From Acidobacteriota bacterium (GTDB taxonomy: Bacteria; Acidobacteriota; Vicinamibacteria; Vicinamibacterales; JAKQTR01), in contig JAPKZO010000006.1 of assembly GCA_026393755.1 (NCBI GenBank), positions 186,001 through 250,000 of the forward strand: a stretch of DNA of 64,000 nucleotides. The letters run 5' to 3'. This document shows, piece by piece, positions 1 through 64,000 of the stretch; position 1 is the stretch's first letter, and the number at the start of each line of letters is the position of its first letter. The notes beneath the pieces are model-generated. The model was not told the origin of the DNA. It saw only the letters and a list, made by a program, of their open reading frames with translations, and ran no database searches. Position numbers and translations under genes: made by a program.

Positions 1-421
1 GGAACTCGAGCGGGCCGTGCACCAGCGTCTTGTCTTCCATGATCGCCAGGTTCGTGGCGACGGCGACCCCGTTGTCTGCGCCGAGCGTGGTGCCATCGGC
101 CATCATCGTGTTGCCCTTGCGCACGAGCGTGATGGGATCCTTCGCGAAGTCGTGGACCTTGTCGGGCCGCTTCTCGCCCACCATGTCGAGATGGCCCTGC
201 AGGCAGATCATCGGCACGCCAGCCCGTCCTGCCGATGCCGACTTGCGGACGACGACGTTGCCGACGCTGTCCTGCTGACAGTCGAGCCCGAGCTTCTTGG
301 CCGTATTGAACACAAATGCCGCCGCCGCCGCTTCATCTGTGGAACAACGGGGGATCTTCGCGAGTTCAGCAAACCACTTCCAGAGGCCGGCCGGTTTCAG
401 TCCATCGATAGCATTAGACAT
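1..421 (-). CDS. pepD: Aminoacyl-histidine dipeptidase PepD, 5' part only
   Basis: The first 140 residues are inside the window; the rest lies beyond base 1. Reading from the ATG at 421-419 the protein begins MSNAIDGLKP and shows the N-terminal features of the cytosol non-specific dipeptidase branch of M20/M42 metallopeptidases: IPRCSTDE near residue 28, ICLQGHLDMV near residue 75 (the His and the Asp two residues on bind zinc) and TTLGADNGV near residue 110. The family cleaves Xaa-His and other dipeptides in the cytoplasm. It is divergent from the next gene with about 115 bases between the two starts. The family call is firm; the C-terminal half could not be checked. Confidence 0.85.
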   Translation of the reverse strand, partial: MSNAIDGLKPAGLWKWFAELAKIPRCSTDEAAAAAFVFNTAKKLGLDCQQDSVGNVVVRKSASAGRAGVPMICLQGHLDMVGEKRPDKVHDFAKDPITLVRKGNTMMADGTTLGADNGVAVATNLAIMEDKTLVHGPLEF

Positions 422-537
422 CTGAGGCTCCTTTGCCTGCGGGGCTTTGGAAACTGTAGCACAGCCGCCTTCGCTGCCGCTGGCAGCTTCGGCGCCCCAG
501 GGGCGTCCTCGCGTCTGTCATCGAGTAGAATCCGCCT

Positions 538-1500
538 ATGATCATCTCGTCCGCGCTTCATTCCGCTGCCCTCATCGCCGTCCGTGACTGCATGGGCGTT
601 CGCTCAGGCGAGCGCGTCCTGGTCGTCACCGACGCCCCGCTCAGGACTATTGGCTACGCCATGTTCGAGGCTGCCCGGGAGCTCACCAGCGAGGTGCTCC
701 TCATCGAGATGACGCCGCGCCAGAGCAACGGCGCCGAACCGCCCGCGGAAGTGGCGGCCCTGATGACGCAGGTGGACGTCGTGCTCTGTCCGACCTCCAA
801 GTCGCTGACGCACACCGATTCGCGCCGCGCCGCCAGCGCAAAGGGTGTGCGCGTCGCGACACTCCCGGGCGTCACCGAAGAGGTGATGGTCCGCTGCATG
901 AACGCGGACTACAAGGAGATTGCCGCCCGCACGATTCGCATCTGCGATCTGATGCGCCAGACAAAGGTCGTCCGCGTGACCGCGCCGGCCGGAACCGACG
1001 TGACGCTGCCGATCGAGGGCCGTGAGGCCCACGCCAGCTCGGGCCTGTTCCGCGAGAAGGGCCTCTGGGGGAACCTGCCGACCGGCGAGGCCTACCTTGC
1101 GCCCGTCGAAGGCCTCTCACGCGGCATCGTCGTGGTGGACGGGTCGATGGCGAGCGTCGGCATGGTTGACGAGCCCATCCGCATCACGGTGAAGGATGGA
1201 TTCGCCACCGACATCACCGGAGGCGCCTCGGCGCGGCGGCTGGTCGAGTTGCTCGAGCCGCACGGAAAGGATGCCCGCACAGTGGCCGAATTCGGCGTCG
1301 GCACAAACGACCGCGCGATCCTCACGGGCGTGATTCTCGAAGACGAGAAGGTGATGGGCACGATCCACATCGCCTTTGGCGACAACAAATCGATGGGGGG
1401 GAGCGTCCGCGTCGCGAGCCACCTCGATGGATTGATCAAGCAGCCGACCGTCTGGTTCGACGATCACAAGGTGATGGAGGGGGGACGGCTGTTGGTGTGA
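538..1500 (+). CDS. Aminopeptidase of the M29-like superfamily
   Basis: A 320-residue cytoplasmic protein resembling the M29 aminopeptidase superfamily, metal-dependent exopeptidases that also include NicX-type dioxygenases. Family-like stretches are NLPTGEAYLAP near residue 178 (the Glu is a likely metal ligand), EFGVGTND near 251 and GTIHIAFGDN near 273. It starts at the ATG at 538 with no signal peptide. It stands alone on the plus strand, divergent from the PepD gene, so a role in peptide turnover is a reasonable inference. The substrate is not known, and a non-peptidase function cannot be excluded. Confidence 0.65.
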   Translation: MIISSALHSAALIAVRDCMGVRSGERVLVVTDAPLRTIGYAMFEAARELTSEVLLIEMTPRQSNGAEPPAEVAALMTQVDVVLCPTSKSLTHTDSRRAASAKGVRVATLPGVTEEVMVRCMNADYKEIAARTIRICDLMRQTKVVRVTAPAGTDVTLPIEGREAHASSGLFREKGLWGNLPTGEAYLAPVEGLSRGIVVVDGSMASVGMVDEPIRITVKDGFATDITGGASARRLVELLEPHGKDARTVAEFGVGTNDRAILTGVILEDEKVMGTIHIAFGDNKSMGGSVRVASHLDGLIKQPTVWFDDHKVMEGGRLLV

Positions 1501-1505
1501 GGAAA

Positions 1506-1543
1506 GTAGACCGTAGACAGTAGTCGGTAGACGGTCGGTAGAC
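1506..1543. repeat. Short GTAGAC tandem-like repeat
   Basis: Four copies of GTAGAC (1506, 1513, 1527, 1538) and one GTAGTC (1520) lie within 38 bases just after the M29-like gene. Spacing is irregular (7, 7, 7 and 11 bases). Function unknown; it may be a dispersed intergenic repeat. Confidence 0.5.
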
Positions 1544-1604
1544 AGGATTCGAGGGGATCTGCGGGGACGCGGAGGAACCGTCGTTCTGACGGAACCACGG
1601 AGGA

Positions 1605-1610
1605 TATAAT
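1605..1610 (+). promoter_or_regulatory. Candidate -10 box of the PaoABC-like operon
   Basis: A perfect TATAAT lies 39 bases before the ATG of the [2Fe-2S] subunit gene. A small hairpin (CCGTC 1578-1582, GACGG 1588-1592) sits just upstream. No good -35 box is evident at 17 bases. Confidence 0.4.
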
Positions 1611-1648
1611 TCCCCCGCCCCTCACGCGGGGCGTGTTTGGAGGTCTGC

Positions 1649-2290
1649 ATGAATCACGACGAGAAGGACAAGGAGGCGTCGCCGACAACCGGCGTCAGCC
1701 GTCGCGGCTTCATCGCGTCGGTGGGAACCGGTGCTATCGGTGCCGCCGCCGCCGTCACGATCGCCTCGGCTGCGCCGGCCGAGCCGCCCCCGATAACCGA
1801 GATCCCCGCTGGTGAGGTCAGCACGATCGCCCTCACCGTCAACGGTCGCCGCCACAAGATGCTGGTCGAGCCGCGATGGTCGCTGCTGTTCGTGCTGCGC
1901 GACCAACTCGGCCTCACTGGCACAAAGGTGGGCTGCGAGCGCGGCGAATGCGGCGCGTGCACGGTGCTGATCGACGGCAAGGCCCGGTACGCCTGCATGA
2001 CGCTCGCCGTTGAAGCCGACGGGCACGACATCACGACGATTGAAGGCGTGATGAAGGGCGAGGAACTGGGCACGACGCAACAGGCGTTTGCCGACGAAGA
2101 CGCGTTCCAGTGCGGGTATTGCACGCCGGGCCAGGTGATGGCCGCCGAGGGCCTCCTGCGCGTCAACCCGTCACCCACGATCGACGACATCCGCCAGGGG
2201 ATGGCCGGCAACATCTGCCGCTGTGGCGCGTACGCGCATATCTTCAAGGCGGTCGCGAAGGCGGCCGACCTGAAACAGCAGGGGAGGTGA
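1649..2290 (+). CDS. Tat-exported [2Fe-2S] subunit of a PaoA-like molybdenum hydroxylase
   Basis: A 213-residue small subunit of the xanthine oxidase family. A twin-arginine signal (SRRGF, then an Ala-rich hydrophobic stretch) starts near residue 17, as in E. coli PaoA/YagT. Two [2Fe-2S] clusters follow: a plant-type site CERGECGACTVL near residue 95 and an all-alpha domain with CGYCTPG near 155 and CRCG near 190. The ATG at 1649 is chosen because GGAGG lies at 1639-1643; an upstream TTG at 1637 is less likely. It is the first gene of a three-gene operon and should carry the cofactor-loaded large subunit across the membrane. It passes electrons from the molybdenum site to FAD. Confidence 0.88.
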   Translation: MNHDEKDKEASPTTGVSRRGFIASVGTGAIGAAAAVTIASAAPAEPPPITEIPAGEVSTIALTVNGRRHKMLVEPRWSLLFVLRDQLGLTGTKVGCERGECGACTVLIDGKARYACMTLAVEADGHDITTIEGVMKGEELGTTQQAFADEDAFQCGYCTPGQVMAAEGLLRVNPSPTIDDIRQGMAGNICRCGAYAHIFKAVAKAADLKQQGR

Positions 2291-2293
2291 GCC

Positions 2294-4630
2294 ATGAAGC
2301 TCGATGACACCTACTACTGGGACGGGCCGCTCCCCGAAACGCAGGCACCCGCGTCGCCCCCGGAGCCCTGGGGCGAGACCAAGGTTGTCGGCAAGCCGAT
2401 CGTCCGGATTGACGCGTTCGACCGCGTGAGCGGCAAGGCCGTCTTTCCGTCGGACGTCGTGCTCCCGGACATGCTGCACGCCGCGATCCTGTCGTGTCCG
2501 CACGCCCACGCGATGGTCAAGACCGTCGACACGAGCGACGCCGAGAAGATGCCGGGCGTCCAGAGCATCCTCAAGGATGGGGTGGCGGGAACCAACATCC
2601 CGTGGTTCAGCGGCGGCGGAGGGTTCGCGAGCCGGTTGTTCGATTCGCATGCCCGATACCAGGGCGACGAGATCGCCGCCGTCGCCGCCGACACGATCTA
2701 CCAGGCATGGGACGCGATTCGCGCCATCAAGGTCGACTACGACGTACTCAAGCATGTGACCAGCGTCGAGGACGCGCTGAAGCCGGATGCACCGGCGGTT
2801 CGCGAAGGCGGCAACAAACCCCAGGCTCCCGCGGCGTACCAGCGGGGCGACGTGGCGGCTGCCTTCAAGACGGCCGACGTAGTGGTCGAGTACTCGTTCA
2901 GCACCCCGTATGAACTGCACAACCCGATGGAGCTGCACGGCTGCGTGGCGAAGTGGGATGGGCACCACCTCACGATTTGGGAATCGACGCAAGGGGTCTA
3001 CGCGGTCCAGGCCACGATGGCGCGAGCGCTGGGTCTGCCGTTGGCCAATGTGCGGGCGATCGGCCACTACATGGGCGGCGGATTTGGCGGCAAGCTCGAC
3101 GCGGGCAAGTACAGCGTGATGGCGGCACTGCTCGCCCGGAAGACCCGGCGGCCGGTCCGGCTCTTCGTCACGCGGGAGCAGGAATGCCAGTCGATGGGTA
3201 ACAGACCCGGCAACACCATCACGCTCAAGGTGGGCGCGAAGAAGGACGGCACTCTCGTCGCCTTCCAGTCGTCGGTTGTCGGATCGGGCGGGGCGTATTC
3301 GGGCAGCGGCACGGGCGGCGTCGACTTCGTCATCCGTGAACTCTACAAGTGCTCGAATGTCCGCTGCGAGAACCAGAGCGTCTACACGAATGCCGGGCCG
3401 CAGCGGGCGTTTCGCGGGCCGGGGCATCCGCAGGGGGCGTGGGCGTTGGAGATTGCCATCGATGCGCTCGCCGCGAAGCTCGGGATGGATCCGCTGGAGC
3501 TGCGCCGGAAGAACTTCACGTCCTTCAGCCAGTCGCGCGATGGGAATCCGCCGTACACCTCCAACGGCCTGGTGCGCTGCTACGACGAAGGCGCCAGGGC
3601 GTTCGGGTGGACGGAGGCGCGGGCGCGCGTGCCACAGACCGGCCACATCAAGCGCGGCGTCGGCGTGGCAGCCGGCATGTGGCAGGGCGGGAATGGCGGG
3701 CCGCCGTCGACGGCGATCGTCAAGCTCTTCTCCGATGGCAGCGCCAATCTGAACCTGGGTGCGAGCGACAATGGGTGCGGCACCAAGACATGGGGTGCCC
3801 AGATCCTGGCCGAAGAACTGGGCGTGCCCGTCGATCGCATCTCGATCGAGCATGCCGACACGGGCACCACGCAGTTCGCGACGCCGAGCGGCGGCAGCAA
3901 GACCGTGCCCACCGAGTCGCCGGCCATCCGCGCCGCGGCGCTCGATGTGAAGCAGCAGTTGCTGGCGATGGCGGCCGATCATCTCAAACTGCCCGCATCG
4001 GATCTCGAATTGCGAGGCGGTGAAGTCGTGTCGAAGAGTGATTCGTCGAAGAAGGCCGCCCTCGGTCAGATTCCGGCGTTCAGAAGCCGATCGCTGCTGG
4101 TGGGCGTCGGCTATCGGGGACCCAATCCCCCCGGCAAGGCGATCAATCCCTTCGCGGTCCAGTTTGCCGAGGTCGAGGTCAACACCAAGACGGGCGAGAT
4201 CAAGGTCCTGCGTTTCCTGGCGGCTCACGACAGCGGCCGCGTCATGAACCTGAAGACGTTCCAGAACCAGGTGTTCGGGGGCGTGACGATGGGGATTGGA
4301 TTCGCGCTCACTGAAGACCGGGTGATGGATCACAAGCAACTTGGCCGGATGCTGTCGGCCAACCTGCACGATTACAAGTTGCCGACAGCGCTCGATGCGC
4401 CGGCCGATAAGACCATCGTCGTCGTCGATCCGCACGACACCGAGTGCAATTCGACGGGAGCGAAGGGCGTCGGCGAGCCTGCCACGATTCCAACGGCGGC
4501 CGCGGTGGCCAATGCCGTGTTTCACGCGACAGGCCTTCGGCTGACCGAGGCACCGATGAATCCGTCGCGCGTGCTTCAGGCGCTCGCGGCTCTGAAACCG
4601 GCCTCAAAGGGCCAGAAGGGAGGAGAGTGA
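2294..4630 (+). CDS. Molybdopterin-binding catalytic subunit, PaoC/XDH-like
   Basis: A 778-residue large subunit of the xanthine dehydrogenase/aldehyde oxidase family that binds Mo-cytosine dinucleotide cofactor. The N-terminal hammerhead domain (about residues 40-150) is followed by the cofactor-binding domain; GHYMGGGFGGK lies near residue 256 and the catalytic Glu is in KGVGEPAT near residue 724. It has no signal of its own, consistent with export on the Tat signal of the [2Fe-2S] partner, three bases upstream. By analogy with PaoABC it oxidises aldehydes to carboxylic acids in the periplasm; the true substrate (aldehyde, purine or other N-heterocycle) cannot be told from the sequence. Confidence 0.88.
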   Translation: MKLDDTYYWDGPLPETQAPASPPEPWGETKVVGKPIVRIDAFDRVSGKAVFPSDVVLPDMLHAAILSCPHAHAMVKTVDTSDAEKMPGVQSILKDGVAGTNIPWFSGGGGFASRLFDSHARYQGDEIAAVAADTIYQAWDAIRAIKVDYDVLKHVTSVEDALKPDAPAVREGGNKPQAPAAYQRGDVAAAFKTADVVVEYSFSTPYELHNPMELHGCVAKWDGHHLTIWESTQGVYAVQATMARALGLPLANVRAIGHYMGGGFGGKLDAGKYSVMAALLARKTRRPVRLFVTREQECQSMGNRPGNTITLKVGAKKDGTLVAFQSSVVGSGGAYSGSGTGGVDFVIRELYKCSNVRCENQSVYTNAGPQRAFRGPGHPQGAWALEIAIDALAAKLGMDPLELRRKNFTSFSQSRDGNPPYTSNGLVRCYDEGARAFGWTEARARVPQTGHIKRGVGVAAGMWQGGNGGPPSTAIVKLFSDGSANLNLGASDNGCGTKTWGAQILAEELGVPVDRISIEHADTGTTQFATPSGGSKTVPTESPAIRAAALDVKQQLLAMAADHLKLPASDLELRGGEVVSKSDSSKKAALGQIPAFRSRSLLVGVGYRGPNPPGKAINPFAVQFAEVEVNTKTGEIKVLRFLAAHDSGRVMNLKTFQNQVFGGVTMGIGFALTEDRVMDHKQLGRMLSANLHDYKLPTALDAPADKTIVVVDPHDTECNSTGAKGVGEPATIPTAAAVANAVFHATGLRLTEAPMNPSRVLQALAALKPASKGQKGGE

Positions 4631-5631
4631 TGCTCCGGTCCTTTGCCTACGTTCGGGCCACGTCGCTCTCCGACGCGTTCAAGCAGCTCGACGGCCCTGC
4701 CGCTCGAGTCCATGCCGGAGGCACCGACCTGCTGGGATGCCTGCGCGACAACGTGATGACCGCACAGAAGGTCGTGAGCATCGGCGCCATCGCCGATCTT
4801 CGCGGCATTGGCCCTGCGGCTGATGGCGGTTTGAGGATCGGCGCGCTGACGACGATCGCCGAACTGGCGGCGCATCCCGTCATCAAGCAGAAGTACGCCG
4901 CACTGGCTCGGGCGGCATCCGTCGTCGCGAGTCCTCAACTGCGGAACCAGGGCACGCTCGGCGGAAATCTCTGCCAGCGGCCGCGCTGCTGGTATTTCCG
5001 CGGCGATTACCATTGCACGCGGAAAGGTGGAGACACCTGCTACGCGATCGGCGGCGAGAACCAGTACCACGCCATCTTTGGTGGCGGTGCGTGCTGGATG
5101 GTCCATCCGTCCGACACGGCGCCGGCGCTCATCGCGCTGGATGCCAGGGTCCGCATCGCCGGGGCAAAGGGCTCGCGTGTCGTCGCGCTGGAGAAGTTCT
5201 ACGTCCTGCCCGACGACAACGTGCAGAAGGAAACCGTGCTCGAGCCGGGCGAGATCGTGGCCGAGGTGCTGCTCCCACCCGTTGATCCGGCGATGATGAG
5301 TTCGTACCGAAAGGTGCGGGCCCGCGGGTCGTGGGATTTCGCGATGGCGGGATTCGCGCTTGCCATCTCGATCAAGGCCGGCAAAGTCGATCGCGTGCGC
5401 GCCGTGCTGTCGGGCGTGGCCCCTACGCCATGGCGATCGCCGAACATCGAACAGGCGCTGCTGCAGAAGAATCTGGATCAGGCGACGATCGCCAAGGCGG
5501 GCGCCGCCGCCATCGTCGGCGCCAAACCGCTGGAGCATAACTCGTACAAACTCCAGATGGTGCGGGGCGTCGTGGAGGAGGTGTTGGGGGCGGTCGCCGG
5601 GAGCCAGCCGTCGGCGACACGTCGGGATTAG
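4630..5631 (+). CDS. FAD subunit with extra FeS site, PaoB-like
   Basis: A 333-residue FAD-binding subunit (CO dehydrogenase/XDH medium-subunit fold). The ATG overlaps the preceding TGA by one base, so it is translationally coupled. FAD-binding stretches AGGTDLLG (near residue 32) and GTLGGNLCQRPRC (near 108) are present. Four cysteines in about 25 residues (NLC, PRC, YHC, DTC; residues roughly 114-137) match the extra [4Fe-4S] loop known from PaoB-type subunits and absent from plain XDH medium subunits. It hands electrons from the molybdenum and [2Fe-2S] subunits to an unknown periplasmic acceptor. Confidence 0.87.
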   Translation: MLRSFAYVRATSLSDAFKQLDGPAARVHAGGTDLLGCLRDNVMTAQKVVSIGAIADLRGIGPAADGGLRIGALTTIAELAAHPVIKQKYAALARAASVVASPQLRNQGTLGGNLCQRPRCWYFRGDYHCTRKGGDTCYAIGGENQYHAIFGGGACWMVHPSDTAPALIALDARVRIAGAKGSRVVALEKFYVLPDDNVQKETVLEPGEIVAEVLLPPVDPAMMSSYRKVRARGSWDFAMAGFALAISIKAGKVDRVRAVLSGVAPTPWRSPNIEQALLQKNLDQATIAKAGAAAIVGAKPLEHNSYKLQMVRGVVEEVLGAVAGSQPSATRRD

Positions 5632-5791
5632 GGGGCCGTGTAGCGCGACTGGCGTCTGCCCTGGGATCGCCGGGCTCCCCGACTTCGCTCGTTGAGCTTC
5701 GTCGAGGTCTCGCCGTAGCGCGGAGCGCGGAGGCGGACAGCCCGGCCCGCGTCTTGGCCACGTTGGAACGTGGCGATCGAAGGGGAGTCGT

Positions 5792-5815
5792 GTAGGGGCA
5801 CGGCATGCCGTGCCC
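5792..5815. repeat. Dispersed palindrome of the GTAGGGGC family, copy 1
   Basis: GTA followed by a GGGGCACGGC...GCCGTGCCC palindrome that is perfect over 20 bases (5796-5815). It lies between convergent genes and shares the GTAGGGGC opening and GCCC closing with the copy at 8461. Probably a short mobile or REP-like repeat; it may also end transcription from both sides. Confidence 0.6.
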
Positions 5816-5827
5816 GCACCTTCGCCG

Positions 5828-6538
5828 TCACGCCGCGACGAGGGCCCGTATCCAATCGACGATCCGGTCCTGGATTGCGGCGTAGACCGCGTCCTGCGGA
5901 ATGCCCGACCGCTTCGGAACGTCGAACGAGTGGCCGCCCTGGTCGACTGCGTAGATCTCGCAGGGGGCCGGCAGGACGTTTACGAATGTCTGCAGCTCCG
6001 CCGGCGTGCCGAACGCGTCTTTCGCACCCTGCACGAAAAGCATCGGATGCGTGATGGCCGGCAGGTGCGATACCCGCACCTGCTGTGCCCGCCCGGGAGG
6101 ATGCAGCGGGTAACCCAGTAGAACCAGTCCGCGCAACCGTGTCGGCCAGGTCGACGCCGATCCGGCGTCGATGGCCAGCGAGGCCGCCAGGTGGGTGGCC
6201 ATCCGCCCGCCGAGCGACTTGCCGCCGATGAACAGCGGCCGCCGCCCCAGCCGACGATCGCCCGAGACGTCCGCGAGCACGGCCCGGTAGCACTCCTCGA
6301 GCACCGGTTGCGGGTCCGGCAGCTTCCTGCCTCGCTCAGTGAATGGGAAGTTGAACGTGACAACATCGAGCCCGCGGGCTGCCAGGCCGCTGGCAAAGCC
6401 AACCATGAAATCGCTGGATTGATGGCTTCCCGCACCATGCGCCAGCACGAGCGTCGCGAGTGCCTGGGTTCCTGCCAGATAGGCCAGCGCCGTCACGCTG
6501 GTTCCGCCCGCCGCGAGGATGCTGCGCGTCTCGGTCAT
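5828..6538 (-). CDS. Alpha/beta hydrolase, KANL3/Tex30 type
   Basis: A 236-residue alpha/beta-hydrolase. LAHGAGS near residue 34 forms the oxyanion region, GGKSLGGR near residue 105 is the nucleophile elbow (Ser), and the end has DQGGHSF with the expected catalytic His. The size and the GAGS/GKSLGG pair are typical of the KANL3/Tex30 (dienelactone-hydrolase-like) family. Cytoplasmic, no signal peptide. It is convergent with the molybdenum hydroxylase operon. The substrate is unknown; esterase or lipase-like activity is a family guess. Confidence 0.75.
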   Translation of the reverse strand: MTETRSILAAGGTSVTALAYLAGTQALATLVLAHGAGSHQSSDFMVGFASGLAARGLDVVTFNFPFTERGRKLPDPQPVLEECYRAVLADVSGDRRLGRRPLFIGGKSLGGRMATHLAASLAIDAGSASTWPTRLRGLVLLGYPLHPPGRAQQVRVSHLPAITHPMLFVQGAKDAFGTPAELQTFVNVLPAPCEIYAVDQGGHSFDVPKRSGIPQDAVYAAIQDRIVDWIRALVAA

Positions 6539-6701
6539 GCCCGTCCCCTTGAGTCTCTTGTGACAGGCAGCATACGCTATCTACGCGAAACGAATCGCGG
6601 GGGCCGAGCAATCTGGGCGAATCCTGAATCGCAAACCCCGAATCCCGAGAAGGTGAACTCCCGGGTTCGGTGGCGCTAAGTTACTGAAGAAGAGGGTCTT
6701 A

Positions 6702-8378
<1,677 letters not shown>

Positions 8379-8460
8379 TGCCAGGGGTGGGCCCCCGTGC
8401 CCCCCCCTGACACCGGGGCAACCACAGGGGGTTGCCTCTACGGTAGACCCTCGGCGATGG

Positions 8461-8484
8461 GTAGGGGCGCGATTCATCGCGCCC
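8461..8484. repeat. Dispersed palindrome of the GTAGGGGC family, copy 2
   Basis: GTA followed by GGGGCGCGAT, TC and ATCGCGCCC: 9-base arms around 2 bases. It shares its frame (GTAGGGGC...GCCC) with the copy at 5792 but has a different, still self-complementary core. Confidence 0.6.
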
Positions 8485-8488
8485 GGCA

Positions 8489-8494
8489 TATAAT
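8489..8494 (+). promoter_or_regulatory. Candidate -10 box of the epimerase gene
   Basis: A perfect TATAAT begins four bases after repeat copy 2 and 52 bases before the epimerase ATG. The repeat occupies the -35 region, so the promoter may have been made or changed by the repeat. Confidence 0.4.
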
Positions 8495-8545
8495 CCTTCA
8501 GCACTGGGCACTCATCACGCATCATTCATCCCCGAGAGGTTCCTT

Positions 8546-9562
8546 ATGCGACGACCTGCAGTTCTTGTCACCGGCGCCAGCGGCGAAATCGGCCATGGGC
8601 TGATTGCCCGCCTGGCCGCGGGCGGCTCGACCACCATCATCACGCTTGACGTCCGGGCGCTCGACGCGTCGCTCGGCAAACTGGTGCATCGCGAGGTCAT
8701 CGGATCGATCACCGACAACGCGGCGCTCGATCGGATCCTCGCCGAGTTCGACATCGACCACGTCTACCATCTGGCGGCCTACCCCTCGACGCGGCGCGCG
8801 TTCACGCCCGTCACCGCCCACCGGGTCAATGTCGAAGGCACGATGAACCTGCTCGAATTCGCCCAGAAGCAGAGCGAATCGCACGGGCGCCCGGTCGTCT
8901 TCCTGTACCCTTCGTCGATTGCCGCTTACGGGATGCCAGACCTTGAGACCAAGGCCAAGGCGGGACGCGTGCTCGAGGACGAGTTCAATCATCCGACGAC
9001 GATGTACGGGTGCAACAAGCTGTATTGCGAACATCTTGGGCGGTACTACGCGCGGCACTACAAGCAGCTGGCTGCCGAGCCGCTCAGTGGCAGAGTCGAT
9101 TTCCGCTGTGTGCGGTTTCCTGGACTCATTTCGGCGCTGACAGAGCCGTCCGGCGGAACCTCCGACTACGCGCCCGAGATGATCCACGCCGCGGCGAAAG
9201 GTGAGCCGTACGCCTGTTTCGTGCGGCCGGATACGCGCATCCCGTTCATGGCGATGCCCGACGGCGTCGAGGTCCTGCTCAGGCTGGCGGCGGCGCCGCG
9301 AGAGAGACTGTCGAAGACGGCGTACAACGTGGGCGCCTTCAATCCATCGGCCGAAGAAGTGCGGCAGGTCGTGCTGAAGAGTTTCCCTGGCGCCGCCATC
9401 ACCTACGTCAACGACGTCAAGCGTCAGGGCATTGTCGATTCGTGGCCGGCCGACGTCAACGATTCGGCCGCGCGATCCGACTGGGGCTTCGCACCAACCT
9501 ACGACTTCACCCGGGCGTTTTCGGAGTATCTGATCCCGACGATCCGGGAACGGTACCGGTGA
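8546..9562 (+). CDS. NAD-dependent epimerase/dehydratase, threonine-dehydrogenase-like
   Basis: A 338-residue extended short-chain dehydrogenase. TGASGEIGHG near residue 8 is the NAD-binding glycine motif, LAAYPST near residue 77 and PSSIAAYG near 130 hold the active-site Ser, and YGCNK near residue 154 is the catalytic Tyr-x-x-x-Lys. The sequence style resembles UDP-galactose-4-epimerase-like L-threonine 3-dehydrogenases rather than classical GalE. GAGAGG precedes the ATG. Soluble and monocistronic; substrate uncertain between threonine and a nucleotide sugar. Confidence 0.75.
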   Translation: MRRPAVLVTGASGEIGHGLIARLAAGGSTTIITLDVRALDASLGKLVHREVIGSITDNAALDRILAEFDIDHVYHLAAYPSTRRAFTPVTAHRVNVEGTMNLLEFAQKQSESHGRPVVFLYPSSIAAYGMPDLETKAKAGRVLEDEFNHPTTMYGCNKLYCEHLGRYYARHYKQLAAEPLSGRVDFRCVRFPGLISALTEPSGGTSDYAPEMIHAAAKGEPYACFVRPDTRIPFMAMPDGVEVLLRLAAAPRERLSKTAYNVGAFNPSAEEVRQVVLKSFPGAAITYVNDVKRQGIVDSWPADVNDSAARSDWGFAPTYDFTRAFSEYLIPTIRERYR

Positions 9563-9727
9563 CCCTGGACCTCGGTTCGAACCGTGATCCTGGCGGGTGT
9601 AACCAAGTACAGCCCGCCTGAATCTCTTATCCGGCGGATCCGTCCAGCTCCCAGGGCGGATCGTTCTTGGCCCCCCCAGGTCGATCGCCGCCATGCCCTG
9701 ATCGGCCCGAACGGACGAGGGTTTCCG

Positions 9728-11149
9728 ATGAGTACTGCCGACATCGAGCCGCCCAGCCTGACTGACGAGACGCGCAGCCGCCTCGAGGAAGTCGCTGCAT
9801 GGTCGGCCGTCAGTGCGGCCTTCGGATCGCTCGGCCGCGCGTTCATCTGCGCCGACGCCGACTTCCGGATCATCCACGGCTCGTACGTGCTGGACGAACT
9901 GTTCGGTGACGGAGCCGCCGCGCGCATCGAAGGGCGGTCACTCGAAGAAATCTTCGGCCGGGATCTGTTCGGCACATCCGGCACCCTGCGCCAGGCGCTG
10001 ACGGCTGGTGAACGCCGCGAGGGCTGGCGCGCTCAACTGAGCATGGCCGATGGGGAAGCGCGCCTCATTTCCCTGAGCGCGGCACCGTTTCCCCAGAACC
10101 TGCGGTTGGCCTGCAGCCTCAGGGTGAAGTACGTCGTCGTGCTCCGCCCATCAGAACAGGACCGCGACGATGTGCTCGGGGCGCCGGTCACGGTGGGAGG
10201 GCTGGTGGCTCGCTCGCCGGCGATGGCCAGAATCTTCACCCTCGTCGAGAACCTCAGGCACACGGAAGCGACCGTCCTGATTACCGGCGAGAGCGGAACC
10301 GGCAAGGAACTGCTGGCTCGCCTGATTCACGACCAGTCGCCACGCCGACAGGGGCCCTTCGTCGCCGTCAACTGCGGCGCCCTCCCTCACGAACTGCTGG
10401 AGGCCGAGATGTTCGGCCACGCGCGCGGCGCGTTCACCGGGGCCGTCCGCGACCGGATCGGCCGCTGCGAGGCCGCTTCAGACGGCACGTTGTTTCTCGA
10501 CGAGGTCGGCGATCTTCCGCTGGCCTTGCAGGTGAAACTGCTCAGGGTATTGCAGGACGGGACATTCGAGCGCCTTGGCGAAAACCAGACTCGGACCAGC
10601 CGCGCCCGCGTCGTGACGGCGACCCACGTGGATCTGTCGAAGTCCGTCCGAGAAGGCCGCTTTCGCGAAGACCTGTATTACCGGCTGCGAGTCGTCCCCA
10701 TCGAGATCCCTCCGCTGCGACGTCGCCGCGAGGACATTGAACCCCTCGCGCAAGTGCTGCTTGCCCGCGTCTGCGCCCGGCACGGTCGCGCGCTCCGATT
10801 CTCGCCTGACGCGCTCCGGGTGCTGCTCGGGCACGACTGGCCCGGCAACGTCAGAGAGATGGAGAATGCCCTCGAGTACGCGGTGACGGTCTGTCAGGGA
10901 CAGACTATTCACCCCGAGGATCTTCCTGAATTGACGGGAGACAAACCAGGTACCGGAGTTGCGCTTGCCTCGCCGCCTTCCCCACGCGTCGGATCGCCCG
11001 ATCGGGGCACGGGGGATTATGAGCATCTGCGAAGCGTGCTCGACGCGCACCACTGGCGCCGCGACGAGGCGGCCCGGGCTCTCGGTATCAGCCGCATCAC
11101 TCTGTGGCGGCGGATGCGGAGATACGGAATGCTTCACGAAGAAACATAA
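9728..11149 (+). CDS. Sigma-54-dependent activator with PAS-like sensor and Fis-type HTH
   Basis: A 473-residue enhancer-binding protein. Residues about 25-140 look like a PAS sensor. The AAA+ domain has Walker A GESGTGKE (near 187), the sigma-54 contact loop GAFTGA (near 234), Walker B LFLDEVGD (near 257) and the R-finger region EDLYYRL. The last 45 residues form a Fis-like helix-turn-helix (RRDEAARALGISRITLWRRM). The ATG at 9728 is preferred over an upstream in-frame GTG at 9584. It lies directly upstream of a strong sigma-54 promoter (11255-11271), so it very probably activates the sulfur/molybdoenzyme operon that follows. The signal sensed by the PAS domain is unknown. Confidence 0.9.
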   Translation: MSTADIEPPSLTDETRSRLEEVAAWSAVSAAFGSLGRAFICADADFRIIHGSYVLDELFGDGAAARIEGRSLEEIFGRDLFGTSGTLRQALTAGERREGWRAQLSMADGEARLISLSAAPFPQNLRLACSLRVKYVVVLRPSEQDRDDVLGAPVTVGGLVARSPAMARIFTLVENLRHTEATVLITGESGTGKELLARLIHDQSPRRQGPFVAVNCGALPHELLEAEMFGHARGAFTGAVRDRIGRCEAASDGTLFLDEVGDLPLALQVKLLRVLQDGTFERLGENQTRTSRARVVTATHVDLSKSVREGRFREDLYYRLRVVPIEIPPLRRRREDIEPLAQVLLARVCARHGRALRFSPDALRVLLGHDWPGNVREMENALEYAVTVCQGQTIHPEDLPELTGDKPGTGVALASPPSPRVGSPDRGTGDYEHLRSVLDAHHWRRDEAARALGISRITLWRRMRRYGMLHEET

Positions 11150-11219
11150 CGTGTCAGGCATGACGAAACATATTGAAACACCATGCATCACATATTCAGT
11201 CTCACCGTAGTGTCACATT

Positions 11220-11243
11220 GGCCAAATTATTAGTAATTTGGCC
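11220..11243. promoter_or_regulatory. Perfect 10-base dyad upstream of the sigma-54 promoter
   Basis: GGCCAAATTA (11220-11229), four bases, TAATTTGGCC (11234-11243). It sits about 50 bases before the predicted start site and 70 bases after the activator gene. It is AT-rich inside GC-rich DNA. It could bind the activator or another regulator, or mark the end of the activator transcript. Confidence 0.6.
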
Positions 11244-11254
11244 CATTCTCCAAT

Positions 11255-11271
11255 TGGCACGACCTAAGCAT
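11255..11271 (+). promoter_or_regulatory. Sigma-54 (-24/-12) promoter of the sulfur operon
   Basis: TGGCACG at 11255-11261 and the GC at 11268-11269 give exactly GG-N10-GC, the diagnostic RpoN spacing; the -24 box is a full consensus. The predicted start is near 11281, about 60 bases before the ATG of the FadL-like gene. The sigma-54 activator gene is immediately upstream. Confidence 0.82.
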
Positions 11272-11296
11272 ATATTGCATTGGCCCCAGTGCGTGA

Positions 11297-11313
11297 GCTT
11301 CGCACAGCGAAGC
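11297..11313 (+). promoter_or_regulatory. Hairpin in the 5' leader of the sulfur operon
   Basis: GCTTCGC, ACA, GCGAAGC: a 7-base stem with a 3-base loop in the predicted leader, 28 bases before the ATG. It may stabilise the mRNA or affect translation. Confidence 0.4.
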
Positions 11314-11341
11314 CAGCGATTGTTCTACCCAAGGAGTGCCG

Positions 11342-12610
11342 ATGCGCAAGATCATCCTCGTCGCGACCGCAGCAATCATTCTGACGATGACGACGGCCAG
11401 ACCGGTGTCGCTACTCGCGAGTGACGGGTACTTCAGCCAAGGCTATGGGACCTGCTCCCAGGGCATGGGCGGCGCAGGCGTCGCCTTTCCGCTCGGCCCG
11501 TTATCACCCGCAACCAACCCGGCATCGCTGGTGCTCTCGGATCCTGGATGGGAATTCGGTGTCGGGCTGTTCAATCCGAATCGCCACTACGAGGTGATCG
11601 GCGACCCGTCTGGTTATCCCGGCACGTTCGGTCTTGCTCCGGGCCTCATCGACAGCGGAAGCCGTCTGTTTCCGGTCCCGCATCTGGGGTTTGCCCGCCC
11701 GCTCGGGTCCAGCGCGTCCATCGGGATCGCGGTCTTCGGCAATGGCGGGATGAACACGAACTACAGCGCTCGCACGTTTGGTTTCTCGCCGACGGGCATC
11801 AACATGTCGCAGTTGTTCGTCGCGCCGACCTACTCGATGAAGCTCAACGCGCGGAACGCCGTCGGCGTGACCGCGCTCGTGGGCTACCAGATGTTCAAGG
11901 CCGAAGGACTGCAGGCATTCAGCGCTTTCTCGAGCGATTCGAAGAACCTGACCAACAACAAGACGGATTCGGCGTTTGGTTTCGGCGTCCGTGTTGGTTA
12001 CGTTGGGCAGCTGTCCAAGTCTGTTTCCGTCGGCGCGGCGTACCAGTCGAAGGTCTACATGAGTCGCTTCAAGAAGTACGCGGGCCTGTTCGCCGAACAG
12101 GGCGGATTTGACGTGCCGTCGAACTGGACAGCCGGCGTTGGCATCAAGCTGAACGACGCATTCGACCTGGCATTCGACGTCCAGCAGATGCGTTACAGTG
12201 ACGTCAAATCGGTCGGCAACCTCATGTTGCCAAACCTGATGCAGGCGGCGCTTGGCGCGACGGGCGGCGCGGGCTTCGGATGGAAGGACATGACGGTCGT
12301 GAAGACGGGCCTGCAGTACCGCGTCGGCGGCGGCTGGACCTGGCGGGCCGGCTACTCGTACGGGAAGCAACCGATACCCTCGAGCGAGGTGCTGTTCAAT
12401 ATCCTGGCTCCGGGAGTCATCGAGCACCATGCGACCTTTGGCATCAGCAAGGATCTGGGTCGCGGACGCGCCTTCGATGTGGCCGTGATGCGCGCGTTCA
12501 ACAAGACCGTGTCTGGTCCCAATCCGCTCGAGGCACCGGGCCAGCAGACGATCACGCTCGGCATGAATCAGTGGAATGTCACCATCGGCTACTCGATCAG
12601 GTTGAAGTAA
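11342..12610 (+). CDS. FadL/OmpP1-family outer-membrane channel
   Basis: A 422-residue outer-membrane barrel. A signal peptide (MRKIILVATAAIILT...) is followed by the family's N-terminal pattern GYFSQGYGTCSQGMGGAGVA and many alternating beta strands, ending in an aromatic/charged C-terminus. FadL channels admit hydrophobic substrates such as fatty acids or hydrocarbons. The ATG at 11342 has AAGGAG six bases upstream. As first gene of the sigma-54 operon with a PsrABC-like complex it may admit a hydrophobic sulfur or organic substrate; that is inference from context only. Confidence 0.82.
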   Translation: MRKIILVATAAIILTMTTARPVSLLASDGYFSQGYGTCSQGMGGAGVAFPLGPLSPATNPASLVLSDPGWEFGVGLFNPNRHYEVIGDPSGYPGTFGLAPGLIDSGSRLFPVPHLGFARPLGSSASIGIAVFGNGGMNTNYSARTFGFSPTGINMSQLFVAPTYSMKLNARNAVGVTALVGYQMFKAEGLQAFSAFSSDSKNLTNNKTDSAFGFGVRVGYVGQLSKSVSVGAAYQSKVYMSRFKKYAGLFAEQGGFDVPSNWTAGVGIKLNDAFDLAFDVQQMRYSDVKSVGNLMLPNLMQAALGATGGAGFGWKDMTVVKTGLQYRVGGGWTWRAGYSYGKQPIPSSEVLFNILAPGVIEHHATFGISKDLGRGRAFDVAVMRAFNKTVSGPNPLEAPGQQTITLGMNQWNVTIGYSIRLK

Positions 12611-12612
12611 TC

Positions 12613-14808
12613 GTGGATGCCCTCTCCCGTCGTCGATTCCTGAAGATCTCTGCTGCCACGCTGGCCGTCACCTCATCGGCGGCCGGTGTGGCGAAGTTCG
12701 CCGACACCGCCCTTGGCAACGGGGTGCCGCCGCGCGGCGTGCAGAAGATCCCGACCTTCTGCGACATCTGCTTCTGGAAGTGCGGCGCGGTGGCCTACCT
12801 GCGTGATGGCCGGCTCTGGAAGATCGAAGGCAACCCGGCGGATCCACTCAGCCGTGGCCGCCTATGCCCGCGCGGCACGGGGGGTATCGGGGCGTACTTC
12901 GACGACGACCGGCTGAAAGCGCCACTCATCCGGAGGCGGCAGCGTGGGGAAGACGTGTGGGCCCAGGTGACGTGGGACGAGGCGCTCGGACACATCGCCG
13001 GGAAGATGCAGGCCATCAAGGCAAGGTACGGTCCCGAAGCCATCGCGCTGTTCTCGCACGGTCTGGGCGGCACGTTCCTGAAGCACACGGTGAAGGCGTT
13101 TGGCACACCGAACATCACGGCACCCTCCTTCGCGCAGTGCCGCGGGCCGCGCGACGTGGGTTTCCACCTGACGTTCGGCGAGGAGATTGGATCGCCCGAG
13201 CGCACCGACATCCGGAACAGTCGCTGTCTGGTGCTCATCGGATCGCACCTCGGCGAGAACATGCACAACTCACAGGTGCAGGAATTCGCCGAAGCCATCG
13301 GCAACGGCGCCAGCATCATCGTCGTCGATCCGCGATTTTCGGTGGCGGCCAGCAAGGCGAAACACTACCTGCCGATCAAACCCGGCACAGATTTGGCCTT
13401 GGTGCTGGCCTGGATGAATGTTCTGGTCTCTGAAGGGCTGTACGACAAGGAGTACGTCGCGCAGTACGGGTTTGGCTTCGAGGCATTCGCTGCGTCGGTC
13501 GCCGGTTTTACGCCCGAGTGGGCCTATCCGGAGACCGGCATTGAGGCGAGCCTCATCCGTGAGACCGCCCGGGAGATGGCGCGCTACCGGCCGGCGACAC
13601 TGGTGCATCCGGGCCGGCACTCGACATGGTACGGGAATGATACGCAGCGAAGTCGAGCCATCGCCCTGTTGAACGCGTTGCTTGGGAGTTGGGGCCGCAA
13701 GGGCGGGTTCTACGCCCCGGCCAGCATGGACGTTCCCGGCTACCCGTACCCGCCCTACCCGAAATCCGAGAAGGGCAAGGTCGACAATCCAGGCGCGAAG
13801 TACCCGTTCGCACTCGAGCCGATCACCACCGGGATTCGCGAGGCGACGATCACCGGTCACCCGTACCCGATCAAGGGCTGGTTTACCTACGCGACCAATC
13901 TGATCACGGCGCTGCCCAACGAGCCGGAGACGATCAAGGCCATTCGGAATCTGGACCTGCTGGTCGTCGTCGACGTGATCCCGACCGAGATGGCCGGCTG
14001 GGCTGATGTCGTCTTGCCCGAGTCGACCTACCTCGAGCGTTACGACGACGTGAACGTGGAACTGTTCCGCGAGCCATTCGTGGCGCTGCGGCAGCCCGTC
14101 GTGGCGTCACCGCATGACCAGAAACCCAACTGGTGGATTGCACGAGAATTGGCGCGAAAGCTGGGCCTCGAATCCTATTACCCCTGGAAGACCATCGAAG
14201 AGTACCTCGAGTTTCGGCTGACGAAGGCTGGCCTGAGTTTCGCGGAGCTCAAACAGAATGGCATCATCCACGGAGCGCCCCAGCCGAACTACTTCGAGGA
14301 CGGGCTGGAGCCGAAGTTCCCGACCGCGTCAGGCAAGATCGAGTTCTACTCGACGGTTCTCCGCGACAAGGGGTTTGATCCCGTGCCGACGTACGCCCGG
14401 CCAACCGAGCCTCCTCCGGGCGCCTTCCGCCTGCTCTTCGGGCGAGCACCGGTGCATTCGTTCGGCCGCACACAGTCGAATCCAATCCTCAACGACATGA
14501 TGGACGAGAACGAGGTCTGGTTGAACGCGGACATCGCCGCGCGTCTCGGTTTCGCCCACGGGTCGTATGTGAAGCTCCGCAACCAGGACGGGGTGATCAG
14601 CAACCGGGTGAAGTTGAAGGCGACCGCGCGCATTCGTTCCGACTGCGTCTATATGGTGCACGGCTTTGGTCACACGGCCGTGAGGCTGCGGCGCACGGTC
14701 GGCCGGGGGGCAAGCGACGCGCAACTCATCACCCGCTACACGACCGACCCGCTGATGGGCGGCACGGGGATGAATGTCAACTTCGTCACCGTCGAGGCGG
14801 AGGCGTAG
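12613..14808 (+). CDS. Tat-exported PsrA/PhsA-like molybdopterin oxidoreductase, catalytic subunit
   Basis: A 731-residue DMSO-reductase-family catalytic subunit. A GTG start two bases after the FadL stop gives the Tat signal SRRRFLK near residue 6. The [4Fe-4S] site is CDICFWKC near residue 47 with the fourth Cys in GRLCPRG near 84. The likely molybdenum ligand is the Cys in SFAQCRGPR near residue 175. Size and partners (four-cluster ferredoxin, NrfD membrane protein) match polysulfide, thiosulfate or sulfur reductases. With YeeE/YedE and rhodanese-like genes downstream, inorganic sulfur metabolism is likely, in the reducing or oxidising direction. It is clearly paralogous to the gene at 24444-26663. 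Confidence 0.85.
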   Translation: MDALSRRRFLKISAATLAVTSSAAGVAKFADTALGNGVPPRGVQKIPTFCDICFWKCGAVAYLRDGRLWKIEGNPADPLSRGRLCPRGTGGIGAYFDDDRLKAPLIRRRQRGEDVWAQVTWDEALGHIAGKMQAIKARYGPEAIALFSHGLGGTFLKHTVKAFGTPNITAPSFAQCRGPRDVGFHLTFGEEIGSPERTDIRNSRCLVLIGSHLGENMHNSQVQEFAEAIGNGASIIVVDPRFSVAASKAKHYLPIKPGTDLALVLAWMNVLVSEGLYDKEYVAQYGFGFEAFAASVAGFTPEWAYPETGIEASLIRETAREMARYRPATLVHPGRHSTWYGNDTQRSRAIALLNALLGSWGRKGGFYAPASMDVPGYPYPPYPKSEKGKVDNPGAKYPFALEPITTGIREATITGHPYPIKGWFTYATNLITALPNEPETIKAIRNLDLLVVVDVIPTEMAGWADVVLPESTYLERYDDVNVELFREPFVALRQPVVASPHDQKPNWWIARELARKLGLESYYPWKTIEEYLEFRLTKAGLSFAELKQNGIIHGAPQPNYFEDGLEPKFPTASGKIEFYSTVLRDKGFDPVPTYARPTEPPPGAFRLLFGRAPVHSFGRTQSNPILNDMMDENEVWLNADIAARLGFAHGSYVKLRNQDGVISNRVKLKATARIRSDCVYMVHGFGHTAVRLRRTVGRGASDAQLITRYTTDPLMGGTGMNVNFVTVEAEA

Positions 14809-14810
14809 AC

Positions 14811-15350
14811 GTGGCACGCTACGGCATGGCAATCGATACCCGGAAGTGCGTCGGGTGCATGGACTGCGTGGTTGCGTGCAAGACCGAGAACGGTGTGCCG
14901 GAGGGACTCAACCGCGACTGGATCGCCTATGAATCGGCAGGGAAGTTCCCGACGATTCACATGGAGATTCGGTCCGAACGGTGCAATCACTGTGACAATC
15001 CGCCGTGCGTGGCGTGCTGCCCGACCGGCGCCAGCCATGTGGACGACCTGGGTCACATCGTCCTTGTCACCCACAACGCGTGCATCGGATGTAAGGCGTG
15101 CCTGGCGTCCTGCCCGTACGACGCGCGGTTCGTGCATCCGGACGGATACGCCGACAAGTGCACGTTCTGCGCGCACCGCGTCGGCGAGGGCCTCGATCCT
15201 GCGTGCGTCATGGTGTGCCCGACGCGCTGCTTTACCTTCGGCGATCTCGATGATCCCCAAAGCGCGATCACTCGCGTGCTCGAGTCGCGCAGGGGACATG
15301 CTCTCCTGACTGACGCCGGCACCGGGCCGCGCATCTTCTACCTGGACTGA
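14811..15350 (+). CDS. PsrB-like ferredoxin subunit with four [4Fe-4S] clusters
   Basis: A 179-residue electron-transfer subunit of the DMSO reductase B family. Four cysteine groups are visible: CVGCMDCVVAC (near residue 13), CNHCDNPPCVACC (near 59), CIGCKACLASC (near 92) and CTFC...CVMVC (near 119-135). The GTG start lies two bases after the stop of the catalytic subunit. It should carry electrons between the periplasmic molybdenum subunit and the NrfD-type quinol site. Confidence 0.9.
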   Translation: MARYGMAIDTRKCVGCMDCVVACKTENGVPEGLNRDWIAYESAGKFPTIHMEIRSERCNHCDNPPCVACCPTGASHVDDLGHIVLVTHNACIGCKACLASCPYDARFVHPDGYADKCTFCAHRVGEGLDPACVMVCPTRCFTFGDLDDPQSAITRVLESRRGHALLTDAGTGPRIFYLD

Positions 15351-15361
15351 CGTGGTGATCC

Positions 15362-16324
15362 ATGACGCCTGAACTGTTCATCACGCGGCATAACGAACTG
15401 GTGGACCCGTTCGTCCAGGTCTGGAGTTGGCAGATCCCGGTCTATCTGTTTCTCGGCGGGCTGGTGGCTGGCATGATGATCATCACCGGCTTCTCGCTCG
15501 TGAAAGGGCGCTATGGCGAGCGCTCGTGCATCTGCTCGGCGCTGCCGGGTGTTGGCCTCGTGATGCTCAGCCTTGGCATGCTGGCCCTGTTCCTGGACCT
15601 CGAGCACAAGTGGTACGTCTGGCGTCTCTACACGACATTCCAGCCGTCCTCGCCGATGTCGTGGGGCGCGTGGATTCTCGTGCTGGTCTATCCCGTGCTC
15701 ATCGCAAGCTGGCTTGTCCGGCCTCCCGCTCTGCTTGAGGATCTCAGCCAGACCGTCGAGCGCGCGTCGGCATGGCTGCAGGCCCGGCCGCAGGCCGTTC
15801 GTGCGATGGGTGCGGCCAGCCTTGGGCTCGGCGTGGCGCTCGGGATCTACACGGGGATCCTGCTGAGCTCGCTTGGAGCCAGGCCGTTGTGGTCGAGCGG
15901 CATTCTGGGCCCGCTCTTCCTCGCCTCCGGGCTCTCGGCGGCCGCCGCGTTCACGCACATGGTGGCCCGAAACGAGCACGAACGCATCGAGATGGCGCGC
16001 CTGGACAACGTGGCGCTCACTGCCGAATTGGGCATCCTGGCGCTGCTGATGCTCGGCCTGTTCTCCGGCAGCGCACCACAGATGGCGGCGGCGGGCCTGT
16101 TCATGGGAGGCGCGTACACGGCCCCGTTCTGGGTGTTCGTTGTCGCGCTCGGCATCGTGATGCCGCTGATTATTCAGAACCTGGCCGTGGCGCACCGAAT
16201 CGCGCACACACCGCTCGCACCGTTGATGGTGATGACCGGAAGCCTCGCGCTGCGGTTTGTCTTCGTTCAGGCGGGGCAGATGAGCCACTGGGCGCACGGT
16301 GTGTTGGGGGTCATCAGGCATTGA
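15362..16324 (+). CDS. NrfD/PsrC-family membrane quinone-interacting subunit
   Basis: A 320-residue integral membrane protein with about eight hydrophobic helices, starting near residue 20 (QIPVYLFLGGLVAGMMI, the usual first helix of the NrfD family). It completes a PsrABC-type complex with the two preceding genes and should exchange electrons with the quinone pool. No haem ligands are expected in this family. The start ATG is 11 bases after the previous stop. Confidence 0.87.
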   Translation: MTPELFITRHNELVDPFVQVWSWQIPVYLFLGGLVAGMMIITGFSLVKGRYGERSCICSALPGVGLVMLSLGMLALFLDLEHKWYVWRLYTTFQPSSPMSWGAWILVLVYPVLIASWLVRPPALLEDLSQTVERASAWLQARPQAVRAMGAASLGLGVALGIYTGILLSSLGARPLWSSGILGPLFLASGLSAAAAFTHMVARNEHERIEMARLDNVALTAELGILALLMLGLFSGSAPQMAAAGLFMGGAYTAPFWVFVVALGIVMPLIIQNLAVAHRIAHTPLAPLMVMTGSLALRFVFVQAGQMSHWAHGVLGVIRH

Positions 16325-16354
16325 GGATTGGGGATTCAGACCGAAAGGACGTAC

Positions 16355-16891
16355 ATGACGACAACAACTGGTGATCGCCGGCCGCAGGCGTACACGAATC
16401 CCTATCTGGCCGGGATCGGCCTCGGCCTGGTGCTGCTCTCCTCGTTCGTCCTCGTGGGACGAGGCCTGGGAGCATCGGGCGCGTTCAATTCGGTCATCGC
16501 TTGGGCCGTCAACGCAGTCGCTCCGGCTCATGCGAGGAGCAACGAGTTCATCGCCGGCTATCTCGGTGACGGCAGCGCATCGCCGCTCAAGTCGTGGCTG
16601 GTGTTCGAAGTGATTGGCGTGTTCGCCGGAGCCATGCTGTCGGGTCTGCTGGCCGGCCGCACGAAGGTCATGACCGAAAAGGGCCCGCGCGTGTCGGTCC
16701 GCATGCGGCTGGCGATGGCGTTCGCCGGCGGCATACTGATGGCGTTCGGAGCGGCGCTGGCTCGCGGATGCACGAGCGGTCAGGCGTTGACCGGTGGCGC
16801 CCTGCTGAATCTCGGCAGTTGGGTGTTCATGATGATGGTATTCGCCGGGGCGTATGCCGTGGCGTATTTTGTCAGGTGGCAATGGCGATGA
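16355..16891 (+). CDS. YeeE/YedE (TsuA-like) sulfur transporter, first half
   Basis: A 178-residue membrane protein with about four helices. The stretch ARGCTSGQALTGGALL near residue 138 is the conserved Cys-containing motif of YeeE/YedE transporters, where Cys relays thiosulfate. GAAAGGA precedes the ATG at 16355; nothing supports the longer frame from 16328. It overlaps the next gene, which supplies the other half of the family's usual fold. Probable role: uptake of thiosulfate or a related sulfur species for, or from, the molybdoenzyme pathway. Confidence 0.8.
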   Translation: MTTTTGDRRPQAYTNPYLAGIGLGLVLLSSFVLVGRGLGASGAFNSVIAWAVNAVAPAHARSNEFIAGYLGDGSASPLKSWLVFEVIGVFAGAMLSGLLAGRTKVMTEKGPRVSVRMRLAMAFAGGILMAFGAALARGCTSGQALTGGALLNLGSWVFMMMVFAGAYAVAYFVRWQWR

Positions 16892-17484
16892 TGGCACCCT
16901 TTTTCAAGTACGGGCTGTTCGGCGACCAGACGAGCCTGGTTGTCGCATTCTTCATCGGCATCGGTTTCGGGTTCTTCCTCGAACGCGCAGGGTTAGCCAG
17001 CGCACGCAAACTCATGGCGCAGTTCTACCTGACCGATCTCGCCGTGTTCAAGGTGATGTTCACCTCAATCATCACCGCCATGCTTGGCCTCACGTATCTT
17101 TCGTGGCTGGGCTGGCTGGACCTGTCGCTGGTGTACCTGGTGCCCACCTACCTGATGCCGCAGGTTGTCGGTGGCCTGGTACTCGGTGCGGGCTTCGTCA
17201 CCGGGGGATACTGCCCCGGCACGTCGGTTGCCGCCACGGCGACAGGACGCGTCGATGGCCTGGTGTCAATCCTCGGCATCACCTTCGGGATGTTCGTCTT
17301 CGCCGAAGCCTTCCCGCTCGTGAAGGGGTTTTACCTGAGCGGAGCAGGGGAGGCGATGACCATACCGAAGGCCTTTGGCTTGCCCTACGGGCTCGTTGTG
17401 TTCGCAGTGGTCCTGATGGCGCTCGGGGGGTTCTACGGGGCGGGAATCCTCGAGAAGAAGATCGCGGCTCGATCCGGGGAGTGA
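16882..17484 (+). CDS. YeeE/YedE (TsuA-like) sulfur transporter, second half
   Basis: A 200-residue membrane protein with about five helices and the second conserved motif GAGFVTGGYCPGTSVAA. The ATG at 16882 has AGGTGG upstream and overlaps the preceding gene by 10 bases; in-frame ATGs at 16888 and 16891 are alternatives. Together the two half-proteins equal one full YeeE/YedE transporter like the single-chain version at 36638-37870, so the transporter here is split. Confidence 0.78.
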   Translation: MAMMAPFFKYGLFGDQTSLVVAFFIGIGFGFFLERAGLASARKLMAQFYLTDLAVFKVMFTSIITAMLGLTYLSWLGWLDLSLVYLVPTYLMPQVVGGLVLGAGFVTGGYCPGTSVAATATGRVDGLVSILGITFGMFVFAEAFPLVKGFYLSGAGEAMTIPKAFGLPYGLVVFAVVLMALGGFYGAGILEKKIAARSGE

Positions 17485-17487
17485 ACG

Positions 17488-18156
17488 ATGCGCAAGTGGA
17501 TCTCGACGCTCACCCTCAATAAGACCCTTGCGCTCGTGGCGCTGACCCTTGGTGCGATTGCCGTCTTCGCGGTGCCGGTGCCTGGCGGCACGATCACGCT
17601 GGATGCTAAGGAACTCGCCCTCGTCATCGGCAGGGAAGCCGATCATGTTGATCCGCCCGAGCTGGCGTCGTGGATCATCGAAGCCCGTGCCGACTATCGC
17701 CTGATCGACCTGCGCGGAGAAGCCGCGTTTGCGCAGTACTCCATCCCTGGCGCGATCAACGTGCCAACGGCGAGGCTGATCGACGCGGGACTTGGTCGTC
17801 CCGAGAAGCTCGTCTTGTACTCTGACGACGGCGTGGGTGCGGCTCAAGCCTGGATGCTGCTTAGAGCCCGGGGCTACAAGGCGGTCTACATGCTCAAGGG
17901 CGGCCTCGACGGATGGAAGGACCAGGTGATGTTTCCGATCGTCGCCGATAACCCCACCCCTGATCAGCGGACCCGCGACGAACGCGCGCGTTCGGTCAGC
18001 GCGTTCTTCGGTGGCCGGCCGCGCAGTTCGTCAACCGTTGCGGCTGGAGGATCGGGGTTCGCGATGCCGACAGTCCCGACCCTGCCAAAGGTGGCCGCGC
18101 CAGCGTCGCCAACGGGCGGAGCAAAGCCCACGGCAAAGAAGAGGGAAGGATGCTAG
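17488..18156 (+). CDS. Membrane-anchored rhodanese-like protein lacking the active-site Cys, with C-terminal Cys
   Basis: A 222-residue protein: an N-terminal signal or anchor (residues about 11-30), then a rhodanese fold with RLIDLRGEAAFAQYSIPGA near residue 70. The active loop reads LVLYSDDGVGAAQ, where a catalytic rhodanese would have Cys in place of the Ser. The domain ends with GGLDGWK. A Pro/Ala/Gly/Ser-rich tail of about 55 residues follows and ends KKREGC. That last residue is the only cysteine in the protein. It is the last gene of the sigma-54 operon, four bases after the transporter. A sulfur-carrier role for the tail is inference. Confidence 0.78.
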   Translation: MRKWISTLTLNKTLALVALTLGAIAVFAVPVPGGTITLDAKELALVIGREADHVDPPELASWIIEARADYRLIDLRGEAAFAQYSIPGAINVPTARLIDAGLGRPEKLVLYSDDGVGAAQAWMLLRARGYKAVYMLKGGLDGWKDQVMFPIVADNPTPDQRTRDERARSVSAFFGGRPRSSSTVAAGGSGFAMPTVPTLPKVAAPASPTGGAKPTAKKREGC

Positions 18157-18201
18157 TGGCGCGCTCCGTGATCGCGGCACCGTCGGTGCTATGATCGCTG
18201 C

Positions 18202-18453
18202 GTGGAAGCCTCCGACATCCTTGCCTACGTCCACCGGGACTGGCAGCGCGTGGCCGACGCGAAGACAGCGTTTTGGCTTGAAACCAAGCGTGGCCTTGCG
18301 CCCGACGACGCCCTGACAATCGGCGGCCTGCTCTACAAACAGGTACGGCGTGCCCGCCCGGACTGGTTGGGCGAAGCCGACCGTTCCGCCGACCTGGCGG
18401 TTCACGTTCGCGTGACAGAGGCCCTTCGTGCCGTCTTCAATCGGCCCGTCTGA
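18202..18453 (+). CDS. Small soluble protein, partner of the adjacent nucleotidyltransferase
   Basis: An 83-residue protein of unknown family, GTG start. It contains no Cys, signal or membrane segment and is rich in charged helices. Its last 26 bases overlap the start of the nucleotidyltransferase gene, so the two are translated together. The arrangement (small protein ahead of a minimal nucleotidyltransferase) resembles two-gene toxin-antitoxin pairs. Function is not established. Confidence 0.5.
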   Translation: MEASDILAYVHRDWQRVADAKTAFWLETKRGLAPDDALTIGGLLYKQVRRARPDWLGEADRSADLAVHVRVTEALRAVFNRPV

Positions 18454-19012
18454 TCTGCTCGCGGCACTCTCTCGCACCCTCGCGGGCCTCAACGTGCCCT
18501 GGTACGTGTTCGGCGCGCAGGCTGCGCTGATCTGGGGCCGGCCGCGCATGACGATGGACGTCGATGTCACCGTGCGGTTGGGAGACACGGACAGCGGCAC
18601 GTTGGTCAGCGCATTGCAGGCAGTCGGGTTTGACCTCCGCATCGTCGCGACGCAGGACTTCGTGCAGCAGACCCGGGTACTGCCGTTCAGCCATCGACCA
18701 ACCGGCCTCGCCGTCGATGTCGTGCTGGCTGGCCCTGGTCTGGAGGACGCTTTTCTTTCCCGGGCCGTCGTGCTGGAGATTGGCGGAACGAAGGTCCCGG
18801 TGATCAGCGCCGAAGATCTGATTGTCACGAAGATTCTCGCGGGACGTCCCAAAGACATCGACGACATTCGCGGCGTGCTCCAGGAGCGCGGCGGCGGCCT
18901 CGACATCGATCAGATCCGAAGCACTATCGAGATGCTGGAGCAGGCTCTAGGACAAAGCGACCTGCTGCCCATCCTCGACACCGAGATCGATCGGTGGCGC
19001 CGGCACGGCTGA
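18428..19012 (+). CDS. Nucleotidyltransferase of the AbiEii/DUF6036-like group
   Basis: A 194-residue protein with a minimal nucleotidyltransferase core: WYVFGAQAALIWGRPRMTMDVDV near residues 26-48 contains the G-x-x-A and the D-V-D metal-binding pair, and DVVLAG near 98 is the third acidic position. The end (EDLIVTKILAGRPKDIDDI) is typical of AbiEii-type toxins and related proteins. GTG start at 18428 within the preceding gene. Likely one half of a toxin-antitoxin pair. Confidence 0.68.
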   Translation: MPSSIGPSDLLAALSRTLAGLNVPWYVFGAQAALIWGRPRMTMDVDVTVRLGDTDSGTLVSALQAVGFDLRIVATQDFVQQTRVLPFSHRPTGLAVDVVLAGPGLEDAFLSRAVVLEIGGTKVPVISAEDLIVTKILAGRPKDIDDIRGVLQERGGGLDIDQIRSTIEMLEQALGQSDLLPILDTEIDRWRRHG

Positions 19013-19043
19013 CACCCTGCCGCTCGCCGCTCACCACGGGCTG

Positions 19044-19628
19044 CTAGGGCAGCGGTCGTCCCGCGGTCTGCCAGGCTTTGATCGCGTCGAGTGGATGTAC
19101 CAGCATGATGATGTTCAATGTCAGGTTGTCACGCACCCACAACGCCGTCCCGACTTCCATCGCGACCATGACGAGGATGGTCACCCACACCCGTGCGCGC
19201 CTGGCGATGACGAATCCGAGGCCGGCGAAGAGAATATCGCTCAGCGAATTGAAGACGCTGTCTCCCACATACCCCAGCGAGATGGTCACCTCGCGGTAGC
19301 GGTCAATGATGATCGGCGAGTTCTCGAGAACCTCCCACCCGGCTTCCAGGGCGAGCGCGCAGACAAAGCGTTGACGGACGGGCGCTGTCGGCGCGACGAA
19401 CCAGAGAAACGCGTAGAACAGCATGCCGTGGATCATGTGGGAGAACGTGTAGGGATCGGCGAAGCGCTGCGACTGCTCGCTGCTCCAGATGTTGCCTTCC
19501 CAGAATCCCATCCTGCCATCCGGCCCGAACGGCAGCCGTCCCATCCAGAGTTCCACGGCCGCTGTCACGGCCATGATGGCGATGCCGGCGACGACAATCG
19601 ACGCGTACTGACGATAGCGGGCAGGCAT
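19044..19628 (-). CDS. DUF2585 (UPF0314) membrane protein
   Basis: A 194-residue membrane protein with about five helices. The stretches DPYTFSHMIHGMLFY, GWEVLENSPIIIDRYREV and VRDNLTLNIIMLVHP are hallmarks of DUF2585/UPF0314. The ATG lies one base after the stop of the large cytochrome gene, so it is the last gene of the minus-strand respiratory operon. The family's function is unknown; its conserved His, Glu and Arg within helices and its place here suggest a link to the membrane complex, as inference. Confidence 0.82.
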   Translation of the reverse strand: MPARYRQYASIVVAGIAIMAVTAAVELWMGRLPFGPDGRMGFWEGNIWSSEQSQRFADPYTFSHMIHGMLFYAFLWFVAPTAPVRQRFVCALALEAGWEVLENSPIIIDRYREVTISLGYVGDSVFNSLSDILFAGLGFVIARRARVWVTILVMVAMEVGTALWVRDNLTLNIIMLVHPLDAIKAWQTAGRPLP

Positions 19629-19629
19629 C

Positions 19630-22407
19630 CTAGCTCCAGACCGGCAAGACACACCGCGGGCTGCGCCGTGCCAACAGGCGTTCGAAATCCCGCACGGAGT
19701 CGCGCATGACGGCCGAGCTGGCCTTGTGGCACGTCAAACACGCACCCACCCTGAGAATCCGGCGCTGTTCTTCGATACTGAACGGCCGGACGTCGTCTCG
19801 CGTCGAGACCATGTCGTGGCGCTCGCCGAGAAACGGGATCCACGCGTTGGCTGGAAATCCGTCAGACGGCAGACGCTCCGAAGCGGGGGTGAACCGCCAT
19901 CGCCCGCCAGCCGGCGTTGGTTCGTAGCGCAGGTCGCCGCGACCATAGCCGAGCGCGGTCGGGTTGTTGTGACACGACTCGCACGATCGCACCTCCCGCC
20001 TCGTCGTGTGCGGCTCGATGCGTGCGTAGAGCCGGCGGAACAGGAGATCTGACGGACGCCCCGCCTCGCGCTTGCGTTCAATGGTGAGGATCATCGCCGG
20101 GACAAACGTCTCGATCACCTCCCGCCGCGCGCCAGTTCCTTCGGGAAGACGCCGAATGCCGAGTGTGGGGAGGTCGGCAGCAAACGGGCCGGCCTTTTCA
20201 CTCCAGGCGCCGCGGACATCGGCGTTGTCGATCCAATCGTAGGCAGCCGCCGAGGCGTCAAACGACGTGTGGCACGTCGGACAGCGGGGTGCCCACGCGG
20301 TGTGGCAACTTCCACACGAGAGCCGCGTGTGGCCAGGGCCTTCGAGGCACACGGGGATCGCCGGCTTGAGGTCTCTCCGCTCGCCGGTCCGCTTGCGAAC
20401 CATGCGGGGCGTCCCCGTCGCGTCGATCAGCGCATTGACGAGGACGTCACCCTTCGGCGTCCTGACATAGTGACTCGGCTTGGGTCCAGGCCAGTTTCGC
20501 AACCCAAGAATCCGCTGCGATTCCGGGTCAATCCCGGCGGCCGCGACAACAGCCAATCGGGTTCCGGGAAGGGCGTGGCAGTCCTCGCACGCGACCCTGA
20601 GTTGCTCGCTCTTGCGACCGTGCGCGACGCCATCTCCCATCACTTCGGTAGACGTGTGGCAATCGATGCAGTCGAGACCCCGCTGCTGGTGGATATCGGG
20701 GATCAGGCGCTTGAAGATGCGATCATCCTCTATTCTGCGAAATCCCGACGGCACGGGCCGGGACCGATCGGATGCCTCGGTGGGGGCATCATTGATCTCG
20801 GTCCAGCCTTCGAAACTCGTTGCGATGCGGGCCGATCGACTATGGCAACCAAGGCACTGCCCGTTGCCGACGTCGAGCGACAGCGCCGGATGGACAGAGG
20901 GCGCCGCCGCTGCGCCCCGCATCTTCTGGTTCTCATAACGGGTCAACTCCGCCAGCGCCGCCGGGCTGTACGTCAGATGACACGCATTGCACCCGCCTCC
21001 GCGCGTCCCCTCGCCGTTGGGTCCCAGCGCGACCTTGGCCATCCCGAGGTGGCATCCCGCGCAGAGTTGCCTCATGTGCGTGTCAGCCGCCGTCCGGCCG
21101 AGATCCCGCACGTGGACGGGGCCATTCTGTCGACCGGCGCCTTCCTCGCCGAAGACGCGACGGTTGATGGCCACGATGCCGCTCATCGTGGCCATCAATG
21201 ACCCCTCGACACGGGGGACAATCGAGGCGTGGCATGCGGCCTGGCCGCATCCGCGAATCGCCCTGGCCAGATTGCCCGCGATGACCTCCATGCCGGCGTG
21301 CGCACGCCGTTTGTCGACGGTGAACGGGTCGCCGCCGTGACACGACGCGCACCCGATGGCCTCGGGCCGGTGTGCGTTACCGAGTCCGGTAACGCCTCGA
21401 TGGCAGATCAGACAGCCTTCGGGCCGCCCCATCACAACTGGAAGGGGTGCCGGAAGCGGAGAAGGCGCGTCGGGCGTCGCGGCGAGTAACCAGCCCACGC
21501 GCACGTTTCCGGCCCCGGTCGGCCAGCCGGCTTTCCACGACCAGTTCTCGCCGCGCAGAAAGCTTCCAACGCCGCACAGCCCGAGGTACGTCACTGCCAG
21601 AGCCAGCAGGATGCCCTTCGTCCAGCGCGCACCGGTCGCCGGGGCTGCCTGCACCGCATAGATAGCGCCCACGACAGCCGCACCTGCCGCGACGACGACA
21701 AGAGGCCACGGGGTCCAGTGCAGGATCTCCTGGAGACCGAGGAAGTACCACGGTCCCTTGACGACAGGTTCCAGGCCATCGTGCAGACCGGGAGACATGA
21801 CGAGCGAGATGCCGCTGGTGACCAGCAAGACCGCCAGAAAGGCCGACCAGCGAGGCCACACGCGGCGTGCGTGCTCAATGACGAAGAGCCACACGATGAT
21901 GGTCGCGGTAGCTGCATGCTGCACGTAGATCACGTCGAGGCGCTCGCCCGCACCGAAGAGCAACGTCGCCATCAACGGCCCGAGCATCGGCACCTGCGAG
22001 GTGGCCTCGCTCAGGATTCGCATGGCCTGCCGTCCCTCGGCGTCGCCGCGCAGCATGAACCCCGAGAGCATGATGAATGCCAGCAGTGGCAGCGTCAGTG
22101 CCAGACGAAGCCACACGCCCCGGCCCACGCGCTGTTCGGTTCGCGCGCGCAAGTGATCCCACATGTGGAGCAGCGTCAGCACCAGGCACAACTGGCCGGC
22201 CCAGTAGTGCGTGTTGCGAAAGAACGCCCCCGCGGGATTGCCGAGCATTAGGGCAGCGATCGAGCGGTAGCCGTCCTGTGCGTCGTACGGCACGGCGACG
22301 GCCGCGCCGGAGACAGCGGCGATGACAAATGCCGCCGTCGCGCCATCGCCGAGGGTACCCCATCGAAAGGCGAGAATGGGTGCGGGCTCGCCGCTGTCAG
22401 GAGACAC
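19630..22407 (-). CDS. Cytochrome b6/subunit IV fused to a 12-haem cytochrome c domain
   Basis: A 925-residue fusion. The first 320 residues are a membrane cytochrome b: in one helix two His are 13 residues apart (HYW...LLH) and in a later helix two His have 14 between (QHAATA...IEH), the spacing of cytochrome b6. A Qo-site-like GPWYFLGLQE follows with three more helices. The remaining 600 residues are periplasmic with 11 CxxCH sites (CLICH, CASCH, CAGCH, CNACH, CLGCH, CIDCH, CEDCH, CGSCH, CPTCH, CESCH, CLTCH) plus one CGQAACH (Cx4CH). The GTG at 22407 has GGAGGG upstream and overlaps the Rieske gene by 11 bases. It should oxidise quinol with the Rieske protein and pass electrons along the haem wire. 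Confidence 0.88.
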   Translation of the reverse strand: MSPDSGEPAPILAFRWGTLGDGATAAFVIAAVSGAAVAVPYDAQDGYRSIAALMLGNPAGAFFRNTHYWAGQLCLVLTLLHMWDHLRARTEQRVGRGVWLRLALTLPLLAFIMLSGFMLRGDAEGRQAMRILSEATSQVPMLGPLMATLLFGAGERLDVIYVQHAATATIIVWLFVIEHARRVWPRWSAFLAVLLVTSGISLVMSPGLHDGLEPVVKGPWYFLGLQEILHWTPWPLVVVAAGAAVVGAIYAVQAAPATGARWTKGILLALAVTYLGLCGVGSFLRGENWSWKAGWPTGAGNVRVGWLLAATPDAPSPLPAPLPVVMGRPEGCLICHRGVTGLGNAHRPEAIGCASCHGGDPFTVDKRRAHAGMEVIAGNLARAIRGCGQAACHASIVPRVEGSLMATMSGIVAINRRVFGEEGAGRQNGPVHVRDLGRTAADTHMRQLCAGCHLGMAKVALGPNGEGTRGGGCNACHLTYSPAALAELTRYENQKMRGAAAAPSVHPALSLDVGNGQCLGCHSRSARIATSFEGWTEINDAPTEASDRSRPVPSGFRRIEDDRIFKRLIPDIHQQRGLDCIDCHTSTEVMGDGVAHGRKSEQLRVACEDCHALPGTRLAVVAAAGIDPESQRILGLRNWPGPKPSHYVRTPKGDVLVNALIDATGTPRMVRKRTGERRDLKPAIPVCLEGPGHTRLSCGSCHTAWAPRCPTCHTSFDASAAAYDWIDNADVRGAWSEKAGPFAADLPTLGIRRLPEGTGARREVIETFVPAMILTIERKREAGRPSDLLFRRLYARIEPHTTRREVRSCESCHNNPTALGYGRGDLRYEPTPAGGRWRFTPASERLPSDGFPANAWIPFLGERHDMVSTRDDVRPFSIEEQRRILRVGACLTCHKASSAVMRDSVRDFERLLARRSPRCVLPVWS

Positions 22408-22846
22408 GGGCAGTCCACCCTCCGGAGACCGGATCCGGTTCGATGTTGAACGGCTTGAGCGGACGCGTCGCGGGTCCGGTCGAAACCGTGCCGTCGGCGC
22501 GATACCGCGACCCGTGACAGGGACAGACCGCCTCGTCGCCGACAATCCGGTCGATACGGCAGCCCAGATGCGTGCAGCGCGCGGAAAAGACACGGATGGT
22601 GCCGTTGTCGGCGCGGTCGACAATGACCGCATCGAGCACGGACAGACCGACGGACACATCAGGCGGGATCGTGATTGTCGCGGGGACGCTCGCAGTCTGC
22701 TCGCGCCGCAGCATGGCAACAAGCCCGCCCAGGAAGGGAAGCGTCAGTCCAACGCCCATGAGACGCCGCAACACTTGCCGGCGTGAACGGCGAACCTCGT
22801 CACCTGGACCTTGCGCGGGAGCGGCGAACTGCCTCCTGGGTACCAT
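22397..22846 (-). CDS. Rieske iron-sulfur protein
   Basis: A 149-residue Rieske subunit of a cytochrome bc-type complex. It has a twin-arginine membrane anchor (SRRQVLRRLMGVGLTLPFLGG, residues 21-41) and the cluster ligands CTHLGC and CPCHGS. It overlaps the cytochrome b6/multihaem gene by 11 bases, a clear sign that the two form one complex. It should accept the first electron from quinol at the Qo site. Confidence 0.92.
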   Translation of the reverse strand: MVPRRQFAAPAQGPGDEVRRSRRQVLRRLMGVGLTLPFLGGLVAMLRREQTASVPATITIPPDVSVGLSVLDAVIVDRADNGTIRVFSARCTHLGCRIDRIVGDEAVCPCHGSRYRADGTVSTGPATRPLKPFNIEPDPVSGGWTARVS

Positions 22847-22892
22847 CCTTGGAATTCTACCGTGAGCGGTCGGGATCCGGGTCTGTCGCCGG

Positions 22893-23693
22893 TCATTCAG
22901 GTCGAACGGGCTCGGTCGGTCCGGCGATGTCAGCCGGATGGCCAGTCTCGTCGTCGTGCTGCCGGTCCCAGACTCCTTCTTCCGCCTTCACGATGGTCCA
23001 CCACTTGAAGTGATGGCTGTAGGCATACAGTTCGTTGACCGTCCCCGTGATCATCGAGAAGAAAGCCGGCTTCTCTTCGGGGAAGACCGCACCCATGTAG
23101 ACGTGAATCATCAGGCCGGACACAACGAGTCCCGCCGCGCCAAAGTGCACCACCACGGCCCAGCCGACCACCTGCGTGCCGAACAGGCGAAACGCCATCA
23201 CCACCCCGCTCGCCATGACGACGGGGATCATTGTATAGACCAGGAAGGCGAACAGCTTCTGTCCCGCATTGTAGATGCCCTGCGGAGGAAGAGGTTCGCT
23301 GGTCCATCCGAGAATCCGCTGCGTGCGCACAATCAGCCATCGGACATCGTCGCGATCGAGTGCGATTTCGTGCTGGAGCACTTCCCTCGACAGGTACGTA
23401 CGAAATCCGAAGATGCCGTAGACGAGGTACACGCCGATCCACGAGAGTCCCAGTGCCACGTGAATCTGTAATACATTGGCCCGGCTGCCGAAGATGCCTT
23501 CGACAAGGGATATGTACCAGCTCGGTGCGACGCGGAAGAGCGGCGAGGAAATCAGCGCCAGCCCCGTCAGCAGTTCGGAGCCCCACACGAGGGCATTGAA
23601 CCAGTGCAGCAGGATGATGGCGATGTGGTGTTTCTTGACGTGCCGCTGGAGCATGGCTTCGGCCTGCTCCGAGGTGAGCGGCAACGGACGCAC
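22893..23693 (-). CDS. Di-haem cytochrome b561/FdnI-like membrane subunit
   Basis: About 266 residues with four main helices, of the cytochrome b561 / formate dehydrogenase gamma group. Likely haem ligands are in HHIAIILLHWFNAL, HVALGLSW and VVHFGAAGLVVSGLMIHVYMG. The GTG at 23693 lies 10 bases after the preceding FeS gene; an ATG at 23654 with GGAGCAGG upstream is a shorter alternative. It should link the molybdenum/FeS module to quinone, taking the place of the NrfD subunit found in the plus-strand operon. Confidence 0.8.
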   Translation of the reverse strand: MRPLPLTSEQAEAMLQRHVKKHHIAIILLHWFNALVWGSELLTGLALISSPLFRVAPSWYISLVEGIFGSRANVLQIHVALGLSWIGVYLVYGIFGFRTYLSREVLQHEIALDRDDVRWLIVRTQRILGWTSEPLPPQGIYNAGQKLFAFLVYTMIPVVMASGVVMAFRLFGTQVVGWAVVVHFGAAGLVVSGLMIHVYMGAVFPEEKPAFFSMITGTVNELYAYSHHFKWWTIVKAEEGVWDRQHDDETGHPADIAGPTEPVRPE

Positions 23694-23703
23694 GGGAACG
23701 GCG

Positions 23704-24435
23704 TCAGTCCTCAAAATCCTTCTCCCCGTTTCTGAGCTGGTTGAAGAACGCCACCGCCTGTCCGACAAACGTCGCCCCGACAGCCGCCAGGACGAGCGGT
23801 TTCAGCACCCGGCTCCATGCTTCTCCGGCGGCCAGCAATCGGGGCGGTCGGGGCGGGAACGCGGCCATGACCAGATCCGCGCGCGCCTGTTCTCCGGCGT
23901 AATAGACATTCGGGCCGACCCTGACCCGGCTGGTCTCCATGCGGCGTGCCCCCATCGCGTAGACCATCTTGAAGACGTCGCTGTGCCGGTCCTCGAGATC
24001 GCCAAAGTACTTCGCGTGGGCCGTGCAGGTGGTCACGCATGCCGGTTCCGCCCCGCGTTCGAGGCGCGCCAGGCAGAAGTCGCACTTATCAACCTTCTTC
24101 GTGACGGGGTTGATGTAGCGGGCGTCGTACGGACAGGCGTCGAGACAGAACCCGCATCCGATGCACAGGCTCTTGTCCACCTCAACAATCCCGTTCGCAC
24201 CCTGAGACGTGGCGCCAGACGGGCACGCCTCGACACACGGCGGTCGGTCGCACTGGTTGCACTGCGCCACATAGACGCCGGAGGCCAGGTGAGGGAACGT
24301 GCCACTGATCGGGGTTGAGCGAACCCGTGTCCGGGCGTACCCGGCCGGCACGCCCCATTCGGCGTTGCAGGCCACGGTGCAGGCCTGGCAGGCCACGCAC
24401 TTTGTGAGATCGGTCACCATGGCGTATCGGGCCAC
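23704..24435 (-). CDS. Four-cluster FeS subunit with C-terminal membrane anchor
   Basis: A 243-residue DMSO-reductase-B-type ferredoxin. Cysteine groups CVACQACTVAC (near residue 13), CNQCDRPPCVEAC, CIGCGFCLDAC and CDFC...CVTTC hold four [4Fe-4S] clusters. Unlike the paralogue at 14811 it carries a C-terminal helix (LKPLVLAAVGATFVGQAVAFF), as in FdnH-type subunits that dock to a b-type cytochrome. The GTG start has AGGAGG four bases upstream. It lies between the molybdenum subunit (8 bases before) and the b561-like gene. Confidence 0.88.
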   Translation of the reverse strand: MARYAMVTDLTKCVACQACTVACNAEWGVPAGYARTRVRSTPISGTFPHLASGVYVAQCNQCDRPPCVEACPSGATSQGANGIVEVDKSLCIGCGFCLDACPYDARYINPVTKKVDKCDFCLARLERGAEPACVTTCTAHAKYFGDLEDRHSDVFKMVYAMGARRMETSRVRVGPNVYYAGEQARADLVMAAFPPRPPRLLAAGEAWSRVLKPLVLAAVGATFVGQAVAFFNQLRNGEKDFED

Positions 24436-24443
24436 TGATCCTC

Positions 24444-26663
24444 CTAGATCCCGGTCGTCTGCTTCACGACACGGACGAAATTCACGCGCATGCCGGTGCC
24501 CCCCATCAGTGGATCGACCTTCACGCGGGTCATCAGCCCGGTGTCCGAGGCCCCTCGTTTGAATGCGCGATGAAGGCCCTTCGATCGCTGACCGAAGCCA
24601 TGCACGAGGTACGCGCAATCTTGGCGGATGCCTTCGGTCACCTTCACCCGCACAGGCAGGCTTCGGACGCCGTCGGTGTTCTCGAGCACGACCCGATCGC
24701 CCTCGCGCAGCCCCAGGTCTGTGGCGGACCTGGTGCTCAACCAGGCTTCGTTCTCGGCCATCAACGCGTTCAGCACTTCGTTGTTCTGGGTTCGTGCGAA
24801 CGAGTGCACCGGCGCGCGGCCGTAGATGAGGCGGAGGTACCCGGCTGGCGGATCCTCCACCGGCGTGTAGCGAGGTAGCGGGTCGGCCCCGAGGTTCTCG
24901 AGTTCCCGGGAGAACAGCTCGATCTTGCCGCTGCCCGTCGGGAACGGCGACTCGCTATCCGCAGCCCGGTCGTCCAGATACGGCCGCCCTGGAAATGCCA
25001 CGGCTCCCCGGGCCCGGAGTTCTTCGCCATTGATATCCATCGGCGCGATGATCGTCGCCAGGTGCTCGTCGGGGGTGTTCCAGGGGAACCACGCATCGAG
25101 ACCCAGCCGTTTGGCCGTCTCCTTGGCGATCCACCAGCCCGGCTTCGATTCGTAAAGGGGGTCGCAGGCCGGGAAGCGCACCGAGACGAATGGCTGCCGG
25201 GCTGTCGTGACGATCGAGGGGGAGTCGTAGCGCTCAAGATAAGTCGCTTCGGGCAGCACCAGGTCGGCGTAATTGATCTGCTCGACCGGAAGAACGTCGA
25301 CGACAACCATCAGATCGAGTGCGTCGATCGCCTTCAACGTCTTCTGCGGCTCGGGGATGCTCTCCAGGACATTTTGCCCGTACACGATCCAGGCCTTGAT
25401 CGGGTACGGCTTCCCAGTGACGGTTGCATCGACCAGTCCGTTGGTGACGCCCAGTTCCTCCGACGCCAGCGGGTAGCGAGTACCAGCGCCGTCGGCTCTG
25501 CCGCGCGGCGGGTCCGGGAAGGGAGGCAGATCAAAGGCCCCCTTGGGGATTGGCGTTGGCAGAAAGATGCCGCCCTTGCGCCCCCAGCTGCCAAGCAGTG
25601 CCGTCAGAATCGCCATGGCGCGCGCGCGTTGCGTGTCGTCGCCATACCAGGTGACGTGCCGGCCTGGGTGGACCACCACGGCCGGCTTCGCGGCCCCCAT
25701 CGCCCTGGCGGTGTCCCGAATCTGTGCCGCCGGCAGTTGCGTGATCGCCGCCGCCCATTCGGGCGTGAACTCGCGGACGTGTGTGGCGAGCTCGTTGAAC
25801 CCCTGCGCGTACCGGGTGATGTACTCCTGGTCATGCAGACCTTCCGCGATCAGCACGTTCATCCAGGCCAGCAGGAGTGCGATGTCGGTGCCGGGCCGGA
25901 TCGGGAGCCACCAGTCCGCCTTGGAGGCCGCCGTCGAGAACCGCGGGTCAACGGCAATCACCTTCGCGCCACGTGACAACGCCGTCGCGAACGCCGTGAT
26001 CTGGGACGTGAACACGTTCTCGCCGAGGTGGCTGCCGATGAGGACGATGAGCCGTGATTCCTCGAGATCGAGAGGCTCAGGCGATCCGAGTTCCCGTCCG
26101 AACGTGAGCGTGTAGCCAACTTCCCTCGGACCCCGGCACTGCGCGAATGACGGTTCGGCGCTGTTCGGCGTTCCGTACGCCTTCATGAGGGTGCTGAAGA
26201 ACCGAGCGCTCAGCCCGTGGGGAAACAACGCGACGCTCTCCGGGCCATGCTCGACAGCGATAGCCTTCAGTCTCGACGCGAGAAAGTCGAGCGCCTCGTT
26301 CCAGCTGATGCGCCTGAACTGTCCCTCGCCTCGCTTTCCCGTTCTGAGGAGGGGGAACTTCAGTCGATCGGGGTCGTAGAGCAGGCTGGTTCCGGCATTG
26401 CCGCGCGCGCACAGCCTGCCCTTGGTCAACGGGTGATCCGGGTTGCCTTCGAGCCTGACGACCTTGCCGTCGGCCACATTGGCAAGGACGCCGCACCGCC
26501 AGAAACACATTTCACACGTCGTGGCGATCTTCTCGACGCGCTGCGTCCCACTCCATCCCGGGGGATGGTTCTCGGCGTTCACCGCGGTCGACGTGGCCGC
26601 GGTGCCCGCGCCGACTGCGGCGATCGTGCCAAGGAATCGTCGCCTCGAAACCGTGTTGTCCAT
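24444..26663 (-). CDS. Second Tat-exported PsrA/PhsA-like molybdopterin oxidoreductase
   Basis: A 739-residue paralogue of the protein at 12613-14808. It has a Tat signal (SRRRFLG), a [4Fe-4S] site CEMCFWRC near residue 44 with the fourth Cys in GRLCARG, and the same probable molybdenum ligand region SFAQCRGPR. Long stretches are shared with the paralogue (GSHLGEN, DPRFS.AASKA, GRH.TWYG.DTQR). ATG at 26663 is used; an ATG at 26690 would add nine residues. Here the partners are an anchored FeS protein, a b561-like protein and a Rieske/cytochrome b6 complex. Substrate is probably an inorganic sulfur compound or another oxyanion; it cannot be fixed from sequence. Confidence 0.85.
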   Translation of the reverse strand: MDNTVSRRRFLGTIAAVGAGTAATSTAVNAENHPPGWSGTQRVEKIATTCEMCFWRCGVLANVADGKVVRLEGNPDHPLTKGRLCARGNAGTSLLYDPDRLKFPLLRTGKRGEGQFRRISWNEALDFLASRLKAIAVEHGPESVALFPHGLSARFFSTLMKAYGTPNSAEPSFAQCRGPREVGYTLTFGRELGSPEPLDLEESRLIVLIGSHLGENVFTSQITAFATALSRGAKVIAVDPRFSTAASKADWWLPIRPGTDIALLLAWMNVLIAEGLHDQEYITRYAQGFNELATHVREFTPEWAAAITQLPAAQIRDTARAMGAAKPAVVVHPGRHVTWYGDDTQRARAMAILTALLGSWGRKGGIFLPTPIPKGAFDLPPFPDPPRGRADGAGTRYPLASEELGVTNGLVDATVTGKPYPIKAWIVYGQNVLESIPEPQKTLKAIDALDLMVVVDVLPVEQINYADLVLPEATYLERYDSPSIVTTARQPFVSVRFPACDPLYESKPGWWIAKETAKRLGLDAWFPWNTPDEHLATIIAPMDINGEELRARGAVAFPGRPYLDDRAADSESPFPTGSGKIELFSRELENLGADPLPRYTPVEDPPAGYLRLIYGRAPVHSFARTQNNEVLNALMAENEAWLSTRSATDLGLREGDRVVLENTDGVRSLPVRVKVTEGIRQDCAYLVHGFGQRSKGLHRAFKRGASDTGLMTRVKVDPLMGGTGMRVNFVRVVKQTTGI

Positions 26664-26788
26664 GACGGGGAGTCCCTCTGTCGGTGGCATGCTCCTCGAG
26701 CGCCCAATGCCCGCCGCGCCAATATGCCGTGTCGATGCGGATCGAGCGCCCGAAGAGCGTGCGCATATCGAGCGCGCGGACACTCGCG

Positions 26789-27109
26789 CTAGCAGCCGGC
26801 CATCGAGTTGCCCTTCTGGAAAGACACGGCTTCGCCGACCTTCATGTCGGGGGCCTTCGGCGTGGTGACGGTGATGGTGACCGGGGTGACCTTGGGATCC
26901 GAGACCTCCACGACCTTCCCGTTGCCGACCTTGAACTTCACCGGGGCGTTCTTCTTGATCCAGTCCGGTTTCGCACCATCGATGGCGATTTGAACCTTGT
27001 TTCCGTCAATCGCCAGGATCTTGCCGTTGGTCATCGCCGGGGCCGCCGCAGCCGAGGACAGGGCGAATGCCGCCAGAACCAGTACGAGCGCCAGTGCAAT
27101 CTGCTTCAT
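26789..27109 (-). CDS. Small exported protein with a single, C-terminal cysteine
   Basis: A 106-residue protein with a clear signal peptide (MKQIALALVLVLAAFALSSAAAA). The mature part is a small beta-rich domain with short repeats of the type GNKVQIAIDG, VKFKVGNGKVVEV, VTITVTT and ends GNSMAGC. The final residue is the only cysteine. It lies between the porin and the molybdoenzyme genes of the respiratory operon. No family recognised. The C-terminal Cys parallels the tail of the rhodanese-like protein at 17488 and, more loosely, the C-terminal Cys arm of SoxY; a substrate- or sulfur-carrying role is inference. Confidence 0.7.
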   Translation of the reverse strand: MKQIALALVLVLAAFALSSAAAAPAMTNGKILAIDGNKVQIAIDGAKPDWIKKNAPVKFKVGNGKVVEVSDPKVTPVTITVTTPKAPDMKVGEAVSFQKGNSMAGC

Positions 27110-27146
27110 CATGAGTGGTGTCTCCTGTCTGAATTCGAGCCAGCGT

Positions 27147-28472
27147 CTAGAACACGCCGATCTGCGCCATGATTCGGAACGAATTGTATGAGGTCAGTTT
27201 GTCGAGCGGGGCAAAGGTGACCGGGTCGACGCGAGCGCCCACGAACCCCGTTTCCTTGGCGAATGTCGTCTTGAGATATTCGAACGTGAACCGGACGTTC
27301 TGCTTGTGCACGTAGTAATTGAGCCCGACGCCCTTCTGCGTGATCCCCTGATCGTTGATCCCGAGCAGATGTGCGAACTTCCAATCCTCGTAGAGGACGT
27401 AGGGCTGCAGCAGCCCCTCGGCCCCGACCTTGACGGGGAGCAGGTAGGCGCCCTTGGCAAACCAACCATGCTTCTGTCCGTTGAGGCCGGCGATGTTGAC
27501 GAGGCGGTCGCCAGCATTGAAGTTGGTCAGGTACGCGTTGTCGAAGTCGACCTTCAGGTACTGGGCGGTCGCGGTGACCGTGCCCGCCGTGGTCGGGTAC
27601 TCAAAGAGAATGTCGGCTGCGTACGCCTTGTAGTCGACCGTCGCGTTGTCGAGGACAGCTCCTGTCGAGGAGACGTTTCTGTAGACGGCGTGAGGTTCGT
27701 ACGCCATCCCGCCGCCGATGGTCAGGACTTTCAGTTCGCCAAGGTAGGAGCCCGAGTATCCGGCGCCGGGCTCCGCGTCGAGAAACGCGTAGTGCAACCG
27801 GCCGACATACTCCAGCGAGCTCTGAGGCTCGATTGACGACTTGACCGTGGCGCCGGAGAACGGATGAGTCGTGGCGGTGATCCCTTCCCGTCCCTGGAAC
27901 GCGCCGGCGAAGTACTTCAGTTTGTCGTTCTGGAAGCCGCCCCATGCCACCACCCCGAAATCGCGGCTGAACTTGGCCGGCGACGTGCCGTAGGCGCTGT
28001 AGACGAAGAATGAGCGATCCTGCGACAGGGGCGCAAAGCAGTCGTCCAGATTCGCGCGAGTCAGCGGAATCTTGGTGAGACCGATCTTGAGATTGGCCTT
28101 CTCCGAGAAGTTGGCAATGCCGTAGCCGTCAATGAGCCGGATATCCCGGTCATTCCAGTCGACGTCCTGGGCGGTCAGGCCGTATCCAAGGGCGCCCTGT
28201 TTGGACGTGCCGCAGTTGCCGCACGTCTGGAACTTGAAGCCCCACACCTCGTTCAGCATCGCGGTGACGGTCAGCCGCACCCGCTGGAAGTGGATGTCGG
28301 TGCGGGTCCCCTGACGATCCTGGCCCGACCCGAAGTCGGTGGTTTCTGAGAAAATCTGTCCCTTCACTTCGAACTTGAAGGTCGGTTCCTGTGCGCGAGC
28401 CAGCGTGGCCGTGCCGACGATGGCGACGGTAACAGCCGCACCAACCATGGCGCACATGCGTGGGGTGATCAT
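27147..28472 (-). CDS. Outer-membrane porin of the phosphate-selective (OprO/P) type
   Basis: A 441-residue barrel with signal peptide (cleavage after TLARA). It has alternating beta strands throughout, ends in a C-terminal Phe (IGVF), and shows strands typical of the OprO/P or DUF3138-like porins (RVRLTVTAMLNEVWGFKFQ, LKIGLTKIPLTRANLDD). GGAGG lies 10 bases before the ATG at 28472. First gene of the minus-strand respiratory operon, so it probably admits the anionic substrate of the molybdoenzyme. It contains an unusual CGNC pair near residue 76. Confidence 0.8.
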   Translation of the reverse strand: MITPRMCAMVGAAVTVAIVGTATLARAQEPTFKFEVKGQIFSETTDFGSGQDRQGTRTDIHFQRVRLTVTAMLNEVWGFKFQTCGNCGTSKQGALGYGLTAQDVDWNDRDIRLIDGYGIANFSEKANLKIGLTKIPLTRANLDDCFAPLSQDRSFFVYSAYGTSPAKFSRDFGVVAWGGFQNDKLKYFAGAFQGREGITATTHPFSGATVKSSIEPQSSLEYVGRLHYAFLDAEPGAGYSGSYLGELKVLTIGGGMAYEPHAVYRNVSSTGAVLDNATVDYKAYAADILFEYPTTAGTVTATAQYLKVDFDNAYLTNFNAGDRLVNIAGLNGQKHGWFAKGAYLLPVKVGAEGLLQPYVLYEDWKFAHLLGINDQGITQKGVGLNYYVHKQNVRFTFEYLKTTFAKETGFVGARVDPVTFAPLDKLTSYNSFRIMAQIGVF

Positions 28473-28715
28473 GTTCAAGCAGCCTCCAGACAGTAACGTA
28501 GGGATGAAAACGCTCAACCATGCTTGGGGGCAACGAGGATGAGGGGAGCCGCGTGGCGTGCACTGGGGGCGGTGTGGTCGGTGAGCCGGCGCCGGTGTCC
28601 GACGGTGCGTCGTCCGCCGAACGCCGGGCCGGCACGCGCCCCGGCACGCCTGACAGGGCACTCCTGCATGGTCGTTCGGAGCCGGTCTGAAGTAAACTGA
28701 GACTCTGTCATGCGA

Positions 28716-28736
28716 CCCATAACTTCCCGTTATGGG
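28716..28736. promoter_or_regulatory. Perfect 8-base dyad, candidate LysR operator
   Basis: CCCATAAC, TTCCC, GTTATGGG. The core fits the LysR-type T-N11-A rule (T at 28720, A at 28732). It lies in the divergent region just before the regulator gene. Confidence 0.6.
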
Positions 28737-28757
28737 GCCCACGGATTGGCGGTAGCG

Positions 28758-29774
28758 GTGGAATCCCTGTACTTGAAGACGCTGGTGGAAGTGGTTAGGA
28801 CCGGCAGCCTGTCGCGGGCGGCGGAGATCCTGCACGTGACCCAACCGGCGGTGTCGAAGCGGATCAAGTTCATGGAGGACCAGTACGGCTGCGCGTTGCT
28901 GGACCGCTCGGGTGCTCACCTGAGGACTACCCCTGCGGGGCGGCTGGTTTACGAGAAGGCGGAATCCGTCCTGGAGATCGAGGCCGACCTGGTGTCGGGG
29001 CTCCATGTGCTCAGTGGGAAGACCCGGATCGCCTTCAGTTGCACGCCGTCGTTTGGCATTGCCCATCTGCCCGCCATCCTCAAGGAATTCATGCTGGCGT
29101 GCGCCGACGGCGCCGACCTGAAATTCATGTTCAATCCTCCGCAACAGATCCTGGAGGGACTGACGAAGGGGCGATTCGACCTGGCCGTGATGGAACTCTG
29201 CGAGTGCTTCGACCTCTCAGACCATGAGGCCTTTCCGCTGCCCGGCGACGAGATGGTGTTCGTGAGCAAGCCGGCGCTCGGCATTCTCGCGCCCGACGCC
29301 TCAATCGACGCGCTCCGCGCCGTTCCGCTGTTCACCAGGCACGAAGGCTGCTGCTCACGCATTCTGCTGGAGGACAACTTGAAAGGCGTCGGGCACGAAC
29401 TGCGTGACTTCCGGAACGTCATCGTGCTCGACGACTTGCACCTCATGGTGCAGGCGGTCGTCGACGGCGAGGGGATAGCGTTTCTTTCGCGGGACGTGCT
29501 CGGCGAGCATCTCGCCGCCGGGCGGCTGGTGGCACACCACGTGGCCGGGTTCAGACATGCTCGGCAGCGCGCCCTCGTGCTGAACCGCGGCAGCGCCCTC
29601 GACGGCCCGTCGGCCGATTTCGTCACGGCGCTGTTCAATCACTTCGACGTGCGGGTGCCGTCGTCGCTGTTCCCCGGTCGGCGGGAGGCCGAACCCGAGC
29701 CCGGACCCGCGTGTGAGATCGCCTCCCGTCGAACTCTACGCGCGAGAGTGCCTGCGGTCCGCAACCGCCGCTGA
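28758..29774 (+). CDS. LysR-family transcriptional regulator
   Basis: A 338-residue LysR protein: an N-terminal winged helix (GSLSRAAEILHVTQPAVSKRI) and a C-terminal type-2 periplasmic-binding domain from about residue 90. Cys-rich spots in the sensor domain (SCTPSFG, ELCECFD, HEGCCSRI) are unusual. The GTG at 28758 is chosen because the helix-turn-helix is then at the usual distance from the start and the operator-like dyad stays outside the gene; the ATG at 28710 would put it in the coding region. Divergent from the porin/respiratory operon, so it is likely its regulator. Confidence 0.82.
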   Translation: MESLYLKTLVEVVRTGSLSRAAEILHVTQPAVSKRIKFMEDQYGCALLDRSGAHLRTTPAGRLVYEKAESVLEIEADLVSGLHVLSGKTRIAFSCTPSFGIAHLPAILKEFMLACADGADLKFMFNPPQQILEGLTKGRFDLAVMELCECFDLSDHEAFPLPGDEMVFVSKPALGILAPDASIDALRAVPLFTRHEGCCSRILLEDNLKGVGHELRDFRNVIVLDDLHLMVQAVVDGEGIAFLSRDVLGEHLAAGRLVAHHVAGFRHARQRALVLNRGSALDGPSADFVTALFNHFDVRVPSSLFPGRREAEPEPGPACEIASRRTLRARVPAVRNRR

Positions 29775-29843
29775 CCCGCGTGCGTTCCCGCTGATGAATC
29801 TGCCTGATCGGGCGCCCGGTCCTGCCGTCACGCCTTACCGCGC

Positions 29844-29869
29844 CGTTATATCGAGATATTACGAAATAT
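29844..29869 (+). promoter_or_regulatory. Three CGNNATAT direct repeats before the arsenic operon
   Basis: CGTTATAT (29844), CGAGATAT (29852) and CGAAATAT (29862) end seven bases before the permease ATG. They are AT-rich within GC-rich DNA. Candidate operator for the ArsR protein encoded two genes downstream. Confidence 0.45.
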
Positions 29870-29875
29870 AGTAGC

Positions 29876-30913
29876 ATGCGGGTGATGATGATCCGCCGCC
29901 GGTTGTCGTACGCGCTGGGGGGCCTGGCCGCAGCGGGCGCCTGGGTCGCGATCTACATCAATCTCGCGGGGGGTGCACGGTGGGCGACCTACACGATTGC
30001 CGGACTTGCCCCAGGCACCCATCTCGCCTCGGCCCTCGAGTTCTTCATTTTCGAAGCGCCCAAGGTGCTGATGCTGCTGGTGCTCGTCGTGTTCGGTGTC
30101 GGCATCGTCCGTTCGTTCTTCACGCCCGAGCGCACGAGGCGGGTACTGGCGGGTCACCGGGAATCGGTGGGCAACGTCCTGGCCGCCCTGCTGGGCACCG
30201 TCACACCGTTCTGCTCCTGCTCCGCGGTGCCGCTCTTCATTGGCTTTGTCACGACGGGTGTCCCACTGGGCGTGACCTTCTCGTTTCTGGTCTCGGCGCC
30301 CATGGTCAACGAAGTGGCGCTCGTGCTCTTGTTCGGTTTGCTGGGCTGGAGGGTGGCCGCGCTCTACATGAGCATGGGCTTGCTCATCGCCATCTTCTCA
30401 GGGTGGACGATTGGGAAGCTCAACCTTGAGCGGTTCGTTGAGCCATGGGTGTTCGGCATCCCGTCGGCGGCGGCCGACGAGTCCGACGCGCCGTCATCGT
30501 GGGCGGACCGCGTGCACGCCGGGGCCGATGCCGTGGGCGACATTGTCGGCAGGGTGTGGCCCTACGTGCTGGCGGGCGTCGCCGTGGGCGCCGGCATTCA
30601 CGGCTACGTCCCTGAGAACTTCATGGCGAGCCTCATGGGCAGGGGCGCGTGGTGGGCTGTTCCTCTGGCAGTTCTGATCGGCATCCCGATGTACTCCAAT
30701 GCCGCAGGCATCATTCCGATCGTGCAGGCGCTGCTGGCGAAGGGCGCGGCGCTCGGCACCGTGCTGGCGTTCATGATGGCCGTCATCGGACTGTCTCTGC
30801 CGGAGACGATCATCTTGCGGAAGGTGCTGCGGCCCCAATTGATTGCCGTGTTCATCGGCGTGGTGGGGACAGGAATCCTCATCGTGGGTTACGTGTTCAA
30901 TGCCATTTTCTGA
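29876..30913 (+). CDS. ArsP/SO_0444-type permease
   Basis: A 345-residue permease with about eight to ten helices. TPFCSCSAVPLFIGF near residue 115 is the signature of the DUF318/SO_0444 permeases, a family that includes ArsP (organoarsenical exporter). VSAPMVNEVAL and IPMYSNAAGIIP are further family stretches. It starts an arsenic operon with a thioredoxin-like protein, ArsR, Acr3 and ArsC, so export of a methylated or otherwise thiol-bound arsenic species is likely. Confidence 0.82.
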   Translation: MRVMMIRRRLSYALGGLAAAGAWVAIYINLAGGARWATYTIAGLAPGTHLASALEFFIFEAPKVLMLLVLVVFGVGIVRSFFTPERTRRVLAGHRESVGNVLAALLGTVTPFCSCSAVPLFIGFVTTGVPLGVTFSFLVSAPMVNEVALVLLFGLLGWRVAALYMSMGLLIAIFSGWTIGKLNLERFVEPWVFGIPSAAADESDAPSSWADRVHAGADAVGDIVGRVWPYVLAGVAVGAGIHGYVPENFMASLMGRGAWWAVPLAVLIGIPMYSNAAGIIPIVQALLAKGAALGTVLAFMMAVIGLSLPETIILRKVLRPQLIAVFIGVVGTGILIVGYVFNAIF

Positions 30914-30926
30914 AGGAAAGACGATC

Positions 30927-31157
30927 ATGGTCATTACCGTGTACGGTCCGGGATGCGCGCGGTGTCACGAGACCGAGCGCGTCGTTCGCAACGTGCTGGC
31001 GGAATTGCAGCACGACGCGGATCTGCAGAAAGTCACCGACTATCAGGCGATGGCGGCGGCGGGTGTGCTGGCCACCCCGGCGGTCAGCATTGACGGCGTC
31101 ATCAAGCTGTCCGGCCGGATTCCGAAACCCGACGAAGTCAGAGCCTGGCTCCGGTAG
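30927..31157 (+). CDS. Small thioredoxin-fold protein (CARC)
   Basis: A 76-residue thioredoxin-like protein of the redox-active disulfide protein 2 type: VITVYGPGCARCHET near the start with CxxC, and GVLATPAVSIDG with the cis-Pro near residue 50. AGGAAAG precedes the ATG, 13 bases after the permease. Such proteins are commonly paired with ArsP-type permeases and probably shuttle thiol-bound metalloid or reduce the permease cysteines. Confidence 0.85.
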   Translation: MVITVYGPGCARCHETERVVRNVLAELQHDADLQKVTDYQAMAAAGVLATPAVSIDGVIKLSGRIPKPDEVRAWLR

Positions 31158-31215
31158 CGGGGCGGGTTCATTACGGCGGTGTACGGCCTGCGAGCCGTCG
31201 GAACGGACCATCACC

Positions 31216-31671
31216 ATGACTCACACCACGCATGCCACGCTCCCAGACGTCATTGACGCGGTGAAGGCGCTGGCGCACCCGGGCCGCCTGCGCATCCTCG
31301 CCATGTTGCGCGGCGGCGACCTCTGCGTCTGCCAGGTGACAGCGGCGCTTGGGCTTGCCGCCTCCACCGTCTCGTCACACCTCAGCGATCTCCGCCGCGC
31401 CGGGTTTGTGACCGAGCGCAAGATCGGCAAGTGGGTCCGGTATCACGTGGTCGCCGAGGGCCCCCTCTCCGACCTGGCTCGTCAGGCGTTACGGCTTGCC
31501 GAAGCAGACGAACAGGTGGGGAAGGACGTGCGGGCCGTGCGCGCGCTGCGCAAGATTCCCCTCGAGGTACTCTGCAGCACGGGATTCGATCGGAAGGCGG
31601 TGGGAGCCGTACCAGCGCCCGCACCGAAGCAGTCCCGTCGCCACGTCGCACCCGCTCGGAGGTGCGCATGA
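31216..31671 (+). CDS. arsR: ArsR-family arsenite-responsive repressor
   Basis: A 151-residue winged-helix repressor. [21 protein letters not shown] near residues 36-56 contains the CVC pair that binds As(III) in ArsR proteins, followed by the recognition helix. A C-terminal extension of about 50 residues contains further Cys (LCSTGF, RRCA). Its stop overlaps the Acr3 start (ATGA). It likely represses the whole operon. Confidence 0.88.
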
Positions 31672-32762
31672 GACAGGCACACGCAGGCGTCAGTGGGAAA
31701 CTGTCGTTTCTTGATCGCTATCTCACGCTCTGGATTTTCCTGGCGATGGCGGTCGGCGTGGGTGGCGGGTACCTCGTGCCGGGCGTGGTCCCGTTTCTCA
31801 ACAAATTCAGCGTCGGCACCACCTCGATTCCGCTGGCCATCGGCCTCATCCTGATGATGTACCCGCCGCTCGCAAAGGTCCGCTACGAGGAGATGGGGCA
31901 GGTGTTCCGTAACGGGAAAGTCCTGGCGCTGTCGCTCGTACAGAACTGGGTGGTGGGCCCCATCCTGATGTTCGCGCTGGCGGTGATCTTCCTGCGCGAC
32001 AAGCCGGAGTACATGGTCGGGTTGATCCTGATCGGATTGGCGCGCTGCATCGCCATGGTGATCGTCTGGAACGAACTGGCGAAGGGCGACACCGAGTACT
32101 GTGCCGGACTCGTGGCGTTCAACTCGGTGTTCCAGGTGCTCTTCTTCTCCGTGTACGCCTGGGTGTTCATCACCGTGGCTCCGGCCTGGTTCGGCCTTCA
32201 GGGCGTGGCGGTCAACATCACCATTGGCGAGATTGCCCGGAGCGTCTTCATCTACCTGGGCATTCCGTTCATCGCCGGAGTGCTGACGCGCTTCACGCTG
32301 ATCAGGCTTAACGGCAAAACGTGGTACCACCAGCGATTCATCCCGAAGATCAGCCCGATCACGCTCGTCGCGCTGCTGTTCACGATCATCGTGATGTTCT
32401 CCCTCAAGGGCGAAACGATCATCCAGTTGCCCTTCGATGTCATCCGCATCGCCATTCCGCTCCTGATCTACTTCGTGGTGATGTTCGTCCTGTCGTTCTT
32501 CATGAGCAGGGCCGTCGGCGCGAATTACAGCCAGTCGGCGACGTTGTCGTTCACCGCCGCGTCGAACAACTTTGAACTCGCGATTGCCGTGGCCGTCGGG
32601 ACGTTCGGCATCAATCACGGGGCGGCGTTTGCCGCCGTCATCGGCCCGCTGGTCGAGGTGCCGGCCCTGATCGCTCTCGTCAATGTGGCGCTCTATTTCC
32701 AGCGGCGGTATTTCACGGTCGGTCGGTCTGACGTCGACCTCACCGCCGCCGGTGTGCGATGA
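31668..32762 (+). CDS. acr3: Arsenite efflux permease Acr3
   Basis: A 364-residue membrane protein with ten helices of the ACR3 family. The key Cys lies in [19 protein letters not shown] near residue 125, matching the conserved RCxAMVxVWN motif needed for As(III) export. GGAGG lies at 31658-31662. It overlaps both neighbours by four bases (ATGA), giving tight translational coupling of arsR-acr3-arsC. Confidence 0.95.
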
Positions 32763-33508
32763 GCGCCTGTGGCATTCGCGCGAGCGTGCGCGTCGAGATT
32801 CTGACGTCTGGCGGCTGCCCTCACGCGGAGGCCGCGATCACGCTTGCGCATCGAGTCGCCGGCCGGCTCGGCCCCGGCATTACCGTCGACCGTGTGAACG
32901 TCGAGACGCCCGAACGGGCCGCTGAGACAGCGTTTCTGGGGTCACCGTCCATTCGCGTGAACGGCGTGGATATCGAGGGGAAGACGACGGCCGCGGGCAG
33001 TCTGTGCTGCCGGACGTACGAGGGAGACTCCGGGATCCCTCCTGAGTGGCTGGTCGAGGCTGCGGTCTTGCGGGCACTCTCCCCGCGTGGCGTGCTGTTT
33101 CTCTGCGTGGCCAACTCCGCACGCAGCCAGATGGCCGAAGGCATCGCCCGGTCCCTTGCCCCGCCGGACGTCACGGTCTGGTCGGCCGGTTCAACGCCCA
33201 CGCGCGTACGCCCTGAGGCCGTCGCCGTGCTTGCCGAGATTGGCATCGACATCTCGCATCACCGGTCTAAGGATGTCTCCGAGATACCGGCTGCCGAGGT
33301 CGACACGGTCATCACACTCTGCGGTGAAGAAGAGTGCCCGATGTTTCTGGGTCGCGCGCGGCGCCTGCACTGGGCCCTGCCGGACCCTGCCGGTGTGGAC
33401 GGTTCCGAAGCCGACAGGGCCGACGCGTTCCGGCGAACCCGCGACCAACTGAGACGACGACTGACAGTGGCGTTCAGTCGGAATGCACCGAACGGCGTTC
33501 GGTCGTAG
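32759..33508 (+). CDS. arsC: Fusion of a DF-family thiol protein and thioredoxin-coupled arsenate reductase
   Basis: A 249-residue fusion. Residues about 10-100 are a DF-family (seleno)protein-like domain ([38 protein letters not shown]), in which related proteins can have selenocysteine at the GGC position. Residues about 108-245 are a low-molecular-weight-phosphatase-type ArsC: CVANSAR (C-x5-R) is the P-loop, CGEEEC holds the resolving cysteines, and DPAG is the acid loop. It should reduce arsenate to arsenite for Acr3; the N-terminal domain may supply or relay thiols. Start overlaps the Acr3 stop. Confidence 0.88.
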
Positions 33509-33527
33509 AACGTGGGTCCCGGTCGTT

Positions 33528-34418
33528 CTAGCCCGGCAGACGGGGACAGCACGCGTCTGGGCCGCGCTCCCACTGCAACGTCGTGTGCTCGATTCCGAAT
33601 CGCTCGTGGAGCGTCCTGGTCGCGTCGGCGATGATCGCGTCGTCGTCTCGGGTATCGTGCTTGACCAAGTGTGCCGTCAGCGCCGTTTCGGTGGTACTCA
33701 TGGCCCAGATATGCACATCATGTACGGCCGTCACGCCAGGCAAACCCATCAAATAGGCTTCAACGGCCTGCGGGTCAATCCCCTCGGGCACCGCGTGCAG
33801 GGCCAGATTGACCGATTCCCGCAACAGCCCCCACGTGCTTCCAAGAATCACGGCGGCGATGAGCAGCGTGACCACCGGGTCAATCCACGGCCAACCGGTC
33901 ACGAGGATCGCCATGCCTGCCACAGCCACGCCGGCTGACACGGCCGCGTCCGCAGCCATGTGCAGGAATGCCCCGCGGATATTGAGGTCGTTCTTGCGTC
34001 CTCTCATGAAGAGCAACGCCGTCGCCGTATTGACACCCACCCCAACGAGGGCCACCCACGCGACGATGCCGCCACCAACCGATTCCGGCGTCCCGAAACG
34101 CTGAATGGCCTGCCACGCGATGCCGCCAGTGACGACTAACAGAACGACCGCGTTAACCAGCGCGGCCAGGATAGAGGAACTGCGCCACCCGTACGTGCGG
34201 CGGGCCGAGCGCGGCCTCCGCGACAGACAACTCGCGCCCCACGCCAACAGAAGGCCCAGAACATCGCTGAAGTTATGTGCGGCGTCCGCCAGTAGAGCCG
34301 TTGAGCCGGCGATAACGCCAAACACAGCCTCGGTGACCACAAAGATGATGTTGAGCCCGACTCCCAGGGCAAACGCGCGATCGTAGGTCGCCGGGACGTG
34401 ATCATGATCGGCGGTCAT
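33528..34418 (-). CDS. CDF-family zinc/divalent metal exporter (CzcD/ZitB-like)
   Basis: A 296-residue cation diffusion facilitator with six helices. The metal-site motifs are HNFSD near residue 48 and HMAAD near residue 155, the HxxxD pattern of zinc transporters, and the C-terminal cytoplasmic domain (AVHDVHIWAMS...) is complete. An N-terminal HDH and a C-terminal DACC may bind metal. Divergent from an ArsR/SmtB gene whose operator lies between them. Confidence 0.9.
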   Translation of the reverse strand: MTADHDHVPATYDRAFALGVGLNIIFVVTEAVFGVIAGSTALLADAAHNFSDVLGLLLAWGASCLSRRPRSARRTYGWRSSSILAALVNAVVLLVVTGGIAWQAIQRFGTPESVGGGIVAWVALVGVGVNTATALLFMRGRKNDLNIRGAFLHMAADAAVSAGVAVAGMAILVTGWPWIDPVVTLLIAAVILGSTWGLLRESVNLALHAVPEGIDPQAVEAYLMGLPGVTAVHDVHIWAMSTTETALTAHLVKHDTRDDDAIIADATRTLHERFGIEHTTLQWERGPDACCPRLPG

Positions 34419-34478
34419 GATGGCACCTCTCGACTAGCATCGCAGCGGCGGCTGGCGACGCCCCCGCCAATCTAACGC

Positions 34479-34507
34479 TTGACAATGTGGCCATATCGCC
34501 ACATGAT
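34479..34507 (+). promoter_or_regulatory. arsR-type promoter with operator in the spacer
   Basis: TTGACA (34479-34484), 17 bases, CATGAT (34502-34507). The dyad ATGTGGC (34485-34491), CATATC, GCCACAT (34498-34504) fills the spacer exactly, an arrangement that lets a bound repressor block RNA polymerase. The repressor gene starts 26 bases further on. Confidence 0.78.
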
Positions 34508-34532
34508 GGCACGCGAGGGTCAGGAGGTCAAC

Positions 34533-34829
34533 GTGACCAGACACGCCGGGGACATCTTCAAGCGGCAGGCGCAGGTGCTGAAGGCCCTGGCAAATGAGTC
34601 TCGCCTCAAGATCGTGGCCCGGCTCGCCAGGGGAGAGTGCTCGGCGGGCGAACTGATCAATCTCGTCGGCTCGGATCGCACGACGGTCTCCAAGCATCTG
34701 GCGGTACTGCGGGCGCACGGCATCGTCGCCGATCGCCGGGAAGGCAACTCGGTGTTCTACACGCTGCTGACGCCGTGCGTGGTCAATTTTGTTTCGTGTG
34801 CGACCCAGGTGATGAAGGAGCGCGCGTGA
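34533..34829 (+). CDS. ArsR/SmtB-family repressor
   Basis: A 98-residue winged-helix protein (LKALANESRLKIVARLARGECSAGEL, then VGSDRTTVSKHLAVLR). One Cys is near the helix-turn-helix (GEC) and two near the end (TPCVVNFVSC), which may bind metal. The GTG at 34533 is chosen because AGGAGG lies five bases before it and the promoter at 34479-34507 would place the start site between; longer frames would run through the promoter. It probably regulates itself, and through the second dyad at 34864 the genes downstream. Confidence 0.85.
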   Translation: MTRHAGDIFKRQAQVLKALANESRLKIVARLARGECSAGELINLVGSDRTTVSKHLAVLRAHGIVADRREGNSVFYTLLTPCVVNFVSCATQVMKERA

Positions 34830-34863
34830 GCGGTGGGTGTGTTTTTTGAGCCGAGGGTGCCAA

Positions 34864-34881
34864 TGTGGCCACATAGCCACT
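34864..34881. promoter_or_regulatory. Second copy of the ArsR-type dyad
   Basis: TGTGGC, CACATA, GCCACT: same arms (one mismatch) and same 6-base spacer as the operator at 34485-34504, sharing AATGTGGCCA and GCCAC. It precedes the FmdE-like gene, with no clear -35 box. Confidence 0.6.
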
Positions 34882-34926
34882 CACGAGGACACCGGTCAAC
34901 GAACAGGCCATGAAAGGACTCAGGAC

Positions 34927-34989
34927 ATGAACAACGACACACCTTGGGTGCCCCCGCCACGGGGGCCGACACAAGGAGAACGACCATGA
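34927..34989 (+). CDS. Possible 20-residue leader peptide
   Basis: A short frame (MNNDTPWVPPPRG...) with AAAGGA upstream whose TGA overlaps the ATG of the FmdE-like gene (ATGA). It is Pro-rich. It could couple translation of the next gene or be chance; there is no homology evidence. Confidence 0.25.
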   Translation: MNNDTPWVPPPRGPTQGERP

Positions 34990-35594
34990 CTGATGTCGTC
35001 CGCTACGCGCCGCCCGATTGTGCCTTCACGTTCCATGGCCACCGCTGCCCGTTCATGCCGCTGGGCTAACTCATGGGCCTGCTCGCACTCGAGCACCTCA
35101 GTTTTGCCCGCGAGCAAGACCATGCGCTGCACGTCATCTGCGAACTTGGCGAGGGCCATCCTCAGACCTGCCTGATGGACGGGATCCAGGTCGCGACCGG
35201 CGCGACCTTTGGCAAGGCCCTGATCGAAAAGGTCTACTGGGGCAAATTGGCGGCTACCTTCTGGTATCCAAAGCTCACACCGGTCCGGTACGTGCTCAAG
35301 ACGTCGTTCCTCGATGCGTTTGGCGCCGCGGAGTTTTTCGCACACCGCAAGCGCGGCATCGAGCCCTCGCAGATTCCGCAGGACGTCACCGACGCCGCCA
35401 TCGCGTGGACGCTGTCGCAACCAGACGACGACGTGTTCGCCGTGGCCGATTGCCCTGATTTCGCGTACGCTCCGCCACGTGGATCGTTCAATCGACAGAC
35501 GTGTTCGGTCTGTGGAGAGATCGTGTTCGAACGGTACCTCCGCACCGGCGACGGCAAACCCGTGTGCCAGGGCTGTTCGGAGTATGGACGCTGA
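34986..35594 (+). pseudogene. FmdE-family protein interrupted by an in-frame TAA
   Basis: One reading frame of 203 codons with a TAA at 35067-35069. Before it: CAFTFHGHRCPFMPLG, the metal-binding N-terminus of the formylmethanofuran dehydrogenase subunit E family. After it, in the same frame: LMGLLALEHLSF..., the rest of the domain, and a C-terminal zinc ribbon (CSVCGEIVF...CQGC). Family members normally read LGYrmG across this point, so TAA replaces the Tyr codon, one base from TAC or TAT. ATG 35073 could start a truncated protein lacking the HGHxCP site. Could be a recent nonsense mutation or a sequencing error. RBS AAGGAG precedes 34986. Confidence 0.75.
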
Positions 35595-36548
35595 TGGGCG
35601 GAAGTGCGTGCTGACTTCTGTGCGGCTGGTCGTCGTGGTCGCACTGGCGGTGATATGTGCAGGCGATCTTTAAGACCGGCCTGCACTCGACCACCGACGA
35701 CCGCGTCTACCTTCAGGACGCCTACCTGGTCGTGCCTGCCGGGACGCTCCAGGTGAAGATCGGTCAGTTCGTGCCGCCATTTGGGCTGGAGCGGTTCCAG
35801 CCGGATGCCTTCCTCCCATTCGTAGATCGGTCGGCCGCAACCAACCGCCTTGTTCCGAATGGGGCGCTCGGCAGGAGCTTTTCCCGTGACTACGGCGTCG
35901 AGGCTGGGTGGGGGAAGCCATGGGCTCGACGTGTTCGGCGGACTCTTCCGCGGCGGTGGCGCCAATATGCCGGGCAATGGCACCGGCCCACTGGGCGTGC
36001 TCCGCGTACGCGCCGCGCCGCAAGGGATTCGTCCGTTGGGAATCGCGTGGCAGGCTGGGTTTGCAGTCGCTGTGCGGCACGGCGAGCATCTCGATCTCTC
36101 CGCACAACAGCCGACGTTGACCAAGTCGCTCCTGGCGGGGTTCACCGGACGGGATCTCCGCGTCAATGGCTTCGTCACGGCTCGGTGGTCGCGGATCGAG
36201 ACTCAGGTGGAATTGTTGCGCGTGTGGCTCGATCCCGACGATGGTCCGAGACTCGCCGCGCGCGGTGTCGTGGCGCAGTTGTCCGTTCACGTCGTGAAAG
36301 GCGTCACGGTGAGTGGCAGGTACGAACACATCGAGGAGACCCGCCAAGCGCTGGCTGCCTCAGGGCGGTGGGTTGTGACCGGGGCGACCGCGGTGGATGT
36401 GCCGCACACTCCCGTTCGCATCGTGATCGACAGGACCCTTGGTGGCGGTGCCCCGGCTTTGATCCCGGTCCCGACGTGGCGGATCCAGACGCAGGTCTTG
36501 TTGCTGAAGAGCCCCTTCCTTCCGCCGCTCTCGGTGATAGGGCAGTGA
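35584..36548 (+). pseudogene. Frameshifted phosphate-selective-type porin
   Basis: Remains of an OprO/P-like barrel spread over three frames. 35584-35673 encodes a signal-peptide-like start (LVVVVALAVICAG) ending in a stop. 35657-35905 in another frame gives FKTGLHSTTDDRVYLQDAYL...FSRDYGVEAG, the porin core. From about 35910 the rest (GLDVFGGLFRGG ... RIQTQVLLL) continues in the frame of 35850-36548. The switch falls at a G run (35910-35914), so a one-base indel is likely, natural or technical; the region between signal and core also appears deleted. Same family as the intact porin at 27147. Confidence 0.72.
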
Positions 36549-36637
36549 ACTGCCTTTCCGGTTGCGGGTCACGTGGCAGGGCCAGGGGCACTGATGTCCA
36601 CGACCCGAAAGGCCCGAAACGACTGTAGGAGACTTCG

Positions 36638-37870
36638 ATGACATCCTCGCAATCTCCCATCCATTGGCGCGGGTACGCTGTTATCGCCACACTCGGCTTG
36701 ATCCTGCTGACCATCGCTGCCGCTGTCACGCGCATCTGGGTGTTGACGGCGATTCCGGTGGGCTTCCTGTTTGGGTTCTTTCTCCAGAAGGGATCCCTCT
36801 GTGGTGCGGCGGCCTTGAGCGAAGTGGTCGTCTTTCGGGATCGCACGAAGGTCGTTGGGATCTGGATCGCCATCGTGGTGTCGATGATCGGCTTCGCCGC
36901 AATCGAGGCGGCGGGGTGGGTCCAACTCGCGCCCAAGCCGATGATCTGGGTCAGCGCCCTCGTCGGGGGCGTGCTCTTCGGCGTTGGGACGGTGCTGGCC
37001 GGAGGCTGCATCAGCGGTTGTCTCTTTAAAGCGGCCGAGGGGAATCTGAACTCGATGGCGGCGCTCGGCGGCATTGCTCTGGGTATCGGCATGGTGGAGA
37101 CCGGTCCGCTCCATGGCGTGCACGTGGCCATGCTGGCCAACGTCGTGACGGCAGCCGGTGGGAGGCCGGTGACGCTCGCGAGCCTCACGGGCCTGCCGTA
37201 CTGGCTGCTCGCTCTGATCATTGCCGGAGCCACGGGCGCCGCCGTGATGTGGCTACGCCAGCGTCGTCGCCAGCCAAACCGCGTGCAACCAGACGCGGTC
37301 CCGAAGACGTTGCTCACGCGCTCTTGGAAGCCCTGGCAGGCGGGACTGGCGATCGGAATCCTGGCGGTGCCCGCGTACCTCTCTTCAGCGGCGACCGGCC
37401 GCAACTATCCGCTGGGCGTCACACACGGCGTGCTGCAAACCTACCAGGTGCTCACGGAAACCAACCTCAAGCATGTGTGGCGGGCGCCGGCAACGCCGGC
37501 GGCGACACCTGTCGCTTCGCCTGCTCCAGCGCCCCAACCGCCGCGTCCGCCAGCCCCGCCGTCGAAGGTCATCAACTGGTGGCTGGTTTCCGTCGTCTTG
37601 TCACTTCCCCTCGGCTCCTGGGCGTCCGCGAGGATGAGCGGGGCCGTAACGCTGCTGCCGCGTCCACCAGAGCAGACGGTCATCGCATTCTTCGGTGGGG
37701 TACTCGTCGGCATCGGAGCGGCGTTCGCCACGGGATGCGTCGTGGGGAACATCCTGTCGGGCTGGGCGCTGATGAGTGTAGGGATGCTGATCTTCGGCGT
37801 CGCGACCGCGCTCGGGAATTGGGCCGCGAGCTGTCTCTATCTGATAGGGTGGAACCCCTTCCAGTCGTAA
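36638..37870 (+). CDS. Full-length YeeE/YedE-family sulfur transporter
   Basis: A 410-residue membrane protein with about ten helices carrying both halves of the YeeE/YedE (TsuA-like) fold: KGSLCGAA near residue 50, AGGCISGC near 128 and ATGCVVGNILSGW near 365, each Cys lining the predicted thiosulfate path. A Pro/Ala-rich loop (about residues 285-310) joins the halves. AGGAGA precedes the ATG. Contrast the split version at 16355-17484. Probably imports thiosulfate or a related sulfur compound. Confidence 0.82.
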   Translation: MTSSQSPIHWRGYAVIATLGLILLTIAAAVTRIWVLTAIPVGFLFGFFLQKGSLCGAAALSEVVVFRDRTKVVGIWIAIVVSMIGFAAIEAAGWVQLAPKPMIWVSALVGGVLFGVGTVLAGGCISGCLFKAAEGNLNSMAALGGIALGIGMVETGPLHGVHVAMLANVVTAAGGRPVTLASLTGLPYWLLALIIAGATGAAVMWLRQRRRQPNRVQPDAVPKTLLTRSWKPWQAGLAIGILAVPAYLSSAATGRNYPLGVTHGVLQTYQVLTETNLKHVWRAPATPAATPVASPAPAPQPPRPPAPPSKVINWWLVSVVLSLPLGSWASARMSGAVTLLPRPPEQTVIAFFGGVLVGIGAAFATGCVVGNILSGWALMSVGMLIFGVATALGNWAASCLYLIGWNPFQS

Positions 37871-37946
37871 GGGATGGCCTCCGTGTGTCACACTCGCATC
37901 AACTGAACCGTCGCCCGAAAACCACCCATTGAACAGGGGAACACCG

Positions 37947-38459
37947 ATGTCGCCATATGAGACCATGTCGCGCGAGGACCTGCTGCTGGCGCTGAATGCG
38001 TTCGCCAAGAACTGGCTGGCGCATGACGGGTGCTGGTTTCTCGCCGCCGAAGAACGCCTGGGTATGGAAGCCGCGATCGATCTGGACGCAGTCGCCTGGA
38101 GACGGTTCGCCGCCGCCGAGGCGAAGCGCCTCATCGAGGTCTTCGGCATCCCGCACGGCGGGGGTCTTCAGGCGTTGGAGCGCGCGTTGTCGTTGCGCAT
38201 GTACGCCGTGCTCAACGAGCAGCACGTGGAGTGGTCCGACGATGGCCGCACGCTGCGCTTCGTGATGGACGGGTGTCGCGTGCAGGACACGCGTCGCCGG
38301 AAAGGCCTGTCTGCCTTTCCATGCCGGCCCGTTGGAGACGTGGAATTCAGCACGTTTGCCAGCGCGATCGACCCGCGAATTGCGACGCGCTGCATCCACT
38401 GTCCGCCGGATCCCAATCAGGCCGGCGCCTGCACGTGGGAGTTCACGCTCAGCGAATGA
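37947..38459 (+). CDS. DUF6125-like protein
   Basis: A 170-residue soluble protein. The start region MSREDLLLALNAFAKNWLAHDGCWFLAAEERLG and the final cysteines (CIHCPP, GACTWEF) resemble the DUF6125 group, whose function is unknown. ATG at 37947 with GGGGA upstream. A truncated second copy of its first 40 codons lies at 42799-42939. Confidence 0.68.
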   Translation: MSPYETMSREDLLLALNAFAKNWLAHDGCWFLAAEERLGMEAAIDLDAVAWRRFAAAEAKRLIEVFGIPHGGGLQALERALSLRMYAVLNEQHVEWSDDGRTLRFVMDGCRVQDTRRRKGLSAFPCRPVGDVEFSTFASAIDPRIATRCIHCPPDPNQAGACTWEFTLSE

Positions 38460-38474
38460 GGCACGGTCCGACCC

Positions 38475-38533
38475 GCGGTCACCCGACCTGTTTCAACAAC
38501 AGACCGAATCGACTTCGCCACTCGGGTGACCGC
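38475..38533. terminator. Long inverted repeat between convergent genes
   Basis: GCGGTCACCCGA (38475-38486) and TCGGGTGACCGC (38522-38533) are perfect 12-base arms around 35 bases, between the DUF6125-like gene and the convergent ECF transporter gene. No T-run follows, so it may be a processing or bidirectional termination structure. Confidence 0.45.
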
Positions 38534-38578
38534 AATCCCAACTTGTCTGTCGGAATCTGCTGACATTGATCTCCGCCG

Positions 38579-39310
38579 CTACACCACGAGCAATGCTGCC
38601 GCGACCGCTGTCAGCAACGCGATCCACCACCAATCCGGCGCCGATAGACGCGGCGCGGCGGGACGGATGCGGTCGGGGGAAAAGGCCCGGGCCTGGGCTG
38701 CCGCCACCGTCTCATCCGCTCGGCGCAACATCGTGCTGACCACTGTGACCAGCAACAACCGGCCATCACGCCACCAGGTCGTGCGGAAACCGCCTCTGAG
38801 CCGGAATGCCTTGGCTGTCGTCATCCAGACATGGTGGGAGTGCTGCACACTGTGGACGGCCACGCCCAGAGCGAAGCCCAGCCCCCTCAGTCCCGCGGCC
38901 TCAAGCAGATCGGCCAATTCGCGAATCGAGACGGTGGTGGAAAAACCCGCTGCGGCCACGGTGATCACGATCGCCCGCACCACCATGGACAGGCCGAGCG
39001 TCACGCCCGCGCTCGACGCCGTGAGCCCACCGGCGAGAGGGAGATCGCGCGGCTCGATCAGGAAGAGAGGCAGGACCAGCAAGGCAACAAGGCTGAACCA
39101 CAGTGCGGGCCGGCGCAGCACACGCAGACCACTTGGCCGAACCATGGCGGCCAAGGCAAGTGTTCCAGCGAGCACCACTCCAAGCTTCCAGCCAGACGAG
39201 ACGACTCCCAGCACCACCGACCACATGAGCAGCCCCAAACGCACGGCTGGCGCGGGCGTCGCCATAGCCCGTGCGGTCCCCGTCATTGGCGACGGCTTCC
39301 GCTGGTCCAT
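38579..39310 (-). CDS. ECF transporter membrane component T (CbiQ/EcfT)
   Basis: A 243-residue membrane protein with about five helices. AAGLRGLGFALGVAVHS and the two coupling motifs with small residues (EAAGL and ETVAAAQARAFSPDR) match the T component that joins the S component to the ATPases. ATG at 39310 is chosen for its AGAGGA site; it overlaps the S-component gene by 28 bases. Last gene of a four-gene minus-strand operon. Confidence 0.8.
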   Translation of the reverse strand: MDQRKPSPMTGTARAMATPAPAVRLGLLMWSVVLGVVSSGWKLGVVLAGTLALAAMVRPSGLRVLRRPALWFSLVALLVLPLFLIEPRDLPLAGGLTASSAGVTLGLSMVVRAIVITVAAAGFSTTVSIRELADLLEAAGLRGLGFALGVAVHSVQHSHHVWMTTAKAFRLRGGFRTTWWRDGRLLLVTVVSTMLRRADETVAAAQARAFSPDRIRPAAPRLSAPDWWWIALLTAVAAALLVV

Positions 39311-39888
39311 TCGTGTCCTCTCGCTCGCAGTGCGGTCCCGACGTGCCACGCCATCATTCCTGCCAGGACGCCCGCTGCGGCGTGCATCGCGACCAGCAAT
39401 CCGACGATGGCGAGGCCAGAGGCCGGGGTCAACCCAAACAGCTTGCCACTGAGGCGGAGCACCCCGTCGTAGACTCGCCACACCCCGGCTCCTCCGAGCA
39501 GTCCCTGTGTGACAAACGGCTGCACCAGTGGCCACAGCGTCGCCATGGCACCACTCACCGCGAATCCCGTACGCGATAAACGAAACAGCAGCAGACCTCC
39601 TTCGGCCAGGACTCCTTCCATCAGGATGCCGACGATCGGCGTGACCACCACGCCGCCGACACTGAACATCTTCAGAAACGCCGTGGCCACGGCCATGAAC
39701 AGTACCGATCCCGGGCGCGGTACGTACAACCGCCCGACCAGGACGATGGTCAGTCCCGAGGCGGCGAGCAGCAACCCCGCGAACGGCATGCCAAGCGCGT
39801 GCAGCGCCGAACCGGCGCTGATCTCAACGGCGCCCCAGAGACCGCCGAACACGCCGACGTAGACCAACTCGCGCACGTTATATCGCAT
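39283..39888 (-). CDS. ECF transporter substrate-binding membrane component S
   Basis: A 201-residue membrane protein with about six helices and the layout of ECF S components (start MRYNVRELVYVGVFGGLWGAVEIS). It defines the transported substrate, which cannot be read from the sequence. It overlaps the ATPase gene by 11 bases. Confidence 0.75.
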   Translation of the reverse strand: MRYNVRELVYVGVFGGLWGAVEISAGSALHALGMPFAGLLLAASGLTIVLVGRLYVPRPGSVLFMAVATAFLKMFSVGGVVVTPIVGILMEGVLAEGGLLLFRLSRTGFAVSGAMATLWPLVQPFVTQGLLGGAGVWRVYDGVLRLSGKLFGLTPASGLAIVGLLVAMHAAAGVLAGMMAWHVGTALRARGHEWTSGSRRQ

Positions 39889-41341
39889 GAATATCCTGGG
39901 CCTCATCAGCCTGGCCGGTGGCCGGCACGCCGTCGGCGGCAATACGTCCATCGCGCAGCATGACGATGCGACTCGCGTGTCGGTGGATCAACTTGAAGTC
40001 GTGACTGATGAGCAGCACGGCACAGCCGCGCCGATTCATATCGGACACCACCGTCATCAGGCGTTCCAAGTGACGCCAATCCTGGCCAATCGTGGGCTCG
40101 TCAAGGATCAGCAACATGGGCTCGAGGGCCAGCACGGCACAGAGCGCGGCCCGCTGCTGCTGACCTGCCGATAGCGTGTGCAGGGGACGGTCGGCCGCCT
40201 GCTCCAGATCGGCGGCGTTCAGCAGGCGTGACACCAGGGGTGAAGAATCGAGGCCGAAGTTCGACGGGCCAAGCGCGACCTCGCTCGCCACCGTGTCGCA
40301 GAACAACTGCCAGCGGGAATCCTGGAGCAGAATGCCGACGTCTCGTCCCGGCACCGGCTTCCCGTGCGTCCAACGCACGACGCCGGTCTTCGGACGGAGT
40401 ATGCCGGCCAACACCTTCGCCACGGTGGACTTGCCGCTGCCATTGTCGCCGACAAGCGCGACGAACTCACCCTCGTGAATGACGAGGTCGAGCCCCCCAA
40501 GCACACACTGCCGGCCATGCCACGCCTCCACACCTCGCAACTCAACAATCGGAACTCCACCGGGTGTCGCCATTGGACCGATCAGCTGTTCCCACGAAGA
40601 TTGGGACGCCGACGTCGGCCGGCGCAAACCGAGGTCGCGCAACAGCGCCCGCTGATCCATAAGGGTCGCGGTCCGCCCGTCGGCTACCGCCCGGCCATCG
40701 TCCAGCAAGACGGTGCGGGACGCCAGTTCGGCACCTTCTCGGAGTCGATGTTCGGCCACAACCACAGTCGTGCCGGTTGAGCGGGACAGGTCGTCCAACG
40801 CGCCAATCAGACGCCGGCTGCTCTCGACGTCCAGGCTGGCCAGAGGTTCATCGAGCGCCAGAACGGCAGGGCGCATCGCCAGAACGGCCGCAATGGCAAG
40901 CCGCTGTTGCTCACCCCCTGACAGCGTTCTTACGTCCGCTGCTTCTCGGCCCGTGAGCCCTGACACTGACAGCGCCCACTCACTTCGTGCGCGCACCTCT
41001 CGACTCGTGAGTCCGAGATTCAGTGGGCCGAACGCCACCTCCTCTCCCACAGTCAGGTTGAAGAGTTGGACAGCTGGGTTTTGGAACACGAGCCCGACTG
41101 TCTGGGCCAGTTCGCCAAGAGGTGTCGAGGCGGTGTCTCGACCGGCCACGGTGATACGGCCGGTGATGTCTGCCGCCACTGCGTGGGGCACGATGCCTGC
41201 AATGCAACGCAGCAGCGTGCTCTTGCCACTGCCGGACGCCCCCGCCAATAGCACTCGTTCGCCCGCCCCGATGTGCAGGTCGATGTCGTTCAACACCGGT
41301 TGCTGGCCGAACCCGACCGAGAGCCGCCGGATATCGATCAT
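39878..41341 (-). CDS. Fused double ATPase of an ECF transporter (EcfA-EcfA')
   Basis: A 487-residue protein with two ABC domains: Walker A GASGSGKST (near residue 34) and GDNGSGKST (near 305); signatures LSGGEQQR and LSAGQQQR; Walker B VLALDEPLAS and LLILDEPTIG. Tandem fusion of this kind is usual for energy-coupling-factor transporters. The ATG overlaps the stop of the upstream NTPase gene (ATGA). Confidence 0.9.
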   Translation of the reverse strand: MIDIRRLSVGFGQQPVLNDIDLHIGAGERVLLAGASGSGKSTLLRCIAGIVPHAVAADITGRITVAGRDTASTPLGELAQTVGLVFQNPAVQLFNLTVGEEVAFGPLNLGLTSREVRARSEWALSVSGLTGREAADVRTLSGGEQQRLAIAAVLAMRPAVLALDEPLASLDVESSRRLIGALDDLSRSTGTTVVVAEHRLREGAELASRTVLLDDGRAVADGRTATLMDQRALLRDLGLRRPTSASQSSWEQLIGPMATPGGVPIVELRGVEAWHGRQCVLGGLDLVIHEGEFVALVGDNGSGKSTVAKVLAGILRPKTGVVRWTHGKPVPGRDVGILLQDSRWQLFCDTVASEVALGPSNFGLDSSPLVSRLLNAADLEQAADRPLHTLSAGQQQRAALCAVLALEPMLLILDEPTIGQDWRHLERLMTVVSDMNRRGCAVLLISHDFKLIHRHASRIVMLRDGRIAADGVPATGQADEAQDIHAI

Positions 41342-41877
41342 CCCAATTCTTCGAGCATCGTGATGACGCGGCCAGGAAGGTCGTTTCGCAGGTCCGTGGT
41401 GACCTCGACGGTCCGGAGTGGGCGTCCGGCGACACGCCCGCGAAACGCCTCCATCAGCCACGGCCTGACCACGACCAGCGATGGACCGGGTCGATCACGG
41501 AGGGGACCGATGGCCTCGATCCATCCAGCGGAACGGAGGAGCTCCAGGGGCCCGAACTCATCGATCACCAGCAGACCATCGGATCGGGCAACCGCGCAGC
41601 ACCGATTGCCAAACTCCAGACCAGCTGGGTGAAAGCGCCACTTTCCGACAACAGGCCCGTCGGTCTCACCCGTCACCTCTGCCAACGGCCGGCGTACGCC
41701 TGTGGCCAGACACATCACGTCCAAGCCGACAGGCGCCCCGTTCTCCAATCGCGGCACGGTGACGATGCCCTCGACGGGCTGACAGCGGGCGCGCGCTGCC
41801 ACGGCCAGACACACGGTTGTCTTGCCAGATCCGGAGGCTCCCGTGAGCACAACGATGGCTGGTTCGGAAGGTGGCAT
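41338..41877 (-). CDS. THEP1-type nucleoside-triphosphatase
   Basis: A 179-residue P-loop protein: GASGSGKTT near residue 13, VIDEFGPLEL (Walker B) near 105. The size and the DEFGPLEL motif fit the THEP1/NTPase_1 family. First gene of the ECF transporter operon, translationally coupled to the ATPase. Its role in the transporter or in metal-cofactor insertion is unknown. Confidence 0.78.
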   Translation of the reverse strand: MPPSEPAIVVLTGASGSGKTTVCLAVAARARCQPVEGIVTVPRLENGAPVGLDVMCLATGVRRPLAEVTGETDGPVVGKWRFHPAGLEFGNRCCAVARSDGLLVIDEFGPLELLRSAGWIEAIGPLRDRPGPSLVVVRPWLMEAFRGRVAGRPLRTVEVTTDLRNDLPGRVITMLEELG

Positions 41878-42038
41878 CCCCTGGATCTTACCCTTTCAAC
41901 GGCGATGGGTTTCCGTGTTCACGCGCAGATCGTGCAGATGTCCATTCCCAGGACCCGAGCCGAGGCCCGCTGTAGTACGATTCCGGCGGCCCGCCCACGG
42001 CGGGATGCCGGTCATCGTCTCACGGACGACGCAACACT

Positions 42039-42794
42039 ATGGGGATCCTTGACGACCTGCTTGCCAGCTTGACGGGGGACTGCGCGGTGCGGCACGTGCT
42101 GGTCGGCGCTCACCTGACCGCCGTCTGCAGTGACCGCTGTGGCTTGGCCGCCACGGTCATCGACGACCGACCTCACCAGCGAACGGTGAGGGATGCGGGA
42201 CGGCTCCACTTGAAGAGCGCGCGCGAGTTGGCCGAGTACGCCCGCTCGGATGACCCGACCGAGGCCAGTATCGGCGTAGCCGCGATCAACTCTCTCATCG
42301 TGGTCGATGAAACCGCCATCACCCTGATCAATGCCTTTGACCTGATCGCCAGACGAGGGGCCGGAAAGTGCGTGGCCGTGGTCGGTTCATTTCCCTTCGT
42401 GCCGCGACTGCGCAACCTGGTTGGCGAACTGCTGGTGATCGAGCGTCGACCCGCAGACGGCGAATACCCTGCCAGCGCCGCCGATACGCTGATTCCCCGC
42501 GCGGAGGTGGTCGCGGTGACCGCGTCATCGCTCATCAACCATACACTCGATCATCTGTTGTCGCTCTGCAAACCGGGTGCGTTCGTGGTGGTGCTCGGTC
42601 CGACGGCTCCACTTTCGCACGTGCTGCTCGATCACGGCGCCACCGCGGTGGCCGGCTCAATCGTCACCGACGAGATGGGCGCCATTCGGGCCATCGAGCA
42701 AGGTTCGTCCTTTCGACAGTTGCCCGGCATTCGGCTTGCGGCGATGACCGTCGGCCCTCACGGGCATGGGATCGATGGCCATGCTCGAGTCTGA
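42039..42794 (+). CDS. DUF364 putative heavy-metal-chelation protein
   Basis: A 251-residue soluble protein with an N-terminal DUF4213-like part and a C-terminal DUF364 domain (VAVVGSFPFVPRLR, EVVAVTASSLINHTLDHLL, VVVLGPTAPLSHVLLDHG). DUF364 is annotated as a putative metal-chelating enolase-like fold. Divergent from the ECF operon across 161 bases, so the two may share control and substrate; with several molybdoenzymes and FmdE nearby, Mo/W or another metal is a possible substrate, as inference. Confidence 0.78.
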   Translation: MGILDDLLASLTGDCAVRHVLVGAHLTAVCSDRCGLAATVIDDRPHQRTVRDAGRLHLKSARELAEYARSDDPTEASIGVAAINSLIVVDETAITLINAFDLIARRGAGKCVAVVGSFPFVPRLRNLVGELLVIERRPADGEYPASAADTLIPRAEVVAVTASSLINHTLDHLLSLCKPGAFVVVLGPTAPLSHVLLDHGATAVAGSIVTDEMGAIRAIEQGSSFRQLPGIRLAAMTVGPHGHGIDGHARV

Positions 42795-42798
42795 GCCC

Positions 42799-42939
42799 AT
42801 GACCTGCCATGTGACCATGTCGCGCGAGGAACTGCTGCAGGCGCTGAAGGCGTTCGCCAGGAATTGGCTGGCGCATGACGGATGCTGGTTCCTGGCTGCG
42901 GAAGAGCGGCTGGGCCCGGAGGCCGCCATCGGCCATTGA
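42799..42939 (+). pseudogene. Truncated copy of the DUF6125-like gene
   Basis: 47 codons: the segment MSREELLQALKAFARNWLAHD... to EERLGPEAAI is nearly identical to the start of the protein at 37947, then GH and a stop. The DNA is also close over about 115 bases. A partial duplication left beside the P-type ATPase gene; unlikely to be functional. Confidence 0.85.
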
Positions 42940-42972
42940 CGAGCGCCTCGGCAGTGCCACGGAGGAGATCCG

Positions 42973-45474
42973 ATGCACCCGGCTACAGAAACCCCTGGAA
43001 TAGAGTCGCCTCGCGTCGTGCCCGCATCGGCCAAGGCTCCCGACATCGCATCCGCGTCGGTTCCCGACACGCTCGCGATGCTTCACGTGAATCCCGACGT
43101 TGGGCTCACGTCCGCCGAGGTGGACGTCCGCCGGAAGGCGCAGGGCTACAACGAAGTGGCCGAACAGCCACAGCACCCCGTCCTCATGTTCCTGCGGAAG
43201 TTCTGGGGCGTGTCGGCGTGGATGCTCGAGCTGATCATGGTGCTGTCGGCGGTGCTCGGGAAACTCTCCGATCTCGTGGTGGTGGGCGCGCTGCTGGTCG
43301 TCAACGCGGTGCTGAGTTTTATGCAGGAGCATCGGGCAGCAGGCGTGGTCGAGACGCTGCGGCGCCGGCTGCAGGTCAGTGCGCGGGTACGCCGCGAGGC
43401 GAGCTGGCAGGTCATTCCCGCCCGGGATCTGGTCCCGGGCGACATCGTCCGCGTGCGCGCAGGCGACATCATTCCAGCGGACGTGAAACTCCTCACTGGA
43501 TCGTTGAGCGTCGATCAGTCGGCGCTCACCGGCGAGTCAAAGGACGCCGACAAGGCGCCCGGCGACGTCGTCTCGTCAGGATCCGTCGTCCACCGGGGCG
43601 AAGGCAACGCCGTCGTGATGCTGACCGGGGCGAAGACCTTCTTTGGACGCACCACCGAACTGGTGCAGCAAGCGCGACCGAAACTCCACATCGAGGCGGT
43701 GGTGGCCAAAGTCGTCCGCTGGCTCTTCGTGATCGTCGGCGCGCTGTTGGGCGTCGTGATTGTCCTGTCGATCATCCGCGGTGTACCGCTCCTGGAGATG
43801 GTTCCGCTCATGCTCGTGCTCTTGATGAGCGCGGTACCGGTCGCTCTTCCCGTCATGTTCACGGTCAGCATGGCCGTCGGGGCGAAGGAACTGGCGAAGC
43901 GCGGCGTGCTGGTCACCCGCCTCAGCGCGGCGGAGGATGCCGCGACGATGGACGTGCTGTGCGTGGATAAGACGGGCACGATTACCATGAATCAACTGGC
44001 CGTCACCGGCGTGATCCCGCTGGCGCACGCGACAGACGCCGATGTGTTGTTCGCCGGCGCACTTGCGTCTCAAGAAGCCAACCACGATCCGATTGATCTG
44101 GCGTTCCTCGCCGCGGCACAGGAGAAGCACGTCTTCGACGGCAGGCCAGGCGCGACGCCCGTCTCCTTCGCGCCGTTTGATGCGAAGAACCGGCGGACCG
44201 AAGCCGTCGTCGAACAGAACGGACAGCGGCTTCGCGTGATGAAGGGCGCCGTTCGAACCGTCGCCGAGGCGTGCGGTCTGACGCCCCCGGAGATCGAGGC
44301 GTTGGAGGCGCGGGTCAGCGAATCGGCCCTGAAGGGATATCGGACACTGGCGGTCGCGCGAGGCCCTGACCAGGCGCCTTCGTCCAAACCGGTATTGCTC
44401 GGCTTGATGACGCTTTATGATCCGCCCCGGCCGGAGGCCAGACAGCTGATTGCCGAACTCCGGGACTTGGGCGTGTCGGTCAAGATGCTCACGGGCGACG
44501 CCCTGGCGGTCGCGAGCGAAATCGCAAGCGGCGTCGGGTTGCCCACGATCCGGCGGGTGGCGGACTTGAAGGCCGCGCCCCCGCAGGCCGGAAGCGGGGC
44601 GGGTGACGTGCTGGCGGGCGCCGACGGGTTCGCCGAAGTCTATCCGGAGGACAAGTACATCGTCGTCCAGCGCCTGCAGGCCGCAGGGCACGTGACCGGG
44701 ATGACGGGCGACGGCGTCAACGATGCTCCCGCGCTGCGTCAGGCCGAAGTGGGCATCGCCGTCAGCAGCGCGACCGACGTAGCCAAAGGGGCCGCAAGCG
44801 TCGTGCTGACCGAGGCGGGTCTCACGAATATCGTGGCACTGGTCGAGCAGGGGAGGACCATCTATCAGCGCATTCTGACGTGGATCATCAACAAGATCAG
44901 CCGGACGATCCTGAAGGCCGCCTTCGTGGCTATCGCATTTGTGCTGACCGGCAAGTTCGTGGTCTCCGCGTTTGCGATGTTGCTGCTGGTCTTCATGACG
45001 GACTTTGCGAAGATCGCCCTGGCTACCGACCACGTTCGACCCTCCCGGGAACCGGAGACGTGGAACATCGGGGGCTTCGTCATGGTGTCCGTGGTGCTGG
45101 GCGTCGTAATGGTCGCGGAGACCCTCGTCCTCCTGTGGGTGGGGTGGTCGCGCTTCGGTCTGGCGACCAACGACAATGCCCTCTACACCTTCAGCTTTCT
45201 GACGCTGCTCTACTTTGCGGTGTTCTCGATCGTGTCGGCGCGGGAGCGCCGCTGGTTCTGGGCGACGCTGCCGAGCAAGACGTTCCTGGCGGCGCTCGTC
45301 GCCGACGCGGTGGTGGGCACTGTCCTGACGTTCGTGGGTCTGCCGGGACTGATGCCACTGCCGGGGTGGCTGGTGCTCACGATATTCGCTTATGCGATGG
45401 TCTCGTGCCTGGTTGTGAACGACGTTCTCAAGGTCGCGATGATCCGCTGGCGCGTGCCGAAAGCGGCCGCGTAG
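42973..45474 (+). CDS. P-type ATPase of the plasma-membrane proton pump (P3A) type
   Basis: An 833-residue P-type ATPase. DKTGTIT near residue 336 is the phosphorylation site, TGES near 178 the actuator loop, MLTGDALAVA near 502 and TGDGVNDAPAL near 577 the P domain. SAVPVALPVMFTVS near 288 is the helix-4 motif characteristic of P3A proton pumps rather than Ca or heavy-metal pumps; no N-terminal metal-binding domain. GGAGGAG precedes the ATG. It would pump protons out using ATP. A degenerate fragment of the same gene family lies at 50460-50575. Confidence 0.9.
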   Translation: MHPATETPGIESPRVVPASAKAPDIASASVPDTLAMLHVNPDVGLTSAEVDVRRKAQGYNEVAEQPQHPVLMFLRKFWGVSAWMLELIMVLSAVLGKLSDLVVVGALLVVNAVLSFMQEHRAAGVVETLRRRLQVSARVRREASWQVIPARDLVPGDIVRVRAGDIIPADVKLLTGSLSVDQSALTGESKDADKAPGDVVSSGSVVHRGEGNAVVMLTGAKTFFGRTTELVQQARPKLHIEAVVAKVVRWLFVIVGALLGVVIVLSIIRGVPLLEMVPLMLVLLMSAVPVALPVMFTVSMAVGAKELAKRGVLVTRLSAAEDAATMDVLCVDKTGTITMNQLAVTGVIPLAHATDADVLFAGALASQEANHDPIDLAFLAAAQEKHVFDGRPGATPVSFAPFDAKNRRTEAVVEQNGQRLRVMKGAVRTVAEACGLTPPEIEALEARVSESALKGYRTLAVARGPDQAPSSKPVLLGLMTLYDPPRPEARQLIAELRDLGVSVKMLTGDALAVASEIASGVGLPTIRRVADLKAAPPQAGSGAGDVLAGADGFAEVYPEDKYIVVQRLQAAGHVTGMTGDGVNDAPALRQAEVGIAVSSATDVAKGAASVVLTEAGLTNIVALVEQGRTIYQRILTWIINKISRTILKAAFVAIAFVLTGKFVVSAFAMLLLVFMTDFAKIALATDHVRPSREPETWNIGGFVMVSVVLGVVMVAETLVLLWVGWSRFGLATNDNALYTFSFLTLLYFAVFSIVSARERRWFWATLPSKTFLAALVADAVVGTVLTFVGLPGLMPLPGWLVLTIFAYAMVSCLVVNDVLKVAMIRWRVPKAAA

Positions 45475-45481
45475 GAGCGAC

Positions 45482-46432
45482 TCACGCCACCATCAGGCCT
45501 CGGGCCAGCGCGGCGATGTGGCCGCCATCCGTGCCGCAGCATCCGCCCAGTACGCGCAGACCGAACTGCTTTCGCAGCGAGCACATCCCCGACGCGAACG
45601 CCTCCGGGGCCTCTCCCGCCAGTTCCTGAGAACCCTCCAGTTCCTCGGGGCTCCTGGAGGACGTGTTGGCCTGAAGGCCCAGGAGCCGGCCCGAGTCCAG
45701 CGCTCGCCGGCCGGCCGGCGCACCGAGGGCTGACTCCAGGACCGAACTGTGGACGCAATTCACCAGGTAGCCAAGGGGACGCGGAGCCACCTGGTCGTCG
45801 ATGCTCGCCAAGGCGTCATCAAGCGGCGTTTCGTCCAGCAGGCAGCCGGAGGGACGCACGATGAAGCTCACCAGGTATGGGCAACCGGTGGATGCAAGGG
45901 CGTCCGCGATGCCGAGTGCCTCGTGGATCTCGGGCATGGTCGAGGCCATGAGGTAGTCGGCCCCCGCGCCAGAGAGTGCCGCGGCCTGGACCGCGTGAAA
46001 CGCCCGGGCCGATTCCCTGCTGAGGGCCTCCTGAGGCTTGTAGGCATCGCCGCGGCAGCCCATGAGTCCGCCGATGTACACCTGTGCCCCGTAATCGCCA
46101 GCGGCACCCCGGATCTCCTGGAGGAACCGTACGGCGTCCCCGTTGAGATCGCGTCCCGCGAAGGCGGACGCGGCCAGTCGATCTGGGTTGGCGCGCCATG
46201 TGGGCGCAAGGCTGAGGAGGGGAAAATCATGCGCCCGCCCGATGTCGATGTAGTCCGTGTAGATCTCTCGCAGCAGGGCGCGGCCGGCCTCGCCATAAAT
46301 CAAGGGCGCGTTCGCGAGGAGAGGGTCAAACAGCGCCGGCGCGCCGCGTCTGACGCGCTCGACCACCGCGCCTTCCATGAGCACAGGGACGTCGGCCGCG
46401 AGGAGTTCGCCGATGGGACGCCGGTCGATCAC
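45482..46432 (-). CDS. Homocysteine S-methyltransferase-family protein
   Basis: A 316-residue TIM-barrel protein of the MHT1/MmuM family. LGGCCGTDGGHI near residue 298 holds two zinc-binding Cys and VNCVHS near residue 216 the third. The family moves a methyl group to homocysteine from S-methylmethionine or a similar donor. GTG start at 46432. Several neighbours are stress-related, but no pathway partner is evident. A deleted remnant of a sister gene lies at 63867-63956. Confidence 0.83.
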   Translation of the reverse strand: MIDRRPIGELLAADVPVLMEGAVVERVRRGAPALFDPLLANAPLIYGEAGRALLREIYTDYIDIGRAHDFPLLSLAPTWRANPDRLAASAFAGRDLNGDAVRFLQEIRGAAGDYGAQVYIGGLMGCRGDAYKPQEALSRESARAFHAVQAAALSGAGADYLMASTMPEIHEALGIADALASTGCPYLVSFIVRPSGCLLDETPLDDALASIDDQVAPRPLGYLVNCVHSSVLESALGAPAGRRALDSGRLLGLQANTSSRSPEELEGSQELAGEAPEAFASGMCSLRKQFGLRVLGGCCGTDGGHIAALARGLMVA

Positions 46433-46583
46433 GATGTCTCCAGTCTATCCTCGAACGCCGGGTGGCCCGCAACGCGTTTCGCGGTACAATCGCCCTCGCT
46501 GTGGCGAAATCAGGACGCTCGGATGCCCCCGGTCTGACCCATGTCCGGTCGGTCCGTGCGATCCTCAGTGAGCAGGGTTACCC

Positions 46584-47261
46584 ATGCGCGCCTTGATCGT
46601 CGAAGACGATGCGACGATCGCCGACTTCGTGGCTCGGGGTCTGCGCGAGGCCGGCTTCGCGGTGGACGTGGCCGCCGATGGCGAGGCCGCGCTCGATCGC
46701 ATGCGGCAGCGGACCTACGACGTCGCGGTCGTCGACCTGATGCTCCCCAAACGCCACGGCCTGTCGGTGATCGACCAGATGCGCCGGCACGCCATCGACA
46801 CGCCGGTCCTCATCCTGAGCGCCCGCCGCTCGGTCGACGACCGCGTGAAGGGGCTGCAGGCGGGGGGCGACGACTATCTGACCAAACCGTTCGCGTTTGC
46901 CGAACTGCTGGCGCGGGTGCAGGCCCTGGTCCGGCGTGCCACCCGCGCGCCGGATCCGACGACGTTGACCGTCGATGACCTGGTGCTCGATCTCCTGTCG
47001 CGGCGCGCCGCGCGTGGAGGAACGCCGATCGACCTCCATCCGCGTGAATTCTCCCTGCTCGACTATTTGATGCGAAACGCGGGGCGCGTCGTATCGAAGA
47101 CGATGATTCTGTCGCACGTCTGGGAATACAATTTCGATCCCCAAACCAACATTGTCGACGTGTTGGTGAGCCGTTTGCGGGAGAAGATTGACCGTCCGTT
47201 CGGGAAGAGGCTGCTGCATACCGTGCGCGGCGTGGGATACGTGCTCAGGGCCGAGCCGTGA
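46584..47261 (+). CDS. OmpR-family response regulator
   Basis: A 225-residue regulator: receiver domain with phospho-acceptor Asp in VVDLMLPKRHG (near residue 52), Thr/Ser site ILSAR and Lys in YLTKPF, then a winged-helix DNA-binding domain. It overlaps the sensor kinase by four bases (GTGA). The downstream HtrA gene and the TTACA dyad before it suggest envelope-stress control. Confidence 0.92.
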   Translation: MRALIVEDDATIADFVARGLREAGFAVDVAADGEAALDRMRQRTYDVAVVDLMLPKRHGLSVIDQMRRHAIDTPVLILSARRSVDDRVKGLQAGGDDYLTKPFAFAELLARVQALVRRATRAPDPTTLTVDDLVLDLLSRRAARGGTPIDLHPREFSLLDYLMRNAGRVVSKTMILSHVWEYNFDPQTNIVDVLVSRLREKIDRPFGKRLLHTVRGVGYVLRAEP

Positions 47262-48685
47262 CGACCGAGACGATCGTGGCGAGTCGCCCCCATCTGCCGG
47301 CGTTCGGCCTGCGTCTGGCCCTCTGGTACGCGACGCTGTTTGTCGGCGGATCGGTGGTCATCGTGTTCATGACCTACTGGCTGACCGCCGCGTCGCTGGC
47401 GCAGCGCGATCGCGAAATCCTCGGCTCCAAGCTGGGAGAATATGCGGCGGTGTATCAGCGGGGAGGGCTTCAAGCGCTCACCGACACCGTGCAGGCTGAA
47501 CAGCGCACGGCACCCGAGCGTTTGTTCGTCCGCGTCGTCGACCGGGGGGCAGAGGCGATCGTCTTGAGCCAACCCGAAGGCTGGGATCTCCAGCGGTTGG
47601 AGACGGCCTCGCTCGGCCTCGCGGACGGGACGTTGGTGCAGGTGGGGAAGAGCACCGACGCGCGCGAGGTTCTGCTCGCCCGGTTTCGCGCGGCGCTCGG
47701 CCTCGTCACGCGGACGGTGGTCGTCTTGGCGCTCACCGGCGGTTTCATCATGACGCGTTCCGCGATCCGGCCGATCCGGCGGCTCACGCGCGCGGTGTCC
47801 CGGATCATCAGTACGGGCCGCACCGATGAGCGTGTCCCGCTGTCGGGCGACGGGCACGGCGACGCGATCGACGAACTGACGCGGCTGTTCAACGCCATGC
47901 TCGACAAGATCGAAGGGCTCGTGGCCGCGATGCGCGGATCGCTCGACAACGTGTCGCACGACGTGCGGACCCCGCTGACGCGTCTGCGCGGCACGGCCGA
48001 AATGGCGCTGGTCTCGGCGCCCGATCTCGATCGCTATCGCGAAGCGCTGGCCGATTGCGTGGAGGAGTCGGATCGTGTGCTGGTGATGCTCAACACGTAC
48101 ATGGACATTTCCGAGGCCGAGAGCGGCGCCATGCGCCTGCGCCGCGAGCCCGTTCACCTTGGCGCCGTCGTCGACAGGGCTGTGGATTTGTACCGGTACG
48201 TGGCGGACGCGAAGGGGATTGTCCTGACGGCGCACACGCCCGACGACGTGGTGGTCGAGGCAGATGCCACCAGACTCGAGCAGGTCGCCGCCAACCTGAT
48301 CGACAACGCGCTGAAGTACACGCCGGCTGGCGGGCGCGTGGACGTCGAGGTGCTGGCCGGCGGTGATCGCGCGCGGCTCCGGGTCCGGGATACCGGCCTC
48401 GGCATCCCGCCTGACGAGTTGCCGCGCATCTGGGACCGGCTGTTCCGCGGCGATACCAGCCGTACCGAGCGGGGGCTCGGCCTCGGGCTCAGCCTCGTCA
48501 AAGCCGTCGTCGAAGCACACGGCGGCACGGTAGACGTCGAGAGCGAGCCGGGCAGAGGGTCCGCGTTTTCTGTATTCCTGCCTGTTCAGAGGTCCGCCTC
48601 AGTAGTCCCGCCAACCGCCTTCGCCAAGGCTACGGCGGTCCGCCAGAGCTTCAGCGGCGGCGGAAGCCAGACGCCGCGCCTGTAG
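47258..48685 (+). CDS. Sensor histidine kinase
   Basis: A 475-residue kinase: two membrane helices (about 20-45 and 155-172) around a periplasmic sensor of about 110 residues, a HAMP domain, the H-box VSHDVRTPLTRLRG near residue 233, and ATPase motifs NLIDNALKYTP, DTGLGIPPDE and GLGLGLSLV. The last 30 residues (VVPPTAFAKATAVRQS...) are low in complexity and look like read-through of an intergenic repeat. GTG start overlapping the regulator. Confidence 0.92.
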   Translation: MTTETIVASRPHLPAFGLRLALWYATLFVGGSVVIVFMTYWLTAASLAQRDREILGSKLGEYAAVYQRGGLQALTDTVQAEQRTAPERLFVRVVDRGAEAIVLSQPEGWDLQRLETASLGLADGTLVQVGKSTDAREVLLARFRAALGLVTRTVVVLALTGGFIMTRSAIRPIRRLTRAVSRIISTGRTDERVPLSGDGHGDAIDELTRLFNAMLDKIEGLVAAMRGSLDNVSHDVRTPLTRLRGTAEMALVSAPDLDRYREALADCVEESDRVLVMLNTYMDISEAESGAMRLRREPVHLGAVVDRAVDLYRYVADAKGIVLTAHTPDDVVVEADATRLEQVAANLIDNALKYTPAGGRVDVEVLAGGDRARLRVRDTGLGIPPDELPRIWDRLFRGDTSRTERGLGLGLSLVKAVVEAHGGTVDVESEPGRGSAFSVFLPVQRSASVVPPTAFAKATAVRQSFSGGGSQTPRL

Positions 48686-48712
48686 GCCCTCAGCCCGCCT
48701 CCTGCCGGTTTC

Positions 48713-48726
48713 TTACACAGATGTAA
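48713..48726. promoter_or_regulatory. TTACA-CAGA-TGTAA dyad before the HtrA gene
   Basis: Five-base arms with a four-base spacer in the gap between the two-component genes and HtrA. Candidate response-regulator site. Confidence 0.35.
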
Positions 48727-48831
48727 TGCTCACGTCACGTCCTCGACAGGGGAGATGGCGTCTATATGGATAGAGCGGAGCCACCGATCCGCGATTGGAA
48801 CGACTCGACATTTCAGAAAGGGAACACGGCC

Positions 48832-50352
48832 ATGAACTCAGTCTCCAGCTTCACCCGGCGCGCAGAGCGAGCCGGACTCGCCCTCGTGGCAGCTGCCGCA
48901 CTGGTGGCGGGCGGGGCGTGGTACGGCGCTTCGGTCCACGCGCAAGCCGCCTCATCGAAAACCACTGCGGCATCGACCATCACCCATTCGATCCCTGGAT
49001 CCCGCGACTCCTACGCCGATATCGTCAACGTCGTCGCACCCGCGGTCGTCACGATTCGTGTCGAGAGCAAGGCGAAGATATCGCCGACCCAGTTCAGCGA
49101 TGGCGACGAACTGTTTCGCCGTTTCTTCGGCGATCCATTCGAGCAGGGACAGCGCCAGCAGACGCCGCCGCAGATGCGGCCAGTGCCCAGGCAGCGCGGC
49201 CTTGGTTCGGGCGTGGTCATCAGGCGTGACGGCTACATCCTGACGAACAATCACGTGATCGACGGAGCCGACAGCATCAGCGTCGAATTCACGGACGGCC
49301 GCACGCTGTCGGCCACGCTGGTGGGCTCGGATAAGGCGAGCGACGTGGCACTGCTCAAGGTGAAAGCCGACGCGCTTCCGGCCCTCACGCTGGGCAACTC
49401 GGACGCCGTCCACGTGGGCGACGTCGTCCTGGCGATCGGCAACCCGCTCGGCGTGGGCCAGACCGTGACGATGGGCATCATCAGCGCGAAGGGCCGGGCT
49501 ACAGGCACTGGCGACGGCAGTTACGAAGACTTTCTGCAGACCGACGCGCCCATCAACCATGGCAATTCTGGCGGGGCGCTCGTCAACACGAAGGGCGAGC
49601 TGGTCGGGATCAATTCGCAGATTCTCTCGAATACCGGCGAGAACATCGGGATCGGCTTTGCCATTCCGGCGAACATGGCGCGCCACGTCACCGACCAGCT
49701 CCTGAAGGACGGGAAGGTCCATCGTTCGCAGCTGGGCGTGACCATTCAACCCGTGACCTCGGACATGGCCGCGAACCTCGGTCTGAAGGAGGTCGGCGGC
49801 GTGATCATCGGCACGGTCGACCCCGGCAGCGCGGCGGATCGAGCCGGCCTCAAGCAGGGTGATGTCATCGAGGCGTTCAACGGCCAGACCGTCAAAGACC
49901 TGAACGCTCTGCGGAACCGCGTGGCCGACACCCCGCCCGGATCGAAGACGACGGTGACCATCGTCCGTGACGGCGCGACGCGCGACGTGCCGGTGACACT
50001 CAGCGAAGCGGTGGCGAGCAAGACCTCCGAGAAGGGCGAGAGCGACTCGACAACGACCGAGGATCGATCGGCGCTCGGCATCTCGGTGGCGCCCCTCACC
50101 CCGGAGCTTGCCGACCGATTCAACCTGCCGAACGGCGCGAAGGGCGTTGTCGTGCAGGACGTGAATCCCGACGGCCGCGCCGCCGGCGCGGGCCTTCAGG
50201 CGGGCGACGTTATTCAGCAGGTCAATCGGCGGCCGGTCCAGACGGTCGAGGAGCTGCGGACGGCGGTTCGCAGCAACGCCGACAAACCGACGCTGCTGCT
50301 GATCAGCCGTGACGGACGGAACCTGTTTGTGACCGTCCGACCGAACGCCTGA
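48832..50352 (+). CDS. degP: HtrA/DegP-family periplasmic serine protease with two PDZ domains
   Basis: A 506-residue Do-family protease. Signal or anchor at residues about 15-40, then the trypsin-like domain with catalytic His in TNNHVID, Asp in ASDVALLKV and Ser in NHGNSGGAL, then two PDZ domains (about 295-385 and 410-500). AAAGGGAA precedes the ATG at 48832; an in-frame ATG at 48766 is less likely. It degrades misfolded envelope proteins. It follows a two-component system likely to control it. Confidence 0.92.
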   Translation: MNSVSSFTRRAERAGLALVAAAALVAGGAWYGASVHAQAASSKTTAASTITHSIPGSRDSYADIVNVVAPAVVTIRVESKAKISPTQFSDGDELFRRFFGDPFEQGQRQQTPPQMRPVPRQRGLGSGVVIRRDGYILTNNHVIDGADSISVEFTDGRTLSATLVGSDKASDVALLKVKADALPALTLGNSDAVHVGDVVLAIGNPLGVGQTVTMGIISAKGRATGTGDGSYEDFLQTDAPINHGNSGGALVNTKGELVGINSQILSNTGENIGIGFAIPANMARHVTDQLLKDGKVHRSQLGVTIQPVTSDMAANLGLKEVGGVIIGTVDPGSAADRAGLKQGDVIEAFNGQTVKDLNALRNRVADTPPGSKTTVTIVRDGATRDVPVTLSEAVASKTSEKGESDSTTTEDRSALGISVAPLTPELADRFNLPNGAKGVVVQDVNPDGRAAGAGLQAGDVIQQVNRRPVQTVEELRTAVRSNADKPTLLLISRDGRNLFVTVRPNA

Positions 50353-50459
50353 CTGCGATAACTACCGGACGACCTCATGTTCCATAAGACCGTCGGTCGG
50401 ACGCACGCTCCGATCGACGGTCGCTGAACGACCGCTCCACATCGACGATGCGCAGACGG

Positions 50460-50575
50460 GACCCCGATGTTCACGGACGGCATGGTCGTCGGGGCCAATG
50501 AACTGGCAAAGCACGGCGTACTGCCCGCCCGCCGCGGCGCCGCTGAGGAATCGGCGACGATCGACGTGTTGGCGT
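50460..50575 (+). pseudogene. Fragment of a P3A-type P-type ATPase gene
   Basis: About 38 codons (MFTDGMVVGANELAKHGVL... ESATIDVL) match the helix-4-to-phosphorylation-site region of the intact pump at 42973 (MFTVSMAVGAKELAKRGVL... AATMDVL), with the reading then lost before DKTGT. DNA similarity is also plain. It sits just upstream of the enolase promoter and riboswitch. Confidence 0.82.
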
Positions 50576-50593
50576 GGAGACAACCTGGCTTGG

Positions 50594-50622
50594 TTGAAGC
50601 CGGAAGAAGCCAGTGCTATGCT
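50594..50622 (+). promoter_or_regulatory. Promoter of the fluoride-responsive enolase operon
   Basis: TTGAAG (50594-50599), 17 bases, TATGCT (50617-50622). The predicted start near 50630 is right at the 5' edge of the riboswitch aptamer, as expected. Confidence 0.65.
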
Positions 50623-50631
50623 GGCCGCGTT

Positions 50632-52119
<1,488 letters not shown>

Positions 52120-52176
52120 GCGACCATCGACGGGAGTGCGCCGCGAGCGTCCGGCGTGCGACATGGGGAGATCGAG

Positions 52177-53382
52177 ATGACAGATGTCTGGGCTCGCGCG
52201 GCGTTGTGGCTCGGGTTGGCGCTGGTCGCCACGCTGCTCTCGATCCGGCTCCGAGTGGCAACCGCCCTCTCGGAGATCGTTGTCGGCACCGTGGCGCAGC
52301 TCCTCATTGGGGCGTTCATCGGCAAGGCGCTGCTCGGAACCTCTGAGGCCTGGATCACCTTCTTGTCGGGCACGGGCGCCATCCTGCTCACATTCCTGGC
52401 TGGCGCCGAACTCGATCCCACGATCTTCCGCGCCAAGTGGAAAGAGTCGCTCGGCATTGGCTTCGTGAGTTTCTTCGCGCCGTTCCTGGGATGTGCGGCG
52501 TTCGCGGCCTGGGTGTTGCACTGGACGCCGCAAGCCAGTTGGCTGGCTGGCGTGGCGCTATCGACGACGTCGGTGGCCGTAGTTTATGCGGTGATGCTCG
52601 AACTGGGTCTCAACAGCACCGACTTTGGCAAGGCATTGCTCGCGGCGTGCTTCGTCACCGATCTGGGCACGGTGCTGGCACTGGGGCTCATCTTCGCGCC
52701 GTTCTCGCTGCGAACGGTCGCCTTCGTGGGCGTGGGCGCCGTGGCCGTCGTGGTCCTTCCCTGGCTGACACCACGGTTCTTCCGGGTCTTCGGCGGCCGG
52801 CCATCCGAACTCGAAGCGAAGTTCCTGCTCCTCGTGCTGTTCGGCCTGGGCGCCCTCGCCACCTGGGCGGATAGTGAAGCCGTCTTGCCCGCTTATCTGG
52901 TTGGCATGGTGCTGGCCGGAACCGTCGGCAAAGATCACGCGCTCATCCGGCGCCTCCGGACCGTGACGTTCGGCCTGCTTACGCCGTTCTACTTTATTCG
53001 TGCTGGCTCGTTTGTATCGGTGCCCGCACTCCTGGCGGCGCCCACCGGCGTGCTCGGCTTGCTCGCGGCGAAACTGGCGACCAAGACCGTCGGCGTGTGG
53101 CCGATGGCCCGCCTGTTCCGCTATCCGCGCACGGAAGCCGCCTACACGACGTTGCTGATGTCAACCGGGCTGACCTTCGGCAGCATCTCGGCCCTCTTCG
53201 GCCTCACCCACGGCATCATCACCCAGACGCAGTACTCGATCCTCATCGCAACGGTCATCCTGAGCGCGGTCGTCCCAACGCTGGTTGCCAATGCCTTCTT
53301 TCTTCCGCGATACTTGCTTCCGCCGCCTGCGCCGTCGCGGCCAGAATCGGCCGACGTCGCGCTGGGAGGAGGAGAATCATGA
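52177..53382 (+). CDS. CPA2-type cation:proton antiporter (KefB/NapA-like)
   Basis: A 401-residue membrane protein with 11-12 helices. FLAGAELDP and the TSVAVVYAV and FVTDLGTVLAL stretches fit the CPA2 exchange site (Thr/Ser and Asp in crossed helices). No cytoplasmic NAD-binding domain. ATG at 52177 with GGAGA upstream. Antiporters of this kind are known partners of fluoride riboswitches; it may exchange fluoride, sodium or potassium for protons. Overlaps the UspA gene by four bases. Confidence 0.86.
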   Translation: MTDVWARAALWLGLALVATLLSIRLRVATALSEIVVGTVAQLLIGAFIGKALLGTSEAWITFLSGTGAILLTFLAGAELDPTIFRAKWKESLGIGFVSFFAPFLGCAAFAAWVLHWTPQASWLAGVALSTTSVAVVYAVMLELGLNSTDFGKALLAACFVTDLGTVLALGLIFAPFSLRTVAFVGVGAVAVVVLPWLTPRFFRVFGGRPSELEAKFLLLVLFGLGALATWADSEAVLPAYLVGMVLAGTVGKDHALIRRLRTVTFGLLTPFYFIRAGSFVSVPALLAAPTGVLGLLAAKLATKTVGVWPMARLFRYPRTEAAYTTLLMSTGLTFGSISALFGLTHGIITQTQYSILIATVILSAVVPTLVANAFFLPRYLLPPPAPSRPESADVALGGGES

Positions 53383-53840
53383 CGCAGCAGACGGACAGTG
53401 TCAGCCGCGCGGGCATGATCCCGAAGCGAATCCTGGTGGGCTTCGACGGGTCGCCCTTTGCCGAACAGGCCTTTGAGATGGCGCTGAGCTTGGCGGCACT
53501 CGCTGGCGCCCGGCTGGGCGTCGTCTCGGTGGCCACCCTTCCTGAACCACCCGGGGAGGTTGAGACCCAGGCGACCCTGGAATCAGCCGCCGAGCACTAC
53601 GAAGCGGCCTACGAGAATCTGCGCCGGCGTGCTGAGGACCGTGGCCTCACTCTGGAGACGCGCATCCTCGTCGGACATCCCGCCGAGCAGATCATCCGGC
53701 TCGCGGCCAGCACGCAGGTGGATCTGATTGTCGTTGGCCATCGCGGCCGGTCCCGTATCAGTGAATGGATATCCGGTTCCGTGTCGAAGCGGGTCGTCGG
53801 CCACGCGCCGTGCTCCGTCCTGGTGGTTAGGAGTCGTTAG
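53379..53840 (+). CDS. Universal stress protein UspA
   Basis: A 153-residue UspA-fold protein. GFDGSPFAEQAFEMAL near the start and the ATP-binding-type GHRGRSRISEWISGSVSKRVVGHAPCSVLVV at the end are typical. GGAGGAGG lies just before the ATG, which overlaps the antiporter stop. UspA proteins occur in other fluoride-riboswitch operons. Confidence 0.92.
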   Translation: MTQQTDSVSRAGMIPKRILVGFDGSPFAEQAFEMALSLAALAGARLGVVSVATLPEPPGEVETQATLESAAEHYEAAYENLRRRAEDRGLTLETRILVGHPAEQIIRLAASTQVDLIVVGHRGRSRISEWISGSVSKRVVGHAPCSVLVVRSR

Positions 53841-53914
53841 CCTGGTCCTCGGCCTCCTCGCCGTGCGGGCGGGCCTGGTGGTGGCGAAGTCGTGGATGGT
53901 CGGATGAGAGAACC

Positions 53915-54676
53915 ATGAAGCTCGAAGCCGAACAAGTGCTGTGCCGGTTCCACCTGTCCAACTTCGTCCGTCATCGTGACGAGCCGTTGTACCAGTGGAT
54001 TGTCGAGGTGGCCCGGCACGATGGCTTGCAGGGAGCGACCGTGCTCAAGGGCATCATGGGGCTTCGGCCAGACGGGTCGATTCTGCAGGAGACCCGATGG
54101 GCGCTGTCCCAGGAACTCCCGGTGATCGTCGAGGTGGTTGACGGACCGAAGCGCGTGGAAGCGCTGCTCGCACGCGTTGAGCCCGTCTTTACCGAAGGCG
54201 AGATCACCCTCGAACGGGCGCACGTCGTGCTCTATCGCGGCGAGGGAGACAAGAACGCGGGCGTGATTCCAGTCGCGGATGTGATCGCGTCGGTGGACGA
54301 CAGCGCGGCGTGGGAGGTGAAGACGATGAAACTGCCCGAACAAGGCGTGTTGCTCAGGATCTTCATGGGGGAGGCGGACCGCGAGCCGGGACGAGACCGG
54401 CCCCTCTACGAGGCGATCGTGCGACGCGCGAGGGAAGCGCATCTGGCTGGCGCGACAGTGCTTAAGGGCCCACTGGGCTACGGCAAGAACTCACGGGTGC
54501 ACTCCGCGAAATTGCTGGAAGTGTCGACCGATCTGCCCATCGTGATCGAAATTGTCGACGCGGAGGACAAGATCAAAGCGTTCCTGCCGGTCGTCGACGA
54601 ACTGGTCACCGAAGGGATGGTGACGCTCGAGAGCGTGCGGGTGCTCAAGTATGTCGCCTCACCGGCCAGACGCTGA
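53915..54676 (+). CDS. Tandem DUF190 (PII-like) protein
   Basis: A 253-residue protein of two DUF190 domains (about 1-110 and 135-250), each with the pattern RPLYE.IV..AR...L.GATVLKG..G and ending EGMVTLE..RVL. DUF190 domains have a PII-like ferredoxin fold and are often found with CrcB fluoride channels and antiporters, probably as nucleotide-sensing regulators. It lies 74 bases after UspA in the fluoride-responsive operon. Confidence 0.86.
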   Translation: MKLEAEQVLCRFHLSNFVRHRDEPLYQWIVEVARHDGLQGATVLKGIMGLRPDGSILQETRWALSQELPVIVEVVDGPKRVEALLARVEPVFTEGEITLERAHVVLYRGEGDKNAGVIPVADVIASVDDSAAWEVKTMKLPEQGVLLRIFMGEADREPGRDRPLYEAIVRRAREAHLAGATVLKGPLGYGKNSRVHSAKLLEVSTDLPIVIEIVDAEDKIKAFLPVVDELVTEGMVTLESVRVLKYVASPARR

Positions 54677-54712
54677 GGCCGGCGACACCTTCAGCGTCAT
54701 GGAGCAGCCCTC

Positions 54713-55948
54713 GTGACAGACATCCCTGGCCAGACATCGAAACCTACCAGACAGGACGGGGCGGACGCTCCCACAGAGCAGGATCGCAACGTCGTGGCAT
54801 TGGGCTGGGTTGCGTTTTTCGGCGGGTTTGGGCAGGACATGATCCAGCCGATCCTGCCGTTGTTCTACTCCTCCGTGCTTGGTCTGAACAAGGAGTTCAT
54901 CGGACTGATTGAGGGCTCGTTGATGACGGTCGTCAGCCTGATGAAGATCGCGGCCGGCTATCTCTCCGACTTCCTCGGAAAGAGAAAGGCTATTGTCTTC
55001 GTCGGTTATGCGCTGTCGGCGGCGGCGCGGTTCTCGCTGGGCCTGGCGGGATCGGGGGCGGTCGTGTTTGGCCTGCGGCTCACGGATGGTGTAGGTAAAG
55101 GCCTCAAGGATGCCCCACGCGACGCTCTGGTGGCCAGTTCGGCGGGAACGAGGAAGCTGGGGTTCGCCTTCGGCGTGCAGCGAACTCTGGACACGCTTGG
55201 CTCGGTGGCCGGTCCTCTGCTGACCTTCGGGTTGCTGCGGCTCTGGGTCAACCGTCCGGGCAAGTACCAAGCGATATTCTTCCTCGCCGGCATCGTTGCC
55301 GCCATGACGTTGCTCATCATCGGGCTGGTGGTGCGAGAACGGCAAGCGGCCGTGAAGACGCAGCGCATCTCGCTCGCCGTGTTCCGAGGGCCGTTCGCCG
55401 GCCTTCTCGCGGTGATGCTCCTGTTCACGCTGGGCAACTCGTCTGATGCGTTCATCATTCTCCGCGCCCAGGACGTGGGCGTCGGCGTCGTGCTGATCCC
55501 CGTGGTGTATGCCCTGTTCAACCTCGTGTCCGCCGCCGCCGCCATCCCAGCCGGCAGGCTCTCCGATCGGATCGGCCGCCGCCGCGTGATCGCCTGCGGA
55601 TGGGCCGTGTATGCGATGGCCTACCTGGGCTTTGCCCTGGCCAGCAGTCCCTGGATGATGTGGGTGCTGTATGCCTTCTACGGCCTGTTTTATGCGCTCA
55701 GCGAAGGTGCGGCCAAGGCGATGGTCGCCGAACTGGTGCCAGAGGAGAGCCGAGGCACGGCGTACGGACTGTACAATGCCGCGGTTGGCGTGATGGCGCT
55801 TCCGGCGAGTCTGATCGCGGGCCTCCTGTGGCAACGGATTTCACCGGCTGCCCCATTCGCGTTCGGCGCCGCGCTGGCGGGGCTGGCGCTCGTCGGTTTG
55901 TCGTTCGTGCCGCCGGCAACCGCAAGTCGTCATGCGCCATCCACCTGA
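54713..55948 (+). CDS. Major facilitator superfamily transporter
   Basis: A 411-residue MFS protein with 12 helices. DFLGKRKAIV between helices 2 and 3 and DRIGRRRVIA between 8 and 9 are the MFS loop motifs; GVGKGLKDAPRDALVA near residue 125 places it near the tetracycline/fosmidomycin-type branch often labelled MFS_1. GTG start 36 bases after the DUF190 gene, so probably in the same operon. Substrate unknown. Confidence 0.85.
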   Translation: MTDIPGQTSKPTRQDGADAPTEQDRNVVALGWVAFFGGFGQDMIQPILPLFYSSVLGLNKEFIGLIEGSLMTVVSLMKIAAGYLSDFLGKRKAIVFVGYALSAAARFSLGLAGSGAVVFGLRLTDGVGKGLKDAPRDALVASSAGTRKLGFAFGVQRTLDTLGSVAGPLLTFGLLRLWVNRPGKYQAIFFLAGIVAAMTLLIIGLVVRERQAAVKTQRISLAVFRGPFAGLLAVMLLFTLGNSSDAFIILRAQDVGVGVVLIPVVYALFNLVSAAAAIPAGRLSDRIGRRRVIACGWAVYAMAYLGFALASSPWMMWVLYAFYGLFYALSEGAAKAMVAELVPEESRGTAYGLYNAAVGVMALPASLIAGLLWQRISPAAPFAFGAALAGLALVGLSFVPPATASRHAPST

Positions 55949-55958
55949 GACAGACGCG

Positions 55959-56939
55959 ATGCCGCGTCGTAACTCTGACGAGTTGCGGGAAGAGCGACGC
56001 CATTCGAGCGGTCGCGAGTCGTGGATCTATCGCGCCAACCGGCCGGATGACCTTCGTGGACGCCATGCCGATCTGCTCGGGTCCGCGTTGGGTCCGGACG
56101 AGCAGTTCCATTATTTGCTCTATGCACCGATCTTCGACGGTGTGGGAGGTCCCTTCAACATTCGCGCGACGCCCGCGTCGCACGCCGTCGCTGTCGTGCA
56201 AGGGCGGCTGATCATTACCGCCGATACCCATTGCAAGGGCGTGCCCGCCGATGTCCATACGGTGCCCTTCACCGGGATTCTGTCGGTGGAACTTGGCGCC
56301 GCGCTGCTGCTTGGTTGGCTCAAGGTCTGCTACGTAAACGCCGGCCAGGTGACCTCGACCGTGGTGAGCTTCAGCACGACCGGTAGCCATCACTTCGAGG
56401 CAGTCGTGCGTGCGTACAGGGCGTTGACCGCTCGTCAACCGACCCAGGAGGGAGGCGCCATCCCGAGCGCGGACCTGTGGCGGTCGACGCCGCCCTATCT
56501 TCGCAGCGCGACCGAACCGCTGCTCCTGGAGGACGAGTCTGTCGTCTCTGCCACCGAGTGGAGGGAATCGTGGCAACCGCGTAAGCATGGATGGAGTCGC
56601 GTCCCTTCGTGCGCGTCCACGCCAGGCCTTCTCCTGCTCACTCGTGCGGGGCTCCTGTGGGCGTCGAGCGAGCCTCGTGTGCGGCCGGACTTGGTGAGTT
56701 ACGGCGTCAACGTCACGTCCATCAATTGGCAGGCGCTCCGCTCGGTATCGGCCGAGCACGCCGAAACGAGTGGGGCTGCAGCACGACTTCGCCTCGTGCT
56801 GGAACGACAGGGCGTCTCCACACATATCGAGATCCCGCTCGACGATGACGCGGGTCAGTCAGCCGACGCTGCGGTGGACATGATGGAGCGGTTGCGGGCA
56901 TCGGCGAACGCGCCGGCGCGGCTCCATCGCGGCCCGTAG
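55959..56939 (+). CDS. Protein of unknown function, two PH-like halves
   Basis: A 326-residue soluble protein not recognised. Two halves (about 30-160 and 185-320) each look like beta-sandwich or PH-type domains: GPFNIRATPASHAVAVVQGRL, ITADTHCKG, then TPGLLLLTRAGLLWASSEP and VRPDLVSYG. No signal or membrane segment. The ATG at 55959 is chosen; one at 55932 overlaps the MFS gene. Its place at the end of the fluoride-responsive operon suggests a linked role. Confidence 0.55.
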   Translation: MPRRNSDELREERRHSSGRESWIYRANRPDDLRGRHADLLGSALGPDEQFHYLLYAPIFDGVGGPFNIRATPASHAVAVVQGRLIITADTHCKGVPADVHTVPFTGILSVELGAALLLGWLKVCYVNAGQVTSTVVSFSTTGSHHFEAVVRAYRALTARQPTQEGGAIPSADLWRSTPPYLRSATEPLLLEDESVVSATEWRESWQPRKHGWSRVPSCASTPGLLLLTRAGLLWASSEPRVRPDLVSYGVNVTSINWQALRSVSAEHAETSGAAARLRLVLERQGVSTHIEIPLDDDAGQSADAAVDMMERLRASANAPARLHRGP

Positions 56940-56951
56940 CGCCCAAATCGA

Positions 56952-57330
56952 TTACCTGATCACCACGCGGTCCAGCACCTCGAGTGTCTCCGGATTGACG
57001 GTTTCGAGACGCACGCGCGGCCCCTCGACATAGAACAGGCAGATGGCGTGCTGCGTCGAGAACGCTCGCACGAACGCCGACCAGGGTGTCTGCTCCTGCG
57101 CGTAGTAAGGCGCGCCGGCGGCACCGTTGTTGATCTGGAAGAATGGCCGCTGCATTCGGACCCGCGGCTTGTCCCAGCCCTCGGGGCAGATTGGCACCGA
57201 ACTGTCCAGTCGCAGGCGGTTGTAGTTGTGCTCATCGCCTGTCAAGACAGCCAGCCCTCCGGGGTGGCCGTGATGTTGGAGTACACCCGCGGAATGGGCG
57301 TCGATCCCACCGTGGGTGCTTGCGCACCGA
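56952..57330 (-). pseudogene. C-terminal piece of a calcineurin-like phosphoesterase
   Basis: About 95 residues (TGDEHNYNRLRLD..., NNGAAGAPYY..., FYVEGPRVRLETV) match the end of a secreted metallophosphoesterase, with the GDEHNYNR metal motif. The upstream part is missing: the preceding frame encodes only a signal-peptide-like stretch (ATAVSIGVAAAIITTLG) fused to the 5'-nucleotidase remains. An internal deletion and frameshift are likely. Confidence 0.65.
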
Positions 57331-58521
57331 TCTGAGATTGCGGCGCGGCGAGCGTCTGATGCGTACCGAGGGTGGTTATGATCGCCGCAGCCACACCGAT
57401 CGACACGGCCGTCGCGAGCATGACGAGGTCGCCGCGTGTCACCGTGCCGCGCAGGAGCGGCGCGCGGATACCGCCCATGTTCTCCATCGCGAGGTCCACA
57501 TTGAAGGTGTCTCGAAGGGCATCGGCCATCAAGTTGTACTCTGCGAGATCGTCGCCCCGGCTGCTGAACTCGCCGGCAGCTTGCCCCATGACCTCGGCGT
57601 ACCTCGGCGAGATGGGCTTCCAGAACTCGCCGACGACGGCGGCGACGCCGGCATCCTCGGGAATGTCGGCGGTGACCGGGATCAGCCGGGCTCGATAGCG
57701 TTCCACGTGCCAGACGCCCTTCTCGTCTTTGTCGAACAGGAGGTCGAGCCGCCCAGTTCGCCGCCCCACTGGTGCGCTTGCACGATCACGGTTCCGTTGA
57801 CAGCCCTCGCCTGGAGATCCTCCGAGTGCCAGATGAGTTCCCCCGACGGCAGGCGCGAGTGCGAATGGCTACCGACGATTACGTCGATGTCCGGGACCTG
57901 CTCGGCCAACCGCTGGTCGACTTGCTCGCCGGCGTGGGAGAGGAGGACGATGATGTCCGCTTGCGGGCGGAGCGCTGCGACCGCCTGTCGGGCACTGGCG
58001 ATCTCATCCCCCACCTCGATGGCTTCCTTGCCGGCCGGGTAGGTGGCCGATTCGTGGGCGAGCAGGCCGAAGACGCCAATTCTGAGCGACCCCAGCGTCT
58101 TGACAACGTAGGGGGGCACGAGTGGTTTCCCGCTGGCGCGATCGGTCGCGTTCGCACACAAGAGTTGGTATTTGGTTGCCCCCACCAGTTTCCGTAACTG
58201 TGCTGCGGTGTTGTTGAACTCGTGGTTCCCGAGCGTCCCCATGTCGTAGCCGGCTGCGTTCATGGCCGCCACGTCCGCCTCGCCGTGGTATTCGCTGGAG
58301 AACGGTGTCCCGTCCGAATAATCGCCGAGATCCACAAACCAGACGGGCGTGCGTCGTGAGTCGAGTTCCTGTCGGATGCACTTGGCAATGGTCGTCCGGC
58401 GGGCAATTCCCCCGATGTCCTTGTAGACCCGCAATCCCTGCAGCGCTGCTCCTGATGCCGACGAAAGCGATCCTGGCGCAGGATCGCTACAGAGAAAGTA
58501 GAATCGCCAACCAGAGCACAA
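57242..58521 (-). pseudogene. Decayed 5'-nucleotidase-type metallophosphatase
   Basis: The first part (58440 to about 57760) encodes GGIARRTTIAKCIRQ, FVDLGDYSDGTPFS, TLGNHEFNN, VLLSHAGEQ and VGSHSHSR, the metal-site motifs of UshA-like phosphatases, but the usual first motif NDxHG is missing. At about 57747 the frame shifts (a G appears lost in CTGGGCGG) and continues as GRLDLLFDKDEKGVWH to MENMGGIRAPL. The C-terminal substrate domain is truncated into unrelated sequence. Start, middle and end are all damaged. Confidence 0.72.
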
Positions 58522-58768
58522 TCAGAATGCACGCACCGCGAACCCAGTGTCTCCAACTCGGAGCCGTTCGGTTCAGGCGCACCCAGGGATACAGCGCGAT
58601 CCATGCTGCACCGGTCGCTGCAACGAGGCACGCCATCATGAGGAGCGCGAGGTCCCCGGACGGGCTGGTCGACCGCCGAGCCGGAGCACCGTCTTCGCAC
58701 CTCGACGGTGAGACAACCCGTCGCGCCCGCCCGCGCCGCAAACGACGTTCGTCGATAAATGGCAACAC
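58487..58768 (-). CDS. Two-helix membrane protein behind a fluoride riboswitch
   Basis: A 93-residue protein: a basic N-terminus (FIDERRLRRGRARR), then two membrane helices (ALLMMACLVAATGAAWIAL and GACILIVLWLAILLSL). The GTG start at 58768 has GGGAGGG just upstream; the frame is open further upstream only because it runs through the riboswitch. No family recognised, and too short for a four-helix CrcB/Fluc channel. Position directly after the aptamer implies a role in the fluoride response. Confidence 0.62.
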   Translation of the reverse strand: MLPFIDERRLRRGRARRVVSPSRCEDGAPARRSTSPSGDLALLMMACLVAATGAAWIALYPWVRLNRTAPSWRHWVRGACILIVLWLAILLSL

Positions 58769-58855
58769 ATGACCCTCCCTGCGCCCGAGATCGAGCGACG
58801 CGAGGTAGGAGTCATCGGTCCTGCACGCAGGACAGTTCAGGCGAACTCCACCGCC
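58766..58855 (-). promoter_or_regulatory. Fluoride riboswitch with translational output
   Basis: Aptamer 58855-58805 on the minus strand: GGCG/CGCC (58855-58852 with 58843-58840), GTCCTGC/GCAGGAC (58833-58827 with 58824-58818), and the long-range GGAGT/ACTCC (58849-58845 with 58812-58808), then CGATGACTCCTAC. ATGACTCC can instead pair with GGAGGGTCAT, which contains the ribosome-binding site of the 93-residue gene, so binding fluoride should free translation. Confidence 0.88.
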
Positions 58856-59029
58856 ATACGGACGACCACCGGCCCGCACCTGGCGCGACACGCCCGCTCG
58901 TGTGACACGAACGGGAAGACCAGAGAGCAGACCCGCCAGAGCCACATCACAAGGCCCGTGCTACTGCTGGATGTTGTGGAGGATGATGGGAGGGCGTCAA
59001 CCGATGAGTCTCCCACCCATAGCCTCCGG

Positions 59030-59080
59030 GCAGGAGTCATCAGCCGCAGACGCGGCAGTTAAAAGGTGAACTCCATCACC
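59030..59080 (-). promoter_or_regulatory. Fluoride riboswitch, tandem copy over a decayed gene
   Basis: GGTG/CACC (59080-59077 with 59068-59065), GCCGC/GCGGC (59056-59052 with 59047-59043) and GGAGT/ACTCC (59074-59070 with 59037-59033), ending CTGATGACTCCTGC. About 175 bases separate it from the next aptamer. The stretch between holds no convincing gene: GGAGG-CT-ATG starts a 7-codon frame, and a 67-codon frame (58837-59040) runs into the next aptamer. Confidence 0.88.
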
Positions 59081-59093
59081 TAAACGATCAAGT

Positions 59094-59166
59094 GTCGGTC
59101 GCAGTATACGCGGTCGCGCACGGCGGCGCCACCGTTGAGACACCGCGTTGAGACACTGCGACCGAC
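59094..59166. repeat. Inverted repeat around a promoter with internal direct repeat
   Basis: GTCGGTCGCAGT (59094-59105) and ACTGCGACCGAC (59155-59166) are perfect 12-base arms. Inside, CGTTGAGACAC occurs twice (59133, 59146). A minus-strand TATACT (59108-59103) sits at the edge and would start transcription about 15 bases before the riboswitch at 59080. Confidence 0.6.
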
Positions 59167-59238
59167 CCTCGGAAGCCTGTGCCCGCTCGTGGTGTGACTT
59201 TCCGCCCGTGGTCCGGCGCGAAGATGAGGAAGCACTGG

Positions 59239-60582
59239 TCATACTGACGCACCTCGCGACGGGCCGGGCAGGTATGAGAGCAGTTCCGGGAGTTCGCGCA
59301 GGAGTAGCGTCGCACCGGAGAAGTCGGTATCACGAGTGACGTCGCATGGCACAATCACGCATGGCATGCCCGCCGCCCGCGCGGCCGCGAGGCCCGCAGG
59401 GGCATCCTCGACCACAAGGCAGCCGCTTGGCTCCACGCCTAGCCGAATCGCGGCCTCGAGAAACACGTCAGGCGCGGGTTTGCCGCGAGGCACTTCCGCG
59501 CCAGACACGACGAGGTCAATGCTGTCTCTGAGGCCGACACGGTCCAGCAAGGCACGGATAGACCCGTGGTCGGACGACGACGCCACGGCCACTAGATAGC
59601 CCCGTCGCCGTAACTCCAGAGGTACGTCCGGCACGCCGGGCATCTGCCGTGGGCCCTCTCCCACGCGCCCAGCGACGGCAGCCGCGTTTCGGCGGCAGAG
59701 TTCCTCCTCGCTCTCCTGCAGACGATGCCGTCGTTTCAGCACGCGGAACATGTCATAGTCGGTCACGCCGCAGAACTCCACCCGATCGTGTTCGTCGTAG
59801 GCCACGCCAAACGCCGCCAAGACCTGGCGAGTCGCCGCTGCATGAATGCCCTCGGTATCGACGAGCAGTTCATTCATGTCAAAGACGACGGCGCGAACTC
59901 CCGCCAGGCGAGCCCGTGCGTGAGACGGCTGCGGCCTCGCGTCATGCCGACTCATTGGAGTAGCGTCGTGCCGGCCACCTGGAGGCGATGCGACCGTCTT
60001 GGTGAGCACGTGGCCTGCGCCTGCCAGGCCGTCTTGCCACGACACCACAAGCGCCAGACGGGGCGGGAGCAAGCCGCGGTCGTCCCGCCACCGCGCCGCC
60101 ACCGCATGGGCCACTGCCACCGCGCGGCCTGGCACCCCTTGCGTCGCCTTCACCGCATCGGACAGCCACGACTGCGAAACCGCCGCCCGCGGCACGCCGC
60201 CGGCTTTCAGTGAGATACGCAGCAGCGTGCTGATATCTCGAGCGGCAAGGGGCTCGACGCGTACGGCCTCCATCCGCCACAACACACGTCTCACCGCGCC
60301 AAGATCCGCTGCCTTGGCGCTTCGCCCGGCGGCCAGCACGATTCCGTCCGCCTCCATCACGCGCCGAAGCCTTGCCGCCAGCGGCCTGGATACGCGATCG
60401 AAGGGGTCGGCCACGACCAGCCCTTGACGGGAGACGGCCGCCACAATCGCGCTCTTGCCAATGCCCGGCGGCCCGAACAGCAACACGCTGCGCCTCGCAT
60501 CGAGGAGGTTATTGACCCCCGCCACGAGCGCCTTCCGGCCAATCAAGCCATGTGTGGCCCCACCATTGTCGTCACGACTCAC
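59239..60582 (-). CDS. P-loop ATPase fused to a HAD-type domain
   Basis: A 447-residue protein. Residues about 12-200 are an ATPase domain (LLFGPPGIGKSA Walker A). Residues about 215-445 are a HAD hydrolase of the beta-phosphoglucomutase type: FDMNELLVDTE, SSSDHGS, RGKPAPDVFLEAA and VVEDAPAGLAAA. The first HAD motif has Asn where the second catalytic Asp is expected (DxN, not DxD). The GTG start overlaps the dynamin stop (GTGA). An internal ATG at 59955 could also make the HAD part alone. Third gene of the dynamin operon. Confidence 0.75.
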   Translation of the reverse strand: MSRDDNGGATHGLIGRKALVAGVNNLLDARRSVLLFGPPGIGKSAIVAAVSRQGLVVADPFDRVSRPLAARLRRVMEADGIVLAAGRSAKAADLGAVRRVLWRMEAVRVEPLAARDISTLLRISLKAGGVPRAAVSQSWLSDAVKATQGVPGRAVAVAHAVAARWRDDRGLLPPRLALVVSWQDGLAGAGHVLTKTVASPPGGRHDATPMSRHDARPQPSHARARLAGVRAVVFDMNELLVDTEGIHAAATRQVLAAFGVAYDEHDRVEFCGVTDYDMFRVLKRRHRLQESEEELCRRNAAAVAGRVGEGPRQMPGVPDVPLELRRRGYLVAVASSSDHGSIRALLDRVGLRDSIDLVVSGAEVPRGKPAPDVFLEAAIRLGVEPSGCLVVEDAPAGLAAARAAGMPCVIVPCDVTRDTDFSGATLLLRELPELLSYLPGPSRGASV

Positions 60583-61340
60583 GGCCCTTTCTCCACTTTG
60601 TCCACCGCGAGCAGGCGCTCGATGTCGCATCGCAACCCGTCGAGACGTTCCAAACGTTCGCGCACGGCTTGCTCCCCGGCAGCCTTGTGCTGGTACGCGC
60701 GTTCGAGAGCCCGGCCGACCGACTCGAGCAACGCCGACAGACGGCTCCGGATCTCGCTTTCCAGACCGCGGCGGCTCTCGAGCACGCGCTCGCTCAGATC
60801 GTTGGCGACCCGCGCGCTGTTGGTGGCGATCAGGTGGCGCACGTACTTCGCGGCACTCGACTTGACAGCCGCGATCCTCAGGCGCCGCGGCAGCGCCCAA
60901 TCGGCCACCCACGCCACGGGACCGGGTTCCGCCAGACGCAGAAGCTCTGCGAAGTGGAACTCGCTTGCCGCTCGAAAGCCTCGTTCCTCAATCAGGGCGG
61001 CGCCATCGGCGAACGCTTCCCCGGACGACGTCGCGATGCTTGCCATGAAGCCGTTGGCGAGATCCGCGAACCGCGTCATGGCCCGTCCATAGAGTGCCTC
61101 CGCTTCAGACTCCACCCCGCTAGCCCACTCGAGAATCGCCTCGGTCGCCACGTCCAGCGCAAAGTCCATGGCCTTCGCGCGATATGCCGGCCCGCGGCGA
61201 TACGGCTCGGCATCAATGCGCTGGTCGAGCGTGCGCAGCACGCCGGGCATCGCGACGGCCATGAACTCCCGTCGGGTCTGCACGAAACTCGTTGATAGCT
61301 CCGCCTGTTCCACGCCAAGCAGGGCGGACAACTCACGCAA
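60579..61340 (-). CDS. Stalk half of a dynamin-like protein, after the TAG
   Basis: About 253 residues, all-helical, with the coiled-coil character of a dynamin stalk (LESEIRSRLSALLESVGRALERAY..., REFMAVAMPG..., SGVESEAEALY). It follows in the same frame as the GTPase part, only eight codons after its TAG stop (61367-61365). A TTG at 61340 could start it separately; otherwise it is the second half of one 574-residue dynamin-like protein. Confidence 0.62.
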   Translation of the reverse strand: MRELSALLGVEQAELSTSFVQTRREFMAVAMPGVLRTLDQRIDAEPYRRGPAYRAKAMDFALDVATEAILEWASGVESEAEALYGRAMTRFADLANGFMASIATSSGEAFADGAALIEERGFRAASEFHFAELLRLAEPGPVAWVADWALPRRLRIAAVKSSAAKYVRHLIATNSARVANDLSERVLESRRGLESEIRSRLSALLESVGRALERAYQHKAAGEQAVRERLERLDGLRCDIERLLAVDKVEKGP

Positions 61341-61364
61341 TGCCTGCCCTGCGCCGGCGATGGT

Positions 61365-62303
61365 CTAGCGCAGGTGGCTCAACCGGCGTTCTGAATCGGC
61401 GAGGGGCTTGGTGAGTGCCGTGCGTTGCTCATCGATGTCGCGCAAGAGCTCACGAGCCAGCCGCGCGGCCCCGCGCAGGGCGGCCGCCGCCAACAAGTCG
61501 CTGGACCTGCCGGCCAACGCTCGCAGTTGGTCCTCCAGTTCGGTCCAGTCGCGCGAGCAGGAGCCCGCGAGCCGCTCAGCCGCGCTCACGAGCAGGGGCG
61601 GACCGATCTCGCGACCGAGCCGCCGGGTGATGACCGACTGCGCAAAGTCAGCTGCTTCCTGCAGATCGCCAGCGGGTCCCTTGTCGGCCTTGTTCAACAC
61701 GATCAGCAGCGGATCGAGACGACTTCCCATTTCCTCGACCAGCGCCAACTCGTCAGCTGAGACGGGCGGGTCGGCCCCGAGCACGACTAGCGCGGCATCG
61801 ATCTGCGGTGCAAACGCGCGGGTTACCTCAGTGCTCGCCGCGAAGACGGACCCGAGCCCCGGCGTGTCAATCAAACACAAACCCAATGCCAACAGCGGAC
61901 TCGGGACGCACAGCTCAACGGCTGCGACCCTCTTGGCATTGCCGGGATTGCGAGCCTCGGTGACGAAATCCGAAATCAACGCCGCATCGATGAGGTGGCT
62001 CGTTCCATCAAGCAGCTGCACGCGCGTCGTGAGCTCCGCGCCATACCGAAGCACGGTCACCGCCGACGTCATCGGCACCACGCCCGTCGGTAGCAGCGGT
62101 TGCCCAATCAGGGCGTTGAGCAGCGTGGACTTGCCTCGCTTGAACTGACCCACGCACGCCACAAAGAAACGGCCCTCGGCGAGTCGATCGGCGAGTGCGG
62201 CCGCCTCGTTGGCGATGGACTCCGCGCCCGTGTTGCTCGCGGATTCCGCTATGACGCGCAGCGGGGACGTGGTGCCTTCAGCCGTGGCGTGGCCATCGGT
62301 CAT
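61365..62303 (-). CDS. Dynamin-like GTPase, GTPase domain ending at an in-frame TAG
   Basis: 312 residues with a dynamin-family GTPase: G1 VGQFKRGKSTLLNAL near residue 52, G2 MTSAVTV near 78, G3 DTPGLG near 148, G4 LNKADKG near 207. The frame meets TAG at codon 313, in SHLR-stop-TIAGAGQALREL, then continues open to 60579. CAG to TAG is one change. Start ATG overlaps the stop of the upstream gene. Bacterial dynamins act on membranes, in fusion, repair or phage defence. Confidence 0.8.
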   Translation of the reverse strand: MTDGHATAEGTTSPLRVIAESASNTGAESIANEAAALADRLAEGRFFVACVGQFKRGKSTLLNALIGQPLLPTGVVPMTSAVTVLRYGAELTTRVQLLDGTSHLIDAALISDFVTEARNPGNAKRVAAVELCVPSPLLALGLCLIDTPGLGSVFAASTEVTRAFAPQIDAALVVLGADPPVSADELALVEEMGSRLDPLLIVLNKADKGPAGDLQEAADFAQSVITRRLGREIGPPLLVSAAERLAGSCSRDWTELEDQLRALAGRSSDLLAAAALRGAARLARELLRDIDEQRTALTKPLADSERRLSHLR

Positions 62304-63613
62304 AACACGTTCCTCGCCTGGTCATCTGGCTGCTCGTCGCCATATACGCGATCGAGCGCGGCCAGCTCTTCCTGAATGGCGTGGGCATCGGTCCCGCTGG
62401 AGTCGGGAGAATCGCGGATCATAAAGCGCTGCCGTTCGATGGACACTCGCAAGGGTTCCGCGTATTCGTGAAATCCGTTCTGCACCGCGGTGACGGCGTC
62501 GCGCATCCAACCACGCAGGCCGACGCCAAACGCCGAGAGTGCTTCCGCCAGCGACTGGCCGATCTGGGCCTCGAACTGGCGTTCGATCGCACGGATACGC
62601 AAGGACCGTGTGATCGCTGAGATGCCCGGTGCCGTGAGCGGCGTCGTGACCTCCGGCAGGACCAGGGCCGGCAACTCGCGTACGCGCCCCAGCAACTCGG
62701 TGACCGTGAGTGTCTCAGGACGTCCTAACAGGTCGGCGGCCCGTGCCAGAGATGCCGCCAAACCGGCCGCGAAGCGTCCCAACGCGATCCGAAGCTCCTC
62801 AGCCTGTGCGCCCACCGTGTCCCTCGCGGCTCGGCCAAGCGCTGACCTCGCGGCCTCCATGGTCAGTCCCGCCCACTGAGCGTCATTCACTAGGAGGACC
62901 GCGGCTTGCCGGAGAACGATCGATACTCCGCCGGCCACAGCTTGAGCCGCCTGTTCGCCCAGGGGACTGACATTTGCCGCCAACGCGCCGGCGCGGCGGA
63001 GTTTCGTCTCGGCATCAGCCTGGGATTCAGCGCTGACGAACACACGCCCCGCACCACGATCGGCGCTTGCTTGCAGGCTTGCGCGCACCGCATCGCGCAA
63101 CAAGACGATCTTCCGATGAATCGAATGCCACGCGCCATCCTGGTGCCGCTGACACATCGGCGCGATCTCCGCGGCGAACCACGCGTCGGTCAACGTGGCG
63201 TCCGCCCCCACGGCACTGACCGCGTGCACGGCGATGTCGAGGCCCACCTCGGTGCGCAGGTGTTCCGCGATGTATGTCGGCCTCAACTCCTCGACCGCGT
63301 TGTCGGCGAATGTCAGAGCCGTGCGGATGGCGAAGAGCGTGTCGACCTGCGGCGGCGGAATCGGGATCCCCTCGCGTTCCAGGACGCGCACCAGCCGGCT
63401 GCGGATACGTGCCAGGTAGTTTGCGGCCAGTCGCGCCTGGACCGGGGTCAGGGCCGTGCGATAACGGGGGAACGGCGACGATGAGCGTGACGCCGACAGA
63501 ACTGCTTCGATGCTCGACAGCAGCGTGTCGATGTGCTGGCAACTGACCAGCAGGTGGCGCTGCTGCGGTTCGTTGAGACCGACCCGACCCGCGTCGGCAG
63601 ACTTTGCCGTCAT
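62300..63613 (-). CDS. Helical partner protein of the dynamin operon
   Basis: A 437-residue protein, strongly helical and Ala-rich, without a P-loop. Stretches such as LLSSIEAVLSASRSS, RLAANYLARIRSRL and RAIERQFEAQIGQSLAEAL resemble stalk regions of dynamin-like proteins. AGGTGAG precedes the ATG at 63613; an upstream extension would run through the riboswitch and terminator. It overlaps the GTPase gene by four bases. Two-gene dynamin pairs of this sort occur in bacteria (for example LeoA with LeoBC). Confidence 0.6.
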   Translation of the reverse strand: MTAKSADAGRVGLNEPQQRHLLVSCQHIDTLLSSIEAVLSASRSSSPFPRYRTALTPVQARLAANYLARIRSRLVRVLEREGIPIPPPQVDTLFAIRTALTFADNAVEELRPTYIAEHLRTEVGLDIAVHAVSAVGADATLTDAWFAAEIAPMCQRHQDGAWHSIHRKIVLLRDAVRASLQASADRGAGRVFVSAESQADAETKLRRAGALAANVSPLGEQAAQAVAGGVSIVLRQAAVLLVNDAQWAGLTMEAARSALGRAARDTVGAQAEELRIALGRFAAGLAASLARAADLLGRPETLTVTELLGRVRELPALVLPEVTTPLTAPGISAITRSLRIRAIERQFEAQIGQSLAEALSAFGVGLRGWMRDAVTAVQNGFHEYAEPLRVSIERQRFMIRDSPDSSGTDAHAIQEELAALDRVYGDEQPDDQARNVL

Positions 63614-63647
63614 GCTCACCTGAGGCCACGGCGCGTCGCCACGGCGC

Positions 63648-63685
63648 AAAAAAAGACCCCTACCGGCATTTGCCCAGTAGGAGTC
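63648..63685 (-). terminator. Rho-independent terminator of the riboswitch
   Basis: Nine-base-pair stem (one G-U) GACTCCTAC / GTAGGGGTC with an inner GGCA/TGCC, followed by TTTTTTT (63654-63648), 35 bases before the first dynamin-operon ATG. Confidence 0.88.
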
Positions 63686-63727
63686 ATCTGTTCCGCCCTC
63701 CGGAACCTTCGGAGCGAACTCCAACGC
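63648..63727 (-). promoter_or_regulatory. Fluoride riboswitch with intrinsic terminator ahead of the dynamin operon
   Basis: Aptamer 63727-63677: GCG/CGC (63727-63725 with 63716-63714), TTCCG/CGGAA (63705-63701 with 63695-63691) and GGAGT/ACTCC (63722-63718 with 63684-63680), ending CAGATGACTCCTAC. The same GACTCCTAC (63685-63677) pairs with GTAGGGGTC (63663-63655) in a terminator hairpin followed by seven T. The two folds exclude each other, the usual fluoride-on switch. Confidence 0.9.
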
Positions 63728-63741
63728 ACGATCGCAGAATG

Positions 63742-63747
63742 ATTATA
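63742..63747 (-). promoter_or_regulatory. -10 box of the dynamin operon
   Basis: Perfect TATAAT on the minus strand; the predicted start near 63735 lies eight bases before the aptamer. No consensus -35 at 17 bases. Confidence 0.55.
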
Positions 63748-63866
63748 CTTCGGAGTCTCTCGCCATGCGCGCCGCGGAGACCGGCCGAAATATCGACGTG
63801 AATCTCGCGTAGTGCTTCTGAGCCCACGCCAGGAGGGCGATACCGAAGGCCCGCTGCGACGAACCG

Positions 63867-63956
63867 TCATCGCAGCTGGTCAAGTACCCACCAGAGCTCC
63901 AGCCAGCGCGGCGATGTGGCTGCCCGACGTTCGCCGATGGGCAGTCGCTCGATCAT
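63867..63956 (-). pseudogene. Deletion remnant of a homocysteine methyltransferase gene
   Basis: Its first nine codons (MIERLPIGE) match the start of the intact gene at 46432 (MIDRRPIGE), and the next part (GCAGCCACATCGCCGCGCTGG) matches that gene's last codons, so the middle has been deleted. About 40 bases upstream (TCTCCAGTCTATC...CCCGC) also match the intact gene's 5' flank, up to the window edge. Confidence 0.8.
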
Positions 63957-64000
63957 GCTATCTCCAGTCTATCTTCGGACGCCGGACGGCCCGCTACGGG

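Follow-up and report, generated by a model that had tools for sequence, protein, structure and literature searches.

A Cysteine-Tailed Pseudo-Rhodanese beside a Split YeeE Transporter: a Candidate Sulfur-Carrier Arm in Acidobacteriota

Introduction

What does a rhodanese-fold protein do once the catalytic cysteine of the fold is gone and its only cysteine is the last residue of the chain? The question is raised by a gene in the window, the whole 64,000-nucleotide stretch of Acidobacteriota DNA analyzed here, where it closes an operon of polysulfide reductase-like genes and two half-length YeeE genes (Table 1). The way in which YeeE-type importers are presented with sulfane sulfur on their periplasmic side has been discussed as unresolved (PMC11582611). 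An arm with one Cys, tied or fused to a split importer with two, would make this presentation step addressable by single point mutations. The rhodanese fold would here have been reused as the body of a carrier, with the reactive thiol shifted to the tail.

Table 1. Features of the operon and of the pseudo-rhodanese (window positions)
Feature	Coordinates	Strand	Remarks
Sigma-54-type activator gene, upstream of the FadL-psr-yeeE operon	9584-11149	+	
FadL/OMPP1-type outer-membrane protein gene, upstream	11336..12610	+	PF03349, E 3.5e-19
psrA, molybdopterin subunit, twin-Arg leader SRRRFLK	12589..14808	+	Start approximate; best solved match 2vpw_A
psrB, 4Fe-4S subunit	14811..15350	+	PF13247, E 4.1e-23
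psrC, NrfD-type membrane subunit	15362..16324	+	PF03916, E 1.3e-37
YeeE half a, 178 aa, RGCTSGQ motif, one Cys (Cys139)	16355..16891	+	PF04143, E 5.1e-21 (longer start used)
YeeE half b, ~200 aa, GYCPGTS motif, one Cys (Cys111)	16882..17484	+	PF04143, E 3.5e-9; start codon inferred
Pseudo-rhodanese with C-terminal Cys tail	17488..18156	+	222 aa + stop (translation); one Pfam domain, PF00581
N-terminal transmembrane helix, residues 10-27	17515..17568	+	AlphaFold2 model and charge bias
Rhodanese-fold domain, residues 53-150	17644..17937	+	PF00581; pLDDT ~95
Pseudo-active loop	17821..17841	+	Ser112 codon TCT at 17821-17823 replaces catalytic Cys; loop region reads YSDDGVGAAQ
Pro/Ala/Gly linker, variable, residues 181-215	18028..18132	+	One invariant Pro200
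Basic tip KKREGC (protein ends ...AKKREGC)	18136..18153	+	Sole Cys222, codon TGC at 18151-18153
AbiEii/DUF6036-type nucleotidyltransferase gene, directly 3' of the operon	18428-19012	+	

A rhodanese fold without its catalytic cysteine

The window protein belongs to the rhodanese fold family without being a catalytic rhodanese. PF00581 (Rhodanese) matches residues 61 to 145 with an E value of 2.7e-16 (60.3 bits against a cutoff of 22.2), and a Pfam scan at E values up to 0.01 found nothing besides this domain, with neither SoxY (PF13501) nor DsrC (PF04358) among the hits. In catalytic rhodaneses, the Cys lies in the loop after strand β-3 as part of a Cx4R/T or Cx5R arrangement (PMC10135228). 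The corresponding loop of the window protein reads LVLYSDDGVGAAQAW, with Ser112 at the position of the catalytic Cys, and a Cys count over the translation finds one such residue among 222, namely, the last. An earlier note on this DNA had claimed both the Ser-for-Cys replacement and the lone terminal Cys, and both are borne out. Its description of the tail as flexible Pro/Ala/Gly sequence fits the linker but leaves out the conserved basic KKREGC in which the tail ends.

An AlphaFold2 run on a 50-sequence alignment gave a mean pLDDT of 84.7, with about 95 across the rhodanese domain and low values from about residue 181 onward, in the linker and tail; a single-sequence model (pLDDT 39.6) was discarded. 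The best match of the modeled domain among solved structures is 6mxv_B (Z 16.9, rmsd 2.0 over 112 residues), and such matches to solved rhodaneses indicate that the fold is intact even though the nucleophile is gone. The net charge is +2.5 ahead of the N-terminal helix and −0.8 behind it, a bias shared by 47 of 50 homologues, and this predicts an N-in/C-out topology in which the rhodanese domain and the tail would be periplasmic. The twin-Arg leader of PsrA suggests that this subunit shares a compartment with the pseudo-rhodanese.

Conservation of the tail and loss of the loop cysteine

Homologues were gathered from the host phylum, Acidobacteriota, and from a scan of named genomes. Scanning genome contigs with the single window protein as the query gave no matches; the main scan relied on two patterns, neither of which covered the loop Cys position or the tail. 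Matches carried the labels Acidobacteria, Ignavibacteriae/Bacteroidetes/Chlorobi, Calditrichaeota, Myxococcales/Deltaproteobacteria, Eisenbacteria, and Opitutaceae, together with one Gammaproteobacteria MAG.

The earlier note had proposed conservation of the terminal Cys as a check on its reading, and the family passes it: 64 of 66 closed members end in GC, and one ends in GCS. In the remaining case (L062), which comes from a low-coverage MAG contig, a TGA interrupts the frame, and KKKKEGC can be read past it without a frame change. Homologues without the terminal Cys or with a normal loop Cys, which that note had named as evidence against itself, were sought in the family, and none were found. 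At the catalytic loop position, the aligned rows hold S (60 rows), A (8 rows), G (2 rows), and C (1 row), and every closed family member has S, A, or G. The single row with a loop Cys (L057) was rejected as a member, being an unrelated two-domain rhodanese that lacks the tail.

Mean conservation is highest in the last five residues (0.93), intermediate in the rhodanese domain (0.73), and lowest in the linker (0.42), and G221 and C222 are invariant in the alignment (A3). The family sample spans about 29 clusters below 60% identity, throughout which the terminal Cys persists. In the 4.43-Mb genome, the only instance of the motif K/R-K/R-K/R-E-G-C-stop is that of the window gene; the terminal Cys is therefore far from a chance feature. 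Conservation of the tail for reasons of DNA or RNA is opposed by the tip codons, which differ synonymously and include all four Gly codons, and by the use of three different stop codons after the tip. Among control rhodaneses drawn from the same profile, the final residue is Cys in 2 of 28, each of them fused to a YeeE sequence or located after one.

Gene neighborhood and the split YeeE transporter

All genes of the operon lie on the same strand, and the rhodanese gene begins 3 nucleotides past the stop codon of YeeE half b. The earlier note had placed the gene behind sulfur transporter and PsrABC-like genes, and this description holds for psrA, psrB, psrC, and the two YeeE halves upstream. 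The first three encode molybdopterin, Fe-S, and NrfD subunits in the order of PsrABC/PhsABC. Among solved structures, PsrA is closest to that of the Thermus thermophilus PsrABC polysulfide reductase (2vpw_A, 757 bits); compared with that system, the operon additionally contains the split YeeE and the tailed rhodanese; the solved-structure search gave no significant match for PsrC. The NCBIfam PhsA model scores the psrA product at 489 bits, under its equivalog cutoff of 694, and we therefore leave the substrate of PsrA unassigned. The PF04143 proteins are both of half length and have a single conserved Cys apiece, which corresponds to a split YeeE/PmpAB transporter. YeeE half a aligns with the C-terminal half of the thiosulfate transporter YeeE of S. 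thermophila (6leo), and Pfam identifies half b as the other half of the transporter. Each half, like the rhodanese, contains exactly one Cys.

Upstream DNA of 5.4 kb or more was available at 34 loci, and 33 of them keep the order psrA-psrB-psrC-yeeE_a-yeeE_b-rhod. A FadL-type gene stands in front of psrA in two of these 33; the product of the one in the window could possibly serve as an entry route for hydrophobic sulfur. Downstream of rhod, genes resembling mobA or moaA, as judged by eye, are often found.

The Cys-tailed pseudo-rhodanese has its constant partner in the split YeeE transporter and not in PsrABC, as indicated by a locus without adjacent psrABC and by gene fusions. In Gemmatirosa kalamazoonensis KBS708, the order yeeE_a-yeeE_b-rhod is present with a C terminus of ARLRRRGC, and psrABC was not seen within about 6.9 kb upstream. 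Using a relative as the query, we found fusions in which YeeE half b runs on into a membrane helix and then a rhodanese domain that is Cys-less; their tails end in KKEKKIQGGC, KKGGGC, RRRGC, KKKKNRGC, TGGCS, GGGCSA, or similar sequences. The Cys lies within the final four residues in 16 of 17 fusions examined, the exception (L141) having additional rhodanese domains. One of the fusions, a gene labeled both L122 and L036, falls within the subfamily of the window protein. The window protein itself combines the features by which we delimit the family: a Cys-less loop, a Cys at or at most three residues from the C terminus, and a position adjoining or fused to YeeE half b. The tethered swinging arm proposed in the earlier note is supported, and a conserved tip after a variable linker suits it, with the qualifications that the constant partner is the split YeeE and that a persulfide on the terminal Cys is putative.

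Several variants of this architecture were also observed. L141 and L040, from the same genome (G117), join YeeE half b in one frame to several rhodanese domains, one of which has a loop Cys, and a second multirhodanese reading frame beside them ends in PKKRKSVGC. Another YeeE-rhodanese fusion, beside a multiheme cytochrome sequence (L136), ends in PLYCTAH, with a Cys near the end and without the basic tip. Six fusions ending in GGC (L027, L031, L113, L114, L115, and L117) group apart from the KEGC family with 100/100 support in a tree of the short rhodanese domain. The combination of a Cys-less domain with a Cys tail may therefore have had more than one origin.

A putative sulfur-carrier arm and alternative explanations

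We consider it fairly likely that the pseudo-rhodanese is a periplasmic, membrane-anchored docking platform whose swinging arm carries sulfur between polysulfide reductase and split YeeE. With the catalytic Cys of the fold lost, the sole working thiol would be the one that ends a flexible tail rich in Lys and Arg (KKxEGC). Docking by the pseudo-rhodanese domain would keep the protein close to both transporter and reductase, the arm would accept sulfane sulfur, from persulfide or polysulfide, at periplasmic PsrA, and Cys222 would carry it as a persulfide. The tail would then swing to the opening of the split YeeE importer on the periplasmic side, where the sulfur would be handed to the single Cys of each YeeE half; the tail lysines may help by attracting polysulfide anions. 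An inward direction, from PsrA through the tail to YeeE, is suggested by analogy with import by YedE1E2, and the combination of a variable linker and a conserved tip fits the prediction for a swinging arm.

Published work bears on this model from both sides. In its favor, zero-valent sulfur is imported by the split YedE1E2, for which a Cys in each half is required (PMC10812762), SoxY bears sulfur on the Cys of a C-terminal GGCGG (PMC6067878), and a Cys-to-Cys relay from SoxY through YeeE-type channels is considered in the SoxT paper (PMC11582611). Against it, the channel Cys residues are about 7 Å apart, which makes direct Cys-to-Cys transfer inside YeeE questionable (PMC11582611). Because the design recurs across many phyla, adjoining or fused to the split transporter, the Cys-tailed pseudo-rhodanese probably serves as an arm for delivering sulfur to that transporter. 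YeeE systems of known mechanism pass sulfur to a TusA-like partner, yet no TusA was found in the host genome (rated 100% complete and carrying three YeeE-family genes) by a search that was positive in 11 of 14 control genomes, and this weakens the carrier model. We give about even chances to the broader proposal of a distinct class of periplasmic carriers. In this proposal, a catalytically dead rhodanese domain, either docked on a split YeeE importer or fused to it, would use its terminal Cys arm to load the channel, with a Cys relay from the tail to YeeE_b and YeeE_a, and the arm would be an extracytoplasmic counterpart of the cytoplasmic TsuB/TusA partner.

The almost constant linkage to psrABC could instead point to a role like that of Sud, in which the tail Cys gathers polysulfide sulfur and gives it to PsrA for respiration, YeeE being a separate neighbor present by accident or for regulation. 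The Sud protein of Wolinella, which is rhodanese-like and periplasmic, supplies Psr (cited in PMC2754497). We nevertheless regard this explanation as rather unlikely, as YeeE remains where psrABC is not adjacent, in Gemmatirosa, and Cys-less rhodaneses are fused to YeeE itself. Alternatively, the terminal Cys could form a structural or regulatory mixed disulfide, or bind a metal or cofactor, holding YeeE and PsrA together with no sulfur as cargo. Inactive rhodanese domains are usually seen as protein interaction modules (PMC10135228), and an invariant tip could serve as a binding motif. The tips of relatives, however, differ (KEGC, GGGC, RRRGC, and GGCSS), which is a poorer fit to one precise binding site, and a variable linker with a conserved tip in a sulfur setting suits a mobile carrier better; we think such a role unlikely.

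Persulfidation of the tail could also act as a sulfur sensor that gates YeeE or signals sulfur status without bulk transfer. SoxT1B has been discussed as moving sulfur for signaling (PMC11582611), and the operon is preceded by a gene for a sigma-54-type regulator. Pfam finds no signaling domain in the protein, however, and we consider this function very improbable. Hardly probable at all is that KKxEGC is a sorting or lipid-anchoring signal. The motif is short, basic, C terminal, and conserved, as such a signal would be, but the protein already has a membrane helix, the fusions carry an entire transporter half, and the six-residue motif occurs once in the host genome, whereas sorting signals recur across many proteins.

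Comparison with known sulfur carriers

The carrier arm favored here has partial likenesses among characterized systems. SoxY of SoxYZ works in a periplasmic sulfur setting with a swinging arm that bears a single Cys at its Gly-rich C-terminal tip, and the analogy drawn to it in the earlier note is strengthened by distant relatives that end in GGC, GGGC, or GGGCSA. The window protein itself ends in KKREGC in place of the SoxY GGCGG motif, and it differs further in its rhodanese fold, its membrane anchor, its Lys-rich tip with Cys usually as the last residue, and its linkage to YeeE and Psr instead of Sox. A SoxY search of the host genome gave no match, nor did the same search of control genomes.

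In Sud, the Cys belongs to a rhodanese-type active site. Sud of Wolinella succinogenes resembles the window protein in being periplasmic, rhodanese-like, single-Cys, and associated with PsrABC, and its structure (1qxn) is matched by the family profile with an E value of 3.8e-4. The window protein differs from it in having Ser at the active-site position, a membrane anchor, and its Cys222 on a tail outside the domain. DsrC, the other analogue named in the earlier note, shares with it the concept of a sulfur-metabolic protein whose flexible C-terminal tail bears Cys. It is a cytoplasmic protein of another fold with two Cys on its arm, whereas the window protein has the rhodanese fold, one tail Cys, and a predicted periplasmic location.

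The closest likeness on the transporter side is to PmpAB/YedE1E2, since two neighbor genes in the operon encode half-YeeE proteins with one conserved Cys each, but the characterized pairs have no Cys-tailed rhodanese partner described in the literature searched. More generally, no description of a Cys-tailed rhodanese with YeeE or PmpAB was found in the open-license literature searched, and an earlier account elsewhere is possible. These comparisons suggest that rhodaneses labeled inactive for want of a loop Cys merit a check for a C-terminal Cys.

Other genes in the window and host genome

A DsrE-family protein is encoded elsewhere in the host genome. Within the window, a full-length YeeE/PF04143 transporter (positions 36638 to 37870, plus strand; 195.8 bits) has a Pro/Ala-rich insertion in its middle and is without a rhodanese or Cys tail. 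Positions 19630 to 26783 of the minus strand hold a second molybdopterin oxidoreductase cluster, which encodes a PsrA/PhsA-like protein of 779 residues, a 4Fe-4S protein, a cytochrome b561-type protein, and a Rieske protein, along with a 1,030-residue reading frame that combines cytochrome b and multiheme c domains.

Follow-up and report, generated by a model that had tools for sequence, protein, structure and literature searches.

The window analyzed here is a 64,000-nucleotide stretch of a contig from an Acidobacteriota genome (4.43 Mb, 42 contigs, one haem-copper oxidase gene). Its minus strand carries an operon of eight co-directional genes (28472-19044), separated by short gaps or overlapping one another, in the order ExtI porin, ExtJ-like protein, molybdoenzyme (MopB2), FeS subunit (FeS2), b561 protein, Rieske protein, a long fusion protein (hereafter, the fusion), and DUF2585 protein. 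A sequence-only reading had placed a molybdenum subunit, an anchored FeS protein, a b561-like protein, a Rieske protein, a cytochrome b6/IV-dodecahaem fusion, and a porin in one operon here, and this was borne out by profile matches and by the tight spacing of the genes on a single strand.

The ExtI-type porin (27147..28472) scored 285 bits against NF040900, above the cut-off of 150. The small exported protein encoded next to it (26789..27112) is ExtJ-like, with a score against NF040942 (40.4 bits) below the cut-off of 52.5; ExtJ also adjoins ExtI in loci L023, L027, L081, L180, L201, and L202. MopB2 (24444..26663), a molybdoenzyme of the PsrA/PhsA family, has a Tat-like N-terminus (MDNTVSRRRFLG). 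It is accompanied by FeS2 (23704..24435; Fer4_11, 3.5e-22), a ferredoxin-type FeS subunit with a single C-terminal hydrophobic segment at residues 214-232, and by a b561/FdnI-like membrane anchor (22893..23654; PF01292, 2e-17; formate dehydrogenase gamma, 2.5e-19) showing a four-helix FdnI-like pattern. The Rieske [2Fe-2S] protein (22397..22846; PF00355, 1.6e-12), equivalent to ExtO, has both ligand boxes, CTHLGC and CPCHG. The DUF2585 membrane protein (19044..19628; PF10755, 1.1e-66) closes the operon by position alone, and its gene was not found recurrently beside the fusion in other genomes. Divergent from the porin gene, on the plus strand, is a LysR gene (28710..29774) that is part of the locus; it matched the 'multiheme cytochrome-associated LysR' profile NF041036 with 359 bits (cut-off 210).

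A second operon (12613-18156, plus strand) adjoins the fusion operon and lies outside the region that the sequence-only reading had covered. It encodes another PsrA/PhsA-family molybdoenzyme, MopB1 (12613..14808), a PsrB-like FeS subunit, FeS1 (14811..15350; Fer4_11, 4.1e-23), that is conserved beside MopB1, an NrfD/PsrC-type anchor (15362..16324; NrfD, 3.9e-32), two YeeE/YedE-type sulfur transport proteins (16358..16891 and 16885..17484; PF04143, 5.1e-21 and 3.4e-9), and a rhodanese (17488..18156; PF00581, 2.7e-16) with an N-terminal hydrophobic segment at residues 13-31. Directly upstream of MopB1 is a gene for a FadL/TodX-type outer-membrane protein (11336..12610, plus strand; PF03349, 3.5e-19) whose membership in the system is uncertain; together with a gene for a sigma-54 activator it occupies 9584-12610, and a relative of it lies near the system in locus L032 of an Ignavibacteriaceae genome. 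Between the two operons, at 18202-19012 on the plus strand, are two small overlapping genes, the second of which resembles, by eye, a toxin-antitoxin-type nucleotidyltransferase.

The fusion gene (19630..22407, minus strand) starts with a GTG at 22407, downstream of a GGAGGG, and overlaps the stop of the Rieske gene. Its product of 925 residues joins cytochrome b6 (four helices), subunit IV (three helices), and a periplasmic dodecahaem domain, the equivalents of ExtP, ExtQ, and ExtM. Profile searches matched it to the NCBIfam ExtP model (48 bits, residues 18-185) and to nearly the whole ExtM model (233 bits, residues 333-906). The twelve haem motifs comprise eleven CXXCH sites and one CX4CH site, CGQAACH, which the earlier reading had singled out.

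A scan of contigs recovered 374 relatives of the fusion. The best 80 of these 374 are nearly all full length, share 37-69% identity with it, and come from Acidobacteriota, Pseudomonadota, Bacteroidota, Ignavibacteriota, and Verrucomicrobiota; they were aligned with the window fusion to give a set of 81 sequences. Each of the twelve haem motifs is retained in 79-81 of the 81, and the CX4CH spacing in 80, the remaining sequence having CX3CH, which excludes chance as the origin of the fusion. Its presence in 81 sequences from five phyla likewise rules out an assembly error, the outcome that would have undone the earlier reading. Regarding a plasmid origin, no match was found in plasmids. The b-haem histidines (H72/H86 and H169/H184) are retained in 76-80 of the 81 sequences, and more than 90% of them have GPW[Y/F] at the position of the Qo motif. 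Outside the haem motifs, seven His (351, 375, 449, 511, 578, 698, and 805) and five Met (378, 410, 595, 777, and 906) are conserved; by count, these twelve residues would match the twelve distal haem ligands. Two Cys outside the haem motifs (residues 692 and 924, A1 numbering) are invariant and possibly form a disulfide, and an invariant Lys (residue 677, A1 numbering) is a possible distal ligand.

An AlphaFold2 model of the whole fusion (pLDDT 85.9, pTM 0.78) was compared with known structures. Residues 1-300 of the model superimposed on the bc1 cytochrome b QcrB of M. smegmatis with Z 24.8 over 287 residues, and the seven-helix topology would put the haem domain on the periplasmic side. The Rieske protein and the fusion together thus carry the traits of cytochrome bc1 and b6f complexes, namely the cytochrome b fold with the cytochrome b6/IV helices, the four b-haem histidines, the Rieske ligands, and the Qo-motif position. 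They differ from those complexes in having GPW[Y/F] rather than PEWY and in lacking a cytochrome c1 or f subunit, in place of which stands the fused dodecahaem domain. The sequences thus show a complex-III-like unit that consists of a Rieske protein and one polypeptide in which cytochrome b6 and subunit IV are joined to a twelve-haem domain that replaces cytochrome c1/f.

The dodecahaem part, modelled alone (pLDDT 84, pTM 0.84), showed no clear similarity to any solved structure in Foldseek, all chains giving E values of 0.7 or more. With VIA-align, only 1sp3, an octahaem tetrathionate reductase, reached Z of at least 2 (Z 6.0 over 286 residues, rmsd 5.2, 15% identity to the dodecahaem model), and at such a Z value a match may be accidental; unlike the fusion, that enzyme is soluble and has eight haems. 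In a profile search, the domain matched NrfA-type cytochromes over their haem 7-8 region only.

Genes around the fusion homologues were called with a codon-scored caller and tblastn. In 58 of the 67 homologous loci with enough upstream sequence, the gene directly upstream of the fusion is the Rieske gene, and a MopB gene occurs within 10 kb in 25 of the 36 loci having at least 8 kb on both sides. The recurrent second neighbour elsewhere is a set encoding MopB1, the FeS subunit, the NrfD-type anchor, two YeeE/YedE proteins, and rhodanese. Among 50 fusion-bearing genomes, 49 had a match to MopB1, which was strong (at least 47% identity) in 48. Within 247 Bacteroidales, the fusion was found in 17 genomes and MopB1 in 75, with both in all 17 of the fusion-bearing ones (hypergeometric P 3.9e-10), and the two genes are no more than 10 kb apart in 15 of these 17. 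In the order to which the window belongs (149 genomes), six have the fusion, one of them as a contig-end fragment, 12 have a strong MopB1, and five have both (P 8e-6). These P values ignore genome relatedness, and most of the genomes are MAGs. The unit of Rieske protein and fusion is almost confined to genomes that encode a PsrA-type molybdoenzyme, most often alongside YeeE/YedE and rhodanese genes. The dependency is one-way, since MopB1 often occurs without the fusion (58 of the 75 MopB1-bearing Bacteroidales).

This survey upheld the view that a molybdoenzyme goes together with a quinol-oxidizing module bearing a haem chain, with a change of partner: the main conserved partner of the fusion is MopB1 of the adjacent operon and not MopB2 of its own. 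MopB1 recurs beside the fusion across phyla, whereas MopB2 accompanies it in close relatives only. The order LysR / ExtI-ExtJ-MopB2-FeS2-b561-Rieske-fusion is retained, over two contigs, in a genome of the same family (G004), and in a genome of another family (G034) it is kept from LysR / ExtI to the Rieske gene, where the contig ends. In L023, the MopB2-FeS2-b561 and ExtI-ExtJ genes are convergent to the Rieske and fusion genes, and in L026/L101 the nearby molybdoenzyme is merely a distant one (30% identity), so that the modules do, in part, come apart in relatives as far as the in-operon molybdoenzyme is concerned. The b561-anchored MopB2 set is best explained as an addition specific to this lineage, next to the NrfD-anchored MopB1 set. 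ExtI above the cut-off was found in four of the 149 order relatives, all of which have MopB1, and in four of the 50 fusion-bearing genomes. At L202 (G097:C1:296000-315000), in a genome without the fusion, ExtI and ExtJ lie inside a Psr-type operon, in the run MopB1-FeS1-ExtI-ExtJ-NrfD (5608-11192).

MopB1 and MopB2 share 51% identity. Both matched PsrA of Thermus thermophilus (PDB 2vpw) over their full lengths, with 757 and 749 bits, respectively, and the next-best solved relative scored 219-221. Based on this best, full-length match to a characterized member, the two enzymes are assigned to the PsrA/PhsA/SrrA lineage. Their scores against the NCBIfam PhsA equivalog NF012032 (515 bits for MopB2 and 488 bits for MopB1) are below its cut-off of 694. 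The Cys in SFAQCRGPREV of MopB2 (SFAQCRGPRDV in MopB1) aligns with that in SVSLCTAPREV of 2vpw, the position of the Mo ligand. In a tree, NrfD-linked and b561-linked enzymes fell on opposite sides of one branch whose support is weak (28%). Compared with PsrABC and PhsABC, of which the MopB proteins are full-length homologues, the window enzymes are below the PhsA cut-off and are linked to a complex-III-like fusion, a YeeE/YedE pair, and rhodanese. As to the anchors, MopB1 has one of the NrfD type, like PsrC, and MopB2 one of the b561/FdnI type, like PhsC. To our knowledge, no Rieske or cytochrome b partner has been reported for SrrABC, the selenite reductase of Bacillus selenitireducens. SrrABC is, by its description, of the same molybdoenzyme lineage, and its neighbourhood includes rhodanese genes, as does that of MopB1 (PMC7331816, PMC8528874). 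Rhodanese beside SrrA has been read as a selenite marker (PMC8528874), and in Desulfurivibrio a Psr enzyme with a secreted rhodanese, YeeE/YedE, and a porin has been proposed to act on polysulfide (PMC12142623). The enzymes of the PsrA/PhsA/SrrA family that have been characterized reduce polysulfide, thiosulfate, and selenite (PMC7331816).

The closest known counterpart of the fusion operon is the ext cluster (extHIJKLMNOPQS) of Geobacter sulfurreducens, in which ExtM has 12 haems, ExtO is a Rieske protein, ExtP a cytochrome b, ExtQ a 16.8-kDa membrane protein, and ExtH a rhodanese (PMC5877670); LysR genes divergent from extHIJKL-type clusters have also been described (PMC6148476). The window has the same set of Rieske protein, cytochrome b, 12-haem cytochrome, ExtQ-type membrane protein, ExtI porin, ExtJ (below cut-off), rhodanese, here in the neighbouring operon, and divergent LysR. 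Given this shared make-up and the ExtM and ExtP matches, the locus is ext-like, with ExtP, ExtQ, and ExtM, separate genes in Geobacter, in a single polypeptide, and without ExtKL, ExtN, and ExtS. These cytochromes are absent here, and the stretch of the window from 6 to 40 kb contains no other multihaem gene. Neither PMC5877670 nor PMC6148476 mentions a Psr-type molybdoenzyme for the Geobacter ext cluster. Deletion of extI in Geobacter impairs selenite and tellurite reduction (PMC5877670). The fusion falls outside the ExtM equivalog NF040943, its 233 bits (205-255 bits for four fusion homologues) comparing with a curated cut-off of 800, and transfer of the selenite/tellurite role is therefore weak.

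Taken together, the PsrA lineage of the molybdoenzymes, the precedents for Psr with rhodanese and YeeE, and the relation to ext make a chalcogen-respiration locus of Ext/Psr type, serving menaquinol-driven reduction of periplasmic sulfur or selenium species, the best reading and on balance a probable one. Menaquinol would be oxidized at the Qo site of the Rieske/fusion unit, and the Rieske protein would pass electrons to the haem chain, which is covalently attached and lies on the periplasmic side. This chain would feed the reduction of a sulfur or selenium species such as polysulfide, thiosulfate, tetrathionate, or selenite, with the Psr-type enzymes reducing the same or linked species with quinol electrons that reach them by way of their own anchors, NrfD or b561. 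Sulfane sulfur may be carried and imported by rhodanese and the YeeE/YedE proteins, and ExtI, where present, may let the substrate through the outer membrane. The fusion would in this way provide a second, Q-cycle-type route beside the Psr-type enzymes; substrate, direction, and physical contact between the modules are inferred in this scheme. A more speculative form of the scheme, to which we give little weight, makes the dodecahaem domain itself the terminal reductase, acting on an oxyanion of sulfur or selenium and distantly resembling octahaem tetrathionate reductase or NrfA. The Rieske protein and fusion would then be a two-subunit proton-translocating quinol:chalcogen oxidoreductase working in tandem with the Psr-type enzyme, one making an intermediate that the other reduces.

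Other readings give the fusion a different destination for its electrons. It could be a quinol oxidase for extracellular electron transfer, its wire leading to outer-membrane cytochromes and minerals and its link to Psr being indirect. In favour of such a role are the kinship with the ext cluster of Geobacter, which encodes proteins that respond to Fe(III) conditions (PMC5877670), a LysR of the kind found at multihaem cytochrome loci, and weak matches of ten fusion homologues to MtrC/MtrF domain II/IV. However, the porin's operon contains no gene for an outer-membrane (surface) cytochrome, other multihaem genes near the fusion are few, most fusion-bearing genomes lack ExtI, extHIJKL contributes little to the reduction of Fe(III) citrate (PMC6148476), and the fusion is strongly linked to a Psr-type enzyme. 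The suggestion in the sequence-only reading that electrons are sent outwards consequently found no backing, and we regard extracellular transfer as unlikely. That reading had also described the molybdoenzyme module as substrate-oxidizing. In principle, a Psr-type enzyme whose anchor is quinone-linked can work in both directions, and one oxidizing sulfide, polysulfide, or another donor could deliver electrons to the quinone pool, from which the bc-type unit would pass them to a higher-potential acceptor; the haem-copper oxidase gene of the host genome is in keeping with this. Against it, both molybdoenzymes belong to a family whose characterized members, as noted above, are reductases (PMC7331816), and the adjacent rhodanese/YeeE set is typical of sulfur-reducing organisms (PMC12142623), which leaves the oxidizing direction with a low probability.

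The remaining alternatives concern how closely the modules cooperate. The sequence-only reading had proposed a single physical supercomplex of the molybdoenzyme, the b561 protein, and the Rieske/cytochrome b/12-haem unit, and the gene order retained in G004 and, as far as the contig reaches, in G034 would agree with it. The two convergent units in L023 argue against it, as do other loci in which the molybdoenzyme is NrfD-anchored or unlinked. With a separate quinone-linked anchor (b561 or NrfD) in each of the molybdoenzyme modules, and with modules that often lie apart in the genome, nothing requires a supercomplex, and we consider one highly improbable. At the other extreme, habitat may select for both the fusion and MopB1 with no electron exchange between them, the two being markers of anaerobic, sulfidic lifestyles with no common function. 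MAG-based sampling and the many Bacteroidales with MopB1 alone would fit this, but the close spacing of 15 of the 17 Bacteroidales pairs and the synteny recurring in several phyla make it quite unlikely.

If menaquinol-driven chalcogen reduction is correct, an energy-conserving Q-cycle-type complex would be a direct part of sulfur or selenium respiration in uncultured bacteria, Bacteroidota and Acidobacteriota among them, and the Geobacter ext system would extend to other phyla in fused form. The presence of the same fusion in five phyla, nearly always together with a polysulfide-reductase-like enzyme, points to a shared sulfur or selenium respiration, and the combination of fusion, NrfD-anchored PsrA-type enzyme, and YeeE/rhodanese offers a marker to search for in genomes. 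In the literature searched, largely open-access papers, the fusion is not described, and the conserved link between it and a PsrA-type enzyme is likewise not described in the searchable literature.

Next to the locus, at 29876-34418, lies an arsenic/metal resistance cluster with genes for a SaoE/ArsP-like permease, a small thioredoxin-like protein, an ArsR-type regulator, an ACR3 arsenite exporter (460 bits), a phosphatase-like arsenate reductase, and, by eye, a CDF-like exporter. An arsenic role for the molybdoenzymes, hinted at by these ACR3- and ArsC-like neighbours, was ruled out by profile and PDB scores; against ArrA the two enzymes reached 164 and 144 bits, where the ArrA cut-off is 1600. 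At 2294-5628 on the plus strand, the window further encodes molybdenum and FAD subunits resembling those of xanthine dehydrogenase and 4-hydroxybenzoyl-CoA reductase.

Follow-up and report, generated by a model that had tools for sequence, protein, structure and literature searches.

Fluoride riboswitches in front of bacterial dynamin genes suggest a role for membrane protection in the response to fluoride stress

In many soil and groundwater bacteria a fluoride riboswitch is located in front of a gene for a dynamin-like protein. As dynamins bend, join or repair membranes, the arrangement suggests that the response to fluoride stress includes a so far undescribed branch that protects the membrane. 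The starting point was a stretch of 64,000 nucleotides from an Acidobacteriota bacterium (in the following called the window), for which a fluoride riboswitch before a dynamin operon had been predicted. This arrangement was confirmed well beyond the window, in dozens of genomes from at least two phyla. On sequence evidence, a regulatory link from the fluoride riboswitch to the dynamin is well supported, and we infer a membrane function for the dynamins that are switched in this way. The new part is the recurrent connection; the riboswitch and the protein family were both already known. In agreement with the original prediction, no link between fluoride or its riboswitch and bacterial dynamins is described in the literature that we searched; an earlier mention in a supplementary gene list may exist.

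The leader upstream of dyn1, the first gene of the operon, contains the following elements:

63613-63747, minus strand: leader RNA region with TATAAT box, divergent fluoride (crcB) aptamer and terminator, followed by the ATG of dyn1
63742-63747, minus strand: -10-like TATAAT box, assigned from the sequence, -35 box not found
63671-63738, minus strand: divergent fluoride (crcB-type) aptamer, given as the extent of the match to the model R1 (see below)
63712-63729, minus strand: P1 hairpin with the arms GUGCG (63729-63725) and CGCUC (63716-63712)
63724-63717, minus strand: P1 loop UUGGAGUU, holding the pseudoknot arm GGAGU (63722-63718)
63690-63706, minus strand: P3 hairpin, GUUCC (63706-63702) and GGAAC (63694-63690)
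63688-63677, minus strand: GAUGACUCCUAC, the 3' strand of the aptamer with the pseudoknot arm ACUCC (63684-63680), doubling as the 5' arm of the terminator
63648-63685, minus strand: intrinsic terminator with a 12-bp stem, GACUCCUACUGG / CCGGUAGGGGUC (63685-63655), followed by U7 (63654-63648)
63613, minus strand: start codon ATG of dyn1

From the predicted promoter the TATAAT box (63747-63742) could be confirmed, and GTATAATC is kept in a sister species of the same genus, but a promoter scan of the leader region found no sigma-70 -35 box and the promoter is therefore only half supported. In the pseudoknot, GGAGU of the P1 loop pairs with ACUCC, and since the ACUCC strand lies inside the 5' arm of the terminator, aptamer and terminator share the GACUCCUAC strand, as had been proposed and as the overlap at 63684-63680 confirms. 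ACUCC can thus pair either with GGAGU or with the terminator arm, both at once being impossible. The terminator stem alone has a folding energy of -21.3 kcal/mol, which was equalled by one of 200 shuffled sequences, and a terminator scan identified it as the sole terminator in the region (0.2 expected). Its stem is identical at the locus of the sister species (L009), and the alignment of both leaders shows similarity across the -10 box, the aptamer and the terminator. Without fluoride, the GACUCCUAC strand would fold into the terminator and transcription would stop. If fluoride is present (bound as a Mg-F complex in this class of RNA), the GGAGU/ACUCC pseudoknot would keep the strand, no terminator would form and the operon would be read.

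The Rfam model RF01734 does not call the leader of the window, as it gives 10.9 bits and a truncated alignment with a gathering score of 34 bits, the latter being a score set by curators and not a functional property. Because of this score below gathering, an independent covariance model, R1, was built from 33 other aptamers that pass Rfam and come from related loci and from the window, with the query leader and the leader of the sister species excluded. In the alignment of these 33 aptamers 94.6 percent of the cells are paired and covariation is found in P1, P3 and the pseudoknot, with 59 cells changed on both sides compared to 16 in shuffled alignments (none of 500 shuffles was as high). R1 matched the window leader with 33.9 bits and an E-value of 8.4e-11 (601 bp, filters off) and the sister-species leader with 35.2 bits and 3.3e-11, and a match by chance is very unlikely for the window leader. 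In the covariance-model search that had been suggested as a check, the leader would have been discarded on the Rfam score, an outcome that R1 reversed.

Fluoride was reportedly identified as the ligand of this riboswitch by Baker et al. in 2012. The window leader has the layout of a transcriptional fluoride riboswitch (Weinberg 2010, PMC2864571; PMC13273304), and it shares with the transcriptional type of RF01734 from Bacillus cereus and Thermotoga petrophila the GGAGU/ACUCC pseudoknot, P3, GAUGACUCCUAC and a terminator competing for ACUCC. It differs from the standard RF01734 riboswitch in a changed AACC junction and a mismatch in P1 (one U.U), besides its score below the Rfam cutoff. The AAC of this J1/3 junction is invariant or nearly so in the 33 aptamers and altered in the window (AAG) as well as in the sister species (GAGC). 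Another difference is the predicted target, which would be a dynamin gene here and is an exporter, an antiporter or a metabolic enzyme for standard fluoride riboswitches. Judged from its sequence the leader is best called a divergent relative of the fluoride riboswitch and not a standard member of RF01734, and it presumably binds fluoride.

Three genes follow this leader:

62300-63613, minus strand: dyn1-deltaG, long dynamin partner without GTPase domain, 437 aa compared to 700 aa in the sister species
60579-62303, minus strand: dyn2, dynamin-like GTPase (Dynamin_N, 2.1e-25) with an in-frame TAG at 61365-61367
59239-60582, minus strand: gene 3, small AAA ATPase that continues in frame as a HAD hydrolase, not a dynamin

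A three-gene dynamin module had been predicted here, and of this only dyn2 with its Dynamin_N domain stood, itself interrupted by the TAG, whereas dyn1 is without the GTPase domain and gene 3 encodes the AAA-HAD protein. The domain search found no Dynamin_N in dyn1 of the window, and the DNA alignment with the sister species revealed a 789-bp in-frame deletion. In the sister species both genes are intact, dyn1 with 700 aa (Dynamin_N, 1.8e-21) and dyn2 with 574 aa (Dynamin_N, 1.6e-27). The counterpart of gene 3 consists there of the AAA part alone (205 aa). As both dynamin genes of the window are damaged, the module has probably lost its function here or retains no more than an N-terminal domain and stalk.

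It is only slightly less than an even bet that the leader of the window is left over from a module in decay, whose riboswitch may still work while both dynamins are pseudogenes and the switch has no useful target, a reading that is compatible with the explanation that we prefer for the whole family. Besides the deletion in dyn1 and the TAG in dyn2, the changed aptamer junction and the P1 mismatch speak for it, as does a 5'-nucleotidase-like gene nearby that is also split across two frames. However, similar deviations of the leader precede intact genes in the sister species. Furthermore, comparison with the sister species gives a dN/dS of 0.29 for dyn1, and for dyn2 it is 0.17 in the part before the stop and 0.35 in the part behind it. 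With values still below 0.4 in the remaining parts the damage is recent or in part a fault of the assembly; the TAG itself could be an assembly error.

The window contains further fluoride elements:

59024-59089, minus strand: canonical fluoride riboswitch (Rfam 55 bits, E 1.6e-12)
58799-58864, minus strand: second fluoride riboswitch in tandem with the former (Rfam 40.1 bits)
50624-50700, plus strand: canonical fluoride riboswitch preceding an enolase gene (Rfam 36.6 bits)
50713-56939, plus strand: fluoride cluster of enolase, Na+/H+ antiporter, Usp, DUF190 protein, MFS transporter and a conserved unknown protein

The tandem riboswitches (58799-59089, minus strand) are 160 nt apart, and downstream of them a small protein (about 58490-58769) with two membrane-spanning stretches as judged by eye and the mentioned 5'-nucleotidase-like gene (57245-58521, minus strand) are encoded. 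The two frames of the latter hold a Metallophos part (57685-58521) and a C-terminal part (57245-57868), probably as the result of a frameshift. Although at least four fluoride riboswitches are found in the window's own genome, which is listed as 100 percent complete, it gave no match for CrcB and CLC, the two known families of fluoride exporters. The MFS transporter (54713-55948, plus strand) is kept in the fluoride clusters of other genomes and may be an exporter of fluoride that has gone unrecognised. A conserved protein without family or Pfam match is also shared between fluoride clusters (55932-56939, plus strand, in the window, 3908-4918 in L009 and 12496-13383 in L010). Between enolase and DUF190, L009 has a CrcB gene (2713-3105), and in the window this place is taken by the antiporter and Usp (52156-53840), the difference being an exchange of cluster modules. 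Antiporters are described to rank next after exporters as partners of the riboswitch (PMC11139923). A fluoride riboswitch together with enolase, uspA and crcB is also found in the tested operon for fluoride resistance from Enterobacter cloacae FRM, where fluoride raises enolase 176-fold and uspA 120-fold, but no dynamin is mentioned for this operon (PMC5533749), unlike in the dynamin loci described here.

To see how widespread the arrangement is, contigs of named genomes were scanned for dyn1. The 14 loci obtained belong to Acidobacteriota, to Planctomycetota and to MAGs with the label Gammaproteobacteria, and two MAGs of the last label also show a riboswitch before a dynamin. A riboswitch of Rfam grade is located immediately 5' of a full-length dyn1 in L011, L012, L014-L018 and L026-L028, and in L013 such a riboswitch heads an operon of antiporter, dyn1, AAA, enolase and dyn2. 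An extra dynamin-like gene is present 5' of dyn1 in L011 (7850-9715) and L012 (7847-9712), so that one fluoride cluster can contain up to three dynamins. In dyn2-type genes the distance from the riboswitch to the G-domain match is about 130-270 nt, on the same strand and across many families. The genes residing at these loci are known fluoride genes, namely enolase, CrcB, Na+/H+ antiporter, Usp and DUF190.

We then surveyed 396 Acidobacteriota genomes with PF00350, a profile made independently of these proteins, and counted matches of at least 70 bits as strong (n=45). Twenty-six of these strong dynamins, from 25 genomes, have a fluoride riboswitch no more than 1 kb upstream on their own strand, and with a limit of 6 kb the number is 33. 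By chance about 0.002 would be expected for the 1-kb linkage, as roughly estimated by hand for 45 dynamins and about 160 riboswitches on the two strands of 396 genomes with about 4 Mb each. For 10 of the 45 no riboswitch was found on the contig in the first survey, mainly in tandem clusters of two genomes (G125, G217) and in cases at a contig edge. Of the 122 sampled Acidobacteriota genomes having a riboswitch above the cutoff, 25 have a dynamin gene as its putative direct target. None of 22 weak PF00350 matches had a riboswitch, and the R1 scan of 20 of those loci was empty as well, but these proteins may belong to a different GTPase family, which limits their value as a control. Lower-scoring dynamins from Planctomycetota served as a second control and showed no riboswitch upstream, whereas all 13 close relatives from this phylum (L169-L181) have one upstream on the same strand. 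Short G-domain matches had also been considered as unrelated control dynamins and were dropped, as most of them sit behind fluoride riboswitches. Four relatives from the class Gammaproteobacteria were without riboswitch, one of them adjoining an enolase gene. The survey thus refutes the possibility, raised with the original prediction, that no second genome would have crcB-motif RNA upstream of a dynamin gene. The riboswitch is also clustered in the phylogenetic tree, with 12 changes of the label compared to 20.8 in shuffles, and dyn1 forms one supported group with a riboswitch in 12 of 13 rows; as this was a quick tree with several long branches, we used its broad pattern alone. In a search of plasmids we found one relevant record, Lichenicola cladoniae plasmid unnamed5 from a cultured alphaproteobacterium (L214, 7455-10521), on which the dynamin is divergent from riboswitch, crcB and usp, not behind the switch, and is located near transposases.

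The way in which the aptamer would control the gene is not the same at all loci. The ACUCC strand of the aptamer forms part of a terminator in the window and in L009, L057 and L138 as well as in L169, L170, L173, L174, L178, L180 and L181 from Planctomycetota. In L133, L134 and L137 the CUCC strand lies opposite a Shine-Dalgarno sequence instead, which we read by eye as control of the ribosome site. That one kind of gene is preceded by different platforms speaks for a maintained control by fluoride.

The GTPase motifs (G1-G4) are present in dyn2 of the window and in both dynamins of the sister species. Comparisons of profiles and folds, the latter with structure models in which confidence is moderate (pLDDT of 75 on average), place dyn1 and dyn2 among the bacterial dynamins and the mitofusins, together with BDLP, IniA and Cj-DLP1/2. 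The best Foldseek match for dyn1 is IniA from Mycobacterium (6j72/6j73), a dynamin fold that is stress-induced, as dyn1 would be, but IniA is induced by drugs and not known to be under riboswitch control. Both proteins have profile matches to Cj-DLP (5owv), and the arrangement in the sister species resembles Cj-DLP1/Cj-DLP2 from Campylobacter jejuni, as two dynamins are adjacent and the longer one has an N-terminal extension (PMC6104087). In dyn1 this extension comprises about 150-160 residues ahead of the GTPase domain, and the N-terminal 160 residues lie outside the profile and fold matches. In Cj-DLP1 an N-terminal assembly domain of 119 aa is required for pair formation (PMC6104087); it has the same place in the protein as the N-domain of dyn1, and the likeness seen here is one of position. 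In contrast to Cj-DLP1/2, for which no fluoride control is known, the dyn1-type N-domain can be encoded by a separate gene. Such free-standing genes for 156-165 aa are found in the fluoride clusters of L019 (9974-10441), L021 (9950-10438), L024 (8288-8755), L059 (8661-9155) and L127 (5415-5900), in L019 and L059 just 5' of dyn2. The N-domain is therefore separable, which fits a role in binding a partner.

We consider it likely that antitermination by fluoride turns on a dynamin pair, probably similar to Cj-DLP1/2, by which membranes are maintained when HF/F- stress sets in. The intact operon as found in the sister species would provide the long dynamin dyn1 with its separable N-terminal helical domain and the shorter dyn2, which may pair like Cj-DLP1/2. 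Alongside the other fluoride genes the pair would probably tether, seal or remodel a cytoplasmic membrane that is disturbed by HF/F-. Repair or remodelling of membranes during fluoride stress, one of two functions put forward in the original prediction, is thus plausible, while the other one, fluoride as a signal through mimicry of phosphate by AlFx/BeFx in GTPases, found no support here.

Less probable by a wide margin of our belief is that the dynamins are spare copies of a GTPase poisoned by fluoride (AlFx/BeFx or Mg-F), comparable to enolase or pyrophosphatase. Phosphate mimics made from fluoride do bind GTPases, and the dynamins share operons with a spare enolase. Mfn1 with GDP.AlF4 is mentioned in PMC6104087. 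However, most of the surveyed genomes have no second strong dynamin that could be replaced, and in the N-domain that stands alone next to dyn2 there is no GTPase activity for which a spare would be needed. Moreover, bacterial dynamins are usually dispensable. Still more improbable is that a dynamin pair with another purpose, for example phage defence or general membrane repair, only travels on a mobile island together with fluoride genes. The variable order and content of the clusters and the transposases near the dynamin of the Lichenicola plasmid would fit, but the riboswitch is located right before the dynamin gene and on the same strand in many families, which would not be expected from such hitch-hiking. 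That the leader is an unrelated terminator hairpin resembling an aptamer by chance, as the 10.9 bits from Rfam might suggest, is hardly credible in view of the independent R1 match (E 8e-11), the leader of the sister species and the context shared with canonical aptamers.

Fluoride-switched maintenance of membranes by a dynamin pair hence remains our preferred explanation, and on balance we slightly favour the wider view that such pairs are a dedicated and widespread arm of bacterial fluoride resistance, protecting or repairing the membrane, and common riboswitch targets in Acidobacteriota. The known defences against fluoride are export of the ion, pH balance and replacement of inhibited enzymes. 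A conserved link between the riboswitch and dynamins would mean that the membrane, too, is at risk from fluoride, or that its remodelling belongs to the response. For bacterial dynamins, few of whose natural triggers are known, it would also provide a chemically defined inducer for addition to a culture, allowing a direct test of their function.
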